Below, piece by piece: positions 1 to 64,000 of a DNA stretch of 64,000 bases. The notes beneath the pieces are model-generated. The model did not search any database and had not been told where the DNA came from. It saw only the letters and a list, made by a program, of their open reading frames with translations. The position numbers were made by a program, and so were the translations under genes. Every line of letters starts with the position of its first letter. The first letter of the stretch is position 1. Source of the DNA: Maribacter sp. BPC-D8 (GTDB lineage Bacteria > Bacteroidota > Bacteroidia > Flavobacteriales > Flavobacteriaceae); NCBI RefSeq assembly GCF_035207705.1, contig NZ_CP128187.1, forward strand, positions 2,542,001 to 2,606,000, read 5' to 3'.

Positions 1-740
1 GAGGTATGATCGTATCTCAACCAAAGTCTGGTAAAACCATGCTTTTAAAAGATATCGCCAACGGTATTGCTGCAAACCACCCAGAAGTTTATCAAATTAT
101 ATTATTAATTGATGAACGACCAGAAGAGGTTACCGACATGCAACGTAATGTACGCGGCGAGGTTGTAGCTTCAACTTTTGATAAAGAACCAACAGAGCAC
201 GTACGCGTAGCTAATATCGTTTTAGAAAAAGCTAAGCGTTTGGTAGAATGTGGTCATGATGTTGTAATTCTTTTAGATTCAATTACACGTTTGGCAAGAG
301 CATACAACACAGTACAACCAGCATCTGGTAAAGTATTAAGTGGTGGTGTTGATGCCAACGCATTACACAAGCCTAAAAGATTCTTTGGTGCTGCCCGAAA
401 TATTGAAAATGGCGGCTCTCTTACCATTATTGCTACTGCGTTAACAGAAACTGGCTCTAAAATGGACGAAGTTATCTTTGAAGAATTTAAAGGTACCGGT
501 AACATGGAACTTCAATTGGATCGTAAGATTGCAAACAGAAGAATTTTTCCTGCTATTGACCTTACATCTTCTAGTACACGTAGAGACGACATGCTATTGG
601 ATGAAGCGACACTACAACGTATGTGGATCATGCGTAAGTACCTTGCAGACATGAACCCAGTAGAAGCGATGGAATTTATTGAACAACGCTTTAAACAAAC
701 TAAAAACAACGAAGAGTTCTTAATGACCATGAATAAGTAG
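1..740 (+). CDS. rho: Transcription termination factor Rho, C-terminal part (5' end outside window)
   Basis: Rho is a hexameric RNA-dependent ATPase that loads on nascent RNA and ends transcription. The frame is already open at the first base, so only the motor domain is present. Its first visible motif is the P-loop PKSGKT, followed by [29 protein letters not shown] (Walker B), the [20 protein letters not shown] region and [17 protein letters not shown], all near-identical to characterised Rho proteins. The ATG at position 6 is internal (a glycine codon precedes it in frame) and is not the start. A strong terminator follows directly. The N-terminal RNA-binding domain must lie upstream. The identification is very secure. 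Confidence 0.97.
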
Positions 741-761
741 AACAATTCTAACATATATTTT

Positions 762-798
762 AAAATCCCGATTTCAATACGAAATCGGGATTTTTTTT
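762..798 (+). terminator. Intrinsic terminator of rho
   Basis: A 14-bp perfect stem (762-775 with 781-794) closes a 5-nt loop and runs into an uninterrupted T tract ending at 798. It lies 22 bp after the rho stop codon. Confidence 0.9.
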
Positions 799-927
799 AT
801 TCCATAAACTCTGGCATTACATAAAACTAGACCACTATTATTCTTTTTAATATCTTTAGCATATTACAAAAGAACTCTCCCCCAGTCTTTTACCAATTTT
901 CGTATTAATAATTTTAATTCTTAGAAA

Positions 928-1629
928 ATGAAAAGACCGACCACCCAAAGTATCAAAATCGCTTTATTCTGTGCACTAACAACAATCATTAGTTGCAATC
1001 AACCACAAAAAGCAAATAACCCCAAAAATGAAGACCCCATAGTCGTTGAAGCACCTGCACAACTCATCGCCATACCTGAAGCTCAGAGTATGTATGAATC
1101 TTATAGTAAAAGAAGAGTACCTCTAATTCAACACTACGAAGACTCTATAAATCGAATACATAAAGATGATAAAGAATTTGATGTTGGTAGATTTGTATAC
1201 TATGACTATAAAACAATTAAGCAATATTTAGCTTTTATAGAACAAGAGGCTGCAGATGCCGATGTTGAAATTTCGACTTTGAGGTTCTATTTCTCTAATT
1301 ATCCAGATGAAGTTATTTTTAAGAATACAAAAGATTCTATCAAACACCCTAGACAGAATTCTATAATGCTTTCCCCAACGTATAATGATGGAAAACGAGA
1401 TTACCTTTTCTACGTAGCACAAGGTGCAAAAGGCAAGCAAGCAGTACCATTAACAAATGACTTTGAAGATATAAAGGGATATAGCACTCGTATGCAAGAA
1501 AGAAATAAAGTGTATGCATCTATTGCACCTGGTTCAAATTCAACAGTTACAACCCCAATTAACGTACAAGGATCACAAAGCTTAACCTTAAATAGAGGGT
1601 CTGGTGTACCACCACCAAAGAACCAATAA
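928..1629 (+). CDS. Hypothetical lipoprotein, 233 aa
   Basis: I do not recognise the family. The N-terminus is a lipoprotein signal (K2, R3, then a hydrophobic stretch ending TTIISC with Cys23), so the mature protein should be anchored in a membrane facing the periplasm. The body is hydrophilic, with an alpha-helical look around residues 55-110 (YESYSKRRVPLIQHYEDSIN). The tail is disordered, Ser/Thr/Pro-rich, and ends VPPPKNQ. Only 24 bp separate it from the next gene, a multi-pass membrane protein, so the two are probably co-transcribed and may work together. A near-consensus -7 element (TATCTTTA at 850-857) lies upstream but has no TTG partner. Confidence 0.75.
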   Translation: MKRPTTQSIKIALFCALTTIISCNQPQKANNPKNEDPIVVEAPAQLIAIPEAQSMYESYSKRRVPLIQHYEDSINRIHKDDKEFDVGRFVYYDYKTIKQYLAFIEQEAADADVEISTLRFYFSNYPDEVIFKNTKDSIKHPRQNSIMLSPTYNDGKRDYLFYVAQGAKGKQAVPLTNDFEDIKGYSTRMQERNKVYASIAPGSNSTVTTPINVQGSQSLTLNRGSGVPPPKNQ

Positions 1630-1653
1630 TTTTAAAATAACAAGGCTAAAATC

Positions 1654-2346
1654 ATGCTAGCGTACCTTCTGGACAATTACTACATGCCACTCTATTTTAT
1701 AGCACTGGTGCTATGTATAATAAAATATAAATTATACTATGATACGGTATTAAGGTATTTTCCAATATTACTAGCCTACACCTTCATGTCAGAAGTATTA
1801 GGGCTAATAGTAAGAGACGTAGATGACATTCAATTAGTATACAGACAAGAATATTACAATTACAACACCATAATTTTCAATATATATGATATAATTTTCT
1901 TTCTATATTTTTTTTATATCTATTATCAGTTAAGCGATAATAGGCTCACTAAAAATTTAATAAAATATGGCGGAGCAACTTTTTTACTAACGTGTATAGT
2001 TAATCTATTTCTTCAAGATTTTTTCACAGAACCTCAAAATTTTGCCATCATTATTGGGTCGATAATTTTAGTATACTCAGCGTCAATATATTTATACAAA
2101 CTGATAATTACTAAACATAGATTACCATTATACAGAAATCTTTTATTTTGGCTAAGTGTCGGCATTATATTTTTCTACATATGCTATCCAATAACCATGT
2201 ATATTTTATCTTTTAATTACGACTTTTTCACTATCCACAATTTATCAAAACACCACTACATTTCTATCGGCGTATTTTACGCTTGCATTATCATAGGTCT
2301 TACAATAATGAAAAGGCTTAGAATAGCAAACGAGGTAATTAAATAG
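1654..2346 (+). CDS. Hypothetical polytopic membrane protein, 230 aa
   Basis: The protein is almost wholly hydrophobic, with six to seven predicted membrane spans (for example PLYFIALVLCIIKY, IIFFLYFFYIYY, FAIIIGSIILVY and FYACIIIGLTIM). Short basic loops separate them, and a long aromatic segment rich in Tyr and Phe lies in the middle. No catalytic motif was seen. It follows the lipoprotein gene by 24 bp in the same direction and ends 34 bp before the shared terminator with rpsT. Codon use is more AT-rich than in the neighbouring housekeeping genes, as expected for a membrane protein. The function is unknown; an accessory role with the upstream lipoprotein is inferred only from adjacency. 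Confidence 0.75.
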   Translation: MLAYLLDNYYMPLYFIALVLCIIKYKLYYDTVLRYFPILLAYTFMSEVLGLIVRDVDDIQLVYRQEYYNYNTIIFNIYDIIFFLYFFYIYYQLSDNRLTKNLIKYGGATFLLTCIVNLFLQDFFTEPQNFAIIIGSIILVYSASIYLYKLIITKHRLPLYRNLLFWLSVGIIFFYICYPITMYILSFNYDFFTIHNLSKHHYISIGVFYACIIIGLTIMKRLRIANEVIK

Positions 2347-2374
2347 AATAGGCTATTCATAAAAAAGACAGAAC

Positions 2375-2409
2375 AAAAAAAGCCTTCCTAATTAAAGGAA
2401 GGCTCTAAA
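2375..2409. terminator. Bidirectional terminator between the membrane protein gene and rpsT
   Basis: A 9-bp stem (2381-2389 with 2396-2404) closes a 6-nt loop. The A-run on the left gives a good U tail for rpsT on the minus strand; the right side is weaker for the plus strand. Confidence 0.8.
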
Positions 2410-2428
2410 TTTTTACTTTAAAGCTAAA

Positions 2429-2680
2429 TTATAGTGCAGCTACGTGCTTAGCTAACTTACTTTTTATGTTGGCAGCTTTATTATCATGTATGATATTACG
2501 TTTTGCTAAACGATCGATCATACTAACAACACTTGGAAAAAGAGCCTCTGCATCTTTCTTAGATTCTTCTGAACGTAATCTTTTTATAGCATTACGTGTA
2601 GTTTTATGCTGATATCTGTTTCGTAAACGAACTGCTTCGTTTCTTCTGATTCTCTTTAATGCCGACTTGTGATTTGCCAT
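2429..2680 (-). CDS. rpsT: 30S ribosomal protein S20
   Basis: S20 is a primary 16S rRNA-binding protein of the small subunit. The 83-residue product is highly basic and starts with the family hallmark MANHKSALKRIRRNEA. It continues with helical RNA-binding repeats (RNRYQHKTTRNAIKRL) and ends in the conserved IHDNKAANIKSKLAKHV. The length is typical. It lies 48 bp downstream of two tRNA-Glu genes on the same strand. No promoter of the TAnnTTTG type lies in that gap, so it is probably transcribed from the promoter upstream of the tRNAs. Confidence 0.97.
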   Translation of the reverse strand: MANHKSALKRIRRNEAVRLRNRYQHKTTRNAIKRLRSEESKKDAEALFPSVVSMIDRLAKRNIIHDNKAANIKSKLAKHVAAL

Positions 2681-2728
2681 TTTATAATTTATTATAATTT
2701 CTTCGGATTCTCATCCATTCAATTTTTG

Positions 2729-2800
2729 TAGTCCGTAGGGGAATCGAACCCCTGTTACCAGGATGAAAACCTGGCGTCCTAACCCCTAGACGAACGGACC
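2729..2800 (-). tRNA. tRNA-Glu (anticodon TTC), second copy in the transcript
   Basis: On the minus strand the acceptor stem GGTCCGT pairs with ACGGACT (one G-U). The anticodon stem CCAGG/CCTGG encloses TTTTCAT, giving anticodon TTC. The T arm contains GGGGTTCGATTCCCC. CCA is not encoded. The 72-nt sequence is identical to the copy at 2842-2913. Confidence 0.97.
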
Positions 2801-2841
2801 ATTATGTCAATACTTGGAAATACATCCAACGGTTTAATTAG

Positions 2842-2913
2842 TAGTCCGTAGGGGAATCGAACCCCTGTTACCAGGATGAAAACCTGGCGTCCTAACCCCT
2901 AGACGAACGGACC
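2842..2913 (-). tRNA. tRNA-Glu (anticodon TTC), first copy in the transcript
   Basis: This has the same 72-nt cloverleaf as the copy 41 bp downstream, with anticodon TTC and no encoded CCA. It is the first gene after a near-perfect flavobacterial promoter and is probably processed from a tRNA-Glu/tRNA-Glu/rpsT precursor. Confidence 0.97.
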
Positions 2914-2935
2914 ATACTTTGCGCAATTGCGGATG

Positions 2936-2965
2936 CAAAAATACAAATATTTTTTACTAACACAA
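2936..2965 (-). promoter_or_regulatory. Flavobacterial promoter for the tRNA-Glu x2 / rpsT unit
   Basis: On the minus strand a TTG (2963-2965) is followed by exactly 19 nt and then TATTTTTG (2936-2943). This is a full match to the Bacteroidota consensus TTG-N19-TAnnTTTG. It ends 22 bp before the first tRNA. Confidence 0.8.
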
Positions 2966-2970
2966 CACCT

Positions 2971-3000
2971 GCTTATTATTTTTTAAAAAAATTAATAAGC
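2971..3000 (-). terminator. Possible weak terminator at the end of proS
   Basis: An 8-bp AT-rich inverted repeat (2971-2978 with 2993-3000) flanks a T/A-rich loop. It overlaps the proS stop codon and has no clear U tail afterwards. It could separate proS from the tRNA promoter. Confidence 0.3.
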
Positions 3001-4467
3001 TTTCGCAAATAACACTCTTTTATTCGACGGTTTACCCGTTACCATACAAGTACCTTCTTCTTCTTTTGCATCGATGGGAATGCAACGTATAGTTGCCTTC
3101 GTCTCGTTTTTAACACGTTCTTCAGTCTCTTTACTTCCGTCCCAATGAGCCGAAATAAATCCACCTTTTTCTTTTAAAACTTTTTTAAATTCATCGTAAG
3201 AATTTACTTCAGTAATATGATTAGTTCTATAATCAAGTGCTTTTTGATACATATTCCTCTGAATATCTACCATCAAAAACTCAATTTTAGCTACTACATC
3301 TGTCGCCAAAACAGTTTCTTTTTGCAACGTATCTCTTCTAGCCAATTCATATGTACCATTTTCAAGGTCTCTTGGTCCAATTGCCAACCTTACCGGCACT
3401 CCACGCAACTCATACTCATTAAATTTAAAACCAGGCTTGTGCGTATCTCTATTATCGAATTTTACAGAAATACCTTTTGCTCTTAATTCTTTCACTAAAG
3501 GGTTAACGGTCTCAGAAATTTGATCTAACTGATCCAATCCTTTATAAATTGGTACAATAACAACTTGTATAGGCGCTAATTTCGGAGGAATAACTAATCC
3601 GTTATCATCACTATGCGTCATAATCAACGCTCCCATTAATCTTGTTGAAACTCCCCAAGAGGTAGCCCAAACATATTCTTTATTACCTTCTTTGGTTGCA
3701 AATTTAACATCAAAGGCTTTTGCGAAATTCTGTCCTAAAAAGTGAGAAGTACCAGCTTGTAATGCCTTACCATCTTGCATTAAAGCTTCAATACAATACG
3801 TTTCAATAGCACCTGCAAAACGTTCGCTTTCTGTTTTAGTACCTTTTATGACTGGCATCGCCATATAATTTTCTGCAAAATCGGCATAAACATTCATCAT
3901 CTGTTCTGCCTCTTCAATTGCTTCTTTTTCGGTAGCATGAGCTGTATGGCCTTCTTGCCATAAAAACTCTGCCGTTCTTAAAAACAATCTTGTACGCATT
4001 TCCCAACGAACAACATTTGCCCATTGATTAATAAGCAATGGCAAATCTCTATAAGATTGTATCCATCTTTTATACGTGTCCCAAATTATGGTTTCAGAAG
4101 TAGGTCTAACAATAAGCTCCTCCTCTAGTTTAGCATCTGGATCAACGATTATGCCGCTTCCATCTTCTGCATTTTTCAACCTATAATGTGTTACTACAGC
4201 ACATTCTTTAGCAAAACCTTCAACATGACTAGCCTCTTTACTTAAATAAGATTTCGGTATAAGTAATGGAAAATAGGCATTCTCATGACCAGTTTCCTTA
4301 AACATCTTATCTAAAGCGGCTTGCATTTTCTCCCAGATACCGTAACCATATGGTTTTATAACCATACAACCTCTTACACCAGAGTTTTCGGCTAAGTCTG
4401 CCTTAACCACTAATTCGTTATACCATTTGGAATAATCCTCGCTTCTCTTCGTCAAATTTTTACTCAT
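2992..4467 (-). CDS. proS: Prolyl-tRNA synthetase (archaeal/eukaryal-like short type)
   Basis: The enzyme charges tRNA-Pro with proline using ATP (class II synthetase). The 491-residue protein has class II motif 2 (around [27 protein letters not shown]) and the proline-site segment VRPTSETI. It also has a C-terminal anticodon-binding domain (IQVVIVPIY onwards) and the C-terminal extension ([20 protein letters not shown]). It lacks the large editing insertion of the long bacterial type. The frame stays open upstream to an ATG at 4584, but those 39 residues are Ile/Leu-rich and unlike any Pro[16 protein letters not shown] is the expected start, hence 4467. It is divergent from the lipoprotein gene at 4564. 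Confidence 0.96.
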
Positions 4468-4550
4468 TATCTGGACTTTGGCACAAATTTTGTGAATATT
4501 AGTATATAATAATTGAGTAAAACTAGTTATTTTTAATATGTTCAACAATA

Positions 4551-4558
4551 TAATTTTG
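4551..4558 (+). promoter_or_regulatory. Candidate -7 element for the low-complexity lipoprotein gene
   Basis: TAATTTTG matches TAnnTTTG but has no TTG at the proper distance. It ends only 5 bp before the ATG, so a transcript from it would be nearly leaderless, or the real start is the ATG at 4606. Confidence 0.35.
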
Positions 4559-4563
4559 ATCCG

Positions 4564-5862
4564 ATGATATATTCTATACCCCACAACAAACTTCGAAACA
4601 TAACAATGTTGGTAACCTTAGCTGTTATTACAGCTTCTTGCGGTTCATATCAACAATCATCTTACTACGATAATGATGGCATTTATTCTGATGATGCCCC
4701 AACAACGGTAGAAAGAAGACCTGAACAAAGAAATTACACACAGAGTAATCCTGAAACGGATACGTATACCAACTATTTTGGTGAAAAAGCTGACCAATAT
4801 GGTGAAATACTAGATGAAGAAATTTTTACAGATGTAGATTCTTATTCTAGTAATGATTTAAATCAAGAGGTTCCAGAAGAACAATTAACAGATTATTACG
4901 CCACTGCAAATGACTATGAAGGTTATGGCAGTTGGGGAAGTAATAATGCTGACGTAAGCATTTACATTCATAATAATGGATGGAACAACTGGAACAATGG
5001 TGGTCTTTACGGATGGGGCTGGAACAATGTTGGATACGGCGGATATTATGGTAATGGCTGGGGTCGACCATGGGGATGGAATAGATGGAACAATTGGGGC
5101 TATGGCGGTTTTGGATTTGGATATTCAGGATTCGGATATTCGGGATTCGGATTTGGATGGAACAGACCTTACTATGGTAACAATTTTGGATACGCATATG
5201 GTTACGGTTACGGAAACAGAAATTACAACAGAAACAACCGTTTCTCTAACAGAAGTTATGCAGTCAACAATTCAAGAAGAGGAAATTATACAAGACAAAC
5301 GTCTAATAATAGTGGGCTTTCTTCAACGGCAGCAAGAGGTCGTTCAAATGTGAACACTAGAGGTAATTCTTCTAGATATAGAACTACTACCGGTAGAGCA
5401 ACAACAGCTAGAAGTTCTGCAAACACCCGTAGTTCAAGAACCTATTCAGGTAACACTACCGCAAGAAGAACGGTAGGTGTTGACCAAAATAGAGCCTACA
5501 GAACAAGCAGAAGCACTAGAGCAACACCTAGATATAACAGTAGTTCTTCTAGAAACTCTAGCAGCAGATATAGCACTAGCCCGAGAACATCGAGTTCTAG
5601 CACCGCAAGATCAAGCAGCAGGGTTGCCGTACCTAGAACTTCAACATATAGAAATTCTGGTAATAGCTCTAGAAGTTATTCTTCAGGCAGAAGTTCTGGT
5701 AGTAGCTCTAGAAGTAGTAATTACAGCTCTGGCAAAAGCAGTTCTAGTGGTAGTTCTTACAGAAGCTCTGGTAGCAGCTCTAGAAGTTCAAGCAGCGGAT
5801 CTTCATCTAGATCTTCTGGTTCTTCGAGTAGAAGTAGTAGCAGTAGCAGTAGAAGAAACTAA
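4564..5862 (+). CDS. Low-complexity surface/periplasmic lipoprotein with Gly-Trp-Tyr and Ser-Arg segments, 432 aa
   Basis: The function is not known. The order is: lipoprotein signal (K9, R11, then a hydrophobic run ending VITASC, Cys26); an acidic, Tyr/Asp-rich spacer to about residue 125; a Gly/Asn/Trp/Tyr-rich region (about 125-220) with GFGYS repeats; and a strongly basic Ser/Arg/Thr/Gly-rich tail to the C-terminus. The tail's repeated Ser/Gly/Arg codons leave long artefactual open frames in other phases. It precedes the porin gene by 32 bp, so the two probably share a transcript. The ATG at 4606 is an alternative start, but it would remove the positive charges of the signal peptide. The protein may be a structural or adhesive envelope component; this is inference only. 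Confidence 0.7.
5110..5160 (+). repeat. Short in-frame tandem repeats encoding [10 protein letters not shown]
   Basis: Near-identical 18-bp units built on GGATTCGGATATTC are repeated inside the Gly/Trp-rich part of the lipoprotein gene. Such repeats can expand or contract by slippage. Confidence 0.7.
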
Positions 5863-5894
5863 AATCAAACATTTATCACCTTTGAATTATTGAT

Positions 5895-7400
5895 ATGAAA
5901 AGATATTTAACTTTCGTAGTACTAATGGCATGTGCCGTAGGTAGTGCACAAAATATAAATGAAGCTTTACGTTACGGTACTGAAAACCTACAAGGTACAG
6001 CCAGATTTCAAGCTATGGGCGGAGCATTTGGTGCTTTAGGCGGAGATTTATCATCGCTAAATATTAACCCTGCAGGATCCGCTGTTTTTAATAACAGCCT
6101 TTTTACCATTAGTGGATCGAACTACCACACGAACAATGATGCCCGTTACTTTGGTGATGCATTGATTACCAAAAACAATAACATTCAATTAAATCAAATT
6201 GGTGGTGCATTTGTTTTTAATAATACAGATTCTAATTCTGACTGGAAGAAATTCACTTTAGCTTTCAATTATGATTTGGTGAATAATTTCGATAATGAAT
6301 ATTATGTTTCAGGAAGCGCCACAGAAGGTATCGACACCTATTTTCTAGAATATGCAGGCGGTACACCTTTCGGATCTATTCTTCGACAAGATGGAGAGTT
6401 TTTAGAAGAAGCTTATCTAGATATTGGCTCAGCACAAGGTTTTAGAGACCAACAAACCTTTTTAGGTTATTATGGCGGAATTCTTGATCCAGAAACCGAA
6501 AATGACGGTAACACCAATTACATCAGTAATTCCCTTTATGATTTTGTTGATCAAGATTTTTTAAGAAGAACCACCGGTTACAATAGTAAGTTTACTGTTA
6601 ATGTTGCTTCTCAATATAAAGAGAATCTTTACGTGGGTGCATCATTGAACTTTCATAGCGTATTATACACTCAGCTTGATCAATTCACTGAAGATGGGTA
6701 TGAACCTAATTCAGAAATACGAAGAACAACATTTGATAATTACTTAGAAACAGAAGGTAACGGCTTCTCTTTTACCTTAGGCGCTATTGCTAAACTAAAT
6801 GAAACTGTACGTTTGGGTGGTAGCTACCAATCCCCTACTTGGTATCGTTTAGAGGATAACACCTCTCAACGTGTAAATTCAGATTTAGCAGATGAAGATA
6901 TTAATTTCATCAATTTTAATGTGGTGAATTTATTCGAAAGCTATACAGTGAAGACCCCTGGAAAACTAACCGGTAGTTTAGCTGTAATTTTTGCAAAAGA
7001 CGGATTATTAAGTTTTGATTACGGATATCAAGATTTCTCTCAATCGGAATTACGTCCTACCAATGACCCAAGTTTTCAAACAGTAAATTCTCAAATTACG
7101 AGTGATTTAGGTGCTGTTTCTACATTTAGACTTGGTGGTGAGTATAGAATTCAACAAGTTAGCCTTAGAGCAGGATATCGCTTTGAACAGAGTCCGTATG
7201 CAAACGGAAATACGATCGGAGATCTAAATGCAGTTTCTGGTGGTATTGGTTATAACTTCGGTGGTAGTAAATTAGATTTTGCGCTTAGCCGTTCACAACA
7301 AGATGTTAGCGAAAGACTTTTCAATGCCGGTATTACAACACCTGCTATGATTGATAGAGGTATTATGAATGCGACATTGAGTTATACGATCAATTTCTAA
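5895..7400 (+). CDS. OmpP1/FadL-type outer membrane transporter, 501 aa
   Basis: Members of this family are 14-stranded outer membrane barrels that admit hydrophobic substrates such as fatty acids or aromatics. A signal peptide ends at VGSAQ. It is followed by the family N-terminal hatch (LRYGTENLQGTARFQAMGGA, then GALGGDLSSLNINPAGSA). The rest alternates amphipathic strands and ends in an aromatic C-terminal strand (NATLSYTINF), as expected for BAM-dependent barrels. It lies 32 bp after the low-complexity lipoprotein gene and ends at a strong terminator. The substrate cannot be read from the sequence. Confidence 0.88.
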   Translation: MKRYLTFVVLMACAVGSAQNINEALRYGTENLQGTARFQAMGGAFGALGGDLSSLNINPAGSAVFNNSLFTISGSNYHTNNDARYFGDALITKNNNIQLNQIGGAFVFNNTDSNSDWKKFTLAFNYDLVNNFDNEYYVSGSATEGIDTYFLEYAGGTPFGSILRQDGEFLEEAYLDIGSAQGFRDQQTFLGYYGGILDPETENDGNTNYISNSLYDFVDQDFLRRTTGYNSKFTVNVASQYKENLYVGASLNFHSVLYTQLDQFTEDGYEPNSEIRRTTFDNYLETEGNGFSFTLGAIAKLNETVRLGGSYQSPTWYRLEDNTSQRVNSDLADEDINFINFNVVNLFESYTVKTPGKLTGSLAVIFAKDGLLSFDYGYQDFSQSELRPTNDPSFQTVNSQITSDLGAVSTFRLGGEYRIQQVSLRAGYRFEQSPYANGNTIGDLNAVSGGIGYNFGGSKLDFALSRSQQDVSERLFNAGITTPAMIDRGIMNATLSYTINF

Positions 7401-7420
7401 AGGATATAAAATTTAATCAT

Positions 7421-7451
7421 AAAAAAGGGGAGCAAATTGCTCCCCTTTTTT
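7421..7451. terminator. Bidirectional terminator between convergent genes
   Basis: A GGGGAGC/GCTCCCC stem (7427-7433 with 7439-7445) is extended by A/T pairs and flanked by an A6 run and a T9 run. It serves both the porin gene and the T9SS cargo gene. Confidence 0.9.
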
Positions 7452-7452
7452 T

Positions 7453-8889
7453 TTATCTCTTTAATGAAAAATGTGTCTTTCGGGTTTTCGCTACAAGTAG
7501 CCCATCTTCCATTTCTCCATATTCAAACCTGAACCAGTAATCTGTAGAAGTCATTTGCTGTCCGTTGTAATTTCCGTCCCAGCTATCGGTTGCACCTAGC
7601 TGCTTCAACAACTTACCGTATCTATCAAAAATAAATACAACAGGGTTGTTTAAAGTTTCAATTCCCTCCACATTCCAATCATCATTAATGCCATCACCAT
7701 TTGGCGTAAAGAACTTTGGATAACCAACAACTAAAAACTCTATAGGGTCTGTAATTCCGCATCCGTTCTTATCATTTATAATAACCGTATTCAATCCCGG
7801 AGGTACATTCATAAAAACAGGATTGTCTTGAAACACTCCGTCGTTAATCGCATATTCATAATCCCCATCACCTTCAACAAAAAATTCAATATTATTTTGA
7901 TCAGGATCAATTGAAAGATTAGTATCCAATGTTTCAACACGGTCTAATATAGGTGTTCCAAAAAAGGTTATTAATACTCCGCTCTCATCAGCCACTGTTG
8001 GCGGTGTACCCGTTACGGTAGTAATTGTAGCAAAATAGCGTCCGGTATTCGGGCTAGCTACTATTAATTCAGCACCAAAATCACCAGAACCGGTAAGCGT
8101 ATCGTCTACTATACCATCATCTTCATAATCTACCGTCCACTCTACATTGGCAATATCTGCACCTGCAGGTGAATTCAATGCACTAATAGTTATTGGGTCA
8201 TCACCCTCACAAGCAATGATATCCAATCCTAAAAACTCATCTCTTAATGTACAATCTAATGCAGTATCTTGACTATCACTTACAGAACTACCCGTAAAAG
8301 TCAACATAAAAGGCTCGGGATCTCCAGTAAAATTATCGGCAAAATTATTTATCAATATGTAATAAATCTCTCCGGGAATAACATCTAAATACTCATCATA
8401 TGTATTCTGACTACCCGTTAAAGATGCACGACCTTCTTCACCGCTATCAGGGTTAACCCCTAGTCCCGTAAAATTAGTATCGTTAACTTCATAGTTACAA
8501 CGAATTGGCTGCGCAGTACCATTACTTATATCGCCACAATCAACATCTGGACCATAAACAGCAAAATCCCATTCGGCAGTTGGCGTAGAGCCCGAAGTTG
8601 CTAATGCCTCAATATCAAAACCTACCTGACCACCTGTACCTGCTCTAAAAACGAACCAAGAAGTATTAAACTCAATATTTGCGTTAGAAAGACTACCTTT
8701 TTCTAAACACCCAGTTTGAAGTATTACTTCTGGGTCAAAATCATCAACATCACCTGTTCCGCCGGCAAGACCCATAATAGGCTGGTCGGCACAAACTGGT
8801 ATAGCCGTTCTACAATCGGCTGAATTCTGTGCAGTTATGTTCCAATAAAAAAGAAACAAACAACATATAGAACAAAGAAGTGTTCTCAT
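7453..8889 (-). CDS. Secreted T9SS cargo protein with type B (CHU_C) C-terminal sorting domain, 478 aa
   Basis: A signal peptide (MRTLLCSICCLFLFYWNITAQ) is followed by a Cys-containing N-terminal domain (SADCRTAIPVCADQPIMG). Its pattern of aromatic beta-strands suits a jelly-roll adhesion fold (YILINNFADNFTGDPEPFMLTF). Then come Ig/PKD-like strands and the type B sorting domain (KFFTPNGDGINDDWNVEG, FIFDRYGKLLKQL, TDYWFRFEY, HFSLKR end). In Bacteroidota this C-terminal domain directs export through the type IX secretion system. The gene is a tandem paralogue of the next one. The cargo's activity is unknown; adhesion or gliding-related surface use is an inference. Confidence 0.85.
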   Translation of the reverse strand: MRTLLCSICCLFLFYWNITAQNSADCRTAIPVCADQPIMGLAGGTGDVDDFDPEVILQTGCLEKGSLSNANIEFNTSWFVFRAGTGGQVGFDIEALATSGSTPTAEWDFAVYGPDVDCGDISNGTAQPIRCNYEVNDTNFTGLGVNPDSGEEGRASLTGSQNTYDEYLDVIPGEIYYILINNFADNFTGDPEPFMLTFTGSSVSDSQDTALDCTLRDEFLGLDIIACEGDDPITISALNSPAGADIANVEWTVDYEDDGIVDDTLTGSGDFGAELIVASPNTGRYFATITTVTGTPPTVADESGVLITFFGTPILDRVETLDTNLSIDPDQNNIEFFVEGDGDYEYAINDGVFQDNPVFMNVPPGLNTVIINDKNGCGITDPIEFLVVGYPKFFTPNGDGINDDWNVEGIETLNNPVVFIFDRYGKLLKQLGATDSWDGNYNGQQMTSTDYWFRFEYGEMEDGLLVAKTRKTHFSLKR

Positions 8890-9013
8890 AAAAGTGTAGC
8901 TTATTAGTATACGTGATGTATATTATAACTACACATGACATGCTTTAGTATCTTACATCGAAGATTCTTGCGTTTAATCGATAAAATGCACTAATTAAGC
9001 CTAAACAACAGAG

Positions 9014-10816
9014 TTAACGCTTTAAAGTGAAATGATTATTAATGTAAGATGCGTTTGTACTTTCCCCTAAAGAATTGGTATAAGTAAGTTTGAACCAGTA
9101 GTCAGATTCTGGCAAAAGGGCTCCATTAAAAGAACCGGTCCACCCAGTAGAATTTTCAAATATCTGATACAGTAATTTTCCATATCTATCATAAATAGTG
9201 ATCACAGGATTATCTAAAGCTGACAATCCGTCAACTTTCCAAGTATCATTTACGTTATCTCCATTGGGAGTAAAGAACTTTGGAAACCCCACCACTACGA
9301 TATCTCTAGTATCAGAACCACAACCATTTACATCACGAACGGTAATCGTATGCTCACCAGGGAATAGATTGTTGAACAGCCCGCTATTTTGTGGCGTTTC
9401 ATTATCTACTTGATACTCAAAATCTCCATTCTCTTCCAAGAAAACATTGACCACATTAGAAGCATCATCTTCATATTCGATAGTAATATCTGATATTATT
9501 GGCGGACTAGAAAAAACCACAGTAACCGACCTAACAGTTATACATTGTATTAATCCTTGAATATTAGTCACAGACAAGGTGTACACACCAGGTTCTGCAA
9601 CTGTAATTAAAGAAGAGGTTTGCCCTGAGCTCCATTCATACGTAAAATCGCTATCTGGTATACGCTGCCCTATAGTTACAATAGGTTCATCGCCACATAT
9701 AAAAACTTCTGTCTCAAAATCTAAAACAGGTAATTCAATTCCGTTAATATCAAAAGTTTCAGAAACATCAAAGCACATAGAGTTTTCTATTGATGTTGTT
9801 CTTACGTATATCGTTTGCAAAACCTGTGTAGGTATAAATTCTTTTAAAAGTGCGTTGGCACCATCAAAAGCATCTTCAAAACTTTCATGATATGACACCC
9901 TAAAATCCAACGGGCTCTGTGCACCTAAAGCCTCAGCATCTTTGGTATTAAAATCAATAGCTGTGCCGTCTAAACAAGCAGTTTCATCTTCTAAAGAAAA
10001 GGTTTCTGGCGAAGGTGCATAAGCTACTTGGGTTTCGCTTGTTACAGGATTACCTGAGTTACGTACTATAATAACACGATACATACCAGAAACGGCAATA
10101 GAGAGTTCCGGGTCACTTTCACCAGGTATCTGTTGGTAACCCGCTCCAGCATCTAATTCCCATTGATAAGTTTTAGCATCTGCAGTAGTTGCATCCAAAA
10201 CCACGGTTTGGTCATCACATGCAATAACCGGAGGACCTAATAAATTATCTATAATATTACAATCTAAAGCACTATACGGAAACTCAACAAATATGCTACC
10301 TGAAAACTGAATAGAGAATCCTGAATTATTGTTACTGAAATTATTGATCATCAAGAGGTATTCTTCTCCCGGTTCAACAGCTAACCAATCATCATACTGT
10401 ATATTATCTATACCTGTAGGGTCTTCTCCCATCCCTATAAAACTACTATCATCAGAATTATCGAAATAATTACATCGAACAGGATCACCCAATGCACTAC
10501 AATCGTTTGTTTTATACAAAGCAAAATCCCAATCTTCTGTAGTATCAAATCCGATATTAAAACCTAATTGACCTATTTCACCAATTTTAAAGGTATACCA
10601 AGCAGAATTGGTTTCAATAGTACCACTACCCTGCGTAATACAACCAGAAATAGTTGCTCCGTTAAAATCGTCAATACCATAACCATTAGTACCACCATTT
10701 ACAGGAGTATTATAGCAAATAGGAACCGCATTGGCGCAATCAGCCGACACCTGCGCAAAACAGCTGAAGATGCTAAAAAAGCATACTAATAAAACAGATA
10801 TACCATACTTGGTCAT
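9014..10816 (-). CDS. Secreted T9SS cargo protein with type B (CHU_C) C-terminal sorting domain, 600 aa
   Basis: The architecture matches its downstream paralogue with an extra middle section. It has a signal peptide ending CFAQ, an SADCANAVPICYNTPVNGG N-terminal domain, and the YLLMINNFSNNNSGFSIQFSGS strands. PKD/Ig-like domains follow (TYQWELDAGAGYQQIPG; TYEWSSGQTSSLITV), then the type B sorting domain (KFFTPNGDNVNDTWKVDG, ITIYDRYGKLLYQI, HFTLKR end). It is expected at the cell surface or released through T9SS. The 124-bp gap to the next gene has no clear terminator, so the pair may be co-transcribed. The ~120 extra residues are mostly in the PKD-like part. Confidence 0.85.
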   Translation of the reverse strand: MTKYGISVLLVCFFSIFSCFAQVSADCANAVPICYNTPVNGGTNGYGIDDFNGATISGCITQGSGTIETNSAWYTFKIGEIGQLGFNIGFDTTEDWDFALYKTNDCSALGDPVRCNYFDNSDDSSFIGMGEDPTGIDNIQYDDWLAVEPGEEYLLMINNFSNNNSGFSIQFSGSIFVEFPYSALDCNIIDNLLGPPVIACDDQTVVLDATTADAKTYQWELDAGAGYQQIPGESDPELSIAVSGMYRVIIVRNSGNPVTSETQVAYAPSPETFSLEDETACLDGTAIDFNTKDAEALGAQSPLDFRVSYHESFEDAFDGANALLKEFIPTQVLQTIYVRTTSIENSMCFDVSETFDINGIELPVLDFETEVFICGDEPIVTIGQRIPDSDFTYEWSSGQTSSLITVAEPGVYTLSVTNIQGLIQCITVRSVTVVFSSPPIISDITIEYEDDASNVVNVFLEENGDFEYQVDNETPQNSGLFNNLFPGEHTITVRDVNGCGSDTRDIVVVGFPKFFTPNGDNVNDTWKVDGLSALDNPVITIYDRYGKLLYQIFENSTGWTGSFNGALLPESDYWFKLTYTNSLGESTNASYINNHFTLKR

Positions 10817-10898
10817 AGAGGCCTTCTCATTTCTAAAACTAAAATTAACTAGACCTTAACGTTATGGCTAATTAATGTTGTGTAATGCCTGTAAATGG

Positions 10899-10928
10899 TT
10901 ATAAAGTGGCACATATTGTATATCTTTG
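10899..10928 (+). promoter_or_regulatory. Flavobacterial promoter of folE-cysS
   Basis: TTA (10899-10901), 19 nt, then TATCTTTG (10921-10928). The -7 element is a full match and the -33 element differs from TTG by one base. It ends 22 bp before the folE ATG. Confidence 0.65.
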
Positions 10929-10950
10929 CAGCTTCTAAAAGATAGATAAA

Positions 10951-11631
10951 ATGAAAATTGAGGATACACTGGAAGATCAATTTGATGAATTAGGAAACGA
11001 TCACATTTCTACATCAGAAGACACTCCTTTACGTTCAGATGCCTTTGATTTGGATGATGCCGAAAAGATTGAACGCATTCGCGAAAATGTACGTGAAATT
11101 ATGCTAACCTTAGGTTTAGATTTAACCGACGATAGCCTAAAAGGAACTCCGAATAGAGTTGCTAAAATGTACGTTAATGAAATATTCGGCGGCTTAAACC
11201 CTACCAAAAAACCTAAGGCTTCTACTTTTGATAATAAGTACAAGTATGGCGAAATGTTAGTTGAAAAAAACATTACTCTTTACTCCACCTGCGAACACCA
11301 CTTTCTACCAATAGTTGGTCGTGCCCACGTTGCTTACATTTCTAATGGTACCGTTGTTGGTCTTTCTAAGATGAACCGTATTGTTGATTATTATGCTAAA
11401 CGTCCGCAAGTTCAAGAGCGTTTAAATATTCAAATCGTAAGAGAATTACAAAAAGCTTTAGGTACTGAAGATGTTGCTTGTGTTATTGATGCAAAACATC
11501 TTTGTGTAAATTCTAGAGGAATTCGCGATATTGATAGTAGCACCGTAACCGCTGAATATGGCGGTAAATTCAAAGAAGAATTGGTACGCCGCGAGTTCTT
11601 AAATTACCTTAACCTAGACACTCATTTTTAA
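10951..11631 (+). CDS. folE: GTP cyclohydrolase I
   Basis: The enzyme converts GTP to 7,8-dihydroneopterin triphosphate, the first step of tetrahydrofolate synthesis. The C-terminal ~185 residues carry the zinc and catalytic motifs [31 protein letters not shown] and [11 protein letters not shown]. An acidic N-terminal extension of about 40 residues is typical of longer family members. The length (226 aa) is normal. It has its own promoter and is followed after 14 bp by cysS, so the two form an operon. Confidence 0.97.
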
Positions 11632-11645
11632 TAGCATATAGCTTC

Positions 11646-13124
<1,479 letters not shown>

Positions 13125-13126
13125 GT

Positions 13127-14050
13127 TTAATCTAAAAACCTAGATTTTTGAATTTTAGACTGGTATTCACCAGGAGCTATTTGTTGCCTTGTTTTAAAAA
13201 CTCTATTAAAGTAAGATCTACTTTCAAATCCGCAATCAAGATATACATCTTTAATGCTACGCTTGGGGTCTTGCAATAAACCAACAGCTAATTTTATGCG
13301 CTCGTTATTTATAAACTCAACAGGAGAAATACCAAGCTCTAGTTTAAAGGTTCTATAAAAATGTGACGGACTCATACAAGCTATCTTACTAAGCGCATCT
13401 ACAGTTAATGACTTATGCACATTATTTCTAATGTAGCGTATAACCTCTGTCAGCCTACTTTCTTTTTTAACCGATAAAGTAGCATTACTATAAATTTTTC
13501 GCTCATTAGTCTGTAGAATTCTAATGATCAATTCACGCAACATATTATCTACAAATAGATCCTTAGATGGGTGCTCTTCAGAAAATAGAAATAAAAGCCG
13601 CTGTATAATTTGAAATATACCTCTGTCATTTACGAAATGAAAATTGTAATCCATTAATCCCCATGCATCCTTATTACTTTTAGGCATGTTCTCATTCATG
13701 AATTGCAATACCTTATTTATTTTATCCTCAGAAATAGCCATTGCCAAACATCTAGTTGGGTTCTTCGCCATTGCTTCAGGAAAATCAATACACATACCCT
13801 CATTTGCAGGTAAGACTAAAGACTCACCCGGTAAAAAATCAAAAGATTCATAATCGCGCAAGTGCATAATCTTCTTTCCTTGAATCATACTCGCCAAAAC
13901 AGGCTGTTCAAATTTCAAAAGAACACTAGCCGCTTGCTCATGCGTTTCAAAAACATGCATAGCCGCATTATTCATCGTATAAGAGGTTTGGTTTTCAACC
14001 ATGGTCTCTAAACGCCTTCCTTTTAAAAAATTTTCAGCTAAACGAATCAC
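13127..14050 (-). CDS. AraC-family transcriptional regulator
   Basis: The N-terminal ~190 residues (from ETMVENQTSYTMNNAAMHVF through GKKIMHLRDYESFDFLPGES) look like the AraC_N effector-binding domain. The C-terminal 100 residues are a standard double helix-turn-helix (LTVDALSKIACMSPSHFYRTFK; KDVYLDCGFESRSYFNRVFK). The start is a GTG at 14050, kept because IRLAENFLKGRRLETM looks like part of the conserved fold; the next in-frame ATG (14002) would remove it. It is divergent from the aldehyde dehydrogenase across 195 bp, the usual layout for a regulator of its neighbour. The effector is unknown; an aldehyde or alcohol is likely. Confidence 0.88.
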   Translation of the reverse strand: MIRLAENFLKGRRLETMVENQTSYTMNNAAMHVFETHEQAASVLLKFEQPVLASMIQGKKIMHLRDYESFDFLPGESLVLPANEGMCIDFPEAMAKNPTRCLAMAISEDKINKVLQFMNENMPKSNKDAWGLMDYNFHFVNDRGIFQIIQRLLFLFSEEHPSKDLFVDNMLRELIIRILQTNERKIYSNATLSVKKESRLTEVIRYIRNNVHKSLTVDALSKIACMSPSHFYRTFKLELGISPVEFINNERIKLAVGLLQDPKRSIKDVYLDCGFESRSYFNRVFKTRQQIAPGEYQSKIQKSRFLD

Positions 14051-14123
14051 ACTTATATCGATTTTATTTTAAGGAATTTACAAAAAAATATACTTAAAAA
14101 AATCATAATATCATTAAATGATA

Positions 14124-14141
14124 GAATAGTTCACACTATTC
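14124..14141. promoter_or_regulatory. Inverted repeat, candidate operator between araC-like gene and aldehyde dehydrogenase
   Basis: GAATAGT-TCAC-ACTATTC is a perfect 7-bp dyad in the divergent intergenic region, 74 bp from the regulator start and 104 bp from the dehydrogenase start. AraC proteins often bind direct repeats instead, so the assignment is tentative. Confidence 0.4.
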
Positions 14142-14245
14142 GTAGAATGCGTCAGATAATATCAAAAACGGAGAAGTACATTTAGAATATCGTATTGGTA
14201 GTACCTATATGAACTTACTTCTATTATTAACTTAAATCATATACT

Positions 14246-15769
14246 ATGAGCACAACAGCAACTGTAGAAAAAGACGTACTTCAAAAACCCAAATTCAAAA
14301 ACCAATATGAAAACTTCATTGGTGGAAAATGGGTTGCACCAAGTAAAGGAGAATATTTTGACAACATCTCACCAGTAGATGGCAAATCATTTACCAAAAT
14401 ACCTAGATCCACAGCAGAAGATATAGAGTTGGCAATTGATGCCGCTTGGGTAGCAGCAAAGTCATGGAACTCATCTACAGCAACAGAAAGAAGTAATATG
14501 CTTTTAAAAATTGCCGATAAAATAGAGCAAAATTTAGAAGTACTGGCACGAGCTGAAACTTGGGATAATGGTAAAGCCATACGCGAAACAAGAGCTGCAG
14601 ATTTACCTTTGGCAGTCGATCACTTTAGATATTTTGCAGGTGTCATTAGAGCAGAAGAAGGATCGGTAAGTGAGTTAGATTCTAATACAGTTGCATTGAA
14701 CGTCACCGAACCATTAGGCGTCGTGGGTCAAATTATACCATGGAACTTTCCTTTATTAATGGCTACTTGGAAATTAGCCCCAGCATTGGCAGCAGGTAAC
14801 TGTGTTGTTCTAAAACCAGCAGAACAAACCCCTGTTGCAATTTTAATATTAATGGAAATCATTGAGGGTATTTTACCTGATGGTGTTCTTAACGTGGTAA
14901 ACGGTTTTGGTGCCGAAGCTGGCAAGCCATTGGCATCTAGCCCTAGAATTGACAAAATTGCCTTTACCGGAGAAACTACAACCGGACAATTAATAATGCA
15001 ATATGCATCTAAAAATATTACTCCCGTTACATTAGAACTTGGTGGTAAATCTCCGAATGTATTCTTTGAAAGCATTATGGACGCCGATGATGATTTCTTC
15101 GACAAGTGTTTGGAAGGCGCAAATATGTTTGCATTAAACCAAGGCGAAGTTTGTACCTGTCCGTCACGTATGCTAGTTCAAGAAAGTATTTATGACAAGT
15201 TTATAGAACGTGTAATCGAACGTACCAAGGCAATTAAAATGGGACACCCATTAGACCCTAACACTATGATGGGTGCACAGGCTTCTAACGATCAATTTGA
15301 AAAAATTCTTAACTACATACAAATAGGTAAAGAAGAAGGTTGTGAAGTTCTTACTGGTGGTGAGCAAGCATACAACGAAGGTTTAGAAGGTGGCTACTAT
15401 GTTCAGCCGACGATTCTAAAAGGAAATAATAAAATGCGCGTTTTTCAAGAAGAAATATTTGGACCTGTGCTCTGTGTAACTACTTTCAAAGATGAAGCAG
15501 AAGCTATTGAAATTGCCAACGATACATTGTATGGCTTAGGTGCCGGAGTATGGACAAGAGATACACACCAAGCATATCAAATTTCTAGAGCTATTAAAGC
15601 AGGTAGAGTTTGGGTAAACTGCTATCACTTATACCCTGCACATGCACCTTTCGGTGGATACAAAAAATCGGGTATTGGTAGAGAAAACCACAAAATGATG
15701 TTGGCACACTATCGTCAAACAAAAAACATGCTTATCTCTTACGATAAGAAAAAAATGGGATTCTTTTAA
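14246..15769 (+). CDS. Aldehyde dehydrogenase (AldB/ExaC-like), 507 aa
   Basis: An NAD(P)-dependent oxidation of aldehydes to acids is expected. The cofactor-binding segment is [20 protein letters not shown] with AFTGETTTG. The general base lies in LELGGKSPN. The nucleophile is Cys303 in [11 protein letters not shown], the form found in bacterial acetaldehyde dehydrogenases of the AldB/ExaC group. The C-terminal region has [10 protein letters not shown] and [14 protein letters not shown]. The length is normal. The DUF779 gene follows after 13 bp, a pairing known for this dehydrogenase group, and the AraC-type regulator is divergent. Acetaldehyde or a related short aldehyde is the likeliest substrate. 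Confidence 0.92.
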
Positions 15770-15782
15770 TAACATAGATTGT

Positions 15783-16157
15783 ATGAAAACTAAGCGAGTA
15801 ATAGTAACCGAAAAAGCAGCTGCAGTAATCGCAGAACTTAAAGAAAAACATGGCGAACTCATGTTTCACCAAAGTGGTGGTTGTTGCGATGGCTCTGCAC
15901 CAATGTGCTTTGAAAAAGGTGAATTAATGCTCGATGACAATGATGTTTGCCTAGGCAGTATCGAGGGTTGTGACTTTCATATGTCGCGAGACCAATTTGA
16001 ATATTGGAAACACACTCAACTTACGCTTGATGTTACGCCAGGCATCGGTTCAAGTTTTTCATTAGAAATACCCATGGGTATTCGATTCTTAATCAAATCT
16101 AGGTTGTATTCTGAAGAAGAAGCTGAACATTTAGAACCGATTAGAATTGGAGCCTAA
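15783..16157 (+). CDS. DUF779 domain protein, 124 aa
   Basis: A small soluble protein with the DUF779 signature: HQSGGCCDGSAPMCF, a cluster of three cysteines near residues 33-42, then GCDFHMSRDQFEYWKHTQLTLDV and PGIGSSFSLE. The cysteines suggest metal binding or redox use, but this is unproven. It sits 13 bp after the aldehyde dehydrogenase stop in the same direction. This arrangement recurs in many bacteria and suggests an accessory role for the dehydrogenase. The function is otherwise unknown. A hairpin follows the stop codon. Confidence 0.9.
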   Translation: MKTKRVIVTEKAAAVIAELKEKHGELMFHQSGGCCDGSAPMCFEKGELMLDDNDVCLGSIEGCDFHMSRDQFEYWKHTQLTLDVTPGIGSSFSLEIPMGIRFLIKSRLYSEEEAEHLEPIRIGA

Positions 16158-16175
16158 AAGTAATGAGCAATAGAT

Positions 16176-16206
16176 ACAAGTCCTGATGTTTTTCATCAGG
16201 ACTTGT
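16176..16206 (+). terminator. Terminator-like hairpin after the DUF779 gene
   Basis: A perfect 13-bp stem (16176-16188 with 16194-16206) closes a T5 loop. The following tail is only partly T-rich. Confidence 0.65.
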
Positions 16207-16233
16207 TATTTACAAAGGTTACTAGTTTTGTAG

Positions 16234-16241
16234 TAAATTTG
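16234..16241 (+). promoter_or_regulatory. -7 element supporting the GTG start of yidD
   Basis: TAAATTTG matches TAnnTTTG. Transcription from here would begin near 16247, downstream of the ATG at 16203 and upstream of the GTG at 16260, which argues for the GTG. Confidence 0.55.
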
Positions 16242-16259
16242 CATCATCAATTTGTCACC

Positions 16260-16493
16260 GTGAAAATTTCATTAAAAAAAATTCTAATTGCCCCTTTTGT
16301 ATTTCTAGTTCGTTTTTACCAACTAGCGATATCTCCATACACACCTGCCACTTGTAGATACTCCCCTACTTGTTCTCAATACACCTTAGAAGCATTAAAA
16401 AAACATGGTTTATTTAAAGGAGGATGGATGGCGACTAAACGTATTTTCAGCTGCAACCCTTGGGGCGGAAAAGGGTATGATCCCGTTCCCTAA
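16260..16493 (+). CDS. yidD: Membrane protein insertion efficiency factor YidD
   Basis: YidD is a small inner-face membrane-associated protein that helps YidC insert membrane proteins. The 77-residue product has the amphipathic N-terminus ([20 protein letters not shown]) and the three-cysteine family core [15 protein letters not shown], followed by [22 protein letters not shown]. The start is a GTG at 16260. The in-frame ATG at 16203 lies inside the upstream hairpin and before the -7 element, and it would add 19 unrelated residues. It stands alone here, away from rnpA and yidC. Confidence 0.92.
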
Positions 16494-16624
16494 ATAAAGT
16501 TCAAGACGCAAGTTCAAGTCCAAGTCAAAACACAAATACGAAGATTTCTTGACTAAAAATTTATGATATAACAACTCAAGACCTTTATTTATTTTAAACT
16601 TCACATTTTTACTCCCATTCAATT

Positions 16625-16673
16625 TTTCTATTCTCTCATATCTATCTTCTCTATTCTAATTTCTATTCTCTCA
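16625..16673 (+). repeat. Pyrimidine-rich direct repeat in the yidD-lgt gap
   Basis: TTTCTATTCTCTCA occurs twice (16625-16638 and 16660-16673) inside a C/T-rich tract of about 65 bp. Nothing else was recognised in the 274-bp gap apart from a weak TATCTTAG at 16741-16748 before lgt. Confidence 0.6.
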
Positions 16674-16767
16674 ACGCTCTCTTTTAACTAAAAGCAAAAC
16701 CGATTTTCCATTTCTAAAGCCTAGGGAGATTTCTATTTTATTATCTTAGCCTTTCAAAATTCAACAC

Positions 16768-17730
16768 ATGCATTTCTTAGGAATTACTTGGAATCCGAAC
16801 GAGACTCTTTTCAACATCGGATTCATACAAATAAAGTATTACAATCTTCTTTGGATTACCGCCTTTGCTTTAGGTTGGTTTATCATGAAAAAGATATTCC
16901 TCAATGAAAAAAAATCTGTTGAACAACTAGACTCCCTTTTCATATACACGGTTTTAAGCACCATGTTAGGCGCAAGATTAGGCCATGTTTTCTTTTACGA
17001 TTGGGCATACTATTCTAATCACCTTGTAGAAATATTGATTCCTGTTCGCGAAAGTGCATCTGGTAGTCTATTATTTGGTTTAATAGACGGTTATGAGTTT
17101 ACAGGATTTGCAGGTTTAGCTAGTCACGGAGCTACAATAGGTATTATTATAGGCACCTATTTATACACGAGAAAATTTCCTGAATTTAAAATGCTCTGGA
17201 TATTTGACAGAATGGTCATACCTGTTGCTATTGGTTGTTTTTGCGTACGTTTAGGAAACTTTTTCAATTCTGAAATCAATGGTAAAATTGTTGATGAGAA
17301 TTTCATATTCGCTACTAAATTTATTCGCGATTCAGACGACTTGCATCCATCAAAAGCATTGGGCATTACACAAGAAAAAACTTTAAATGCCGCATATGCA
17401 GCGATTGAGAACAATCCGCAGTTTTCGCAATATTTAGCTGAAATACCATATCGTCATCCGGCACAATTATACGAAGGTATAGGCTACCTTTTAATATTTG
17501 TTCTACTATATTTTCTGTACTGGAAAACTGATAAAAAAAATAAACCAGGTTACTTATTTGGATTGTTTTTTGTGTTATTATGGTCCGTTCGTTTCTTAGT
17601 TGAATTCGTAAAGAAAAGCCAAGGCGGATTCGAAGAGTCATTAGGGCTACTTTCAACGGGCCAATGGTTGAGTATTCCTTTTATCCTAGTTGGATTATAC
17701 TTTATGTTCAAAAAAACTAAAACTGCATAA
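16768..17730 (+). CDS. lgt: Prolipoprotein diacylglyceryl transferase
   Basis: Lgt is an inner membrane enzyme that transfers diacylglycerol from phosphatidylglycerol to the lipobox cysteine, the first step of lipoprotein maturation. The 320-residue chain has about seven membrane spans. It carries the family motifs GARLGHVFFYDW, a conserved His-Gly in SHGATIGIIIG, RLGNFFNSEINGK and YRHPAQLYEGIGY. A loop insertion (ATKFIRDSDDLHPSKALGI to YLAEIPYRHP) is somewhat longer than in E. coli. It is the first gene of a run with DUF192, GNAT and ABC genes (gaps of 2, 33 and -4 bp). Many lipoproteins encoded in this window are its likely substrates. Confidence 0.96.
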   Translation: MHFLGITWNPNETLFNIGFIQIKYYNLLWITAFALGWFIMKKIFLNEKKSVEQLDSLFIYTVLSTMLGARLGHVFFYDWAYYSNHLVEILIPVRESASGSLLFGLIDGYEFTGFAGLASHGATIGIIIGTYLYTRKFPEFKMLWIFDRMVIPVAIGCFCVRLGNFFNSEINGKIVDENFIFATKFIRDSDDLHPSKALGITQEKTLNAAYAAIENNPQFSQYLAEIPYRHPAQLYEGIGYLLIFVLLYFLYWKTDKKNKPGYLFGLFFVLLWSVRFLVEFVKKSQGGFEESLGLLSTGQWLSIPFILVGLYFMFKKTKTA

Positions 17731-17732
17731 TA

Positions 17733-18224
17733 TTGAAGACGATACATAAAAGTTCGGTTATTTTAATAGTTGTAGCACTGCTACTTTTTTCTTGTAAAGA
17801 AGAGTCAAAAAAAACTATAGCTACGCAAAGTATAGATTTCACTCATGAAGGAGACTTATCTGTCTTTTTAAACTCAAGTGACACGGTAAAAACTAAGTTA
17901 AATATTGAGTTTGCAGAAACCGATTACGAAACCCAAACCGGACTCATGTACCGAAAAGGAATGGATAGTAATCAAGGGATGTTATTTATTTTCCCTGATG
18001 AAAGAGTACATTCTTTTTACATGAAGAATACAGAGTTTCCCCTAGATATTATTTACATAAAAGAAGATTTAAGAATTGCTAGTTTTCAAGAAAATGCACA
18101 GCCACTTAATGAGTCTGGCTTAACATCTCAAGTTCCTATCAAATATGTTCTTGAAATTAACGGAGGTTTAGCACAAGAATTGGGGTTATCTATAGGCGAC
18201 AGCATTAGCTTTAGCAGAAAATAG
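17733..18224 (+). CDS. DUF192 lipoprotein, 163 aa
   Basis: A lipoprotein signal (MKTIHKSS, a hydrophobic run, LLLFSC) leads into a DUF192 domain. Its core is IEFAETDYETQTGLMYRKGM, GMLFIFPDERVHSFYMKNT, PLDIIYI, and VLEINGGLAQELGLSIGDS. The role of DUF192 is not established; it is a small beta-rich fold. The start codon is TTG, 2 bp after the lgt stop. No in-frame ATG fits, since the signal peptide is needed to reach the lipobox. Translational coupling to lgt is likely. Confidence 0.87.
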   Translation: MKTIHKSSVILIVVALLLFSCKEESKKTIATQSIDFTHEGDLSVFLNSSDTVKTKLNIEFAETDYETQTGLMYRKGMDSNQGMLFIFPDERVHSFYMKNTEFPLDIIYIKEDLRIASFQENAQPLNESGLTSQVPIKYVLEINGGLAQELGLSIGDSISFSRK

Positions 18225-18257
18225 AGCACCTGCCTTTTTATATTTTATAGTAATACA

Positions 18258-18782
18258 ATGCCAGTACACGTACTATTTAACGAAGAATCTGAACGGTTAC
18301 TTTTCAAAGAAGTACAACCTTCAGATTTTGAGAGCTGGCTACCTTTTCATGAAGAACCTTTAAGCAGCCAATTCTGGTCAGGGTTACCATCTGACCCAAA
18401 AGAAGCCTGCCAACAACAATTCGACAGAATTTTCGAGCGCTACAATGACAACTTGGGCGGCATGAATGCATTATACCTAAAAGACACCACTACTTTAGTA
18501 GGTCTTTGTGGTTTATTGATACAAGAAGTAGATGGTAAAAAAGAATTGGAAATAGGTTATTCTATACTACCAAGGTACTGGCGGCAAGGTTTTGCATTTG
18601 AAGCAGCCCAAAAATGTAAGCAAATAGCTTTTGCAAAAGAATGGGCAACCAGTTTAATATCTATCATTCAAGTAGACAATATTCCTTCTCAGAAAACAGC
18701 ATTGAAAAACGGTATGTTTTTAGATTTTACGACTACCTACCACAACAATACAGTTCATATTTTTAGAATAAATGCATCATGA
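18258..18782 (+). CDS. GNAT-family N-acetyltransferase (RimJ-like), 174 aa
   Basis: An acetyl-CoA-dependent acyltransferase of the RimJ/RimL type. It begins with the substrate-side strand RLLFKEVQPSDFESWLPF. The acetyl-CoA-binding motif is LEIGYSILPRYWRQGFAFEAA, and the C-terminal segment VDNIPSQKTALKNGMFLDF is typical. The acceptor is unknown. Its last codons overlap the next gene's start by 4 bp (ATGA type), so translation of the two is probably coupled. Confidence 0.85.
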   Translation: MPVHVLFNEESERLLFKEVQPSDFESWLPFHEEPLSSQFWSGLPSDPKEACQQQFDRIFERYNDNLGGMNALYLKDTTTLVGLCGLLIQEVDGKKELEIGYSILPRYWRQGFAFEAAQKCKQIAFAKEWATSLISIIQVDNIPSQKTALKNGMFLDFTTTYHNNTVHIFRINAS

Positions 18783-20005
18783 ATCATTGGGTAATTTACT
18801 TAGATAACAATTCTGATAAAAAAGGGTTTTTAAATGATTTTCAAAAAGGAAGCATACCAGAAGAACTACAGGAGTTTGAAAATAAAATCGGCAGCTTATT
18901 TTCTCCTTTCACCTTAGAAAAATTAATTGATAAAGAAGATAAGCACGATAAAAAAATTATCAGTGCTGAGCATCAAGCACTAGAAACTATGTCTAGTGGT
19001 GAGCAAAAAAGAGCTTTACTACATTACTTGCTGAACGAAAATCCAGATTATATTATTCTAGATAATCCTTTTGATAATTTAGATATTGCCTTTCAAGAAG
19101 AACTAAAAACGATACTTAAAGATCACTCTAAACACATTTCATTTATTCAGTTAGCAAGTCGCAAGTCAGACACATTATCGTTCGTAAATTGTTATAGCAG
19201 GTTGAATAAGAATATGTTCTTTATCACAGAGAATATAAGCTCAAGCGATAACGAAATCGATAGTGCTTTCAATGCCGTTCGTATTCCGCATTCTAACACG
19301 ACATACCCAAATATTGAATCTCCATTAATAGATTTCAAAGATGTCAGCATATCCTACGGAAGTAAAAAAATATTAAATGCTATTAACTGGACCGTAAAGA
19401 AGGGAGATTTTTGGCAATTATCAGGCACCAACGGAAGTGGAAAATCAACTATACTCTCCATGATATTTGGGGATAACCCTAAAGCATTCGGCCAAGAAAT
19501 CTATCTATTCGGAAATAAAAAAGGAAGTGGCGAAAGCGTTTGGGATATAAAACAAAAAATAGGCTATTACGCTCCTGCAATGACACTTAAATTCAATGGC
19601 AGACATTCTATTGAAAACATGTTGATCTCAGGTTTAAACGATTCTGTAGGGCTTTATACCATCCCAACAGAGCTACAAAAGAGAATCATTAAACAATGGC
19701 TGCTCTTGTTAGATCTCTATCCTATAAAAAATAAGTATTTCAATTCCCTTTCAACAGGTCAGCAACGTTTAATAATGACAGCGCGTGCCATGGTCAAAAG
19801 ACCACCAATTCTAATTTTAGACGAGCCTACGGCAGGCATGGACGACGAATCTGCTAGCCTATTGGTTTCTTTAGTGAATAAATTTGCAGAAGAAACCGAT
19901 ACCGCAATAATTTTCGTTTCACATAGAAAAGAAAAAGGTCTAAAACCCAAACGGACTTTAGACCTTATACCCAGTAAAAATGGTTCATCGGGGATCATTA
20001 AATAA
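18779..20005 (+). CDS. Tandem ABC ATPase (ModF-like) with degenerate first domain, 408 aa
   Basis: This soluble protein contains two ABC modules and no membrane spans. The second module (about 183-405) is complete: Walker A GTNGSGKST (216-224), signature LSTGQQR (324-330) and Walker B ILILDEP (344-350), followed by a switch His (FVSHRKE). The first module has a signature (MSSGEQKR, 71-78) and a Walker B-like YIILDNPFDNLD (91-102), but no Walker A; its N-terminal ~60 residues are too short for one. ModF-type proteins resemble this layout, but no molybdate transporter genes are nearby. It overlaps the GNAT gene by 4 bp and ends at a strong terminator. Confidence 0.85.
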   Translation: MNHWVIYLDNNSDKKGFLNDFQKGSIPEELQEFENKIGSLFSPFTLEKLIDKEDKHDKKIISAEHQALETMSSGEQKRALLHYLLNENPDYIILDNPFDNLDIAFQEELKTILKDHSKHISFIQLASRKSDTLSFVNCYSRLNKNMFFITENISSSDNEIDSAFNAVRIPHSNTTYPNIESPLIDFKDVSISYGSKKILNAINWTVKKGDFWQLSGTNGSGKSTILSMIFGDNPKAFGQEIYLFGNKKGSGESVWDIKQKIGYYAPAMTLKFNGRHSIENMLISGLNDSVGLYTIPTELQKRIIKQWLLLLDLYPIKNKYFNSLSTGQQRLIMTARAMVKRPPILILDEPTAGMDDESASLLVSLVNKFAEETDTAIIFVSHRKEKGLKPKRTLDLIPSKNGSSGIIK

Positions 20006-20024
20006 TTACAAACTTTTATTAAGC

Positions 20025-20056
20025 AAAAAAGCCGTTCATTTCTGAACGGCTTTTTC
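20025..20056. terminator. Bidirectional terminator between the ABC gene and secDF
   Basis: A GCCGTTCA/TGAACGGC stem (20031-20038 with 20043-20050) closes a 4-nt loop. It is flanked by A6 and T5 runs and lies between convergent genes. Confidence 0.9.
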
Positions 20057-20077
20057 TATTTGAGTTAGTTGTATTAT

Positions 20078-23062
20078 CTACTCTTCAATTTTTACTTCAG
20101 CTTCACCAGAAGTAACTTTCTTGCTCAATGCATCGAACATTACAGGAGTTGCAATAAATACAGATGAGTATGTACCCACAACAACACCAACGATCATAGC
20201 AAACATGAATCCTCTTAACGACTCACCTCCAAAAATGAAGATTGCCAATAACACTACCAAAGTAGTTAATGAAGTATTCAATGTTCTACTTAACGTACTA
20301 TTAATAGCGTAGTTAATGTTAGAACCGCCTTTCCAGCCGCGTTCTGCTAAAGTCTCACGAATACGGTCAAATACTACCACGGTATCATTCAACGAGTAAC
20401 CAATAACTGTCAGGATCGCTGCAATAAATGCTTGATCAATTTCCATACTAAAAGGCATTAGTTTACCGAATATTGAGAATACACCAAGTACTATCAATAC
20501 ATCATGGAATACTGCAGTTACAGCCCCCAATGAGAATTGCCATCTTCTAAATCTAATTAAGATATAAAGAAAAACTACAAGTAATGAACCTAAAATTGCT
20601 AAGAATGCATTTTTCTGAATATCATCTGCAATTGTTGGTCCAACCTTTACAGAGGCTAAAATACCAACTGCTTCTTCATCTACACCACCTAATACAAAAG
20701 CTTCTTTACTAAAACCATCTGGCAAGTATTTTTGAAGCGAAGCATATAGTTTATCTTGAATTTCAGTATCTACTTCGATACCTTCTACATCTACTTTATA
20801 AGGAGTTGTAATTTTTACTTGGTTAGACTCACCATATGTTTTCACATTTGTTCCGCTACCAAATACAGTATTCAATTCTGATGTTATTTCAGAAGGATTT
20901 ACAGGATGCTCGAAACGTACTGTGTACGAACGTCCACCAATGAAATCTACCCCTTTTTGTAATCCTGGTCCTGCTAACAATGAGAATAAACCAATTGCTA
21001 TTAAAATTCCAGATATTACATAAGCAATCTTTCTTTTCGCCAAGAAATCAACATTGATTCCCTTGAAAAGGTTTTTAGTGATACCAGTAGAGAAATCTAA
21101 GCTTCTACCTTTTCCACTAATATACCAGTCGATTAATAAACGAGAAATGAATATTGCAGTAAATAAAGATGTTACAATACCGATAATTAATGTAGTTGCG
21201 AAACCTTTAATCGGACCTGATCCAAATATGAATAAGATAATTGCAGTTAAACCAGTAGTAATGTTCGCATCTAAAATAGAAGATAGCGCATTACCAAAAC
21301 CGTCAGCGACAGCTTGGCTCTTGCCTTTACCTTTTGCCAATTCTTCTTTAATACGCTCAAAGATCAGTACGTTGGCATCAACCGACATACCCAGCGTTAA
21401 AACGATACCAGCAATACCAGGTAATGTTAACACCGCATTTAAACTAGTTAAGACACCGAATATTAATAAGATGTTCAACATTAAAGCAATATCAGCAAAT
21501 ACACCTGCTTTACCGTAATAACCAACCATCCATAAAAGAACAATTACAAAAGCGATTAAAAATGACATAAAACCACTGTCAATAGCTTCTTGACCCAATG
21601 AAGGACCAACAATTTCAGATGCAATAATTTCTGCGGAAGCAGGAAGTTTACCAGCTCTAAGTACGTTAGAAATATCTTTAGTTTCGTTTACCGTAAAGTC
21701 ACCCGTAATTTCTGAACGACCACCAGAGATAGGACCAGAAGAAACCCCAGGAGCAGTATATACCTTATTATCTAAAACAATAGCAATACCAGTCTGGTTC
21801 GTGTAAGCATCACCAGTTAATTTTTCCCATTCTTTAGCACCTTTTGTGTTCATGGTCATAGAAACCGCAGGCTTGCTGAACTGATCGAAATCTGCTCTTG
21901 CATCACTTACTACATCACCACTAATTCTAGGCGTACCGTCACGATTAGATTTTAAAGCATATAAATCGATTACTTCGGTTTCTTCAGCTGATGGTCTTTC
22001 CCATACAAATTTTGTAAACTGAATATCAGCAGGTAATAACCTTCTAATTTCTGGCATTCTTAAGTAAGCACCAATAGTAGCGGTATCTTTAATAGCTGCA
22101 CGAAACATTGCATTTGATCCTGGATTAGCAGGAATCAACAACTCGTATAAAGGATTTACCTGTGAAGCTAAATCTAAAGAATCAGCAGAAACATCAGATA
22201 ATAAAGAATCTAATTCAGACTCTTCTTTGATTTGTTCTGGTTGCTTAACCTCAACAATCGTTTTTAATTTCTCATTCGCTTGAATAAGGAATGTACTAAA
22301 GCTAGTATTACTTTGCTTGTACGTTTCCCAAAATTCTAATTGAGCAGTACTTGATAATAAATCTTGTGCACGAGCAATATCTCTAGCACCTGGTAATTCA
22401 ACTAGAATACGACCTGAGTTACCTACTCTTTGTATGTTTGGTTGTGTAACACCAAAACCATCAATACGTTCTCTTAATACCTCAAAAGCAGAAACGATAG
22501 ATTCATCTATTTTTCTTATGATGATAGGCTTAACCTCATCATCAGACATTTGAAAGTTGATTTCATCACTAAGACCTTTGTTTGCAAAGATATCTGGTGA
22601 AGCCAATTTAGTCTCCCCTTTTATCTTATCGAAAGCTTCAAAGAACAAGTCGATATATGTATCATCACTATTTCTAGAAGCTACATCTGCATCAGCTAAA
22701 GCCTTGTTGAAAACTGGGCTTTTTGTGTTGTTCGCTAATCCTTTAAGGATATCCTTAATAGAGATCTGCAAAGTAACGTTGATACCACCTTTAAGGTCAA
22801 GACCTTTATTAAGTTCTTTCTTTTTAGCCTCATCGTAATTGGTATAACCAAAAACAGGATCACTACCAATAGAATCAAGATAGCTTGCTGCTGCAACTTC
22901 TCTTTTTGCTACATAACCTTCTTCTGATTCAGAAATACGGCTAACCGCGAATTTATTCGCTTCTTTTTCTACTTTACTAGTTACGAAAGTATAGGATAGC
23001 TGGTAAATACTAACTAACCCAAATAATAAAGCAAAAAGTTTTATAAGTCCCTTGTTTTGCAT
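20078..23062 (-). CDS. secDF: Fused protein translocase subunit SecDF
   Basis: SecD and SecF drive late steps of Sec-dependent export using the proton-motive force. Both are in one 994-residue chain, as usual in Bacteroidota. It starts with one N-terminal span, then a large periplasmic SecD domain (LDLKGGINVTLQI, ERIDGFGVTQPNIQRVG, ILVELPGARD, ALVLDN-type strand and GRSEITGDF). Five SecD spans follow, with LGMSVDANVLIFERIKEEL. The SecF half starts near residue 670 (FLAKRKIAYVISGIL, GGRSYTVRF) and has its own spans, including GYSLNDTVVVFDRIRE. A periplasmic insertion around residues 255-300 is rich in Glu/Ser/Leu. It is transcribed after the hypothetical exported protein gene (109-bp gap). Confidence 0.97.
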   Translation of the reverse strand: MQNKGLIKLFALLFGLVSIYQLSYTFVTSKVEKEANKFAVSRISESEEGYVAKREVAAASYLDSIGSDPVFGYTNYDEAKKKELNKGLDLKGGINVTLQISIKDILKGLANNTKSPVFNKALADADVASRNSDDTYIDLFFEAFDKIKGETKLASPDIFANKGLSDEINFQMSDDEVKPIIIRKIDESIVSAFEVLRERIDGFGVTQPNIQRVGNSGRILVELPGARDIARAQDLLSSTAQLEFWETYKQSNTSFSTFLIQANEKLKTIVEVKQPEQIKEESELDSLLSDVSADSLDLASQVNPLYELLIPANPGSNAMFRAAIKDTATIGAYLRMPEIRRLLPADIQFTKFVWERPSAEETEVIDLYALKSNRDGTPRISGDVVSDARADFDQFSKPAVSMTMNTKGAKEWEKLTGDAYTNQTGIAIVLDNKVYTAPGVSSGPISGGRSEITGDFTVNETKDISNVLRAGKLPASAEIIASEIVGPSLGQEAIDSGFMSFLIAFVIVLLWMVGYYGKAGVFADIALMLNILLIFGVLTSLNAVLTLPGIAGIVLTLGMSVDANVLIFERIKEELAKGKGKSQAVADGFGNALSSILDANITTGLTAIILFIFGSGPIKGFATTLIIGIVTSLFTAIFISRLLIDWYISGKGRSLDFSTGITKNLFKGINVDFLAKRKIAYVISGILIAIGLFSLLAGPGLQKGVDFIGGRSYTVRFEHPVNPSEITSELNTVFGSGTNVKTYGESNQVKITTPYKVDVEGIEVDTEIQDKLYASLQKYLPDGFSKEAFVLGGVDEEAVGILASVKVGPTIADDIQKNAFLAILGSLLVVFLYILIRFRRWQFSLGAVTAVFHDVLIVLGVFSIFGKLMPFSMEIDQAFIAAILTVIGYSLNDTVVVFDRIRETLAERGWKGGSNINYAINSTLSRTLNTSLTTLVVLLAIFIFGGESLRGFMFAMIVGVVVGTYSSVFIATPVMFDALSKKVTSGEAEVKIEE

Positions 23063-23171
23063 TTGTAATAATTTAATTTATGTTGATTATTATTTTGAAT
23101 ATTTTAAAAATCTAAGGCAAATAATATTTACGTATAATAAATACGTTGCTTAGAAATATTTTTGAATGGAA

Positions 23172-23789
23172 TTAACTATTCCCATAAACATAAGGCCCTG
23201 CCCTTACTTCTGGTATTGTTCGTGAAGAGTTTTCTATTGCTATTGCAATAGTTCTATTTATTTTAAATGCTGTATCTACAATTGCATCTTGCTCAAAAAC
23301 TATGGTTTCACTAAACGGCAAAACTACCGGATAAGAAAACGTTTTATTATCGTGCTTATGAGGTACAACCAGCGTTGCGTTCAAAGTAATGCCATCGTCA
23401 GCTTGCTGATGAAGATCAGAAACTACTAAATTATAGGTCTCAGGAAGTTCTTTTTTTGGAGAATCGGAAGGAGATTCTTCTTCATTCGATATTGACTGAT
23501 GGTTTTCTTGAGAAAGAAACTCCTTAACACTAAGGGCATCAACATCGCTATAATAACGAATACTTAATTGTGTACCGTCATTTTCTACTATCTCAATAGC
23601 ATCAACACCTAAGACTTCTAATTTCTTGGTGATAACTGCCAAAACATCATCATGAGCAGTACCTGAAGCTAATTCTACATCTGCAAATTGTAATGAAATT
23701 TGCTGATTAGAAGCTTTCTTTTGCTCTTGACTTAGCCCGAATAAGGCTAGAATAATAAATAAAGTACTTACGCACCATTTTGCATTCAT
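23172..23789 (-). CDS. Hypothetical exported protein, 205 aa
   Basis: I do not recognise a named family. The N-terminus has a signal-like hydrophobic segment (WCVSTLFIILALFGLS). The mature part contains a repeated pattern of beta-strands with a charged Ser/Glu/Pro linker (SNEEESPSDSPKKE) near the middle, and ends VRAGPYVYGNS. Residues 35-90 (VLAVITKKLEVLGVDAIEIV) resemble a small ferredoxin-like fold. It lies between mdh and secDF on the same strand. The 109-bp gap to secDF and the terminator before it mark it as the start of a new unit, possibly with secDF. Confidence 0.7.
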   Translation of the reverse strand: MNAKWCVSTLFIILALFGLSQEQKKASNQQISLQFADVELASGTAHDDVLAVITKKLEVLGVDAIEIVENDGTQLSIRYYSDVDALSVKEFLSQENHQSISNEEESPSDSPKKELPETYNLVVSDLHQQADDGITLNATLVVPHKHDNKTFSYPVVLPFSETIVFEQDAIVDTAFKINRTIAIAIENSSRTIPEVRAGPYVYGNS

Positions 23790-23870
23790 GCCGCAAATAT
23801 AAAAAGAAAGATTATTCTAGGTAGTATATTTTCTACAATATATATTTCTAAAGCATACCTTATTATACGA

Positions 23871-23905
23871 ACAAAGCCTTTATAGTTAGACTATAAAGGC
23901 TTTGT
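23871..23905 (-). terminator. Terminator of mdh
   Basis: A perfect 15-bp stem (23871-23885 with 23891-23905) closes a 5-nt loop, 22 bp beyond the mdh stop codon. The U tail on the minus strand is short. Confidence 0.75.
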
Positions 23906-23927
23906 TTTATGTTTAAGAGTTTATATA

Positions 23928-24854
23928 CTACAACTCTAAAAGACCATTAGTTTTAGTTACACCAGCGGCACTTTCTTTCATTTTTGCTTTTTCAGCTTCA
24001 CTTAAAGGAATATCAATAATCTTTTCGATACCATCTTTTCCTAATATTACCGGTACACCGATACAGATATCATTCAATCCGTATTCACCATCTAACATCG
24101 TTGAACATGGAAACATTTTCTTCTGATCACAAGCAATTGCCTGTACCATAGAAGATACTGCTGCACCTGGTGCATACCATGCGCTTGTACCTAATAACTT
24201 AGTTAATGTTGCACCACCAACTTTCGTATCATCAGCAACTTGTTGTAATCTATCTGCAGATAAAAATTCTGAAACACGAATACTGTTTCTAGTTGCATGA
24301 GATGTTAATGGCACCATACCAGTATCACTATGACCACCGATTACCATACCGTCGATATCAGAAATAGGAGCTTCCATAGCTTCTGCTAAACGATACTTGA
24401 AACGAGCGCTATCTAAAGCACCACCCATACCAATAATTCTATTTTTTGCAATGCCAGTAGTTTTATGTACCAAATAAGTCATCGTATCCATAGGGTTACT
24501 AACAACTATAATGATAACATTTGGAGAATGCTTTAAAAGGTTGCTTGAAACCGTTTTTACAATACCAGCATTAATACCAATTAATTCTTCTCTAGTCATT
24601 CCTGGTTTTCTTGGAATACCAGAAGTAATTACAGCAATATGGCTATCAGCAGTTTTAGCATAGTCATTTGTACTACCTGAAATCTTAGTATCAAACCCCA
24701 TCAATGATGCCGTTTGCATCAAATCCATAGCTTTACCTTCTGCATAACCTTCCTTAATATCCAAAATAACCACTTCTGAAGCAAAATCTTTAATGGCAAT
24801 GTATTCTGCACAACTAGCACCTACTGCACCAGCACCTACAACTGTAACTTTCAT
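23928..24854 (-). CDS. mdh: Malate dehydrogenase (LDH-like type)
   Basis: The enzyme interconverts malate and oxaloacetate with NAD in the TCA cycle. The 308-residue chain starts with the Rossmann motif GAGAVG (7-12). It has the substrate Arg pair in GIPRKPGMTREEL, the NAD/substrate segment VVSNPMDTMTYL, and the catalytic His in IGGHSDTGMVPL. Arg in the IPRKPG loop, rather than Gln, points to malate and not lactate. The length suits the LDH-like bacterial group. It is flanked by its own terminator and a candidate -7 element upstream. Confidence 0.96.
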   Translation of the reverse strand: MKVTVVGAGAVGASCAEYIAIKDFASEVVILDIKEGYAEGKAMDLMQTASLMGFDTKISGSTNDYAKTADSHIAVITSGIPRKPGMTREELIGINAGIVKTVSSNLLKHSPNVIIIVVSNPMDTMTYLVHKTTGIAKNRIIGMGGALDSARFKYRLAEAMEAPISDIDGMVIGGHSDTGMVPLTSHATRNSIRVSEFLSADRLQQVADDTKVGGATLTKLLGTSAWYAPGAAVSSMVQAIACDQKKMFPCSTMLDGEYGLNDICIGVPVILGKDGIEKIIDIPLSEAEKAKMKESAAGVTKTNGLLEL

Positions 24855-24923
24855 TTATTTCTATTTTATGAATTATTATATATAAAATGGAACACCCACC
24901 TTATGTTTATTGAATTTCCTCTC

Positions 24924-24931
24924 CAAAAATA
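24924..24931 (-). promoter_or_regulatory. Candidate -7 element for mdh
   Basis: TATTTTTG on the minus strand, 69 bp upstream of the mdh ATG, fully matches TAnnTTTG. No TTG lies at the expected distance, so this is only half a promoter. Nothing else was recognised in the rest of the 290-bp gap. Confidence 0.4.
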
Positions 24932-25144
24932 GGTATTTATTGACAAAATATGCTATTCACCTATTGATTTAATTACCCTTGAAAGCCTTTAAAAACATCG
25001 ATAAAATGCAGGTTTTGTTAAAAAAAATTGCGCTTTAACGAAGATATCGTGAATTAGTTACCATACATCGAATTAAAGTAATAACCCAATATTAGTCACG
25101 TTAAATACTGTGGATCCCAAATCCAAAATTAAATTAACCTACTT

Positions 25145-25522
25145 ATGACTAAGAAGTTCCTCTCTTTGTTGGCGATATGCGCCATAGTGTTTCTTGCGAA
25201 CTGTTCTAGGATCGAACAAAACAACGATCCTATTATCGGAATATGGTCGCAATCTGAATTAATAGTAACCGACAATTCTTCAAAACAAACTGTTCGAAAA
25301 GAATGGATTTTTAATGATGTTTTCTTAGGAAGATATCATGAAATTGACGGCTCTACAACTACCCTAAAAACAGATTTCAATTGGTCCAAACAAGACGACA
25401 TTTATACAGTTGAGTATAAAGGTCTTGACGGCAAACCCAACAATATAATCACTATTAAATCTACTGATGATGGTTTTTACCTTCAGAAGAAAGATGGTGC
25501 TACATTGGCAATAAGGGAATAA
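25145..25522 (+). CDS. Small lipocalin-like lipoprotein, 125 aa
   Basis: A lipoprotein signal (MTKKFLSLLAICAIVFLANC, Cys20) precedes a ~100-residue beta-strand-rich domain beginning IIGIWSQSELIV. This GxW start followed by alternating strands (KEWIFNDVFLGRYHEI; FNWSKQDDIYTVEYKG; ITIKSTDDGFYLQKKDG) is the usual look of flavobacterial lipocalin-like lipoproteins. The ligand is unknown. It stands alone, divergent from mdh, and is followed by two terminators. Confidence 0.75.
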   Translation: MTKKFLSLLAICAIVFLANCSRIEQNNDPIIGIWSQSELIVTDNSSKQTVRKEWIFNDVFLGRYHEIDGSTTTLKTDFNWSKQDDIYTVEYKGLDGKPNNIITIKSTDDGFYLQKKDGATLAIRE

Positions 25523-25544
25523 ACGATTTTAACAGGGCCATGGG

Positions 25545-25580
25545 AAAAAGGCTGTCCGGAGGGATCTGGGCAGTCTTTTT
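25545..25580 (+). terminator. Terminator of the lipocalin-like lipoprotein gene
   Basis: GGCTGTCC (25550-25557) pairs with GGGCAGTC (25568-25575) through two G-U pairs. It is preceded by A5 and followed by a T-run. Confidence 0.65.
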
Positions 25581-25655
25581 TATACCCATTGCTGTTTCAA
25601 GTTAGCAATTGAAAAGATTTTTATTACAGTTACCTACGCTTATTTAAAGCACAAA

Positions 25656-25699
25656 AAAAAGGTCTGACGGAATTAGAGATAATTCCGTCAGACCTTTTT
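25656..25699. terminator. Strong bidirectional terminator
   Basis: A perfect 20-bp stem (25656-25675 with 25680-25699) with a GAGA loop is flanked by A and T runs. It separates the convergent lipoprotein and DUF6588-like genes. Confidence 0.93.
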
Positions 25700-25719
25700 A
25701 ATTATTTTTAAACTTACTT

Positions 25720-26736
25720 TTATCTAAATCCGAAGTTGATACCAACAGTTGCCGTATTGAATTCTCCTAAGTTATATTCTGCATTCAGTCTAAAGAAACC
25801 TAATTTAAGTTTCGTACCTAAAGTACCCGTAACTCCATTAACCTTCTTCGTAATAGAAAAAGGATCCTCATATGTTTCAGAAGCAAAAGGTCCACTCGTT
25901 ACTCTATATGTACCTAAAACATCAGTTACCGATTTACCAGTAATGTAATTGACTCCACCATAAAAATTAATAATCGGTAGTTTTGTAGATACTACAGCAC
26001 CAAAAGCCCAGCTGCTAATTTCTGCTTCTATTCTTTGATTTTCACCATCAACTAAATTGGCATTTGCTAAATCATAATCACCACTAATATTGGTATACCC
26101 TATAACCGCTGAAATAGCCACTGGTAAAATTTTATCTGCCGGTAATAATTTAGTGAAATCATGTTGTATACCTAAACCGAACAAACCAATAGATGCATCT
26201 TCATATTCCATTTTAGGTAGAAATCTTGCTTTTATCTCAGTCCCTTTAATTAAACCTACACTTGCTTGTACATATCCTGATGGAACAAAATCGATATCTT
26301 CTCCTGATAAACCAGATGGCAGCTCAAAAGTCTCACGAACCGTAACACCCAACACCTCTCCTTCAACAAATACTTCTGTACCAGAAATATCGCCTAAGGC
26401 AGTTGAAACGGGTCTTGCCACACCAGGGTTCTCTACAAAATCTAAATTTTGATAATCATTAGGATCTAAGATAAAAGTCTTCTTATCCTCTTTATTCTTA
26501 AATCCGGTAATATTACCAATGATTGAAATTTCAAATCCGCCTAAGGGTTTTGCATCAGCGGTATTATACCAACCTGTAGACATGCTATAAACAACACTTT
26601 CAGAAAGCGGAGCCATATAATCTGCTGTAAATGTTTCTGCATCTTCAACACCTGCAGAAAGCACATTATTGAAATCTGCTTGAGCAGAAGCAGTTAAGCA
26701 CGTACCAACAAAAATGGAAGTAAGTAGATTTTTCAT
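25720..26736 (-). CDS. Exported beta-rich protein, DUF6588-like, 338 aa
   Basis: A signal peptide (MKNLLTSIFVGTCLTASAQA) is followed by a chain of alternating beta-strands ending NTATVGINFGFR, an aromatic C-terminus typical of outer membrane barrels. Segments such as TGWYNTADAKPLGGFEIS and GLGIQHDFTKLLP resemble the flavobacterial DUF6588 group as I remember it; this could not be checked. An outer membrane location is inferred. It is the only gene between gyrB and the lipoprotein gene, with a terminator on each side. Confidence 0.7.
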   Translation of the reverse strand: MKNLLTSIFVGTCLTASAQADFNNVLSAGVEDAETFTADYMAPLSESVVYSMSTGWYNTADAKPLGGFEISIIGNITGFKNKEDKKTFILDPNDYQNLDFVENPGVARPVSTALGDISGTEVFVEGEVLGVTVRETFELPSGLSGEDIDFVPSGYVQASVGLIKGTEIKARFLPKMEYEDASIGLFGLGIQHDFTKLLPADKILPVAISAVIGYTNISGDYDLANANLVDGENQRIEAEISSWAFGAVVSTKLPIINFYGGVNYITGKSVTDVLGTYRVTSGPFASETYEDPFSITKKVNGVTGTLGTKLKLGFFRLNAEYNLGEFNTATVGINFGFR

Positions 26737-26757
26737 ATTTCTAATTTTACCTAAAAC

Positions 26758-26788
26758 TAAAAAACCTGCGCTGTAGGCGCAGGTTTTT
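26758..26788 (-). terminator. Terminator of gyrB
   Basis: An AACCTGCGC/GCGCAGGTT stem (26763-26771 with 26777-26785) closes a 5-nt loop, flanked by A/T runs. It lies 20 bp after the gyrB stop. Confidence 0.88.
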
Positions 26789-26807
26789 GTTGTGTAAGTG
26801 GTATTTT

Positions 26808-28763
<1,956 letters not shown>

Positions 28764-28786
28764 TTACTTCAAATTTTGCAATCTTA

Positions 28787-28794
28787 CAAATATA
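28787..28794 (-). promoter_or_regulatory. Candidate -7 element for gyrB
   Basis: TATATTTG on the minus strand, 38 bp upstream of the gyrB ATG, is a full TAnnTTTG match. No proper TTG was found upstream. Confidence 0.45.
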
Positions 28795-28843
28795 CGCAAT
28801 ACCCCATGAAATATAGCCTTTCTAGCTATTACACTAAAGCAAG

Positions 28844-28866
28844 TTATCAACAATAATTGTGGAAAA
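28844..28866. other. Pair of inverted DnaA-box-like 9-mers in the gyrB-csbD gap
   Basis: TTATCAACA (28844-28852) and the complement of TTTTCCACA (28858-28866) each differ from TTATCCACA at one position and face each other. They may be chance matches in AT-rich DNA. The rest of this 393-bp gap holds the gyrB -7 element and the dyad before the CsbD gene. Confidence 0.25.
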
Positions 28867-29084
28867 TTAGCCATTAGGACTCAAAAAGCAGCGAAAGTTA
28901 CCTTTTACGTCTAAACTACGGTAAAAGAGACATATAGCGTATTAGAATACGTCTGACGAAAGAATGAAAAAAATTGACGATCCTCTTAGAAGTGCATAAT
29001 TCTTAGATTTTCATTAACATTTTAAAGCCAAAATTAACGGGATTAAAACCGATGTGTGCGCTATCGATCAAATCAAGAAAATAT

Positions 29085-29129
29085 TAAGATTTCGTTTACA
29101 TATGGCTTTTAACTTAGCTGTAAATCTTA
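29085..29129. promoter_or_regulatory. Inverted repeat upstream of the CsbD-like gene
   Basis: TAAGATTT (29085-29092) is repeated in inverted form as AAATCTTA (29122-29129), ending 12 bp before the ATG. It could be an operator or a 5' UTR stem. The spacing of 29 nt is large, so confidence is low. Confidence 0.35.
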
Positions 29130-29141
29130 AAACAATATATC

Positions 29142-29327
29142 ATGAACGAGGAACAATTTAAAGGAAAATGGAATATAGCAAAAGGGAAGCTTAAGCAACA
29201 ATATGCTGACTTAACAGATGATGACCTTACCTACGCGGAAGGAAAATCTGATGAGCTATTAGGAAGAATTCAAGAAAAAACCGGAGAGTCTAAAGAGAAA
29301 TTGAAGAAAATGATAAACGACTTATAG
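29142..29327 (+). CDS. CsbD-family small stress protein, 61 aa
   Basis: CsbD-like proteins are short, very hydrophilic and often induced by general or envelope stress. Their molecular role is unknown. The product has the family pattern MNEEQFKGKWNIAKGKLKQQYADLTDDDLTYAEGK in outline, with the FKGKWN and GKLKQQYADLTDDDL signatures, then a Lys/Glu-rich helix. The length is exactly typical. It is monocistronic, with an inverted repeat upstream and a terminator 24 bp after the stop. Confidence 0.92.
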   Translation: MNEEQFKGKWNIAKGKLKQQYADLTDDDLTYAEGKSDELLGRIQEKTGESKEKLKKMINDL

Positions 29328-29351
29328 TCTACTTCATTTTTATAAAAAAGC

Positions 29352-29384
29352 AAACCCCGTCTACAAAGTAGACGGGGTTTTGAC
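29352..29384. terminator. Bidirectional terminator between csbD-like gene and asnB
   Basis: A perfect 13-bp stem (29352-29364 with 29368-29380) closes a 3-nt loop. A/T runs flank it on both sides. Confidence 0.88.
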
Positions 29385-29410
29385 AATAGATATAATGACT
29401 AATTCAAACC

Positions 29411-31084
29411 CTATTGTTTAACGTATGCTTCACTATGTACATTAGCTATTGCTCTACCAGAAGGGTCATTCATATTTTTAAATGCTTCATCCCATTCTAA
29501 AGCTGTCGCTGTACTACAAGCTACACTTGCCTCTTGCGGTACACTTAAAGCTGCAGCATCACTAGGAAAATGCCCTTCAAAAATTGTTCTATAGTAATAC
29601 TCTTCTTTGTTTAATGGTGTGTTGATAGGAAAACGGAATGCCGCATTCTCTATTTGCTCATCAGTTACCTCTTTGTCGACCAATTCTTTTAAGGTATCAA
29701 TCCAACTGTAACCAACACCATCACTAAATTGTTCTTTTTGTCTCCAAGCTACACTTTCAGGAATCATATCTTCAAACGCCTTACGAACCACCCATTTCTC
29801 CATGCGCTCACCGTTAATCATTTTATCTTGTGGGTTGATGCGCATCGCAACGTCCATAAACTCTTTATCTAAGAATGGCACACGACCTTCAATTCCCCAA
29901 GCAGCTAAACTCTTATTAGCTCTTAAACAATCGTACATATGCAACTTATCTAATTTACGTACGGTCTCTTCATGAAACTCTTGTGCATTTGGTGCTTTAT
30001 GAAAGTATAGGTAACCTCCAAACAACTCATCTGCACCTTCACCCGACAATACCATTTTTATACCCATAGACTTAATAACACGAGCCATTAAGTACATTGG
30101 CGTAGAAGAACGAATGGTGGTAATATCATACGTTTCTATGTTATAAATAACATCTTTTATAGCATCTAAACCTTCTTGTATGGTAAACTTAATTTCGTGG
30201 TGTACGGTACCAATATGATCAGCAACTTTTTTAGCTGCAGCCAAATCTGGAGACCCCTCCAATCCCACTGCAAAAGAGTGCGTTTGCGGATACCAAGCTT
30301 CTGACTTGTCATCGCTCTCAATACGTTTTTGTGCATATTTTTTAGCAATTGCAGATACTACTGAAGAGTCTAAACCACCTGACAATAAAACTCCGTAAGG
30401 TACATCAGACATTAACTGTCTATGAACCGCAGCCTCTAAAGCTTCTTTAACTTCTTGTATGCTTGTTGCGTTGTCTTTAACGGCATCATACTCCATCCAA
30501 TCTCTAGAGTACCATTTTTTTAATTGGCCGTCAGAACTATGCAAATAATGTCCTGGAGGAAATAATTCTATTTTAGTACACGTACCTTCTAGTGCCTTCA
30601 ATTCTGATGCTACGTAGAATGTTCCGTTTTTATCCCACCCCATGTATAAAGGAATAATACCCATGTGGTCACGAGCAACAAAATATTCATCTTTCTCAGC
30701 ATCATAAATAGTGAAACCGAAAATACCGTTCAACTCATCTAAAAAATCAACTCCTTTTTCTTGATACAAAGCCAATATTACTTCACAGTCAGACTCTGTT
30801 TGAAAATCGTATTTACCTTCAAATTGCTTACGTAACACTCTATGATTATATATTTCACCATTGGCTGCCAATATCAATTTACCATTCGGACTCAATAATG
30901 GTTGTTTTCCAGAAGCTGGATCTACAATAGCCAAACGCTCATGCGCTAAGATGGCTTTATCATCTGCATAGATACCACTCCAATCTGGACCTCTATGTCT
31001 AATTTTCTTCGACATTTCTAAAAGTTGAGGCCTAAGTACTTCAGTACTTTCCTTAACATCAAATGCACATACTATTCCACACAT
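29411..31084 (-). CDS. asnB: Asparagine synthetase B (glutamine-hydrolysing)
   Basis: The enzyme makes asparagine from aspartate, glutamine and ATP. The N-terminal glutaminase domain begins with the nucleophile Cys2 (MCGIVCAFDV) and contains RHRGPDWSG and NGEIYNH. The synthetase domain has the PPi loop SGGLDSS (235-241), SGEGADELFGGY and GRVPFLDKEF. The length (557 aa) matches E. coli AsnB. It has its own near-consensus promoter and shares a terminator with the convergent csbD-like gene. Confidence 0.97.
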   Translation of the reverse strand: MCGIVCAFDVKESTEVLRPQLLEMSKKIRHRGPDWSGIYADDKAILAHERLAIVDPASGKQPLLSPNGKLILAANGEIYNHRVLRKQFEGKYDFQTESDCEVILALYQEKGVDFLDELNGIFGFTIYDAEKDEYFVARDHMGIIPLYMGWDKNGTFYVASELKALEGTCTKIELFPPGHYLHSSDGQLKKWYSRDWMEYDAVKDNATSIQEVKEALEAAVHRQLMSDVPYGVLLSGGLDSSVVSAIAKKYAQKRIESDDKSEAWYPQTHSFAVGLEGSPDLAAAKKVADHIGTVHHEIKFTIQEGLDAIKDVIYNIETYDITTIRSSTPMYLMARVIKSMGIKMVLSGEGADELFGGYLYFHKAPNAQEFHEETVRKLDKLHMYDCLRANKSLAAWGIEGRVPFLDKEFMDVAMRINPQDKMINGERMEKWVVRKAFEDMIPESVAWRQKEQFSDGVGYSWIDTLKELVDKEVTDEQIENAAFRFPINTPLNKEEYYYRTIFEGHFPSDAAALSVPQEASVACSTATALEWDEAFKNMNDPSGRAIANVHSEAYVKQ

Positions 31085-31111
31085 AATCTAATAATTATAT
31101 CATTTCGAATA

Positions 31112-31141
31112 CAAATATCAATTTATTGTTTCAATTAACAA
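31112..31141 (-). promoter_or_regulatory. Flavobacterial promoter of asnB
   Basis: On the minus strand TTG (31139-31141), 19 nt, then GATATTTG (31112-31119). This is one mismatch from TTG-N19-TAnnTTTG. It ends 27 bp before the asnB ATG. Confidence 0.6.
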
Positions 31142-31324
31142 ACACATATGCAAATTATGATTACATATTGTAACTATAAAATTCATTTTAAGTTCTATTT
31201 GACATGTATCTTCTCAAAATCAAGTTTAAAACGTGATGAAATGTAACAATCAAAAATTTAACTTCTTTTTATTAACACTACTGTAAGGAACTGCTTAGTT
31301 TTATGACCTAGAAAACCAAAACAA

Positions 31325-31870
31325 ATGATTATGAAAAAAGTATTTACACTAGCTACACTAATGTTAGCCTTAGTTTTAACCTCAACAGTATCTGCTCAAG
31401 AATTTTCTGGAATAGATAAAAGCCCAATGGATATGGCTGCTTACCCTACAGATTACAAAGTATCTGAAAAGGCAGTGCGTATTATTTACGGAAGACCACA
31501 ATTGAAAGGTCGTTCTATGGAAGAATTAGCTCCAACAGGAAAAGTATGGAGAACAGGTGCTAACGAAGCTCCTGAAATTACATTTTATAAGGATGTAAAA
31601 TTCGGCGGTAAAGCTGTTAAAGCTGGAACGTATTCTTTATTCACGATACCTGGTGCAGATGAGTGGACGGTTATCTTGAACAAAAACTTAAACACATGGG
31701 GTTCTTATTTTTACGAAGAAGCTTCTGATGTTGTTCGCGTAACAGTACCTAATGGTTCTGATGCTTCGTCGCTTGAAGAATTTTCAATCGCTTTCAAAGA
31801 TGTTACCGGTGGTGCTGAATTAGTAATGGGTTGGGACAAAACAAGAGTTGCTGTTCCAATTACTATGTAA
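31325..31870 (+). CDS. DUF2911 exported protein, 181 aa
   Basis: A signal peptide (KKVFTLATLMLALVLTSTVSA, cut before QEF) is followed by a DUF2911 domain: VRIIYGRPQLKGRSM, GKVWRTGANEAPEITFYKDV, VKAGTYSLFTIPG and WTVILNKNLNTWGSYFY. The function of this domain is unknown; it is common in Bacteroidota secretomes. Two ATGs 6 bp apart could start it; MKKVF at 31331 looks more like a standard signal peptide. It is monocistronic and ends at a strong terminator. No clear promoter was seen in the 240-bp gap; TAGTTTTA near 31300 is the nearest match. Confidence 0.88.
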   Translation: MIMKKVFTLATLMLALVLTSTVSAQEFSGIDKSPMDMAAYPTDYKVSEKAVRIIYGRPQLKGRSMEELAPTGKVWRTGANEAPEITFYKDVKFGGKAVKAGTYSLFTIPGADEWTVILNKNLNTWGSYFYEEASDVVRVTVPNGSDASSLEEFSIAFKDVTGGAELVMGWDKTRVAVPITM

Positions 31871-31889
31871 TTAGAAACACGATATATTT

Positions 31890-31924
31890 AAAAAGCCTCG
31901 GTCAATGACCGAGGCTTTTTTTTT
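31890..31924. terminator. Bidirectional terminator after the DUF2911 gene
   Basis: A perfect 14-bp stem (31890-31903 with 31907-31920) closes a 3-nt loop and runs into T9. It also serves the convergent amidohydrolase gene. Confidence 0.92.
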
Positions 31925-31937
31925 GACCTTTTTACTT

Positions 31938-33563
31938 TTATCGAACGATACCGTTTACAAAAGTCTGCTCGGCACGAATAGTGGGAATCTCTGATACAGG
32001 TACCGTCATCATATCTTTATCATAAATTACAAAATCTGCAACTTTACCTGGTTCTATACTCCCTTTTTCATCTTCTTCAAAATTAGAGTACGCTGCCCAA
32101 ATGGTCATTCCTTTTAAGGTTTCTTCTCTAGACAATGCTTCTTCCATTTGAAAACCTCCTTTTGGATATCCACTTGTATCTTGTCGTGCTACTGCTGCAT
32201 AGAATGTCAAAAACGGACTCACATCTTCTACAGGAAAATCGGTGCCTAATGCAATTGTACCTGCTTTCTTCAATAATGTTTTATAAGCATAAGCACCTTT
32301 TACTCTTTCACCTAAACGATCTTCTGCCCAATACATATCGCTAGTTGCATGTGTAGGTTGTACTGACGGAATAATACCATCTTCAAAATAATCGAAATCG
32401 CTTTGTGTCAATACCTGCGCATGTTCAATTTTCCATCGCCTATCAGACTTACCTTGAAGCACATTTTTATAAGCTCTTAATACCGCAATATTTGCAGAGT
32501 CGCCAATAGCGTGGGTATTCATCTGATATTCTGAATTTGCCAGTTTTTGAGCTAAAGCCTCAATATCTGCAACGGGAGTAATCATAGCCCCAAAGTGTTC
32601 AGGTAGATCATTATATTCTTCTCTTAAAGCAGCTCCTCTAGAACCTAATGCTCCGTCTCCATACACTTTAATAGATCTCACATTCAATCGATCTGTTTTA
32701 ATGGGCCCTTTATTTATATAATAATCAACATCTTCTTTATTGTTGCTCACCATGGCATATATTCTAATCGATAATTCACCTGCCTGTTGCAAGCTATCGA
32801 TAAGCTCAATAGTGCTTCTATCTAATCCTGCATCATTTACAGTGGTTAGTCCGTGGTTCAAGCTTATTCTTTCTGCATCTTTCAATGCCTTAATTTTATC
32901 TTCTAGCGTTGGCGATGGCATAATACTATCTATAAGCGACATTGGGTTATCGACCAAAATTCCTGTAATACCAGAATAGCCATTTTCCCATTTTTTTACA
33001 ATTTCACCACCTTCAACCTTGGTGCTCCAGTCGATACCAGCCATATCTAAAGCTTTTTGATTCACCAAATAAGCATGACCATCTACACGCTCTAAAGCCA
33101 CAGGTATATCAGGAAAAATAGTATCTAATTGTGCTTTTGTAGGAAACTCTTTTATATCCCAGTCGTTCTGATCCCAACCTCTACCTCTAACAAAAGACTT
33201 TGGGTTGGCAGTATGAAATGCTCTTACACGCTCCAATACTTCATCAAAACTTTTAGTACCTACTAAATCTACCAATTGTTGGGTAAGTCCTAATCCGTAA
33301 AAATGGCAATGTGCATCGATTAAGCCAGGTGTAATTGCTCTACCATCGGCATCGATTAGTTGATCAGAAGTATATACATCGCGAATTTCATCGGTAGTAC
33401 CGACAGCTATAAATTTACCATCTTGCACGGCAAAGGCTTGAGCTTCAGAAAAGGAATCATCTACGGTATAGACTTTGGCATTTACGATTACAAGGTCGAC
33501 CTTCTCTTTCATGAGTTCGCAACCAGATAATAACACGAGTAGTATTGGTAGTAGTTTTTTCAA
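31938..33563 (-). CDS. Amidohydrolase family 3 (YtcJ-like) lipoprotein, 541 aa
   Basis: A metal-dependent hydrolase of the amidohydrolase superfamily. A short lipoprotein signal (MKKLLPILLVLLSGC) precedes the small beta-domain (VDLVIVNAKVYTVDD, GRAITPGLIDAHCHFYGLG with the HxH metal pair). The TIM barrel has NTHAIGDSAN, WKIEHAQVL and GTDFPVEDVSPF. A C-terminal beta-domain ends EQTFVNGIV. The true substrate is unknown for most YtcJ-like proteins. The start codon is TTG, needed to include the signal peptide. A consensus promoter ends just 2 bp upstream, implying an almost leaderless mRNA. Confidence 0.87.
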   Translation of the reverse strand: MKKLLPILLVLLSGCELMKEKVDLVIVNAKVYTVDDSFSEAQAFAVQDGKFIAVGTTDEIRDVYTSDQLIDADGRAITPGLIDAHCHFYGLGLTQQLVDLVGTKSFDEVLERVRAFHTANPKSFVRGRGWDQNDWDIKEFPTKAQLDTIFPDIPVALERVDGHAYLVNQKALDMAGIDWSTKVEGGEIVKKWENGYSGITGILVDNPMSLIDSIMPSPTLEDKIKALKDAERISLNHGLTTVNDAGLDRSTIELIDSLQQAGELSIRIYAMVSNNKEDVDYYINKGPIKTDRLNVRSIKVYGDGALGSRGAALREEYNDLPEHFGAMITPVADIEALAQKLANSEYQMNTHAIGDSANIAVLRAYKNVLQGKSDRRWKIEHAQVLTQSDFDYFEDGIIPSVQPTHATSDMYWAEDRLGERVKGAYAYKTLLKKAGTIALGTDFPVEDVSPFLTFYAAVARQDTSGYPKGGFQMEEALSREETLKGMTIWAAYSNFEEDEKGSIEPGKVADFVIYDKDMMTVPVSEIPTIRAEQTFVNGIVR

Positions 33564-33565
33564 AT

Positions 33566-33594
33566 CAAAAATAGTTAGTTAGTAAAATCGTCAA
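33566..33594 (-). promoter_or_regulatory. Flavobacterial promoter abutting the amidohydrolase start
   Basis: On the minus strand TTG (33592-33594), 18 nt, TATTTTTG (33566-33573): a full consensus match. It ends 2 bp before the TTG start codon, so the transcript would have little or no leader. Confidence 0.6.
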
Positions 33595-33662
33595 ATAAGG
33601 CTATAAGTGCCTTTTTAAATAATTACTGAAAACTAAGTATTTTTTCGGAAAGATTTAAATCT

Positions 33663-34094
33663 TTATTCTAGAGGTAGTTGTCGTTTTGCTAAAACTTCGC
33701 TTGAGCCACTCTCAGAATAAAATTCGCCAATCATCTTATCACCTTCTACTTCAAGAACAAAAGAGGTACGATCAATACCTTCTATATTAATATTAAAATT
33801 GATGCGATTATCATCAACCGTAATATCTTGACCATTTAGTGAGCCCGTTTTTAAGCTAATGACAACTTGGTAAACCCCATTTGGTTTTGAAATAAAAATA
33901 CGTCCCTTTTTATAAGGTGCATCAGCATCTGGCATTAAAAATTCCCAAACACCCAAAACAGGATTCTTATCTATTATTTGCTCTTGTTCTATAATAGCTA
34001 ATGATGAATTTATCGAACGATTTTCGATAAACGAATTCATAAAGAGAACATTTGTAAATAAGACAATTTTTATTAAAACATGGTTAGTGCTCAT
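33663..34094 (-). CDS. Hypothetical exported protein, 143 aa
   Basis: The function is unknown. A hydrophobic N-terminal segment (VLIKIVLFTNVLFMNSFI) may be a signal peptide. The mature part is a small beta-rich domain starting NPVLGVWEFLMPDADAPY and continuing with strands GRIFISKPNGVYQVVISL and MIGEFYSESGSSEVLAKR. The GxWxF opening resembles lipocalin-like or DUF2147-like lipoproteins, but not closely enough to name it. It lies between the DUF885 gene (77-bp gap) and the amidohydrolase gene (99-bp gap) on the same strand. Confidence 0.65.
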   Translation of the reverse strand: MSTNHVLIKIVLFTNVLFMNSFIENRSINSSLAIIEQEQIIDKNPVLGVWEFLMPDADAPYKKGRIFISKPNGVYQVVISLKTGSLNGQDITVDDNRINFNINIEGIDRTSFVLEVEGDKMIGEFYSESGSSEVLAKRQLPLE

Positions 34095-34171
34095 TCTATA
34101 AAGTATTGTTTTATATGCATTAGTAACGATGCTATTTTATAAATATTTTAAAAATTGTAAGTTTTTTACTA

Positions 34172-35992
34172 CTACAATTTATTTTTCGTTACAATCCAAT
34201 TGGTTATTTTTTCTTCTAATAGTACCAAAGGTAAACTACCTGAGTCTAAAATTTGACTATGAAATTCTCTAATATTAAATTTATCGCCTAAGGCTTTTTC
34301 TGCCTTCGTTCTTAATTCTCGAATTTTCAACTGACCAATTTTATACGATAGCGCTTGACCTGGGGTTGCCATATAACGCTCTATTTCAGCAATAATACTT
34401 TCTTCAGATTCGGCTTCATTATCTAAAGAGTACTGAATCGCCTTTTCTCTGCTCCATCCTTTTGCATGAATACCTGTGTCGACTACTAAGCGAATTGCTC
34501 TATGCATCTCCATACTCAACATACCGAAATACTGATATGGATCGGTATAAATCCCCAATTCCTTTCCTAAAGATTCTGCATATAACGCCCATCCTTCCAC
34601 AAATACACCCATACTCTCAGGATGCAAAAACTCTGGAAGATTTTTATTCTCTTGCTGTAAACTTAATTGAAAATGATGCCCAGGTATGGCTTCGTGTAAA
34701 AATAAAGCTTCATCATGCACCATATTATAACTCTTCACATCAGGTATTGGAACATAAAAAATTCCCGCTCTAGATCCGTCTTTTGAACCCGGCACATATT
34801 CTGCACTTGCCGATGCTTCTCTAAATGCTTCTGTTCTTCGTACATTGAAACCCGCTTTTGGCGTTAGCGCAAACAAAGAATCTATACGTAAAGCAATACG
34901 GTCGTTAATAGCGTTGAAACTTTCAATGACTTCTTCTGGTTTTGAAAAAGGCATCAGTTCTTTTTTATTACGTAGCGAATTGAAGAACGATTTTAAGTCT
35001 CCTTTAAACCCAATTTCATTTTTCACTGCTTCCATTTCTTTAGAAATTCGAGCAACTTCAGACAGCCCTAATTCATGAATCTCATCAGCATTCATGTTTG
35101 TGGTCGTATGTAATTTTATTAAATATTGATAAGTTTCTTTTCCATTTGGCAAATCTAATAGTCCGTCTGTATCTCTACAAGCAGGTAAATAGACCTCGGT
35201 TAAAAACTGATTTAATTCTACATATTTAGGAGTTAATTTTTCTTGAATGAAATCTTCATAATTACTTTGCAGTATATCCATATCAACATCAGACAGTCCG
35301 TCAGGGAAATTCATTATCGGTTGGTAGAAAAGATTTTCTTCAAGCGGAACATCAATAAACGATTGTATCTGAGGCAGCATTTTTAAAGTCAGTACTTTTG
35401 GTAGTACGACGCCTTTGTCCATACCCATTTTCATCTTTTCAATAGACGTATCTAAAAACACTAAGTAATCTTCTAACCTACTTAACCAATTATTATAATC
35501 TTCAATACTTTTAAAGGGCTGTACACTGGTACCACCTGCCAATTGGGCAACATACAAATGCAAAGATTGTATCTGAAAAAGTGGCATTAACTCAAAATTC
35601 GGCAAATCATAGATTGGGGAAGCAACCGTTACAATGGGGTTCATAACCCCTTCTAACTTCACAGTACAATCCCACTGCATAACGCGCATGCTCGTATAAT
35701 CTGCTACACTAACGTTCGTGGAATCGTATTTACTTAGTTCATCTAAAAAATAAGAGTATCGATCTTTTAGATGTAAAATGTAATCATCAGAAATGTAATT
35801 GGCTATGGTATCATTATATGCCGAAAAGCCAGCTTTGGTAGCCTCAATGGGGTTGATGCTTTTCTTGAACTCATAAAACTCGGTAAAAACCTCAGCAATA
35901 GGTTTCGTTGTGGCGATCTGTTCTTCTTTTGGAGATTCTTTACATGAAGTAATAACAACAACGAATAATAAAAGCCAAAGTGTGCGAAACAT
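34172..35992 (-). CDS. DUF885 family lipoprotein, putative metallopeptidase, 606 aa
   Basis: A lipoprotein signal (MFRTLWLLLFVVVITSC, Cys17) precedes an alpha-helical DUF885 domain. The putative zinc site is HEAIPGHHFQLSLQQ, followed by EGWALYAESLGKELG, which together mirror the HExxH...E logic of gluzincin-type peptidases (here HExxPGH). Other conserved parts are SAEYVPGSKDGSRAGIFYV and TPGQALSYKIGQLKI. A periplasm-facing or surface peptidase is plausible but unproven. A -7 match (TAGTTTTG, 36019-36026) lies 26 bp upstream without a TTG partner. It is the first of three same-strand genes. Confidence 0.87.
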   Translation of the reverse strand: MFRTLWLLLFVVVITSCKESPKEEQIATTKPIAEVFTEFYEFKKSINPIEATKAGFSAYNDTIANYISDDYILHLKDRYSYFLDELSKYDSTNVSVADYTSMRVMQWDCTVKLEGVMNPIVTVASPIYDLPNFELMPLFQIQSLHLYVAQLAGGTSVQPFKSIEDYNNWLSRLEDYLVFLDTSIEKMKMGMDKGVVLPKVLTLKMLPQIQSFIDVPLEENLFYQPIMNFPDGLSDVDMDILQSNYEDFIQEKLTPKYVELNQFLTEVYLPACRDTDGLLDLPNGKETYQYLIKLHTTTNMNADEIHELGLSEVARISKEMEAVKNEIGFKGDLKSFFNSLRNKKELMPFSKPEEVIESFNAINDRIALRIDSLFALTPKAGFNVRRTEAFREASASAEYVPGSKDGSRAGIFYVPIPDVKSYNMVHDEALFLHEAIPGHHFQLSLQQENKNLPEFLHPESMGVFVEGWALYAESLGKELGIYTDPYQYFGMLSMEMHRAIRLVVDTGIHAKGWSREKAIQYSLDNEAESEESIIAEIERYMATPGQALSYKIGQLKIRELRTKAEKALGDKFNIREFHSQILDSGSLPLVLLEEKITNWIVTKNKL

Positions 35993-36069
35993 AGTATTAG
36001 AATTTGCACTGAAAAATACAAAACTAATACTATGGAATGAAGTCTATTTTACGGAATTTTAGAAACCGT

Positions 36070-36831
36070 TTACTTTTTAGGTTTAGAATTCGCCTTCTCC
36101 TTAATTTTTACGTAAATCAACTTTTTGCGACCCTTAGAATCTTCTCTTCTTTCTATCTCGAAATGAGGAATGGAATTAATCAGCGGAGTCAATTTTTGAA
36201 ACCCGTAATTACGAGAATCAAAATTCGGTTGTTTCTTTTGTAACAAACTACCCACATCACCTAAAAATGCCCAACCGTCATCATCGGCAACATCATCGAT
36301 AGTCGTTGAAATAAAGCGTAATGCTTTCGGTGTAATTTTATCGACCGTATTCTTTTCTGTAGGAGCTTTATCTGTAGCGTCTGTAGTTTCTTCTTCAGTT
36401 CTACTTTTAAGAATTTCTATATAAATGAATTTATCACAAGCTACTATAAACGGATTCGGAGTTTTACGTTCACCAATACCAAATACCTGCATACCTGCTT
36501 CTCTTAATCGTGTAGCTAAACGCGTAAAATCGCTATCACTACTAACAATACAGAATCCGTTAACCTTACCGGCATACAAAACATCCATAGCATCGATAAT
36601 CATAGCAGAATCGGTAGCATTTTTACCTTGCGTATACCCGTATTGCTGAATTGGTGTAATGGCATTTTCAAGCAGTACATTTTTCCATTTCCCTAAACGC
36701 GGGTTGGTCCAATCGCCATAAATACGTTTAATGGTAGGGTTACCATATTTAGCAATCTCCTCCATCATTTCTTTTACATAGGCTGACGGAATATTATCAC
36801 CATCTATCAATACTGCTAAATTTAAATCCAT
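36070..36831 (-). CDS. NYN-domain putative RNase with C-terminal OST-HTH (LOTUS) domain, 253 aa
   Basis: NYN domains are PIN-like metal-dependent nucleases. Residues 1-140 fit the fold. The first acidic cluster is LIDGDN (Asp10, Asp12), the second is KNATDSAMIIDAMDVL, and the third is IVSSDSDFTRLATRLREAG. A charged linker (TEEETTDATDKAPTEKNTVD) connects to a C-terminal winged helix (DDGWAFLGDVGSLLQKKQPNF to HFEIERREDSKGRKKLIYV), which matches OST-HTH, an RNA-binding module. The protein has a basic tail. It is cytoplasmic and stands alone. RNA degradation or RNA-fate control is the likely role; the substrate is unknown. Confidence 0.88.
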   Translation of the reverse strand: MDLNLAVLIDGDNIPSAYVKEMMEEIAKYGNPTIKRIYGDWTNPRLGKWKNVLLENAITPIQQYGYTQGKNATDSAMIIDAMDVLYAGKVNGFCIVSSDSDFTRLATRLREAGMQVFGIGERKTPNPFIVACDKFIYIEILKSRTEEETTDATDKAPTEKNTVDKITPKALRFISTTIDDVADDDGWAFLGDVGSLLQKKQPNFDSRNYGFQKLTPLINSIPHFEIERREDSKGRKKLIYVKIKEKANSKPKK

Positions 36832-37144
36832 TTTGTAATGTTTTTTGTAAAGATAATTTGATTTCTAATTGAATAGCAACATGTTACCCAATAAAGTTAA
36901 AAATGATTTTTTTACTGCGAATTATCAGCTTTGTTAGAACTGATGATTAAAAAAATAAAGACTAAATAAACGTGGTTCGCGTGACGTAACAAAAATTACA
37001 TCTCAATAAAACAACCTACTCGAAAAACTCAATTGGTGTTTTATAGAAAGTATTTGCCATAGAAAAATTATTCGTAGAAATGAACAGTACAGCGTTCACT
37101 CAATTTATCATTAACTTGTTCTTTGAAAAACAAATTTAGAACAC
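36832..37144. other. Intergenic region between the NYN and NIPSNAP genes, no feature recognised
   Basis: This is 313 bp of AT-rich sequence between divergent genes. A near -7 element for the NYN gene (TATCTTTA on the minus strand) and a 5-bp dyad (ATCAG/CTGAT) were seen, but nothing convincing. No open frame or RNA gene was found. Confidence 0.5.
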
Positions 37145-37927
37145 ATGAAAAATAAATTTCCTTTACCGTTGCTACTACTTTTACTAGCGGTAATCACTTC
37201 TTTTTCTAGCATTGCACAAGAAAAAGAATACTACGAACTAAAAACTTACACCATAAAAAATGACACCCAAGAAAAAATGGTAGATGACTATTTAAAAAAC
37301 GCCTACATGCCAGGGTTAAAAAGAATGGGTATTGAAAATATAGGAGTGTTTAAAGTGCGTAGCGATAAGTACAAAATGAGCGATAAAATTTATGTACTTA
37401 TACCGTATACATCACTTACTCAATTCGAAAGTGTCGAGAAAATGTTAGCACTTGATAAATTACATTTAACCGATGGCGCAGATTATATAAATGCAAAGTT
37501 TGAAAATCCGCCTTACGAACGCATTAAATCAGTATTACTACGTGCCTTTCCCGATATGCCTAAAATGAAACCAACTACTGTCGAAGGCGCAAGAAAAGAT
37601 AGAGTTTATGAATTAAGAAGTTACGAATCACCAACAGAGGCGCTTTATAAAAACAAAGTAACCATGTTCAATGAAGGTGGCGAAGTGGACCTTTTTGAAG
37701 ATTTAGGATTCAATGCCGTTTTTTATGCTGAAGTTATTTCTGGAGACCGTATGCCGAATTTAATGTACATGACCACATTCTCAAATTTACAAACACGAGA
37801 TTCTTTATGGGAACAATTTGGTTCATCACCTAAATGGAAAGAAATATCTTCTATGGAAAAATACCAAAATAACATGAATAAATTAGATCGCCATTTATTG
37901 TACCCAACCGAGTATTCTGATTACTAA
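37145..37927 (+). CDS. NIPSNAP-family exported protein, 260 aa
   Basis: A signal peptide (LPLLLLLLAVITSFSSIAQ) is followed by two ferredoxin-like NIPSNAP repeats: YYELKTYTIKNDTQEKMVDD in the first and VYELRSYESPTEALYKNKV in the second. The second ends with TTFSNLQTRDSLWEQFGSSP, the typical final strand. NIPSNAP proteins resemble dimeric alpha-beta barrel enzymes, but their bacterial function is not established. The stop codon overlaps the convergent OmpA-family gene by 4 bp, with no terminator between. Confidence 0.87.
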   Translation: MKNKFPLPLLLLLLAVITSFSSIAQEKEYYELKTYTIKNDTQEKMVDDYLKNAYMPGLKRMGIENIGVFKVRSDKYKMSDKIYVLIPYTSLTQFESVEKMLALDKLHLTDGADYINAKFENPPYERIKSVLLRAFPDMPKMKPTTVEGARKDRVYELRSYESPTEALYKNKVTMFNEGGEVDLFEDLGFNAVFYAEVISGDRMPNLMYMTTFSNLQTRDSLWEQFGSSPKWKEISSMEKYQNNMNKLDRHLLYPTEYSDY

Positions 37928-39030
37928 TCGGCTTTACTTAAAATAAATTCTACACGCCGGTTGAGAAATCTACCGGCTTCTGTTTCGTTCGTAGAAATCG
38001 GTTTTGAACTACCAAAGCCTTGAGCGGTAATTCTATTTTTTTGAATTCCGTTTTCAGTCAAATAAGCAACAACTTCGTTAGCTCTCCTTATTGATAATCG
38101 TTTATTAAAAGAATTTGACCCAACAGTATCGGTATGCCCTAAAATTTCAATATCAATAACTGTATTGGTTTTTAAATAAGAAAGCAGCGATTCCATTTCT
38201 TGCTGATAGTCTCCTCTAATTTTAGACTTGTTAGAATTGAAATAAACATCTTTAAATACATGTACCCTATCCAATTCATATTGCTTAAGTACTGTAACCG
38301 CTGAGTTTTGAAATTTTGATTTCACGTTCGATACCGAAACCATATCTAAATAGTAATAAGAGCCTTTGGTGATTTTTCTTTTCGTTTGATATTTCTGTGT
38401 CCGTTTGTTATTCTTAAAATTACCGATAATCATATAGTTTTCGGTACCTGTGGCTTCAAATTCCGTCGTCAGTTTCACCCATTTGACTTCATCGGAATAA
38501 TATTTGGAATAGGATATTTCCAATTTTTCGGATACTCCTCCTTTCATCTTAGAGAAATGCAATCCAGATAACACCTTAGTAGTTTCAACAGCAACAGGAT
38601 ACTCAGCAAACCGAATACCAAATTCTTTCACCGCAAAATCTGACCGTTCCGCTAAACTCACATAGAATGAAATAGTATACCGTTCTCCTTTCTTTAAGGT
38701 TGTACTTAATCTAGCTTGAATATATTCCCTGTAATCATTGGGTGCATACATGTAGAAACCAACATAACCCACTCCGAAATCTGCAGGTTGTTTCCCATTG
38801 AAATTTTCAGGTGTTCCCATGGCAATGCTACAAGCATTGAAATAATCTGTAGAACCCAAGGTGGGCATATTCCAGTCTAAAACATCATTTTCTAGATTAC
38901 CCAATTTAACCGGACAATCTCTAAACTTTTCAAAGCTGGGGTTCACTACTAAATTTTGCCCGAATCCGTAAAAATGTATGCAAAGCATCAACATACTTAT
39001 AATTCCGGAATGTGATATTCTTGTAGACAT
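37924..39030 (-). CDS. OmpA-family outer membrane/peptidoglycan-binding protein, 368 aa
   Basis: A signal peptide (SMLMLCIHFYGFGQ) is followed by an N-terminal beta-sandwich of about 220 residues (LVVNPSFEKFRDCP, then GERYTISFYVSLAERS) that looks like a carbohydrate-binding-type jelly roll. The OmpA C-terminal domain (about 255-365) follows: DVYFNSNKSKIR, IEILGHTDTVGSNSFNKRLS, RANEVVAYL, ITAQGFGSSKP and NRRVEFIL. The conserved Asp (GHTD) and Arg (NRRVE) residues bind the diaminopimelate of peptidoglycan in this family. It should tether the envelope or a surface structure to the wall. This domain pairing is common in Bacteroidota. Confidence 0.88.
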   Translation of the reverse strand: MSTRISHSGIISMLMLCIHFYGFGQNLVVNPSFEKFRDCPVKLGNLENDVLDWNMPTLGSTDYFNACSIAMGTPENFNGKQPADFGVGYVGFYMYAPNDYREYIQARLSTTLKKGERYTISFYVSLAERSDFAVKEFGIRFAEYPVAVETTKVLSGLHFSKMKGGVSEKLEISYSKYYSDEVKWVKLTTEFEATGTENYMIIGNFKNNKRTQKYQTKRKITKGSYYYLDMVSVSNVKSKFQNSAVTVLKQYELDRVHVFKDVYFNSNKSKIRGDYQQEMESLLSYLKTNTVIDIEILGHTDTVGSNSFNKRLSIRRANEVVAYLTENGIQKNRITAQGFGSSKPISTNETEAGRFLNRRVEFILSKAD

Positions 39031-39093
39031 GTGCTTTGTACAGAATCTCTAAAATACAGAAATCTTATAAAATGTAGTAATTAGCCTAAATAC

Positions 39094-39125
39094 AAAAGCC
39101 CTTCTCAAAAATGAGAAGGGCTTTT
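39094..39125 (-). terminator. Terminator of the TPR/beta-barrel operon
   Basis: A perfect 14-bp stem (39094-39107 with 39112-39125) with an A4 loop lies 28 bp past the barrel gene stop. Its minus-strand U tail is short. Confidence 0.85.
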
Positions 39126-39152
39126 CTAAACTTTTAAATTTTATTATAAATT

Positions 39153-40907
39153 CTAGAAATCGAACTTATATGTAGCTCCTCCTAAAATCTGAATGCCTTG
39201 AACTTGAAAATTAGCCCAACGCTGGTAAGCGTTATTAGAAAGGTTTGCTCCTTTTATAAAGAACGACCATTGATCTGTGTAACGGTAACCGATATGTGCA
39301 TTGGCATCGAAATAACCATCTAGGGTTATTAACGCTGCCGGGAAATCGCCTGATGGAATATTTTCTAATGCAGTTGACGAAAAATCATCACGCTCGCCTA
39401 CATAAAACAAATTGGCACCTGCATACCACTGCTCTCCTATCTGATAATCCATAAACAGCGATGCTTTCAAATTTGGCAAGTTCCAAGCTGAATTTCCTGT
39501 TTCTGTACTGTAATCATACACCTCAGCATTTACACCTGCCGTAAAATTACGGTTTACATCAACATTCAACTCTCCGAAAATTCCCAAGGTTTTAATATCA
39601 TCATAAAAGACATCAAATGAATTACCATAATAGTATCCTTTATCGTCTGACCTGAAATCATTTCTAGGGTTCAACGTATATAACGGTCTGTTGTTCTCTG
39701 CCGAGTATGACCCTTTTACATTATAACTTAAATTAGGTAATAACTGACCTTTAAAACCGAGATAGGCATTATACTGACTATCTGTAGGTGCAATGTTTAA
39801 CGTTGGAGAAACAAACGAATTACCCTCTACAAAATCGTAATAAGAGTTTTGCTTTAATTCACCTGTTACGCCGCCATACGCAATAACCGTTTCATCAAGC
39901 AAACGATAAGAAGCTGTAACTGCCGGATAGATATAGAAATTGCTTTCGCTATTCTCTAGATCCATACCATAAACCAAATTCACGCCTAAATTCAATGAAA
40001 GATCATCGCGAAGCATTTTTAAAGACGGATTAACACCTACTTGCAAATTGCCATAAGATATTCCGTTATCATTGGTTGTACTATTTAAAGATGCATTTTC
40101 AAAAGTACCACCCACGTAATCGAGCTTTACTTTTGCACTCAAAATCTCTTCGTTAACCGGAAACTCGAATCCGCTATTAAATATAGCCCTGTTTTCACCA
40201 GAACTTACAGCATCAAAAAATCTTCTGTATTTTAAATCTGCATTTTTAAAGTAAGCATCTTCCACATTAATATGACCACTTACCTCACCCATGTAATAAT
40301 TTTGACGTTCATCAATACTGTTAAGAATCGTTTCACTGAATACACCTGGTTCTATTCCATACCAATTGTATAATTGATGCTGCAAACCAATCGCCGCACC
40401 CCAATCTAAATCGCGGTCGCGTTTTGCGTAAGACGCATCTAATTTGGTATCATAGAATGTATCGCTCAATTCTACACCATCAATACCGCCACGAGATGAT
40501 AAATGATTGAAACCGATATCAAAATTCTCATCTCTATTGAGGGTTCTGCTCGTGTAAAATTCACCCAATACATTACCATACAATCCCACACCTAATGATG
40601 CATACGAATTATACAATACTGGTGGTGGCAATCTTTCTACTTTCGAAGCCGTGCCTTTGTTCGGTGTAAATGTCGACGCTACAGGCACAGAAAATATGCT
40701 ATAGGTAATCGGCTTTTTCTGTAGTACGATAGAGTCGTTCATATTCGGAACCGACTTAATTTTAAAAGCATCTGAAACCGTTGGTGTGTATGCTTTAGTA
40801 ACCGTTACTGTTTCTGTACCCAAATCTTTTTCCTCTTCTTCTTGGGCAAAAACAACTTGAAAGCCAAGTGTTAAAAATATAAGCGTAAATATATGTTTGT
40901 TGTACAT
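39153..40907 (-). CDS. TonB-dependent-receptor-like outer membrane beta-barrel without a recognisable plug, 584 aa
   Basis: A signal peptide (MYNKHIFTLIFLTLGFQVVFA) precedes an acidic stretch and a TETVTVTKAYTPTV segment that resembles a TonB-box region. Strands of a large outer membrane barrel follow (SYASLGVGLYGNVLGEFYTS, LDWGAAIGLQHQLYNWYG), ending ILGGATYKFDF. No plug domain is visible, and it is shorter than usual TonB-dependent receptors. It starts at 40907. The open frame extends to 40994, but that would overlap the TPR gene and add a non-signal N-terminus. It follows the TPR gene by 31 bp, so the two proteins probably work together in the envelope. Confidence 0.8.
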   Translation of the reverse strand: MYNKHIFTLIFLTLGFQVVFAQEEEEKDLGTETVTVTKAYTPTVSDAFKIKSVPNMNDSIVLQKKPITYSIFSVPVASTFTPNKGTASKVERLPPPVLYNSYASLGVGLYGNVLGEFYTSRTLNRDENFDIGFNHLSSRGGIDGVELSDTFYDTKLDASYAKRDRDLDWGAAIGLQHQLYNWYGIEPGVFSETILNSIDERQNYYMGEVSGHINVEDAYFKNADLKYRRFFDAVSSGENRAIFNSGFEFPVNEEILSAKVKLDYVGGTFENASLNSTTNDNGISYGNLQVGVNPSLKMLRDDLSLNLGVNLVYGMDLENSESNFYIYPAVTASYRLLDETVIAYGGVTGELKQNSYYDFVEGNSFVSPTLNIAPTDSQYNAYLGFKGQLLPNLSYNVKGSYSAENNRPLYTLNPRNDFRSDDKGYYYGNSFDVFYDDIKTLGIFGELNVDVNRNFTAGVNAEVYDYSTETGNSAWNLPNLKASLFMDYQIGEQWYAGANLFYVGERDDFSSTALENIPSGDFPAALITLDGYFDANAHIGYRYTDQWSFFIKGANLSNNAYQRWANFQVQGIQILGGATYKFDF

Positions 40908-40938
40908 AGGTGTTCTTTTGCTGGTGTACGTGAATTTC

Positions 40939-43900
40939 TTAATTAGGATCAACCGATGAGTTACTTTTCGCCTCTTTCGATTTAATGATTGCAAGCTCTG
41001 CTCTTGCCTCTGCTACAATTTCTGGGTATTGACTAAAATTGGTAATTACACTTTCTAGAATGTATGTTGCTTGGTAGGCATCATTTAACGCATAATAGTT
41101 TTTAGCCATTAACACTAAACCTTTACCACCCCATTCTTTATACGCTGCATAATCTTTAGCTAATTTTTGAACTGCAATATTAGAGTTCTCGTAAGATCCA
41201 TCTTTGTGTTCAAAATAGGCGTTATAATACAATGCTTCTGCAGCCGTTGCGCCCGATGCAATTTGTAATACCTCTGCATAGGCAGATTCTGCTTTTGCTT
41301 CGTCATTAGTTGCAATGGCAGATCTAGCAATCATAATATGCGCATCACTCTTAATTCTATTATCAATATTTGAAGTCGCTAATACCTTATCGGCGTATTC
41401 TATAGTCTTCGGATAATTCTTTTGTCCGTAATAGCCCTTCATTAGGTTAGAGCGAGCAAATGTTCTGTTCTGGGAAATGTTCGCCTGACTCTCTAATTTC
41501 AACAAGTACGGCAATGCAATTTGATAATCATCTTTAGAAATATAGACTTCACAAACACGAGTTAATGCCTGTTCTGCATATTCGCTAGTGCTTCTATCGG
41601 CAACATACTTGTAATATGGTAAAGCCGATTCTTTTTCTCCTTTTCCGAAGTACAACTGTGCTAAGCTAAAGTTGGCGTCAACCGCATGTAAACCAGTTGG
41701 GAACTGTTGTATGTAATTTTTATAGCCTTTAATAGCGGCATCAACATTACCTTCTAAATTCTGTTTTTGAGCAGCGTCAAAAGTAGCATTGTCCAATTCT
41801 GCATCGGTAACCTGTACAAAATCGAGTGTGCGAACCCACTCTGCATATTCATTTACACGACCCATATCTACATAGACCAATTTTGCCGTTGCTACAGCTT
41901 GTATTGCTTCTTGTGTTTTTGGAAAATCGCGAACAACCGTTTTAAACTTCGCCAAAGCAGCTTCGTTTCTTGCCGCATTGTAATTTACAAGTCCCTGTCT
42001 CATTAACGCCTGTGGCACTAACGAACTACCTTTGTATTCACTGATCAATCGATCGTAAGCAGCAAGACCTTTATTTTCTTGACCTTGAGAAACGTACGTG
42101 TTTCCTAATTCAAATAAGGCGTCATCCTTAAAACTTGACCTTGGGTATTGGCTTACAAATTCTTCTAAGTTTTCAATTTTGCTATCACCTCTATCCACAT
42201 AACCATAGCTCATCGCTTTTTGGTAAAAGGCATAATCTTTCTCTGGTCCGGTTAAAGCCAATGCTTTATTATAGGTTTCAATGGCTGGCCAGTATTTACT
42301 GGTAGCGTAGTAACTGTCACCCAATCTCAAATAACCATCATGTAATTTCTCTACTTCTGTATTTCCGTTTGATGTAAACGAATTGAAATAGGTAATGGCA
42401 TCGGTATAGTCTTTTTGTTTAAAATAGCCATATGCTAAATTGTAATCTACATCGGCATACATTTCTGTATTCTTTGCGGACGGATTATTCTTAAACGACG
42501 TATACCCTTTTACCGCATCATCAAAACGATTAGATAAGTAATCAGATTCTGCCTTCCAATAATTCGCTCTTGCCTTAAACAGCATATCTTCTGCATTGCT
42601 TAAAGATTTATTGAAGTTTTCAGCTGCAGCATTATAATCGCCTTCCATAAAAAGTTCGATACCTCTGTAATAAGCAACTTTTTGATAGACAGCTTTACTA
42701 GCATAGTTCTTATTCTCTTCTAGCAAAGTCATTGCGCCTGCGAAGTTTTTTGAAGTAATATATGAATCTACCAACAAGGTCTGCATCTCATCTTGGTGTT
42801 CATCTTTAGGGTAGGTTTTTAAATAATTTGTGATTACCTGCGGAACCGGCTCATAGGCATTACCCACCTCATAACTCAAGCGCGCATAATTCAAAAATGC
42901 ATCTTTCTGAATCTCGGCACTGTAATCCATTTGAGATGCATTACGGAAAGCATTTAAAGCTTCCTGCTTTTTATCCAACTTCAAATAACATTCTGCCAAG
43001 TGGTAATATGCATTCTGTGCAACGCTATTAGTACCGCCAATAATTTTATTGAATTGGGCGATGGCATTGCTATAATCTCCGCCTTTATAATACGCATAAC
43101 CTAAGTAATAGTAATCGGTATTGCTCCATTTACCACCTTTGCCGTTGTACTCTGTTAAATACGGAATAGCATTTTCGTACTGCTTCAAATTAAAGTAGCT
43201 CTCCCCTATAATCTTATTTAATTCAGATACTTCTCGTCTGTCAGCTTTTGTCAGTTGTTTTTTCGCCAAAGCAATCGCTTCTTCGAATTTACCCAACTTA
43301 AAATTCATGTCAGCCTGATAATAGCTCAACTTCTCCTCCAATACATCTTGATCGGTAATTTGATCAAAACGCTGGTTTGCAGTTTCGTAATCATCTTCTT
43401 GATAAGAAATATAACCCAAGTAATATTTTGCTTGAGAACCGTATACTTCAGAAGTTGTAACTTTTTCAAGATACTTTTCAGCTTGTTTTGTTTTACGAGA
43501 TGAGAATAAAGAGTAGCCGTAATTGAAGTTGAACTTATCCATCTCGCCACGAGAAAGTGAGTTCTGATCCACCTTGTCATACCATTTCAAAGCATACGGA
43601 TATTTACCTGTTTGAAAGTAGTACTCTGCCACATCGGCAAAGGCAGAATTACGTTTGGTAGAAGTCGGGTATTTCTCCACGAAATCTTCCATCAATCGGT
43701 CTGCACCCATCTGGTTTAAGCGTACTGCCGCATTGGCTGCGTAGTATGCACTATTGGCAGCGGTCTCCTCATCTTTTGTAGTCACTTTGACCTTCTCGAA
43801 AATGGTCTGTGCCGCTTGGTATTGTTCGTTGTTGTAAAGCGCTAGTGCGTCTTGGAATGCTTTCTGTTCGTGGGTATAAATCTTAGTTTCTTGGGCACTG

Positions 43901-43956
43901 GTCAAAGCGACCAATCCGAATACCAATGGAATAAAAGCGGTGATTTTTTTAAGCAT
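40939..43956 (-). CDS. Large exported tetratricopeptide-repeat protein, 1005 aa
   Basis: A signal peptide (LKKITAFIPLVFGLVALTSAQ) leads into an array of TPR units across most of the chain. Clear ones include ALALYNNEQYQAAQTIFEKV, YYLGYAYYKGGDYSNAIAQF, LRLGDSYYATSKYWPAIETY and LFELGNTYVSQGQENKGLAA. The pattern is that of a periplasmic or outer membrane protein-assembly scaffold. Many short, similar repeats make recombination or slippage between them possible. It is the first gene of the operon with the barrel protein, divergent from ftsE. The partner protein and substrate are unknown. Confidence 0.88.
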   Translation of the reverse strand: MLKKITAFIPLVFGLVALTSAQETKIYTHEQKAFQDALALYNNEQYQAAQTIFEKVKVTTKDEETAANSAYYAANAAVRLNQMGADRLMEDFVEKYPTSTKRNSAFADVAEYYFQTGKYPYALKWYDKVDQNSLSRGEMDKFNFNYGYSLFSSRKTKQAEKYLEKVTTSEVYGSQAKYYLGYISYQEDDYETANQRFDQITDQDVLEEKLSYYQADMNFKLGKFEEAIALAKKQLTKADRREVSELNKIIGESYFNLKQYENAIPYLTEYNGKGGKWSNTDYYYLGYAYYKGGDYSNAIAQFNKIIGGTNSVAQNAYYHLAECYLKLDKKQEALNAFRNASQMDYSAEIQKDAFLNYARLSYEVGNAYEPVPQVITNYLKTYPKDEHQDEMQTLLVDSYITSKNFAGAMTLLEENKNYASKAVYQKVAYYRGIELFMEGDYNAAAENFNKSLSNAEDMLFKARANYWKAESDYLSNRFDDAVKGYTSFKNNPSAKNTEMYADVDYNLAYGYFKQKDYTDAITYFNSFTSNGNTEVEKLHDGYLRLGDSYYATSKYWPAIETYNKALALTGPEKDYAFYQKAMSYGYVDRGDSKIENLEEFVSQYPRSSFKDDALFELGNTYVSQGQENKGLAAYDRLISEYKGSSLVPQALMRQGLVNYNAARNEAALAKFKTVVRDFPKTQEAIQAVATAKLVYVDMGRVNEYAEWVRTLDFVQVTDAELDNATFDAAQKQNLEGNVDAAIKGYKNYIQQFPTGLHAVDANFSLAQLYFGKGEKESALPYYKYVADRSTSEYAEQALTRVCEVYISKDDYQIALPYLLKLESQANISQNRTFARSNLMKGYYGQKNYPKTIEYADKVLATSNIDNRIKSDAHIMIARSAIATNDEAKAESAYAEVLQIASGATAAEALYYNAYFEHKDGSYENSNIAVQKLAKDYAAYKEWGGKGLVLMAKNYYALNDAYQATYILESVITNFSQYPEIVAEARAELAIIKSKEAKSNSSVDPN

Positions 43957-43985
43957 AGTGTTCTGTACCTATTTTGAATTACCAG

Positions 43986-43999
43986 TATCACATGTGATA
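43986..43999. promoter_or_regulatory. Perfect 14-bp palindrome, candidate operator
   Basis: TATCACATGTGATA lies in the 155-bp divergent gap between the TPR gene and ftsE, 29 bp from the TPR gene start. Its TCACA/TGTGA half-sites resemble CRP/FNR-family half-sites in everted order. The regulator is unknown. Confidence 0.45.
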
Positions 44000-44111
44000 A
44001 CGGCAAAAATTGTACCTAAGTATGTGTAATACGCACTCAAAATAAAAGATTTTAAAAAAGGGTTCTCTAATATCAAATGGAACTTATTACTTTTATAACA
44101 ACATTTGCGTT

Positions 44112-44795
44112 ATGGAAGAGATTGTTTTAGAACTTAAGGATGCCTCTATTTTTCAAAAGGAGAGTTTGGTGTTGAGTGAAGTAACTATAAAAATTGCCAA
44201 GGGAGAATTTGTATACCTTATTGGTAAGACCGGTAGCGGTAAAAGTAGCTTCATGAAAACGCTATATGGCGATTTACCTTTGCAAAAAGGTGAAGGTCAT
44301 GTGGTTGACTTTGACCTTAAAACATTGAAAGAAAAAGATATTCCGTTTTTACGTAGAAAACTGGGTATCGTTTTTCAAGATTTTAAACTACTACCAGACC
44401 GAAATATCAACCAAAATATGGCTTTTGTTTTGAAGGCAACAGGCTGGACAGATAAGGTTAAAATGGATACCCAAGTATCAAACGTACTTGAAAAAGTAGG
44501 CATGAAAACTAAGGGATTTAAGTTTCCGCACGAACTTTCAGGCGGAGAACAACAACGTATTGCCATTGCACGTGCATTATTAAATGATCCAGAACTAATT
44601 ATTGCAGATGAGCCAACTGGAAACCTTGATCCACAAACCAGTGTAGAGGTCATGAAGGTATTGCAAGAAATCAATAAATCTGGTAGAACCATATTAATGG
44701 CTACCCATGATTATGCGTTGATATTAAAATTCCCATCTAAAACTATTAAATGTGATGCCAATAAGGTGTTTGAAGTAGTGCAGAGAGCGGTTTAG
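44112..44795 (+). CDS. ftsE: FtsE-type ABC ATPase
   Basis: FtsE with FtsX regulates peptidoglycan hydrolases at the division site. The 227-residue ATPase has Walker A GKTGSGKSS (38-46), a Q-loop in VFQDFKLLPDRN, signature LSGGEQQR (142-149) and Walker B LIIADEPTGNLD (162-173), with the switch His in ATHDYAL. The FKLLPDR(N/T) stretch is characteristic of FtsE. No ftsX is adjacent, so the partner must be elsewhere. An unrelated LolD/MacB-type ATPase is the main alternative. It heads a run of five same-strand genes with gaps of 12-46 bp. Confidence 0.87.
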   Translation: MEEIVLELKDASIFQKESLVLSEVTIKIAKGEFVYLIGKTGSGKSSFMKTLYGDLPLQKGEGHVVDFDLKTLKEKDIPFLRRKLGIVFQDFKLLPDRNINQNMAFVLKATGWTDKVKMDTQVSNVLEKVGMKTKGFKFPHELSGGEQQRIAIARALLNDPELIIADEPTGNLDPQTSVEVMKVLQEINKSGRTILMATHDYALILKFPSKTIKCDANKVFEVVQRAV

Positions 44796-44807
44796 ACACT
44801 TGAATAT

Positions 44808-45284
44808 ATGCCAAAGATTGTACTTAAGACGGAGATAAATGCAAAGAAAGAAATTGTCTTTGACTTATCGCGAAGTATCAATCTTCATAAAATTTCTACA
44901 GAACATACCGACGAAGAAGCTATAGCCGGAGTTACAAGCGGACTAATTGGATTAAACGAATGGGTTACTTGGCGCGCTAGACATTTTGGCATTAATCAAA
45001 ATCTAACTACCAAAATAACAGAATTTGAGTACCCTAATTTCTTTTCTGATGAAATGGTAAAAGGTGCGTTCAAAAGCTTTAAACACGAACATCATTTTGA
45101 AAATCATCAAAATGGCACATTGATGCTTGACTATTTCGATTACCAATCACCCTTAGGCTTTTTAGGGAAAATTGCAGATAGTTTATTCTTGAAAAAATAC
45201 ATGACAAACTTGCTAGTGAAACGAAACATTACCATAAAACAGTTTGCTGAATCTGATAAGTGGAAACAAATAATTCAAGAGTAA
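44808..45284 (+). CDS. SRPBCC (START-like) superfamily protein, 158 aa
   Basis: A helix-grip fold is suggested by the opening PKIVLKTEINAKKEIVFDLSR, the central WRARHFGINQNLTTKI strands, and the C-terminal helix LKKYMTNLLVKRNITIKQF. Members bind hydrophobic ligands or act in lipid and polyketide handling; here the ligand is unknown. It starts 12 bp after the ftsE stop, so it is co-transcribed with it. A link to division or the envelope is inferred only from that. Confidence 0.78.
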   Translation: MPKIVLKTEINAKKEIVFDLSRSINLHKISTEHTDEEAIAGVTSGLIGLNEWVTWRARHFGINQNLTTKITEFEYPNFFSDEMVKGAFKSFKHEHHFENHQNGTLMLDYFDYQSPLGFLGKIADSLFLKKYMTNLLVKRNITIKQFAESDKWKQIIQE

Positions 45285-45330
45285 ATAGTATACATAGCGT
45301 TAGTTTTAAATTAACAAAAATTCTTATTAC

Positions 45331-46140
45331 ATGATCATAGACGTACATACCCACATCAACAACTATCATGAAGATAGAGTGGTTTCATTAAACGAAAGTT
45401 TAGATAAGCTTTCTGAGAATATGGCAGCGAATAATATCGATTATTCTTTGGTGCTTACCTCTTATAAAGTCAATGAACACCGACCGAGTACCAAACAAGT
45501 GGTAGAAGCTGTAAAAGGTTACAACAATTTAGGTGTAGTATCGGGTATTAGCTATTTGCATTATAATCACAGAGATGTAATAGAAATTAGCAATTACCTT
45601 GAAAAAGGATTCATTAAAGGCTTAAAATTCTACCCTGGTTACGAGCCATTTTATCCGAATGATATTCGGTTTAAACTAATGTATGAAATGGCAATCGAAT
45701 ATGATGTGCCTGTCATGTTTCACTCTGGTGACACGTATGCCCCTACCGGAAAAATTAAATATTCCCACCCTATTCATATTGATGATTTGGCGGTTGATTA
45801 TCCCGATTTAAAAATTGTGATTTGCCATGTAGGTAACCCGTGGATTAAAGATTGCATGGAGGTCGTTTACAAAAACAAAAACGTTTACGCAGATATTTCA
45901 GGGTTGGTTTTAGGTGACTTCTCTGATAAATTTGAACGCTACATGAAAAAGGAAATTGAAGAGATGATCACTTATGCCGGCGACCCAAGGTATCTTCTTT
46001 ATGGAACTGATTGGCCTATATCCAACATGAAATCGTATTTAAAATTCATGGGGCAATTAGATCTTACCGATGAAAAGAAAGAATTGATTCTCTGGAAAAA
46101 TGCAGCAGAACTTTTTAAAATTGATGTGAGTAAACTTTGA
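45331..46140 (+). CDS. Amidohydrolase-related metal-dependent hydrolase (Amidohydro_2), 269 aa
   Basis: A TIM-barrel hydrolase with the metal-binding set visible: IIDVHTHINN (HxH), VMFHSGDTY, IVICHVGNPWIKD and LLYGTDWPI (final Asp). It is shorter than most family members but complete. Decarboxylases of the ACMSD type and lactone hydrolases use the same fold, so the reaction cannot be assigned. It lies 46 bp after the SRPBCC gene and 18 bp before the ABM-like gene. Confidence 0.83.
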   Translation: MIIDVHTHINNYHEDRVVSLNESLDKLSENMAANNIDYSLVLTSYKVNEHRPSTKQVVEAVKGYNNLGVVSGISYLHYNHRDVIEISNYLEKGFIKGLKFYPGYEPFYPNDIRFKLMYEMAIEYDVPVMFHSGDTYAPTGKIKYSHPIHIDDLAVDYPDLKIVICHVGNPWIKDCMEVVYKNKNVYADISGLVLGDFSDKFERYMKKEIEEMITYAGDPRYLLYGTDWPISNMKSYLKFMGQLDLTDEKKELILWKNAAELFKIDVSKL

Positions 46141-46158
46141 AATGAAGATATTAGTAGA

Positions 46159-46461
46159 ATGATAGCACGAATCTGGGAAGGAAAAACAAAAATAGAACAC
46201 CTTAAAGAGTATGAAGAATTTATGAAGGTTCGTGCCTTACCAGACTATAGTAATACCTCTGGTTTCGTTAAGCTTCTATTCTTAAAAAATACGGACCAAC
46301 AATTCGCCTATTTTAAACTCATTACCATTTGGGAGAATTTAGAAGTCATTAAAAATTTTGCTGGAGAAGATTATGAAATAGCAAAATACTATCCAGAAGA
46401 CAAAAACTACCTTATCGATTTCCCCGAAAAAGTAAATCACTTTGAAATCTTTGCAGATTAA
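46159..46461 (+). CDS. Antibiotic biosynthesis monooxygenase (ABM)-like small protein, 100 aa
   Basis: The 100-residue product fits a dimeric alpha-beta barrel: MIARIWEGKTKIEHLKEYEEF, a central SGFVKLLFLKNTDQQFAYFKLITIWEN, and a C-terminal segment with the NYLIDFPEKVNHFEIF strand. ABM-like proteins include monooxygenases and non-catalytic ligand-binding forms. No cofactor or catalytic residue can be assigned. It is in the ftsE-to-glucosidase run, 18 and 21 bp from its neighbours. Confidence 0.72.
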   Translation: MIARIWEGKTKIEHLKEYEEFMKVRALPDYSNTSGFVKLLFLKNTDQQFAYFKLITIWENLEVIKNFAGEDYEIAKYYPEDKNYLIDFPEKVNHFEIFAD

Positions 46462-46482
46462 TTAAACACATTACATTGCCTT

Positions 46483-49110
46483 ATGAAAAACCCTGAAAAA
46501 AAACGTTTAGACCAACAACATACAGAAGAAAAAGACTGGTTAAAATGGGGACCCTATTTAAGTGAACGCCAATGGGGTACGGTTCGTGAAGATTATAGTG
46601 CCGGTGGCGATGCTTGGAACTATCTGCCACATGATCATGCGAGAAGTCGTGCTTTTCGTTGGGGTGAAGATGGTATTGCAGGTATAAGCGACCGCTATTG
46701 CAATATGTGTTTTAGTATCGGTTTATGGAACGGTAAAGATCCTATTTTAAAAGAACGTCTTTTCGGGTTAACAGGTCCGCAGGGTAATCACGGTGAAGAT
46801 GTAAAAGAGCTGTATTACTATTTAGAGAATACGCCGTCGCACTCGTACATGAAGTATTTGTACAAGTATTCTCAGAAAGAATACCCGTACAATCAATTAA
46901 TTGACGAAAATCAAAAACGGAATCGGAAAGAGCTAGAATTCGAGTTATTAGATACCGGTATTTTCGATGACAATACCTATTTTGATGTTAGTACAGAATA
47001 TGCAAAAGGTGATGAAACTGATATTCTTATTCAAATTACCATTACAAATAGAAACTCGAAACCTGCACCTATTACGCTATTACCGCAAATGGTGATGCGT
47101 AATCATTGGTCATTTAAAGAGGTTTCTAAAAAACCCATTATTACGCAAAAAGGAACAAAAGCTAACCCATTTGTACACATAGACCACCCTTATGTAGGTA
47201 AGTACAACCTCTATTTTCAAAAGGCAGCGCATTTATTCTTCACGGAGAATGAAACCAACAAAGAGACAATTTACAAAGAAGAAAATGACCATCCGTTTAA
47301 GAAAGACTTGTTCAATACCGCAGTCTGTAATAATGATTTTGAGTTAGCGACAAAAAATAATTCGGGCACCAAATTTGCTCCGTTATATCAAGTCATTTTA
47401 GATGGTGGTGAATCAAAAACATTCCAACTTCGTTTAACAGAAGAAACCCTTGACGCACCTTTTTCAGACTTTGATTCCATATTCAAAAAGAGACAAAAAG
47501 AGTGTGCTCAATTCTATGATGAAATAGCCCCTAAAGCAACCGAGGATAGAAAGGCTATTTTAAAACAAGCATTTGCAGGTTTACTTTGGACGAAGCAGTA
47601 CTATAACTACGAAGTTGAAAAATGGCTAGATGGTGATTACAAAACTACTCCGCCACCAAAAGAAAGATTAGAAGGTCGTAACAGCCATTGGAAAACATTG
47701 CGTAATCACGATATACTTTCTATGCCAGATGCCTGGGAATACCCGTGGTATGCTGCGTGGGATTCTGCTTTTCATTGTGCATCGTTCGCCTCTATTGATC
47801 CAGAGTTTGCGAAAGACCAGTTGCTATTGTTCACGAAAGAATGGTACATGTCGCCTAACGGACAAATACCAGCTTACGAATGGAATTTTAGTGATGTGAA
47901 TCCGCCAGTTCAGGCATGGGCAACTTTGCAAATTTACGGTACCGATAAATCTATAACCGGCGTACCAGACATCAAGTTCTTAAAACGAATGTTCAATAAA
48001 CTCAACTTGAACTTCAACTGGTGGGTGAACCGTTTAGATAGAAATGACAACAATGTTTTTCAAGGCGGATTCTTAGGTTTGGATAATATCGGAGTATTTG
48101 ATCGTAGCCATGGTGTACCCGGTGGTGGTTCTTTAGACCAAGTAGATGGTACTGCTTGGATGGCTATGTACAGTCTAAATATGTTAGAAATTAGTTTGCG
48201 TATCGCAGAACATGACGATTCGTATGAAGATATGGCAACCAAGTATTTCGGTCATTTTGTATTCATAGCCGAAGCATTGAACAAAATGGATACAGATAAA
48301 GCTAACACGTGGGATGATGCCGAAGGATTCTTCTATGACCGATTGACATTACCGGACGGACAATCGACCACTATAAAAGTACGATCTATTGCCGGTATGT
48401 TGTCATTGGCAGCTGTACTTACCATTAAGAAAAGTGTGTTAGACAAATTCCCGAAATTTAAAGCAAGTGTTCTTTGGTTTAAAAAATACCGTGCAGAGAA
48501 TTTAAAATACGAGGTTATTCAGCAATATGAAGCAGATGGCGATTTACTATTGTCATTGGTTCCGAAAGATCGAATGCAAAAACTGGTTACTGCACTTTTA
48601 GATGAGAAAGAATTCTTGAGTGATTATGGTATTAGATCGTTGTCTAAAATACATGAAGATGCTTATCAAATTCATATCGATGGTATAGATTACTCCATTG
48701 ACTACGAACCTGCAGAATCTACAGTATCGCTCTTTGGTGGTAACTCTAACTGGCGTGGACCAATTTGGATGCCAATGAACTATTTATTCATTCAAGCATT
48801 GCGTGAGTACCAATGGTATGATGGTAATGATTTTCTTTTTGAATACCCAACAGGAAGCTCAAAACTACTGAATCTAAAACAGGTTAGTGATGAATTGAGC
48901 AAACGACTTATTAAGATGTTCGAGAAAGATGAAGCCGGAAACCGAGCCATCAATAAGAACTACGAGAAATACTACCAAGACCCTAATTTCAAAGATTTGA
49001 TTTTATTCTACGAGTATTTTCACGGAGAAAACGGTCGTGGTTTGGGAGCATCGCACCAAACAGGTTGGACAGCTTTAGTGGCCAACCTTATTGAGCAATT
49101 AGAAGATTAA
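46483..49110 (+). CDS. GH63-like (MGH1-type) glucosidase, 875 aa, copy 1
   Basis: A cytoplasmic-looking glycosidase (no signal peptide) of the mannosyl-oligosaccharide-glucosidase-like group. An N-terminal beta-sandwich (WGPYLSERQWGTVREDYS, FRWGEDGIAGISDR, LKERLFGLTGPQGNHGED) precedes an (alpha/alpha)6 barrel. The likely active-site Asp427 is in YAAWDSAFH. Conserved barrel motifs are QIPAYEWNFSDVNPPVQAW, GFLGLDNIGVFDRS, GNSNWRGPIWMPMNY (Trp757) and GLGASHQTGWTALVA. An alpha-glucoside or mannosylglycerate-type substrate is plausible. It is the last gene of the ftsE run and a clear paralogue of the gene at 57726-60353, which has the same length. Its stop is 8 bp from the convergent nhaD stop. 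Confidence 0.88.
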   Translation: MKNPEKKRLDQQHTEEKDWLKWGPYLSERQWGTVREDYSAGGDAWNYLPHDHARSRAFRWGEDGIAGISDRYCNMCFSIGLWNGKDPILKERLFGLTGPQGNHGEDVKELYYYLENTPSHSYMKYLYKYSQKEYPYNQLIDENQKRNRKELEFELLDTGIFDDNTYFDVSTEYAKGDETDILIQITITNRNSKPAPITLLPQMVMRNHWSFKEVSKKPIITQKGTKANPFVHIDHPYVGKYNLYFQKAAHLFFTENETNKETIYKEENDHPFKKDLFNTAVCNNDFELATKNNSGTKFAPLYQVILDGGESKTFQLRLTEETLDAPFSDFDSIFKKRQKECAQFYDEIAPKATEDRKAILKQAFAGLLWTKQYYNYEVEKWLDGDYKTTPPPKERLEGRNSHWKTLRNHDILSMPDAWEYPWYAAWDSAFHCASFASIDPEFAKDQLLLFTKEWYMSPNGQIPAYEWNFSDVNPPVQAWATLQIYGTDKSITGVPDIKFLKRMFNKLNLNFNWWVNRLDRNDNNVFQGGFLGLDNIGVFDRSHGVPGGGSLDQVDGTAWMAMYSLNMLEISLRIAEHDDSYEDMATKYFGHFVFIAEALNKMDTDKANTWDDAEGFFYDRLTLPDGQSTTIKVRSIAGMLSLAAVLTIKKSVLDKFPKFKASVLWFKKYRAENLKYEVIQQYEADGDLLLSLVPKDRMQKLVTALLDEKEFLSDYGIRSLSKIHEDAYQIHIDGIDYSIDYEPAESTVSLFGGNSNWRGPIWMPMNYLFIQALREYQWYDGNDFLFEYPTGSSKLLNLKQVSDELSKRLIKMFEKDEAGNRAINKNYEKYYQDPNFKDLILFYEYFHGENGRGLGASHQTGWTALVANLIEQLED

Positions 49111-49118
49111 AACTAGTA

Positions 49119-50423
49119 TTAATTCACCAACATAAAAGTTAAGATACCGGCAATGTAACCAACAATCGCTAACAACGATATATTCTTTAAATACCACATA
49201 AAATCAATTTTCAGGATACCCATAATGGCAACACCTGCTGCTGATCCAATGATAAGAATACTACCGCCTGTACCTGCGCAAAAGGCAAGTAATTCCCAGA
49301 AATCAGAATCAGGCGGGTAGGTATCTAAACTATACATACCCATGGTGCCCGCAACCAACGGCACGTTGTCTACAATAGAAGATAGTACGCCTATGATGGA
49401 GTTAACCGCATATATACTCTCGAAATTATCATCTAATAAACGAGACATATCGGCTAAATGTCCGGCAGATTGTAACGCCCCAACAGCTACTAATATCCCT
49501 AAAAAGAATAGAATACTTGGGGTATCAATTCTTCTCAACACATTAGAAATTGCTAGAGTTTTCTTTTCTTCTATTGTCTTGTTTCTATGTAATATTTCGG
49601 TAGTTATCCATACTACACTCAATCCTAATAATACTCCCATAAATGGTGGAAGGTGAGTAATAGTTTTGAATATAGGTACAAATAACAAAGCGCCAATACC
49701 TATAGAAAATACAAGATTTTTATCAAAATTACTCACTTCAAATCCATGAGAATCTACATCATTAATTTCCATAGATTTAGCGATATCACCTTTAAATCGA
49801 AATGAAATAATTGTTAACGGCACTAACAAACATACCAAACTCGGCAAGAATATTTCTTTAATAATATGCATAGCAGTTACTTGCCCACCGATCCAAAGCA
49901 TAATAGTCGTAACATCACCAATAGGTGACCACGCCCCACCTGCGTTCGCCGCTATAATTAAGAGACCGGCAAACATCCATAAATCCTTTTTCTCATGTAT
50001 CAGCTTACGAAGTAATGCTGACATTACAATTGCCGTAGTTAGGTTATCTAAAGCTGCAGATAAAAAGAAGGTTAGTAGACATAAAATCCATAATAACTTT
50101 ACGCGATTGGTGGTGGTAATTTTATCGGTAATTACAGAAAACCCTTCATGGGCATCAATAATTTCAACAATAGTCATTGCACCTAACAAGAAAAATAAAA
50201 TCTCTGATATTTCACCTAAATTCTCTCGTAGACTTTCAGTTACAAAATGAATAGATTCATCACCTGGCATTTCGGCGATGAACACATCTCGTCCCAAAAT
50301 ATAAATAACCCAACACAAAGTACCCGTTAATAAAGCCGTAGCTGCCTTATCAATTTTAACCGTGTGTTCTAATGCAATAAAAAAATATCCAACCACAAAA
50401 ATCGCGAGCAGTGTTAAATACAT
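49119..50423 (-). CDS. nhaD: NhaD-type sodium:proton antiporter, 434 aa
   Basis: NhaD exchanges sodium for protons across the inner membrane. The chain has about 11-12 membrane spans with the IT-superfamily signatures ALDNLTTAIVMSALL, GGAWSPIGDVTTIMLW and SSIVDNVPLVAGTMGM (a conserved Asp-Asn in each outer motif). The length is normal. It is the last gene of the four-gene cassette, 9 bp after the epimerase stop. This is an unusual partner for peptide-salvage enzymes. It is convergent with the glucosidase, with no terminator in the 8-bp gap. Confidence 0.9.
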   Translation of the reverse strand: MYLTLLAIFVVGYFFIALEHTVKIDKAATALLTGTLCWVIYILGRDVFIAEMPGDESIHFVTESLRENLGEISEILFFLLGAMTIVEIIDAHEGFSVITDKITTTNRVKLLWILCLLTFFLSAALDNLTTAIVMSALLRKLIHEKKDLWMFAGLLIIAANAGGAWSPIGDVTTIMLWIGGQVTAMHIIKEIFLPSLVCLLVPLTIISFRFKGDIAKSMEINDVDSHGFEVSNFDKNLVFSIGIGALLFVPIFKTITHLPPFMGVLLGLSVVWITTEILHRNKTIEEKKTLAISNVLRRIDTPSILFFLGILVAVGALQSAGHLADMSRLLDDNFESIYAVNSIIGVLSSIVDNVPLVAGTMGMYSLDTYPPDSDFWELLAFCAGTGGSILIIGSAAGVAIMGILKIDFMWYLKNISLLAIVGYIAGILTFMLVN

Positions 50424-50432
50424 GGCAAATAA

Positions 50433-51500
50433 TTAAAAGTTAGCTTCAGAAAAACCTAAACCGTATTCTTCAGTCGGATATAAAATTCCCCTTTCTAATT
50501 TAAAAATAGAATGATATGGGTCATCTATAATATCTAAATGTCCATCAAGATCAGCATACACAATGTTTGGTCTAGACAGGGCAAAATGTAACCCGGCAGC
50601 AATACCCAATCCACATTCGTCTATACAACCAACCATAGCGTCTAATTTAGCAGCTTTGGCAACGGAGTTGATATGCATACCTACCCAAATACCACCTACT
50701 TTCTGCAGCTTAATATTCACCATATCTACACGCTCGTTCTGCGCCAAACGAAATGCATCGGTCAATGTTTTTAAACTCTCATCTGCCATTACAGGTATAC
50801 TTACTTGATCGGTTACTTCGCCCAATCGCTCTTCTGCTTCTACTTTTGTAGGTTGTTCAAAAATCTCGATTCCGATTGCTGCTGTAGCCTTAACAAAATC
50901 TACAGATTCTTTCACAGAATACCCTTGGTTACCATCGAAACGCAATTCGATATTTGGGTACTTTTCATGAATCATTCTCATTTTGGCGATATCCTCTTCA
51001 AGATTAGCACCACCTTTTATTTTCAAAATAGTGAAGCCTTGGTTTACAAATTCGGTCGCTTTCAACAAAGTTTCATCTACACCCATAATACCGATAGTAA
51101 TACTGGTAGCAATGCTAGTACGATAGCCACCTAAAAATTTATACAAAGGCACCTCAGCCTTTTTTGACATGATATCGAACAAAGCCAAATCTACCATTGC
51201 TAGTGCTGAAGACCTTTTACCCAATAACTCTTTCAGTTCTAATAATAACAATGCATACGTAAAAGGATCTCTACCCAACAAATACGGAATAATGATATTT
51301 TTAATAGCATCGGTAACATCACTTGGCGATTCATTTGTAACCACAGGGTCAGGTGCTGCGCAACCATAACCCACAATTTTGGTATCAGTTTCAACCTTTA
51401 AAATAAAATTACTGGTACGGTCGATTGTTTCATAAGCAATAGTATAAGGATCAGACAATTTAAGGTCTAAACGCTCAAAAGAAATATGGGTTATTTTCAT
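50433..51500 (-). CDS. Dipeptide epimerase (L-Ala-D/L-Glu epimerase-like, enolase superfamily), 355 aa
   Basis: Enolase-superfamily epimerases invert an alpha-carbon by two-base catalysis. The catalytic pair is KIK (160-162) on one face and Lys264 (VNIKLQKVGG) on the other. The metal ligands are Asp189 (RFDGNQG), Glu215 (FEQP) and Asp240 (MADES). The DLD at 317-319 (VYADLDGHL) matches the DxD that in characterised L-Ala-D/L-Glu epimerases holds the free amino group of the dipeptide, so a murein dipeptide is a better guess than an N-acylated amino acid. The first 4 bp overlap the end of the DUF1611 gene, indicating coupled translation. Confidence 0.88.
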   Translation of the reverse strand: MKITHISFERLDLKLSDPYTIAYETIDRTSNFILKVETDTKIVGYGCAAPDPVVTNESPSDVTDAIKNIIIPYLLGRDPFTYALLLLELKELLGKRSSALAMVDLALFDIMSKKAEVPLYKFLGGYRTSIATSITIGIMGVDETLLKATEFVNQGFTILKIKGGANLEEDIAKMRMIHEKYPNIELRFDGNQGYSVKESVDFVKATAAIGIEIFEQPTKVEAEERLGEVTDQVSIPVMADESLKTLTDAFRLAQNERVDMVNIKLQKVGGIWVGMHINSVAKAAKLDAMVGCIDECGLGIAAGLHFALSRPNIVYADLDGHLDIIDDPYHSIFKLERGILYPTEEYGLGFSEANF

Positions 51501-52570
51501 TTTAATTTTGTCATTAAAAGTGCAATTAAATCTTCTGCACCATACTCTAAAACATCAAAAGCGGGTAATTTTGTTTCTAAGGTGATTGCCTTACAAACAT
51601 CAAGAATTTCCTCTTTTTTCATATCCTCATGGTTCACGGTAATGGCGATTACTTCTTTACCAGAAATGACTTGAATGGCATTTATCTGCTCTGCCAACGA
51701 GTGCATCTTATAACCTGGGAATCCGTCATACTCCAATCTTTTTGGCGCGTGTTGCAGAATTACATAATCTGGTCTACCGGCAGCCAAAATCTCAAATCCG
51801 CCAGGGTATGCAGGGTTCATTAAACTCCCCTGCCCTTCAATAACAATGACATCTGGGTCTTCATTTTTATAGGCACTGACTACCGCATGTTCGATTTCAC
51901 CTGAAACGAAATCGTTAATACAGCTATCCATCACCATACTATATTTAGCACCTTGCATCCATCCTGTTTGTCCGGTTCCTATCATTTCTGCCTTTTTACC
52001 CGCAGTACGAAATGCGTGAACCAATATCCAAGCGGTAGTACGTTTCCCTAAGGCAGAATCCGTTCCTAATACCGCTAATTTTAAGCAGTCTACTTTTTCA
52101 ATATCACCCGTAAAAAAGTGTAATTGATTACGATCGGGCGTTTTTCTAATATCTCTAATTTTTACGTTTTTCTCTTTTGCCAATGCCACAAGCTCAGGGT
52201 CATTAGTTAAGAAATCATGTAAACCACTATCTACGTTCCACCCATGTTGCAAAGCAGCTTTAATGGTCGCTTTGGCAACTTCTGGCAATCTACCACCATC
52301 TGGTGCAAGACCGATAACCAAATAACTTGGCAAATTATTACTCGCCGTAAGTGCAACAATAGCAGCTTCTAAATCTTTAAAAACAGGTATTCCGTTCGGT
52401 CTACCATCTAAAACATCGCCGGCATCTCTGCCTGCATATTTTTCATCTAATACACCCACAACTTCATAACGCTCGGTAAAGCGAACCAAACCATGTGCTG
52501 TTTTACCATTCGGAGTATTAAATGCTCCCTCACAATATACTAGTGCCTTACCGTCTATAACTTTTTTCAT
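51497..52570 (-). CDS. DUF1611 P-loop protein (DgcN-like), 357 aa
   Basis: The N-terminal ~150 residues look Rossmann-like (VVGVLDEKYAGRDAGDVLDG; YLVIGLAPDGGRLP). The C-terminal half has a P-loop of the form GTDSALGKRTT (169-179), a GQTGWMQG loop (200-207) and a Walker B-like VIVIEGQGS (241-249). It is complete and typical in length. A DUF1611 protein called DgcN has been described, as I recall, as a D-glutamate N-acetyltransferase in marine bacteria; whether this member does the same is unknown. It lies 8 bp after the PLP-lyase gene and overlaps the epimerase gene by 4 bp. Confidence 0.87.
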   Translation of the reverse strand: MKKVIDGKALVYCEGAFNTPNGKTAHGLVRFTERYEVVGVLDEKYAGRDAGDVLDGRPNGIPVFKDLEAAIVALTASNNLPSYLVIGLAPDGGRLPEVAKATIKAALQHGWNVDSGLHDFLTNDPELVALAKEKNVKIRDIRKTPDRNQLHFFTGDIEKVDCLKLAVLGTDSALGKRTTAWILVHAFRTAGKKAEMIGTGQTGWMQGAKYSMVMDSCINDFVSGEIEHAVVSAYKNEDPDVIVIEGQGSLMNPAYPGGFEILAAGRPDYVILQHAPKRLEYDGFPGYKMHSLAEQINAIQVISGKEVIAITVNHEDMKKEEILDVCKAITLETKLPAFDVLEYGAEDLIALLMTKLK

Positions 52571-52578
52571 CTATTTAT

Positions 52579-53640
52579 TTAATTTTTTGCAGTGAGCACT
52601 GCCACAAAACGGTCAGGCTCAAAATTCATTTTTTCGTCTAATTCTAAGAGTCCGATCAAACCCGCTGTCGATGCAGGTAGAATTCGAAATCCTTCTTTCT
52701 TATATAAAAGAGAAGTCATCTCTTTCAGTTTTTTATCGCTGATATTAAAAGCTTCCCCCTCAGATTCTTTCAATGCATACAATGCCTCTTCCCCATCGAA
52801 ACTATGCCAGTTAATTAATGGTTCGTTGTATTTTGTTTCTTTAATTGCCGCGGGATTCAAATCTTTGCAATGATCTAAATTTTGTAAAAACGACTCCACA
52901 ATCGGGTTCTTATGCGATGATGATGCCGCAATCATTTTAGGTATACGAGAAGTCTTTCCTCTTTTATACAGATTTACGAAGCCCCTATAAATTCCTGCAA
53001 ACAAGGTTCCATTAGAAACAGGTACCGCACAATATTTTGGTGCATCACCTAAATCTTCAAAAATCTCTTGTGCAATTTGCGCATAGGCAGATATTTGTAG
53101 CGGAGTGTTGGCACCACCAGGGTTGGCATCGTACCACCCATTTTCTGCCGCCAATTTCGAACTCTCCGTAACAACATCTTCGTAACTACCAGGTATACGA
53201 ATAATCTCTGCCCCCAAGGTTTCCATTTCAACCACACGATCGGTATGGTAACTTTCTGGAATGTAAATTTTACAGGCAATACCCGCTAGATCAGATGCCA
53301 GCGCCATCGCCACACCATAATTACCACAAGTAGCCAAGCTTACCACAGTAAACTCACGACGCAGCGCATCGTATAATTGTGCAAAAGCAATACGATCTTT
53401 TTGCGTTCCGGTAGGGTTGTCACCTTCATATTTAAGATATAGTTGACGAACATTGAACTCACGCTCTAAGGTTTTGGCTCTATGTAAACCCGTATCACCA
53501 ACTTCTAAACTTATAATATCTTCAAAGCACTCTAAACGGTCTACTAAAGATTTGCTTGTATCTTTAACCATATCGCTAAGTTTACGTGCCTCTATAGACA
53601 CTTTATTCTCAGCTGTTTTAACGCCATCTTTAAGATTCAT
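52579..53640 (-). CDS. PLP-dependent lyase/synthase of threonine synthase type, 353 aa
   Basis: A fold-type II PLP enzyme. The Schiff-base Lys81 is in DNPTGTQKDR, which replaces the usual S/TFKDR with TQKDR. The substrate carboxylate loop is ATCGNYGVAMA (103-113), and the phosphate-binding segment is VPVSNGTLFAG. The chain is shorter than true threonine synthases and lacks their N-terminal domain, so threonine synthesis is doubtful. A lyase, racemase or beta-replacement enzyme is equally possible. It is the first gene of the cassette with DUF1611, epimerase and nhaD, behind a partial promoter. Confidence 0.82.
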   Translation of the reverse strand: MNLKDGVKTAENKVSIEARKLSDMVKDTSKSLVDRLECFEDIISLEVGDTGLHRAKTLEREFNVRQLYLKYEGDNPTGTQKDRIAFAQLYDALRREFTVVSLATCGNYGVAMALASDLAGIACKIYIPESYHTDRVVEMETLGAEIIRIPGSYEDVVTESSKLAAENGWYDANPGGANTPLQISAYAQIAQEIFEDLGDAPKYCAVPVSNGTLFAGIYRGFVNLYKRGKTSRIPKMIAASSSHKNPIVESFLQNLDHCKDLNPAAIKETKYNEPLINWHSFDGEEALYALKESEGEAFNISDKKLKEMTSLLYKKEGFRILPASTAGLIGLLELDEKMNFEPDRFVAVLTAKN

Positions 53641-53661
53641 AAGTTTGCATATATTCCATTT

Positions 53662-53691
53662 TTAAGATACAGTTATTTAATTGAATGTCAA
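53662..53691 (-). promoter_or_regulatory. Partial promoter of the PLP-DUF1611-epimerase-nhaD cassette
   Basis: On the minus strand TTG (53689-53691), 19 nt, TATCTTAA (53662-53669). The spacing and -33 element are right; the -7 element has two mismatches. Confidence 0.4.
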
Positions 53692-53849
53692 TATAAATTT
53701 TTAACCCATTTGCTCTTTAAAAAAAGGGACGCATAGGTACTATATTATCTGAAATTATTTAGAATTTTAACACAGCATTTTAAAGTATATGGGGCTACAC
53801 AGTGATTTTACGGCAGTTTTAAAATTTTATAGAAATACAAAAATTAACA

Positions 53850-53879
53850 TTTAACAAATCAGTGCATTACCTAATTTTG
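53850..53879 (+). promoter_or_regulatory. Promoter of the serine hydrolase gene
   Basis: TTT (53850-53852), 19 nt, TAATTTTG (53872-53879). The -7 element is a full match and the -33 element is one base off. It ends 27 bp before the ATG. Confidence 0.55.
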
Positions 53880-53906
53880 ACTACATTTTAAAATACACAT
53901 AAATCA

Positions 53907-54812
53907 ATGAAAGCTACCCGAATCGTTTTTCTTTTTTCTTTCCTATTTTGCATAGTCACAAATGCACAAAACGAGCTACCGCTACAAATAGATAATTCGA
54001 AGATCAAACCCTTGCAAAAATTACTTGATAGTTCTTTGCAAACGAACCTTAGAGATGAATTGGCATCGCACCCAGAATGGAACGATCTTATTGCACAAAA
54101 GAAGATGTCAGTAGGTTTGGTTGATTTAAGCGATCCAGAAAATGTACGTTTTGCACGTGTAAACGGGAACCATATGATGTATGCTGCTAGTTTACCTAAA
54201 ATAGCTATTCTTCTCGCTGCTATGGATGCTATTGAGAAAGGTGAATTAAAAGAAACCGCAGAGGTTAAAAAAGATATGCGCCTAATGATCAGTAAATCTG
54301 ATAATTCTGCTGCTACTAGAATGATAGATCGCGTAGGTTATGAAAAGCTTGAATCGGTTATGACCGATCCTAAATATGCTTTTTACGACGAGCAAAAAGG
54401 TGGCGGACTCTGGGTTGGTAAGCGTTACGGCGGTGGTGGTGACACCAATCGCGAGCCACTTAAAAATCTAAGTCACGCTGCATCGGTAACGCAAGTATGT
54501 AGGTATTACTATTTATTGGCGAATGGTAAGCTCGTGAACCAAAAACGATCGAAGCAGATGCTAGATATTCTTGAAGATCCAGAGCTGCACCATAAATTTG
54601 TAAATACCTTAGATAAGATTGCACCGAATGCCAGATTGTTTAGAAAATCGGGTTCTTGGCGCACTTACCATTCCGACTCCATCTTGGTTTGGGGAAAAGA
54701 TAGTAATAGAAGATACATTCTAGTTGCCTTGATCGATGATGCCAATGGCGAACAAATTATAAGAGATTTAGTGAAACCAATTGAAAAGGTGCTAAAAAAG
54801 CCTGTACTTTAG
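53907..54812 (+). CDS. Exported serine hydrolase of the beta-lactamase/DD-peptidase fold, 301 aa
   Basis: A signal peptide (KATRIVFLFSFLFCIVTNAQ) precedes a class A-like penicillin-recognising fold. The three active-site motifs are present: SLPK (95-98, SxxK with Ser95), SDN (131-133) and KSGS (247-250, the KTG element). The omega-loop region between 160 and 190 is Gly-rich (GGGLWVGKRYGGGGDTNREP) and has no ExxLN, so the general base used by class A beta-lactamases is not visible. A peptidase or amidase acting on peptidoglycan peptides is therefore more likely than antibiotic hydrolysis. It is divergent from the epimerase cassette. Confidence 0.85.
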   Translation: MKATRIVFLFSFLFCIVTNAQNELPLQIDNSKIKPLQKLLDSSLQTNLRDELASHPEWNDLIAQKKMSVGLVDLSDPENVRFARVNGNHMMYAASLPKIAILLAAMDAIEKGELKETAEVKKDMRLMISKSDNSAATRMIDRVGYEKLESVMTDPKYAFYDEQKGGGLWVGKRYGGGGDTNREPLKNLSHAASVTQVCRYYYLLANGKLVNQKRSKQMLDILEDPELHHKFVNTLDKIAPNARLFRKSGSWRTYHSDSILVWGKDSNRRYILVALIDDANGEQIIRDLVKPIEKVLKKPVL

Positions 54813-54840
54813 GTCTTGGAATACACATTTCCATTTCTTG

Positions 54841-57663
54841 ATGGTAGAAAGACTCATTAAAAAAATATTCGATGTACGTGAAGGCGAGTTCAAAGTTTCT
54901 CTTTGGATGCTCGCCTACATTTTTTTTGTCATCGCCGTTCTGCTTATTATCAAGCCTACGGTCAACGCCCTTTTTCTATCAGAATTAGGCATTGAACAAT
55001 TGCCTTTTGCTTTTTTGTTAGTTGCTATAACTGCTGTAGCTACCTCTTATTTCTATTCAAAAGCTGTTTCAAAATTCCCGCTTAAAAAGGTAATTGAGGT
55101 TACCATTATTAGTTCTATTGTCATTTTAATAGGCTTGGGCATACTGCTCTCGTTAGATGTGGTCAGTGGCGTGTTGCTCTATTTCTTTTATATATGGGTA
55201 GCAATTTATGCGGTACTATCTGCTTCTCAATTTTGGGTGTTGGCAAACTTGGTCTTCAATATCAGAGAAGCAAAACGCTTGTTCGGTTTTATTGGGTCTG
55301 GTGCGATCATTGGTGGAATTTTTGGCGGATACCTTACTTCTATTCTTGCCCCACTAATCGGTAATGAAAACTTAATGTTCGTTGCTGCCCTATTGCTATT
55401 CTTTTGCATTCCGCTATTAAGAAGAATTTGGAATATTAGAGTTCATAAAAACGGTAGCGTCAAAAAACACAAGTCGGCTACCAACATTTCCGAACCACCA
55501 TTAAAACTGATCTTAAAATCTAAGCACCTTACCTATATAGCGAGCATCGTCGCGGTGAGCGTGGTCGTTGCCAAATTAGTAGATTATTTATTTAGTGATT
55601 TTGCCTCATCTGCCATAACCGATGCCGATGAGCTTACCGCTTTTTTTGCATTTTGGTTTTCCACCTTCAATTTATTATCGCTGGTGATACAGCTATTTTT
55701 TACGCATAGAATTGTGGGTATTTGGGGCGTTGGATTTTCATTGCTTTTATTACCCATTGGTATTTTCGGCGGAAGCATTTTGTTTTTGATGTTACCTGAA
55801 CTTTCTGCGGTAGTCGTTATAAAGGCGATGGATGGAATACTAAAACAATCTATACACAAAAGTGCTTCAGAATTACTGACCTTACCGCTGCCGTTTGACC
55901 TGAAAAATAGGACAAAATCGTTTATTGACGTCGTTGTAGATAGTTTGGCCACAGGTGTTGCCGGATGCCTTTTAATATTCGTAGTGCGTGGTCTAGACCT
56001 ACCGTCATTCTATATTGGCGTGCTAATTATCGTATTAGTGTGTCTTTGGCTCTACTTCATTTACAAAGTAAGAATAGAGTATTACAAGACCTTTAGAACA
56101 AACTTAGAGGTATTGACCGATAGTGGTAAGAAAGCTAAAAAAATCTCCCACTCAAAAGTATCTATAATAACTGGCATGCGCACGGTATTTAAAAACGGTA
56201 CCGAAGAGCAAATACTTTTTATGCTTGATAAATTGATGGAAATCAATGACAAACGTTTTGCAGAAGACGTAGAGCTATTGTTAGATCACCCGAGCAATAA
56301 AGTAAAATTATCGGCCATTCAGAATTTGTACTTTTTAAATTCTAAAAGTATGACTGCCGAGGTTTCTGAACTATTAAAAATTGATGATCGAGAATTAACT
56401 ATTGCGACATTAGCTTATGTATTGAGTTTTGCACACAAAGACAAATCGTTCGTGTTCGATACCTATTTAGAACATTCAAATGAACGAATTGCCATGGCAG
56501 CATTATACTGCTTGGCTAGAGCAGCAAAAAACAACTATTCTTTAAAACAACGCTACTCGCTATTAGATCGCATTTCAGTAGCGCTTAAAAATATTGAAAC
56601 GAATGAGAAGGATTTATCATACGTAGAAGCCGTAATTGAAATACTAGGTGTGGCGAATATGCCCATTTTCAACACCAAGCTTATTGCCTTTCTAAATCAT
56701 GATAATGAAGAAGTAGTACTAACAACGATTAAGGCTATCGGCACTGCCACGGACCCTAGCATGGTGCAACAAATAATTCCGTTTTTAGCACAGAAGAATT
56801 ATAGACCAACTGTAATGGAAGCTTTTAAAATCTATGGTCAGCAGATTCTACCGTTGCTACGTAGTACTATTCAAAATCGTCTACAACCATTACCTGTACT
56901 TCGGTTTATACCTGCAGCCATGCAATCTTTTCATTCAAAAGAAGCTGTGCATCATTTATTAGCCATTTTAACCGATAATGACCTTACTGTTCGTTTAGAA
57001 ACTATTCGTGCTTTGAGTGCCATACGAGCTACGCATCCGCAGTTAAAATTTAATCGTTACAAAGTGGTCTCGGTAATTTTTGATGAATGTAAACTGCATC
57101 ATCAGACCTTATCGTCAATGCATACCCAGATTATTGTATCGTACCGAAATAGAAACAAATCGAAGAAAGAAATTGGCGATGCCGAACGAGATGCTAGAAC
57201 TAGCCTTTTAGAATTATTAGAACGTCGTTTAGATTCTGGATTAGAGCGTATTTTCAAACTATTAGGTTTACGCTATCAGCAAAATGATGTTGCCATTGCG
57301 TATGAGGGCTTAATAAGTCAGAAACAGGAAGCGCAACACAATGCCATCGAATTCTTAGACAATCTTTTAACGGGAGAATTAAAGCGTAAACTCTTACCGA
57401 TTATTGAAGAATCTGCATTAGATATTTCATCGGAAGAAGAACTTCAAAAAATTAAACACAAAATACCGACAGAACTAGAATGCTTTAAACTGCTATTACA
57501 AGGGAATGACCTAAAGATTAAGCTAGCAGTGCTATACCTAATTACGCAACAAAAAGAACCGCGCTATTTAAGTATTGTCGAAAGCCTTCTTAATGATGAA
57601 GACCCAAAAATTAGGAGTTTTGCATTAGAAGCACATGAGGCTATCACATCTATAGTGTTGTAA
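54841..57663 (+). CDS. Nucleotide-carrier-like (NTT/MFS) membrane protein fused to HEAT repeats, 940 aa
   Basis: Residues 1 to about 420 form about 12 membrane spans (EGEFKVSLWMLAYIFFVIAV, FYIWVAIYAVLSASQFWVLA, GFIGSGAIIGGIFGGYLTSI) resembling the ATP/ADP carrier (NTT) family. From about 440 to the end is a cytoplasmic array of HEAT-like helical repeats (VELLLDHPSNKVKLSAIQNL, TIKAIGTATDPSMVQQII, LLNDEDPKIRSFALEAHEAI). The ATG at 54841 is used; the TTG codon just before it adds only one residue. It follows the serine hydrolase by 28 bp and is probably co-transcribed. The true substrate is unknown, since free-living members rarely import ATP. Confidence 0.83.
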   Translation: MVERLIKKIFDVREGEFKVSLWMLAYIFFVIAVLLIIKPTVNALFLSELGIEQLPFAFLLVAITAVATSYFYSKAVSKFPLKKVIEVTIISSIVILIGLGILLSLDVVSGVLLYFFYIWVAIYAVLSASQFWVLANLVFNIREAKRLFGFIGSGAIIGGIFGGYLTSILAPLIGNENLMFVAALLLFFCIPLLRRIWNIRVHKNGSVKKHKSATNISEPPLKLILKSKHLTYIASIVAVSVVVAKLVDYLFSDFASSAITDADELTAFFAFWFSTFNLLSLVIQLFFTHRIVGIWGVGFSLLLLPIGIFGGSILFLMLPELSAVVVIKAMDGILKQSIHKSASELLTLPLPFDLKNRTKSFIDVVVDSLATGVAGCLLIFVVRGLDLPSFYIGVLIIVLVCLWLYFIYKVRIEYYKTFRTNLEVLTDSGKKAKKISHSKVSIITGMRTVFKNGTEEQILFMLDKLMEINDKRFAEDVELLLDHPSNKVKLSAIQNLYFLNSKSMTAEVSELLKIDDRELTIATLAYVLSFAHKDKSFVFDTYLEHSNERIAMAALYCLARAAKNNYSLKQRYSLLDRISVALKNIETNEKDLSYVEAVIEILGVANMPIFNTKLIAFLNHDNEEVVLTTIKAIGTATDPSMVQQIIPFLAQKNYRPTVMEAFKIYGQQILPLLRSTIQNRLQPLPVLRFIPAAMQSFHSKEAVHHLLAILTDNDLTVRLETIRALSAIRATHPQLKFNRYKVVSVIFDECKLHHQTLSSMHTQIIVSYRNRNKSKKEIGDAERDARTSLLELLERRLDSGLERIFKLLGLRYQQNDVAIAYEGLISQKQEAQHNAIEFLDNLLTGELKRKLLPIIEESALDISSEEELQKIKHKIPTELECFKLLLQGNDLKIKLAVLYLITQQKEPRYLSIVESLLNDEDPKIRSFALEAHEAITSIVL

Positions 57664-57673
57664 CTAAAAACAA

Positions 57674-57701
57674 AAAGCGAGGTATTTTCATACCTCGCTT
57701 T
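57674..57701. terminator. Bidirectional terminator between the NTT-HEAT gene and the second glucosidase gene
   Basis: A stem of 11-12 bp (57674-57685 with 57690-57701) closes a TTTC loop. It is preceded by an A-run and followed by T-rich sequence. Confidence 0.85.
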
Positions 57702-57725
57702 CTTAGATTATATAAAAGTTTGATT

Positions 57726-60353
57726 TTAACTATTCTCGTCTAGCTCCATCACCAGGTTTGCAACCAAGGCAGTCCAACCAGTTTGATGAGACGCTCCTAA
57801 ACCTTTACCAGAATCGCCATCAAAAAACTCATAAAAGAAATGTTCCTTCTTAAAGTGCTCATTTTTTGTAAATACTTTATTGGCATCTTCTGAGTGGTAC
57901 ACGAACTTACCATCTTCATTAGGTTCGAACAACTTAATTAATCGTTTAGAAATCTCATTTGCAATTTCGTTCAGATTCATTTTTTTACCAGACCCTGTAG
58001 GAAATTCATATACATATTCTTTGCCATAATACGAGTAGTATTTACGAAGCGATTGTACGATCATATAATTTAAAGGCAACCAAATTGGACCACGCCAGTT
58101 AGAATTACCACCGAACATATTTGAACGACTCTCGCCAGATTCATACGAAATTTGGTGATCCCCATTATGCTTAAATACGTACGGATGCTCTTCATGATAT
58201 TTAGAAAGTGAGCGAATTCCGTAATCAGACAAAAACTCTTTCTCATCAAGTAAACGTACCAACAGTTTCTCTAATCGAAAGCCACGCATAATGGAAAATA
58301 GGTAATTACCATCTGAATTAAATTCTTCGATATTAGAAATTAAAGAAGCTAGATCTGGTCTTGTACGTACAATTTCTGCAGCTCGAGTCTTAAAATTCTT
58401 TAGTTCATCAAACAAATCCTTGTGAATAATCTCAACCGCAAACATGGGTATAATACCCACCAATGATCTTACTTTTAATCGGTCTGTATTTCCGTTCGAC
58501 ATTTCTACCACATCGTAATAGAAGTTATCCTCATCATCCCAAAGCGAAATATCTTTTTGTCCGATATGGTGCATTGCCCAAGCGATATTCAAAAAGTGTC
58601 TAAAGAATTTAGCCACACTATCTTCGTAGTTTGGGTTAATAGTTGCCATTTCTAATGACATACGTAGCATGTTCAAGGTAAACATCGCCATCCAACTGGT
58701 AGCATCTGCTTGTTGCATACGCGTAATTCCCTCTGGCATGTGGTTACGATCAAATACTCCGATATTATCCAAGCCTAAGAATCCGCCTTCAAAAAGGTTG
58801 GTTCCGCTTTTATCTTTTTGGTTCACCCACCAGGTAAAGTTGACCAATAATTTCTGATACGCTTTTTCTAAAAAGTCGGTATCGCCTTTACCGGTACGCT
58901 TTTTATCTTTCTCATAAACCGTCCACACTGCCCATGAATGCACAGGTGGGTTTACATCACTAAAATTCCATTCGTATGCCGGTATTTGTCCGTTGGGGTG
59001 CATGTAACTTTCCTTTAGCACCAACAGCAATTGCTCTTTAGCAAAATAAGGATCTATCTCAACGAAAGAAGCCATGTGAAAAGCAAGATCCCAAGCGGCA
59101 TACCATGGGTATTCCCACTTGTCTGGCATTGAAATTACGTGCCTATTGGTCAAATGCTCCCATTGTGCATTTCTAGAATCATTTCTATGAGGTTTCGATT
59201 CTCCTGGACCGCCAAACAACCATTTATATACATCGTAGTAATAGAACTGCTTCGTCCAAAGTAAACCTGAGAATGCTTTTTTAGCAATCTCTCGTTGCTG
59301 AGCTGGAAGCTCCTTTTTTAAAATATTTCCATAAAATTCTTCACACTCTTGAATTCTCTTTTCAAAAATGGCATCGTAATTACCCCAAGGGTCAGCGAGT
59401 TTTTTTTTGCTAAGACGAACCTTTATTGTTTTTTCTTCTCCAGATTTTAAGCGGAGTTTATGCCACACCGCAAATTTGGATCCTTTTTTATCAGGATTCA
59501 CAGTAGCTTGCCCATCTACCACATGGTCGTTAATACCATCTTTAACATAATCTACCTCATTAGGTACACCGTAAATACGTTGGTTGTTTGTTTCGTTTTC
59601 ACAAAAAAGCTGATCTCCATTCTCATGATAAAAATAATAACGACCATTTCTAGTACTACGAGATTGTACCGAATTATCTGAGGTTGATTTCATCTCAGGA
59701 CGTTCGAACCTATTATTATGTTTCCAGAAATTACGAAACCATAAATGCGGAAGCACATGAATATTCGCAGCTCTCGGACCTCTATTAATAACCGTTACTT
59801 TCATTAAAATATCACCAACATCTTCTTTGGCATATTCTATAAAACAGTCGAAATACGTATTATTATCAAATGCTTTGGTATCTAAAATTTCGAATTCAGA
59901 TTGCTCGCGATTTCTACTTTTATTCTTTCTTACCAGCTCTGCATAAGGAAACTTCTTGTGCGGATACTTGTATAAATATTTGGCGTACGAATGCGTAGGC
60001 GTTGACACTTGATGAAAATAAAGCTCTTTTACATCTTCGCCATGGTTACCTTCATCATTGGTTAAACCAAAAAGACGTTCTTTTAATATGGAATCTTTAC
60101 CGTTCCAAAAAGCAGGTGCTAGACATAGAATTTCTCTAGAATCACAGAATCCGCCAATACCTTCTTCCCCCCATCTATAGGCATTACTACGTGCTTTGTC
60201 ATGACCGACAAAACTCCATGCATGCCCTTCTGGACTATAATCTTCCCTTACTGTACCCCATTGGCGCTCTGCCAAATAAGGACCCCATCTTTTCCAGTTT
60301 TTATAATTATCCTCAACGGCTAATCTTTCTTCCTCAGCATTCTTATGGACCAT
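57726..60353 (-). CDS. GH63-like (MGH1-type) glucosidase, 875 aa, copy 2
   Basis: This has the same fold and length as copy 1. An N-terminal beta-sandwich (WGPYLAERQWGTVREDYS, YRWGEEGIGGFCDS, LKERLFGLTNDEGNHGED) precedes the barrel motifs YAAWDLAFH, QIPAYEWNFSDVNPPVHSW, GFLGLDNIGVFDRN, GNSNWRGPIWLPLNY and GLGASHQTGWTALVA. Differences are spread over the chain, as between old paralogues: for example HGENGRG in copy 1 is DGDSGKG here. No signal peptide. It stands alone, with a candidate -7 element 67 bp upstream (TAAATTTG, 60421-60428 on the minus strand). Substrate specificity may differ from copy 1. Confidence 0.88.
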   Translation of the reverse strand: MVHKNAEEERLAVEDNYKNWKRWGPYLAERQWGTVREDYSPEGHAWSFVGHDKARSNAYRWGEEGIGGFCDSREILCLAPAFWNGKDSILKERLFGLTNDEGNHGEDVKELYFHQVSTPTHSYAKYLYKYPHKKFPYAELVRKNKSRNREQSEFEILDTKAFDNNTYFDCFIEYAKEDVGDILMKVTVINRGPRAANIHVLPHLWFRNFWKHNNRFERPEMKSTSDNSVQSRSTRNGRYYFYHENGDQLFCENETNNQRIYGVPNEVDYVKDGINDHVVDGQATVNPDKKGSKFAVWHKLRLKSGEEKTIKVRLSKKKLADPWGNYDAIFEKRIQECEEFYGNILKKELPAQQREIAKKAFSGLLWTKQFYYYDVYKWLFGGPGESKPHRNDSRNAQWEHLTNRHVISMPDKWEYPWYAAWDLAFHMASFVEIDPYFAKEQLLLVLKESYMHPNGQIPAYEWNFSDVNPPVHSWAVWTVYEKDKKRTGKGDTDFLEKAYQKLLVNFTWWVNQKDKSGTNLFEGGFLGLDNIGVFDRNHMPEGITRMQQADATSWMAMFTLNMLRMSLEMATINPNYEDSVAKFFRHFLNIAWAMHHIGQKDISLWDDEDNFYYDVVEMSNGNTDRLKVRSLVGIIPMFAVEIIHKDLFDELKNFKTRAAEIVRTRPDLASLISNIEEFNSDGNYLFSIMRGFRLEKLLVRLLDEKEFLSDYGIRSLSKYHEEHPYVFKHNGDHQISYESGESRSNMFGGNSNWRGPIWLPLNYMIVQSLRKYYSYYGKEYVYEFPTGSGKKMNLNEIANEISKRLIKLFEPNEDGKFVYHSEDANKVFTKNEHFKKEHFFYEFFDGDSGKGLGASHQTGWTALVANLVMELDENS

Positions 60354-60663
60354 AAAGTCTTTTTCAATTATAAAATTCTTCCTTCAACCACAACTGCACA
60401 AAGGCAATTTAAAGGTTTGACAAATTTAATGTCCTACGACGGACGAATCGTTAAAAATACTATTTGTTATAGTATAAGATTGATTAACGCATTCAACAAG
60501 TGAATAGTATTACTTAATCGCAACTATTCAACCAATTACATTGTTAACTTGTTAAATTTAATACTGTTAAACTGTTAACATCATAAACTTAAATAATTCT
60601 ATTTCGAAAAAATTTATAACAGATTGTTAGAAATACATAGCTTAAAACTATTTTATAAATGCG
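60354..60663. other. Intergenic region between copy 2 glucosidase and the small membrane protein
   Basis: This is 310 bp with a candidate -7 element (60421-60428, minus strand) for the glucosidase gene. The part from 60540 to 60600 is rich in TTAA-type steps (gttaacttgttaaattt, ctgttaaac, gttaac). No gene or hairpin was recognised. Confidence 0.5.
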
Positions 60664-60972
60664 CTATCCACCTTGTCCGTTCTCTAAATTTATTGAAAAA
60701 TAATAATACATAACTGCAATTATTATTAACGTAAGCACATAAAAAATAAGACGGTGCATTGCTTTTTTCTTGACAAAGTACAAGCTCATAAATACTATTA
60801 GATATAGGATGTTAACAGCTATAAAAATAGGAAATAGCAGCTCTTTACAAAAGACATCAAATTCTGTGAGGTGACCATCTGGAAAACCGATATTAGAATA
60901 TGTGAAATACATAATCAACAATACAAATACACTGATAAAAACACCTACACCTGCAAATTTACGATTTGTCAT
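60664..60972 (-). CDS. Small hypothetical membrane protein, 102 aa
   Basis: Three hydrophobic segments are predicted (GVGVFISVFVLLIMYFTY, LLFPIFIAVNILYLIVFMSL, LIFYVLTLIIIAVMYYYF). A polar patch (GFPDGHLTEFDVFCKE) lies between the first and second. The start is placed at the ATG at 60972 (MTNRKFAG); the frame continues to a TTG at 60999 that would only add nine polar residues. It follows the APC permease gene on the same strand. No function can be given. Confidence 0.6.
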   Translation of the reverse strand: MTNRKFAGVGVFISVFVLLIMYFTYSNIGFPDGHLTEFDVFCKELLFPIFIAVNILYLIVFMSLYFVKKKAMHRLIFYVLTLIIIAVMYYYFSINLENGQGG

Positions 60973-61052
60973 TTTTTGTGCATCACTCTGTGCTTGCAAG
61001 GTCTTCTTCTTTGAAATTAATATTACGTAATGCCTTAAAAAAAGCGAACCAA

Positions 61053-62339
61053 TTACACCACTTTCGGCTTTGTTACTTTGTATACAGTTTCAAGAATAAA
61101 ACAAAAAACAATAATACCCAATGCGGTTAATACCCCTATTTTATTCTCAGAAAACTGCTGAATAATTAATGTCGAAAAAGCCAATAAACAGAGTACACTC
61201 GCCAGTAAATGAACATAACTTCTAGATTCTAGTTCTTTGTGCCTTTTGTAACCAATATAATTAACGATACAAAAAATCAACAAAAAGCCTGCACTACCAG
61301 CTGTTGATATACTTTTCAGATTAAACAGATTTACCAATGCAATTGACAGCAATGCCGTTATTAAAAACCCTACAGGTTTACCCCAAAACATATGGCAAAA
61401 ATACTTCGGCAACTCGTCGTCTTCTGCGATGTCATAATTAACCCTGCCACTACCCAATACGGTAGCATTAATTGCTGAAAAAGTAGAAATCAAAGCCGTA
61501 ACGGTCATTACGGTAAAACCAATTTGCCCTAAAGTTGGCTCTGCAGCTTTTGCCAACACATAATCTTGGGCATCTGCTATTTGATCAAATGGCAAGGCAC
61601 CAACGGTTACAATAGCAATTAGAATATACAATATGATCACAAAGCCAACAGCACCAAAATAAGCCTTGGCAGTATTCTTCTCTCTATCTTTTAAATCTGC
61701 TACGGAATTTGCAATTAATTCAAAACCTTCATATGCAACAAAAATGACCATACCACCAGAAAGTATGAGCATAGGGCTCTCCCAATTTTCGGGTGATAAT
61801 TGTTGTAAATTTTCTGGATGAGCAGACAACCCATAGAAACCTACACCAATAAATGCAACCAGAATACATAGTTTTATGATCACTGCCATAGACTCAATCT
61901 CACTAACCAGCTTAACACTTAAATAGTTGATGAGCAGTGCAATTAGTAATATGGATGTTTGAAATATACGCGTATCGATTTCTTTTGAACCTGAAACCGA
62001 AAGTAATTCGGTCGCATAAGATCCAAACGCCGATGCGTAGAGTGCTAGCATAACAATGTAACTAATCCACAACAGATTATTGATACCGCCAGCGAAAATT
62101 CCGTTTCCAAAGTGTTGATGCACGAACTTTACTGTACCACCATTCTCTGGATATTTCTTTGAAAGTTTAGCATACGAATATGCAGTTAGCAATGCAATTA
62201 TACCCGCCCAAAGAAATGCTACCGGTGTTGCACCTTTAGCCAAGGCAACGGCAAGCCCAAGAACAGCAAAAATACCGCCACCGACCATACCGCCAATACC
62301 TATAGAGATAGCATCTTTGAGTCCGATTTTCTTATCCAT
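61053..62339 (-). CDS. APC-family amino acid permease, 428 aa
   Basis: Amino acid/polyamine/organocation transporters use ion gradients to move amino acids. The chain has about 12 membrane spans. It begins with the family substrate motif IGIGGMVGGGIFAVLGLAV and has GLSAHPEN-type loops, YEGFELIANSVADLKDREKN and NAKVLGSGRVNYD-like sequence (ATVLGSGRVNYDIAEDDELP). The cargo cannot be predicted. It starts 24 bp after the GNAT stop, so the two are probably co-transcribed. Confidence 0.87.
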   Translation of the reverse strand: MDKKIGLKDAISIGIGGMVGGGIFAVLGLAVALAKGATPVAFLWAGIIALLTAYSYAKLSKKYPENGGTVKFVHQHFGNGIFAGGINNLLWISYIVMLALYASAFGSYATELLSVSGSKEIDTRIFQTSILLIALLINYLSVKLVSEIESMAVIIKLCILVAFIGVGFYGLSAHPENLQQLSPENWESPMLILSGGMVIFVAYEGFELIANSVADLKDREKNTAKAYFGAVGFVIILYILIAIVTVGALPFDQIADAQDYVLAKAAEPTLGQIGFTVMTVTALISTFSAINATVLGSGRVNYDIAEDDELPKYFCHMFWGKPVGFLITALLSIALVNLFNLKSISTAGSAGFLLIFCIVNYIGYKRHKELESRSYVHLLASVLCLLAFSTLIIQQFSENKIGVLTALGIIVFCFILETVYKVTKPKVV

Positions 62340-62363
62340 TTCCCTGTTCTTTAAATCATATTA

Positions 62364-62912
62364 TTAATTGCGCACATCAGTATCTAGAATGGCGTACTCA
62401 AAACTATCTGACCATCCGGATTGTAAGGGGAGAATCTTCCGCTTTCGACCTTCTTGTTTCATTCCTACTTTTTCCATCACCTTTGCCGAACCTATATTAG
62501 CTACTGCACAGCCTGCTTCTATTCGATGTAGCTGAAGCACATCAAATCCGTAGTTTAAAACCGCTTTTAAAGATTCTGTTGCATAGCCTTTATTCCAATA
62601 ATCGAGATGTAATTTATACCAGACCTCAGCTCTGTTATATTTTTTGGGACCCAATCTTAATCCGAATAAACCAATAAATTCACCATTCGTTTTATGCTGA
62701 ATAGCAAAGGTGTGATTTCTGATTTCTGTAGCGTTATTAGCTTCGAACCAAGGGGTTATCACCTCATGAGTTTCTTGTAAGTTTTCAGGTATACCAAGAG
62801 TATTAAACTCGTCTGTTTCGGGTAAGGAATGTAAGCGATGAATAACTTCTACATCTGCCATCTCAATTAACCTTAATGTTAATCGATCTGTTTGTATTTC
62901 GAGTTTGTTCAT
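62364..62912 (-). CDS. GNAT-family N-acetyltransferase (RimJ/RimL type), 182 aa
   Basis: It starts with the family opening IQTDRLTLRLIEMADVEVIH. The acetyl-CoA site is in WYKLHLDYWNKGYATESLKA, and the C-terminal half has HRIEAGCAVANIGSAKVMEK and VGMKQEGRKRK, the pattern of ribosomal-protein or small-molecule acetyltransferases. The substrate is unknown. A promoter-like element (TTA, 18 nt, TATATTTG) lies upstream and overlaps the end of the kinase gene. Confidence 0.87.
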   Translation of the reverse strand: MNKLEIQTDRLTLRLIEMADVEVIHRLHSLPETDEFNTLGIPENLQETHEVITPWFEANNATEIRNHTFAIQHKTNGEFIGLFGLRLGPKKYNRAEVWYKLHLDYWNKGYATESLKAVLNYGFDVLQLHRIEAGCAVANIGSAKVMEKVGMKQEGRKRKILPLQSGWSDSFEYAILDTDVRN

Positions 62913-62950
62913 GGCTGATGTTATAAGTATTGAAACTACAAATGTATCCT

Positions 62951-62979
62951 CAAATATAAGTGAGGAAGATTTTAGTTAA
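62951..62979 (-). promoter_or_regulatory. Candidate promoter of the GNAT-permease unit
   Basis: On the minus strand TTA (62977-62979), 18 nt, TATATTTG (62951-62958). The -7 element is a full match and the -33 element is one base off. It overlaps the histidine kinase stop codon. Confidence 0.45.
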
Positions 62980-64000
62980 TAGGTAAATAAATGACAAAAG
63001 TAGAACCTTCATCTTTTTTACCAATGGCATGAATATAACCATTATGTTTTTCAACTATCTTTTTACAAATGGAGAGTCCGATACCTGTACCTGAATATTC
63101 GGTTTTTGAATGTAACCTTTGAAACACCTCAAAAATATTACTAGCAAACTCGGGTTCAAAGCCGATGCCATTATCTACAAATGAAATTTTGTAATAGTAT
63201 TCTGTAGTCTTACTAAAGTTCTCTACAATTTCTGAGTTACGCACCTTTTTAGAGCTGATAATTATTTTGGGGGCTACATCACTTTTGCCATACTTAATAG
63301 AATTACTAATAAGATTCGTACACAGTTGTTCTATTTTAAAAGGTATACCCTGGATATTTGGTAGATTTTCATAAGAAATAGAGGTATCGGTTTCTTTAAT
63401 GAGCTGCGAAAGTTCATCTTCAATTTTACTTATAATTTCATCTAGAGAAATATTTTCGAATTTTGAATTAACCTTATCTATTCTTGAATACGAAAGTAAA
63501 TTCTGTATTAATTCTCGCATTCTAAACGTACCATCTTTAATCTTTCCAAAATAATTTTGAATACTGGCAGGCATACTCTGTTCACCATCGTCTTCTATTC
63601 GAGAAATAAACATTTGTATTTTACGCAAAGGCTCTTGCAAATCGTGACTTGCCACTCTATTAAAAGATTCTAGCTCTTCATTACTAATCTTCAATTTCTC
63701 ATAACTATCGATAAGTGCTCTATCTTTTTCTACACGGCTGGTAATATCTTGAACAATACCGACTGAAACCGGTCTGTTATCTATTTCAACATATTTGCCC
63801 TTTAAATCTAAATGTTTTACTCCTTTTGTTTTGGTAATTACACGGTATGCAAAAACGGTAGAAGCTCCTTTCTCTTCAACGTTAGCACCTATCGACTCAA
63901 ATATGGCAACATCTTCTGGATGTACAAATTCTTTATAAGAACTAAAAGTTACCTCAAAACTATTAGGCTCGACGCCAAGAATTCTATAAAAATTGTCAGA
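62972..64000 (-). CDS. PAS-domain sensor histidine kinase, C-terminal part (5' end outside window)
   Basis: The frame is open without a stop to the window end. The first ~95 readable residues form a PAS domain of the PAS_3 type (FYRILGVEPNSFEVTFSSYK, FVHPEDVAIF, then GIVQDITSRVEKDRAL). A coiled segment then leads to the dimerisation/phospho-acceptor helix with the H-box FNRVASHDLQEPLRK. The ATPase domain has the N-box LISNSIKYG, G1 DNGIGFE and G2 GTGIGLSICKKIVEKHNG. The TTG at 63694 is internal. More sensor domains probably precede it. No response regulator is visible in the window. Confidence 0.9.
   Translation of the reverse strand, partial: SDNFYRILGVEPNSFEVTFSSYKEFVHPEDVAIFESIGANVEEKGASTVFAYRVITKTKGVKHLDLKGKYVEIDNRPVSVGIVQDITSRVEKDRALIDSYEKLKISNEELESFNRVASHDLQEPLRKIQMFISRIEDDGEQSMPASIQNYFGKIKDGTFRMRELIQNLLSYSRIDKVNSKFENISLDEIISKIEDELSQLIKETDTSISYENLPNIQGIPFKIEQLCTNLISNSIKYGKSDVAPKIIISSKKVRNSEIVENFSKTTEYYYKISFVDNGIGFEPEFASNIFEVFQRLHSKTEYSGTGIGLSICKKIVEKHNGYIHAIGKKDEGSTFVIYLPIN

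Follow-up and report, generated by a model that had tools for sequence, protein, structure and literature searches.

In the genome of Maribacter sp. BPC-D8, the genes of a PLP enzyme, a DUF1611 protein and a dipeptide-epimerase-type enzyme belong to a conserved unit present in scattered members of the phylum, and their linkage exceeds chance. We tentatively read this cassette as one that would acylate and invert a basic amino acid or a basic dipeptide, working on a principle akin to that of DgcN-DgcA while falling outside that system; judged from protein sequences and gene neighbourhoods, we give this reading somewhat less than an even chance.

Organization of the Locus

The cassette lies in the window, the whole 64-kb stretch of DNA analysed here. 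It consists of four minus-strand ORFs, located where the sequence-only reading had placed them and separated by gaps of 8, −4 and 9 bp:

Gene 1, 52579-53640, minus strand, 353 aa: PLP enzyme of fold-type II, PRK06381/NF004996 "threonine synthase" type
Gene 2, 51497-52570, minus strand, 357 aa: DUF1611 protein, putative amino-acid N-acyltransferase, distant DgcN homologue
Gene 3, 50433-51500, minus strand, 355 aa: dipeptide-epimerase-type enzyme of the enolase superfamily
Gene 4, 49119-50423, minus strand, 434 aa: NhaD-type Na+/H+ antiporter, accessory

The start of the epimerase gene overlaps the stop of the DUF1611 gene by 4 bp. The Pfam domains detected were PALP in gene 1, DUF1611_N and DUF1611 in gene 2, MR_MLE_N and MR_MLE_C in gene 3, and CitMHS in gene 4. 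Regarding regulation, no Rfam family reached its gathering threshold within positions 42000-62000, and sigma-70-like promoter sites were not enriched (13, against a mean of 18.4 in shuffles). The pattern that we took to be the Bacteroidetes-type promoter gave no match near the cassette, its three matches in the window lying elsewhere.

Conservation of the First Three Genes

In 76 of 80 loci, the PLP gene is followed on its own strand by DUF1611, at a distance of at most 186 bp. Among 395 sampled genomes, 20 were positive for the PLP gene (match at E <= 1e-50), and DUF1611 adjoined it in all of them, codirectionally in 18 and divergently in two. A set of 37 representative loci, all selected because they carry the PLP gene and picked to spread over lineages, served for comparison: apart from the core and a pair of MurL-like and creatininase-like genes, no family recurred in more than five of them, and no transporter or peptidase was conserved with the unit (group 1 hereafter). 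This adjacency in 20/20 genomes, set against a maximum of 5/37 loci for any other family, places the linkage of the first three genes beyond chance. In addition, the overlap between the DUF1611 and epimerase genes was exactly 4 bp in 32 of the 45 loci measured. In the genome G176, both group 1 and a DgcN/DgcA-like pair (group 3) were present, so the two groups are not interchangeable there. Flavilitoribacter, with the PLP gene, the MurL-like pair and a DUF1611-epimerase pair on different contigs, counts against our preferred reading.

The fourth gene behaved differently. Its product scored 166.3 bits against NF038006 (cut-off 80) and 380 against TIGR00775 (cut-off 577), and it stood beside the unit in 5 of 71 loci read, all of them from Maribacter; tblastn at E <= 1e-3 gave no match to it in any of the 75 remaining loci among the 80. 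Both results led us to reject NhaD as a member of the system. The four-gene linkage contemplated in the sequence-only reading thus held far beyond the genus for the first three genes but not for NhaD, and the coupling to Na+/H+ balance suggested there is no property of the system, since its antiporter is a Maribacter-only neighbour among the loci read. Separately, a serine beta-lactamase-family gene was found divergently upstream in 15 of 75 loci.

The PLP Enzyme

The product of gene 1 scored 401.8 bits against the NF004996 "threonine synthase" model (cut-off 266). The PLP-lysine motif TQKDR, already noticed from the sequence, forms part of a longer NPTGTQKDR motif in which K81 is the PLP lysine. 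The residues that we take to be the phosphate ligands of Thermus thermophilus threonine synthase (S84, T88, N154, S155, R160 and N188) align with T104, Y108, G176, A177, Q182 and N210 of the gene 1 protein, four of the six being changed, and Y108, Q182 and N210 were each kept in 79 of 79 sequences. The genome also carries ThrB-ThrC elsewhere, with a canonical ThrC of 283 bits (cut-off 167). Despite its fold, the PLP enzyme is probably no threonine synthase.

The DUF1611 Protein and Its Racemase Partners

The DUF1611 protein reached 214.9 bits against Pfam and 154.5 bits against the DgcN model, whose cut-off is 480. The PDB entry 7xrj, named there as a putative epimerase/dehydratase and presumably the structure of DgcN, matched it at 6.5e-39 in a profile search. 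An amino-acid racemase or epimerase adjoined DUF1611 in most of the contexts read, the exceptions being one plasmid locus and the loci L143 and L216. Outside group 1, 24 family-level matches yielded 20 loci that were read, and in all 20 a relative of such enzymes was adjacent: 13 were epimerases (28-37% identity) and seven were Orr-like neighbours, of which only L055 was tested by HMM, with L060 and L062 assigned by eye and four by size and place. On annotated plasmids, DUF1611 likewise occurs together with DgcA, an Orr-like enzyme or a dipeptide epimerase at six of seven loci; the plasmid locus without a racemase counts against our preferred reading. The partners of another DUF1611 clade resemble ornithine racemase (269 to 388 bits, cut-off 480), which adds to the case for a cationic substrate. 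In an unrooted tree of DUF1611 proteins, a split with UFBoot 100 separates the Orr and DgcN clades from group 1, which shares its side with the two DUF1611s whose linked epimerases are 3rit-like.

A haloarchaeal pair of DUF1611 and dipeptide epimerase genes adjoins an NlpC/P60 gene, and Haladaptatus E1 has no DxD motif. No literature on DUF1611 with D-glutamate or with ornithine racemase was found among open-licence PMC papers; DUF1611 occurs in a table row of one of them (PMC6695200).

The Epimerase and Its Likely Substrate Class

The epimerase was compared with three curated models and scored below the cut-off of each: 132.5 bits for DgcA (cut-off 400), 235.4 for the L-Ala-D/L-Glu epimerase model NF041118 (cut-off 500) and 76.3 for PRK15129 (cut-off 343). 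Ruegeria proteins annotated as DgcN and DgcA scored 551.4 and 507.9 bits, respectively; their annotation probably comes from the same models, and as positive controls they cover the DgcN and DgcA models only. The parallel with DgcN/DgcA drawn in the sequence-only reading was a good lead in that a racemase or epimerase lies beside DUF1611 in most contexts, but the cassette proteins fall short of both curated cut-offs. In addition, other genomes of the family have a separate DgcN/DgcA-like pair, likewise below these cut-offs.

Residues K160, K162, D189, E215, D240, K264, D51, D294, D317 and D319 were present in 68 of 68 epimerase relatives. The DxD motif was located at D317/D319 as first reported; its use as a sign of a free-amine dipeptide did not survive, as the annotated Ruegeria DgcA carries DxD too, and D317/D319 suit an acylated amino acid as well as such a dipeptide. 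Position 24 was Glu in 67 of the 68 relatives and Gln in the other one, whereas the Bacillus subtilis Ala-Glu epimerase has Arg24, which we take to contact the glutamate side chain. In a single unrooted tree of 32 sequences with five PDB references, the enzyme grouped with 3rit, L222 and L061 (UFBoot 97), not with 1jpm or DgcA. The title of 3rit, from Methylococcus capsulatus, reads "complexed with Mg and dipeptide L-Arg-D-Lys", and the epimerase D51 and D294 align with its E51 and D296, acidic positions to which we ascribe a role in the cationic type of dipeptide epimerase. However, the nearest solved chains by sequence score were 3jva and 1jpm, both ahead of 3rit, which counts against our preferred reading; by structure comparison with the epimerase model (pLDDT 87) the three were tied. 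Possibly, the substrate is a positively charged amino acid or small peptide rather than cell-wall glutamate. No literature on a "cationic dipeptide" epimerase was found among open-licence PMC papers.

MurL-Like and Creatininase-Like Genes of Relatives

In many relatives the unit is extended by two further genes, in some cases fused, that encode a distant MurL homologue with a QueC/QatC-like fold and a creatininase-like hydrolase. The link to MurL was drawn through the NCBIfam model NF041275, matched at E <= 0.1 by 17 of 18 family members (best 2.5e-6), and the L044 protein scored 18.6 bits (E 5.2e-4) against its cut-off of 700; the QueC model was matched at the same threshold by 4 of 18. Both genes are absent from the BPC-D8 operon, and no match to the MurL-like gene was detected in the BPC-D8 genome, either when it was searched by itself or again among 395 genomes. 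The query used found its target in 8 genomes of a set of 16 and in 10 of the 395. The loci L143 and L216 have the MurL-like pair and no epimerase in the stretch read, again counting against our preferred reading. An enolase-family protein encoded next to the MurL-like gene in Flavilitoribacter and in a Lewinella MAG was set aside, as it has 23% identity to the BPC-D8 epimerase and looks like a different enzyme. An anti-phage role was also discarded: QatC and Cap9 are fold matches only, and none of seven proteins had a PADLOC match at E <= 0.01. MurL is described as having no known conserved domains (PMC5808125) and is not mentioned in a 2026 paper on the QueC family (PMC13329287).

A Possible Acylate-and-Invert Pathway

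In the preferred reading, the DUF1611 protein would acylate an amino acid at its amino group, as its homology to DgcN suggests, and the enolase-superfamily enzyme, in which the fold, catalytic lysines and metal ligands are all present, would then invert the alpha carbon next to the free carboxylate. The threonine-synthase-fold PLP enzyme would make or break the free amino acid. Rather than glutamate, the substrate would most likely be a basic dipeptide or a basic amino acid such as Lys, Orn or Arg. Where many relatives have the two extra genes, an ATP pyrophosphatase of the MurL/QueC type might drive the inversion one way, after which a creatininase-like amidohydrolase would plausibly remove the acyl group; in BPC-D8, with no MurL-like gene found in its genome and the pair missing from its operon, inversion would fall to the enolase enzyme alone. 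It would be odd, for a simple cycle, to find in one operon both an epimerase driven by ATP and a reversible one, which counts against this reading. NhaD would be a local passenger or an ion-homeostasis add-on.

A bolder version, which we consider rather unlikely, is that of a phylum-scattered operon of five enzymes (PLP enzyme, DUF1611, MurL/QueC-type ATP pyrophosphatase, creatininase-like hydrolase and cationic-type epimerase) that would invert a basic substrate through a capped intermediate, one-way by ATP where the MurL-like enzyme is present. Here MurL would have a QueC fold, DUF1611 would serve racemases in general as an acyl-capping partner, with a clade that tracks the type of racemase (Glu, Orn-like or Arg/Lys-like), and BPC-D8 would have the three-enzyme form, whereas Zeaxanthinibacter has all five genes. 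No description of such an operon was found in the open-licence PMC literature. If true, DUF1611 would no longer be a peculiarity of D-glutamate metabolism but the mark of a family of capping-and-inverting pathways, each with a substrate predictable from the partner enzyme; marine bacteria would then offer a view of D-amino-acid metabolism that goes beyond Glu and Ala, and the relatives' MurL-like gene would hint at the fold and the class of mechanism of MurL.

Alternative Explanations

The sequence-only reading had proposed a salvage of cell-wall L-Ala-D-Glu or D-glutamate, coupled to Na+/H+ balance by NhaD. The homology of DUF1611 and epimerase to DgcN and DgcA agrees with it, as do the Thermotoga-type L-Ala-D/L-Glu epimerase being the best NCBIfam model of the enzyme, albeit below cut-off, the haloarchaeal pair by NlpC/P60 and the divergent beta-lactamase-family gene. 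However, all three curated cut-offs (DgcN, DgcA and Ala-Glu epimerase) were missed, the tree and Glu24 point away from these substrates, DxD does not discriminate, NhaD is rare, and a separate DgcN/DgcA-like pair exists in other genomes; the D-glutamate reading thus looks weak, and we consider this salvage improbable. That gene 1 encodes a second threonine synthase in a chance-assembled operon is scarcely probable at all, since the NF004996 score, which favours it, is outweighed by the separate ThrB-ThrC, the changed ligands and the gene linkage kept across the phylum. Another proposal, that the MurL-like protein is a carboxylate-activating amide ligase of the QueC/Cap9/QatC type, in an operon that would join an amine to an amino acid or a modified base, seems very improbable given the PADLOC result, the better representation of the MurL model over the QueC one and the lack of a match to the gene in BPC-D8.

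A biosynthetic role is somewhat unlikely, though it deserves more weight than these. The PLP enzyme would make an unusual amino acid for DUF1611 to cap, and its stereochemistry would be set by the epimerase, together with the MurL-like and creatininase-like enzymes in operons that have them. The outcome would be a small D-amino-acid product, for instance a dipeptide, an osmolyte or a signal. Relatives of threonine synthase are often synthases, the PLP gene is the first of the operon with DUF1611 adjoining it in 37/37 loci chosen for that gene, and no uptake transporter or peptidase recurs with group 1. Furthermore, on a Rhodococcus plasmid the genes of a cysteine-synthase-family PLP enzyme and a dipeptide epimerase overlap by 4 bp and run with ATP-grasp and MFS transporter genes. 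On the other hand, group 1 has no recurrent gene for a ligase or for export either, and related DUF1611 clades adjoin genes for peptidases or D-amino-acid catabolism.

Comparison with Known Systems

The PLP enzyme shares with threonine synthase (PDB 1uim, 2zsj) the fold-type II core and the PLP lysine (K81, in TQKDR), but T88, N154, S155 and R160 of 1uim, which we take to be phosphate ligands, are replaced, and its C-terminal tail ends at TAKN. MurL, relevant to the relatives only, converts ATP to AMP, as expected of a PP-loop enzyme; it belongs to a different operon, and the MurL-like protein of L044 scores far below its model cut-off of 700.

Among solved epimerases, the B. subtilis L-Ala-D/L-Glu epimerase (1jpm, 35% identity) has the same fold, catalytic lysines, metal ligands and DxD, but its Arg24 is replaced by Glu and the two are separated in the tree. 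The M. capsulatus dipeptide epimerase (3rit/3ro6) also has Arg24, so its pocket differs from that of the BPC-D8 enzyme, a point against our preferred reading; group 1, for its part, adjoins PLP and DUF1611 genes. Glu24 and DxD, both present in the BPC-D8 epimerase, are lacking in the N-succinyl-Arg/Lys racemase 2p88, which also counts against that reading.

Finally, DgcN-DgcA, a D-Glu N-acetyltransferase and an N-acetyl-D-Glu racemase (EC 2.3.1.312 and 5.1.1.25; PMC11747546), resembles the cassette in having DUF1611 directly followed by an enolase-superfamily racemase or epimerase, with DxD in common. The cassette differs from it in scores far below both cut-offs, in the clade of its epimerase and in its extra PLP enzyme, to which relatives add the MurL-like and creatininase-like enzymes.

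Gene Organization of the Cassette

The four ORFs reported from the sequence alone were all found on the minus strand (PLP enzyme, 52579–53640; DUF1611, 51497–52570; epimerase, 50433–51500; NhaD, 49119–50423), with intergenic distances of 8, −4, and 9 bp. Their respective assignments in Pfam and NCBIfam are the PALP/PRK06381 “threonine synthase” type, DUF1611, the dipeptide-epimerase type of the enolase superfamily, and the NhaD-type antiporters. An MGH1-like glycosidase gene (46483–49110) is convergent to NhaD, the two stops lying 8 bp apart. Its product and that of 57726–60353 constitute a similar pair of MGH1-like/GH63-type proteins of 875 aa each, one on either side of the cassette (the former called by Pfam, the latter by eye), and both genes were found again around the cassette in Maribacter. 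Divergent from the PLP gene, 53907–54812 encodes a class A beta-lactamase-family serine hydrolase, with SxxK, SDN, and KSG seen by eye; such a divergent gene was present in 15 of 75 related loci. In many Maribacter loci it adjoins the gene for an MFS-HEAT protein, here 54838–57663 (941 aa, an MFS-like membrane part plus HEAT repeats).

Conservation of the PLP-DUF1611-Epimerase Unit

A family-level search detected DUF1611 in 37 of 199 genomes. The regions examined were those of 13 matches of the window type (group 1; at least 76% identity, own genome excluded) and of 20 of the 24 other DUF1611 matches; the PLP gene was present in 13/13 of the former versus 0/20 of the latter. When a profile of the PLP protein served as the query, 89 related places were recovered, the best 80 of which were used for the counts and span Maribacter, Zobellia, a Saprospiraceae MAG, Draconibacterium, and a Gemmatimonadetes MAG. 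DUF1611 lay on the same strand, at most 186 bp downstream of the PLP gene, in 76 of these 80; two of the remaining four end at a contig edge, and Flavilitoribacter and a Lewinella MAG (2.5 kb left) do not have it at that place. Of these 80 loci, 71 extend 5 kb or more beyond the PLP gene; there, the epimerase was found on the same strand in 64, a pair of MurL-like and creatininase-like genes in 23, and NhaD in 5, so that the antiporter is not supported as part of the system. Linkage of the first three genes, on the other hand, proved stronger than the sequence-only reading could know: of 395 genomes sampled from the phylum, 20 encode the PLP enzyme (E ≤ 1e-50), with DUF1611 next to it in every one (18 codirectional, 2 divergent). 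Flanking genes are common to Maribacter and its near kin, and the linkage across lineages is more than mere synteny. No outside family was found in more than 5 of 37 loci selected to cover lineages. Found near the operon in 5 of the 37 each were a GNAT plus carbon-nitrogen hydrolase protein (L221, L141, L147, L203, L213) and a TerC-family membrane protein (L136, L137, L140, L143, L214; Pfam on the first two).

In many relatives, a MurL-like protein of 500 aa and a creatininase-family protein of 266 aa are encoded between DUF1611 and the epimerase; the latter scored 234 bits with the creatininase Pfam model and 139 bits with MftE (cut-off 172). A single fused protein of 780–802 aa takes the place of the two in five of the six f17 genomes, the f30 genome, and the Gemmatimonadetes MAG. 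In the phylum sample, every genome with the MurL-like gene (10 of 10) has the PLP gene as well; the search found no MurL-like gene in the window genome. Other genes lie within or next to the operon of some relatives, as in these two loci:

L052:4493–7453, minus strand: large protein with an export-signal-like start and an ATP-binding domain of the PPDK type, inserted after DUF1611
L221:1596–3125, minus strand: GNAT plus carbon-nitrogen hydrolase protein (Pfam on the L221 protein), directly 3′ of the epimerase

The PPDK-domain insertion after DUF1611 was seen in five Muriicola/Eudoraea loci among the best 80 of 89. In Muriicola marianensis (L221), a PPDK-domain gene and beta-lactamase-family genes interrupt the block, the MurL-like, creatininase-like, and epimerase genes following further on. 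Loci L143 and L216 showed the MurL-like pair and no epimerase within the stretch read, the best epimerase match in the L143 genome having only 29% identity. Flavilitoribacter has its PLP gene, its MurL-like pair, and a DUF1611-epimerase pair on separate contigs. There and in the Lewinella MAG, a further enolase-superfamily protein (L219:9484–10884, with a Tat-like start, and L220:3733–5043) is encoded after the MurL-like/creatininase-like pair.

The PLP Enzyme

The PLP enzyme exceeds the cut-off of the “threonine synthase” model NF004996, a score that no protein from 14 control genomes reached. Elsewhere in the window genome, ThrB has a canonical ThrC (283 bits, cut-off 167) as its neighbor. 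Residues T88, N154, S155, and R160, phosphate ligands in the Thermus thermophilus threonine synthase 1uim, align with Y108, G176, A177, and Q182.

The Epimerase and Its Possible Substrate

Residues K160, K162, and K264, the catalytic lysines, and D189, E215, and D240, the metal ligands, are invariant in 68/68 relatives, as are D51 and D294 (E51 and D296 in the Methylococcus epimerase 3rit). Glu24 is present in 67/68, the site being Arg in 1jpm (Bacillus subtilis Ala-Glu epimerase), 3rit, and 3r0k. In an unrooted IQ-TREE tree of 32 sequences, group-1 epimerases form one clade (UFBoot 100) that joins 3rit and two DUF1611-linked relatives (UFBoot 97), and the annotated Ruegeria DgcA is placed with the DgcN/DgcA-like pairs of group 3 (UFBoot 91). 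The PDB title of 3rit reads “complexed with Mg and dipeptide L-Arg-D-Lys”, and that of 2p88 names an N-succinyl Arg/Lys racemase. The case for a cationic substrate is weakened because 3jva and 1jpm are the closest chains by sequence score, with 3rit behind, the top NCBIfam model is the Thermotoga-type Ala-Glu epimerase (under its cut-off), and 3jva, 3rit, and 1jpm tie in structure comparison. The D-glutamate reading was not supported. Its DxD argument for free-amine Ala-Glu dipeptides fails, since the annotated Ruegeria DgcA has DLD too.

DUF1611 Partners and Relation to Known Systems

Clades of the unrooted DUF1611 tree split by partner type, group 1 lying on the same side as two DUF1611s linked to 3rit-like epimerases (UFBoot 100). 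At the two group-3 loci tested, which are from other genomes of the family, DgcN (237 and 209 bits) and DgcA (178 and 194 bits) were the closest models, under cut-off. At the one group-2 locus tested, DUF1611 accompanies an ornithine-racemase-like enzyme (387 bits, cut-off 480) and an M15 dipeptidase. Plasmids of Vibrio lentus, Phaeobacter, and Ruegeria conchae pair DUF1611 with an alanine/ornithine-racemase-family gene (376 bits in V. lentus, 269 in Phaeobacter), and haloarchaeal plasmids carry dipeptide epimerases with DUF1611; no racemase was found beside DUF1611 in Vibrio nigripulchritudo, and one further DUF1611 plasmid was without annotation. Of the three Vibrio and Roseobacter-group plasmids just named for the DUF1611-racemase pair (L224, L225, L231), one is predicted conjugative, one mobilizable, and one non-mobilizable.

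To what was observed, namely the gene unit and its conservation, the folds, the conserved epimerase catalytic residues, and the DUF1611 partner pattern of the loci read, a putative route can be added that would either make or consume a D-amino acid. In it, DUF1611 would acylate a possibly basic substrate, the epimerase would invert it, and the PLP enzyme would take some part. In relatives, inversion might be driven by ATP and followed by deacylation. A Rhodococcus plasmid (L229) carries, in a single run, ATP-grasp, hypothetical, cysteine-synthase-family PLP enzyme, dipeptide epimerase, MFS, methyltransferase, and ABC transporter genes. It looks like a small biosynthetic cluster; thus, comparable enzymes occur also in a seemingly biosynthetic setting. 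Ruegeria TM1040 has a DgcN-DgcA-D-amino-acid transaminase gene run, and the cassette, with its putative function, represents a variant form of this DgcN-DgcA kind.
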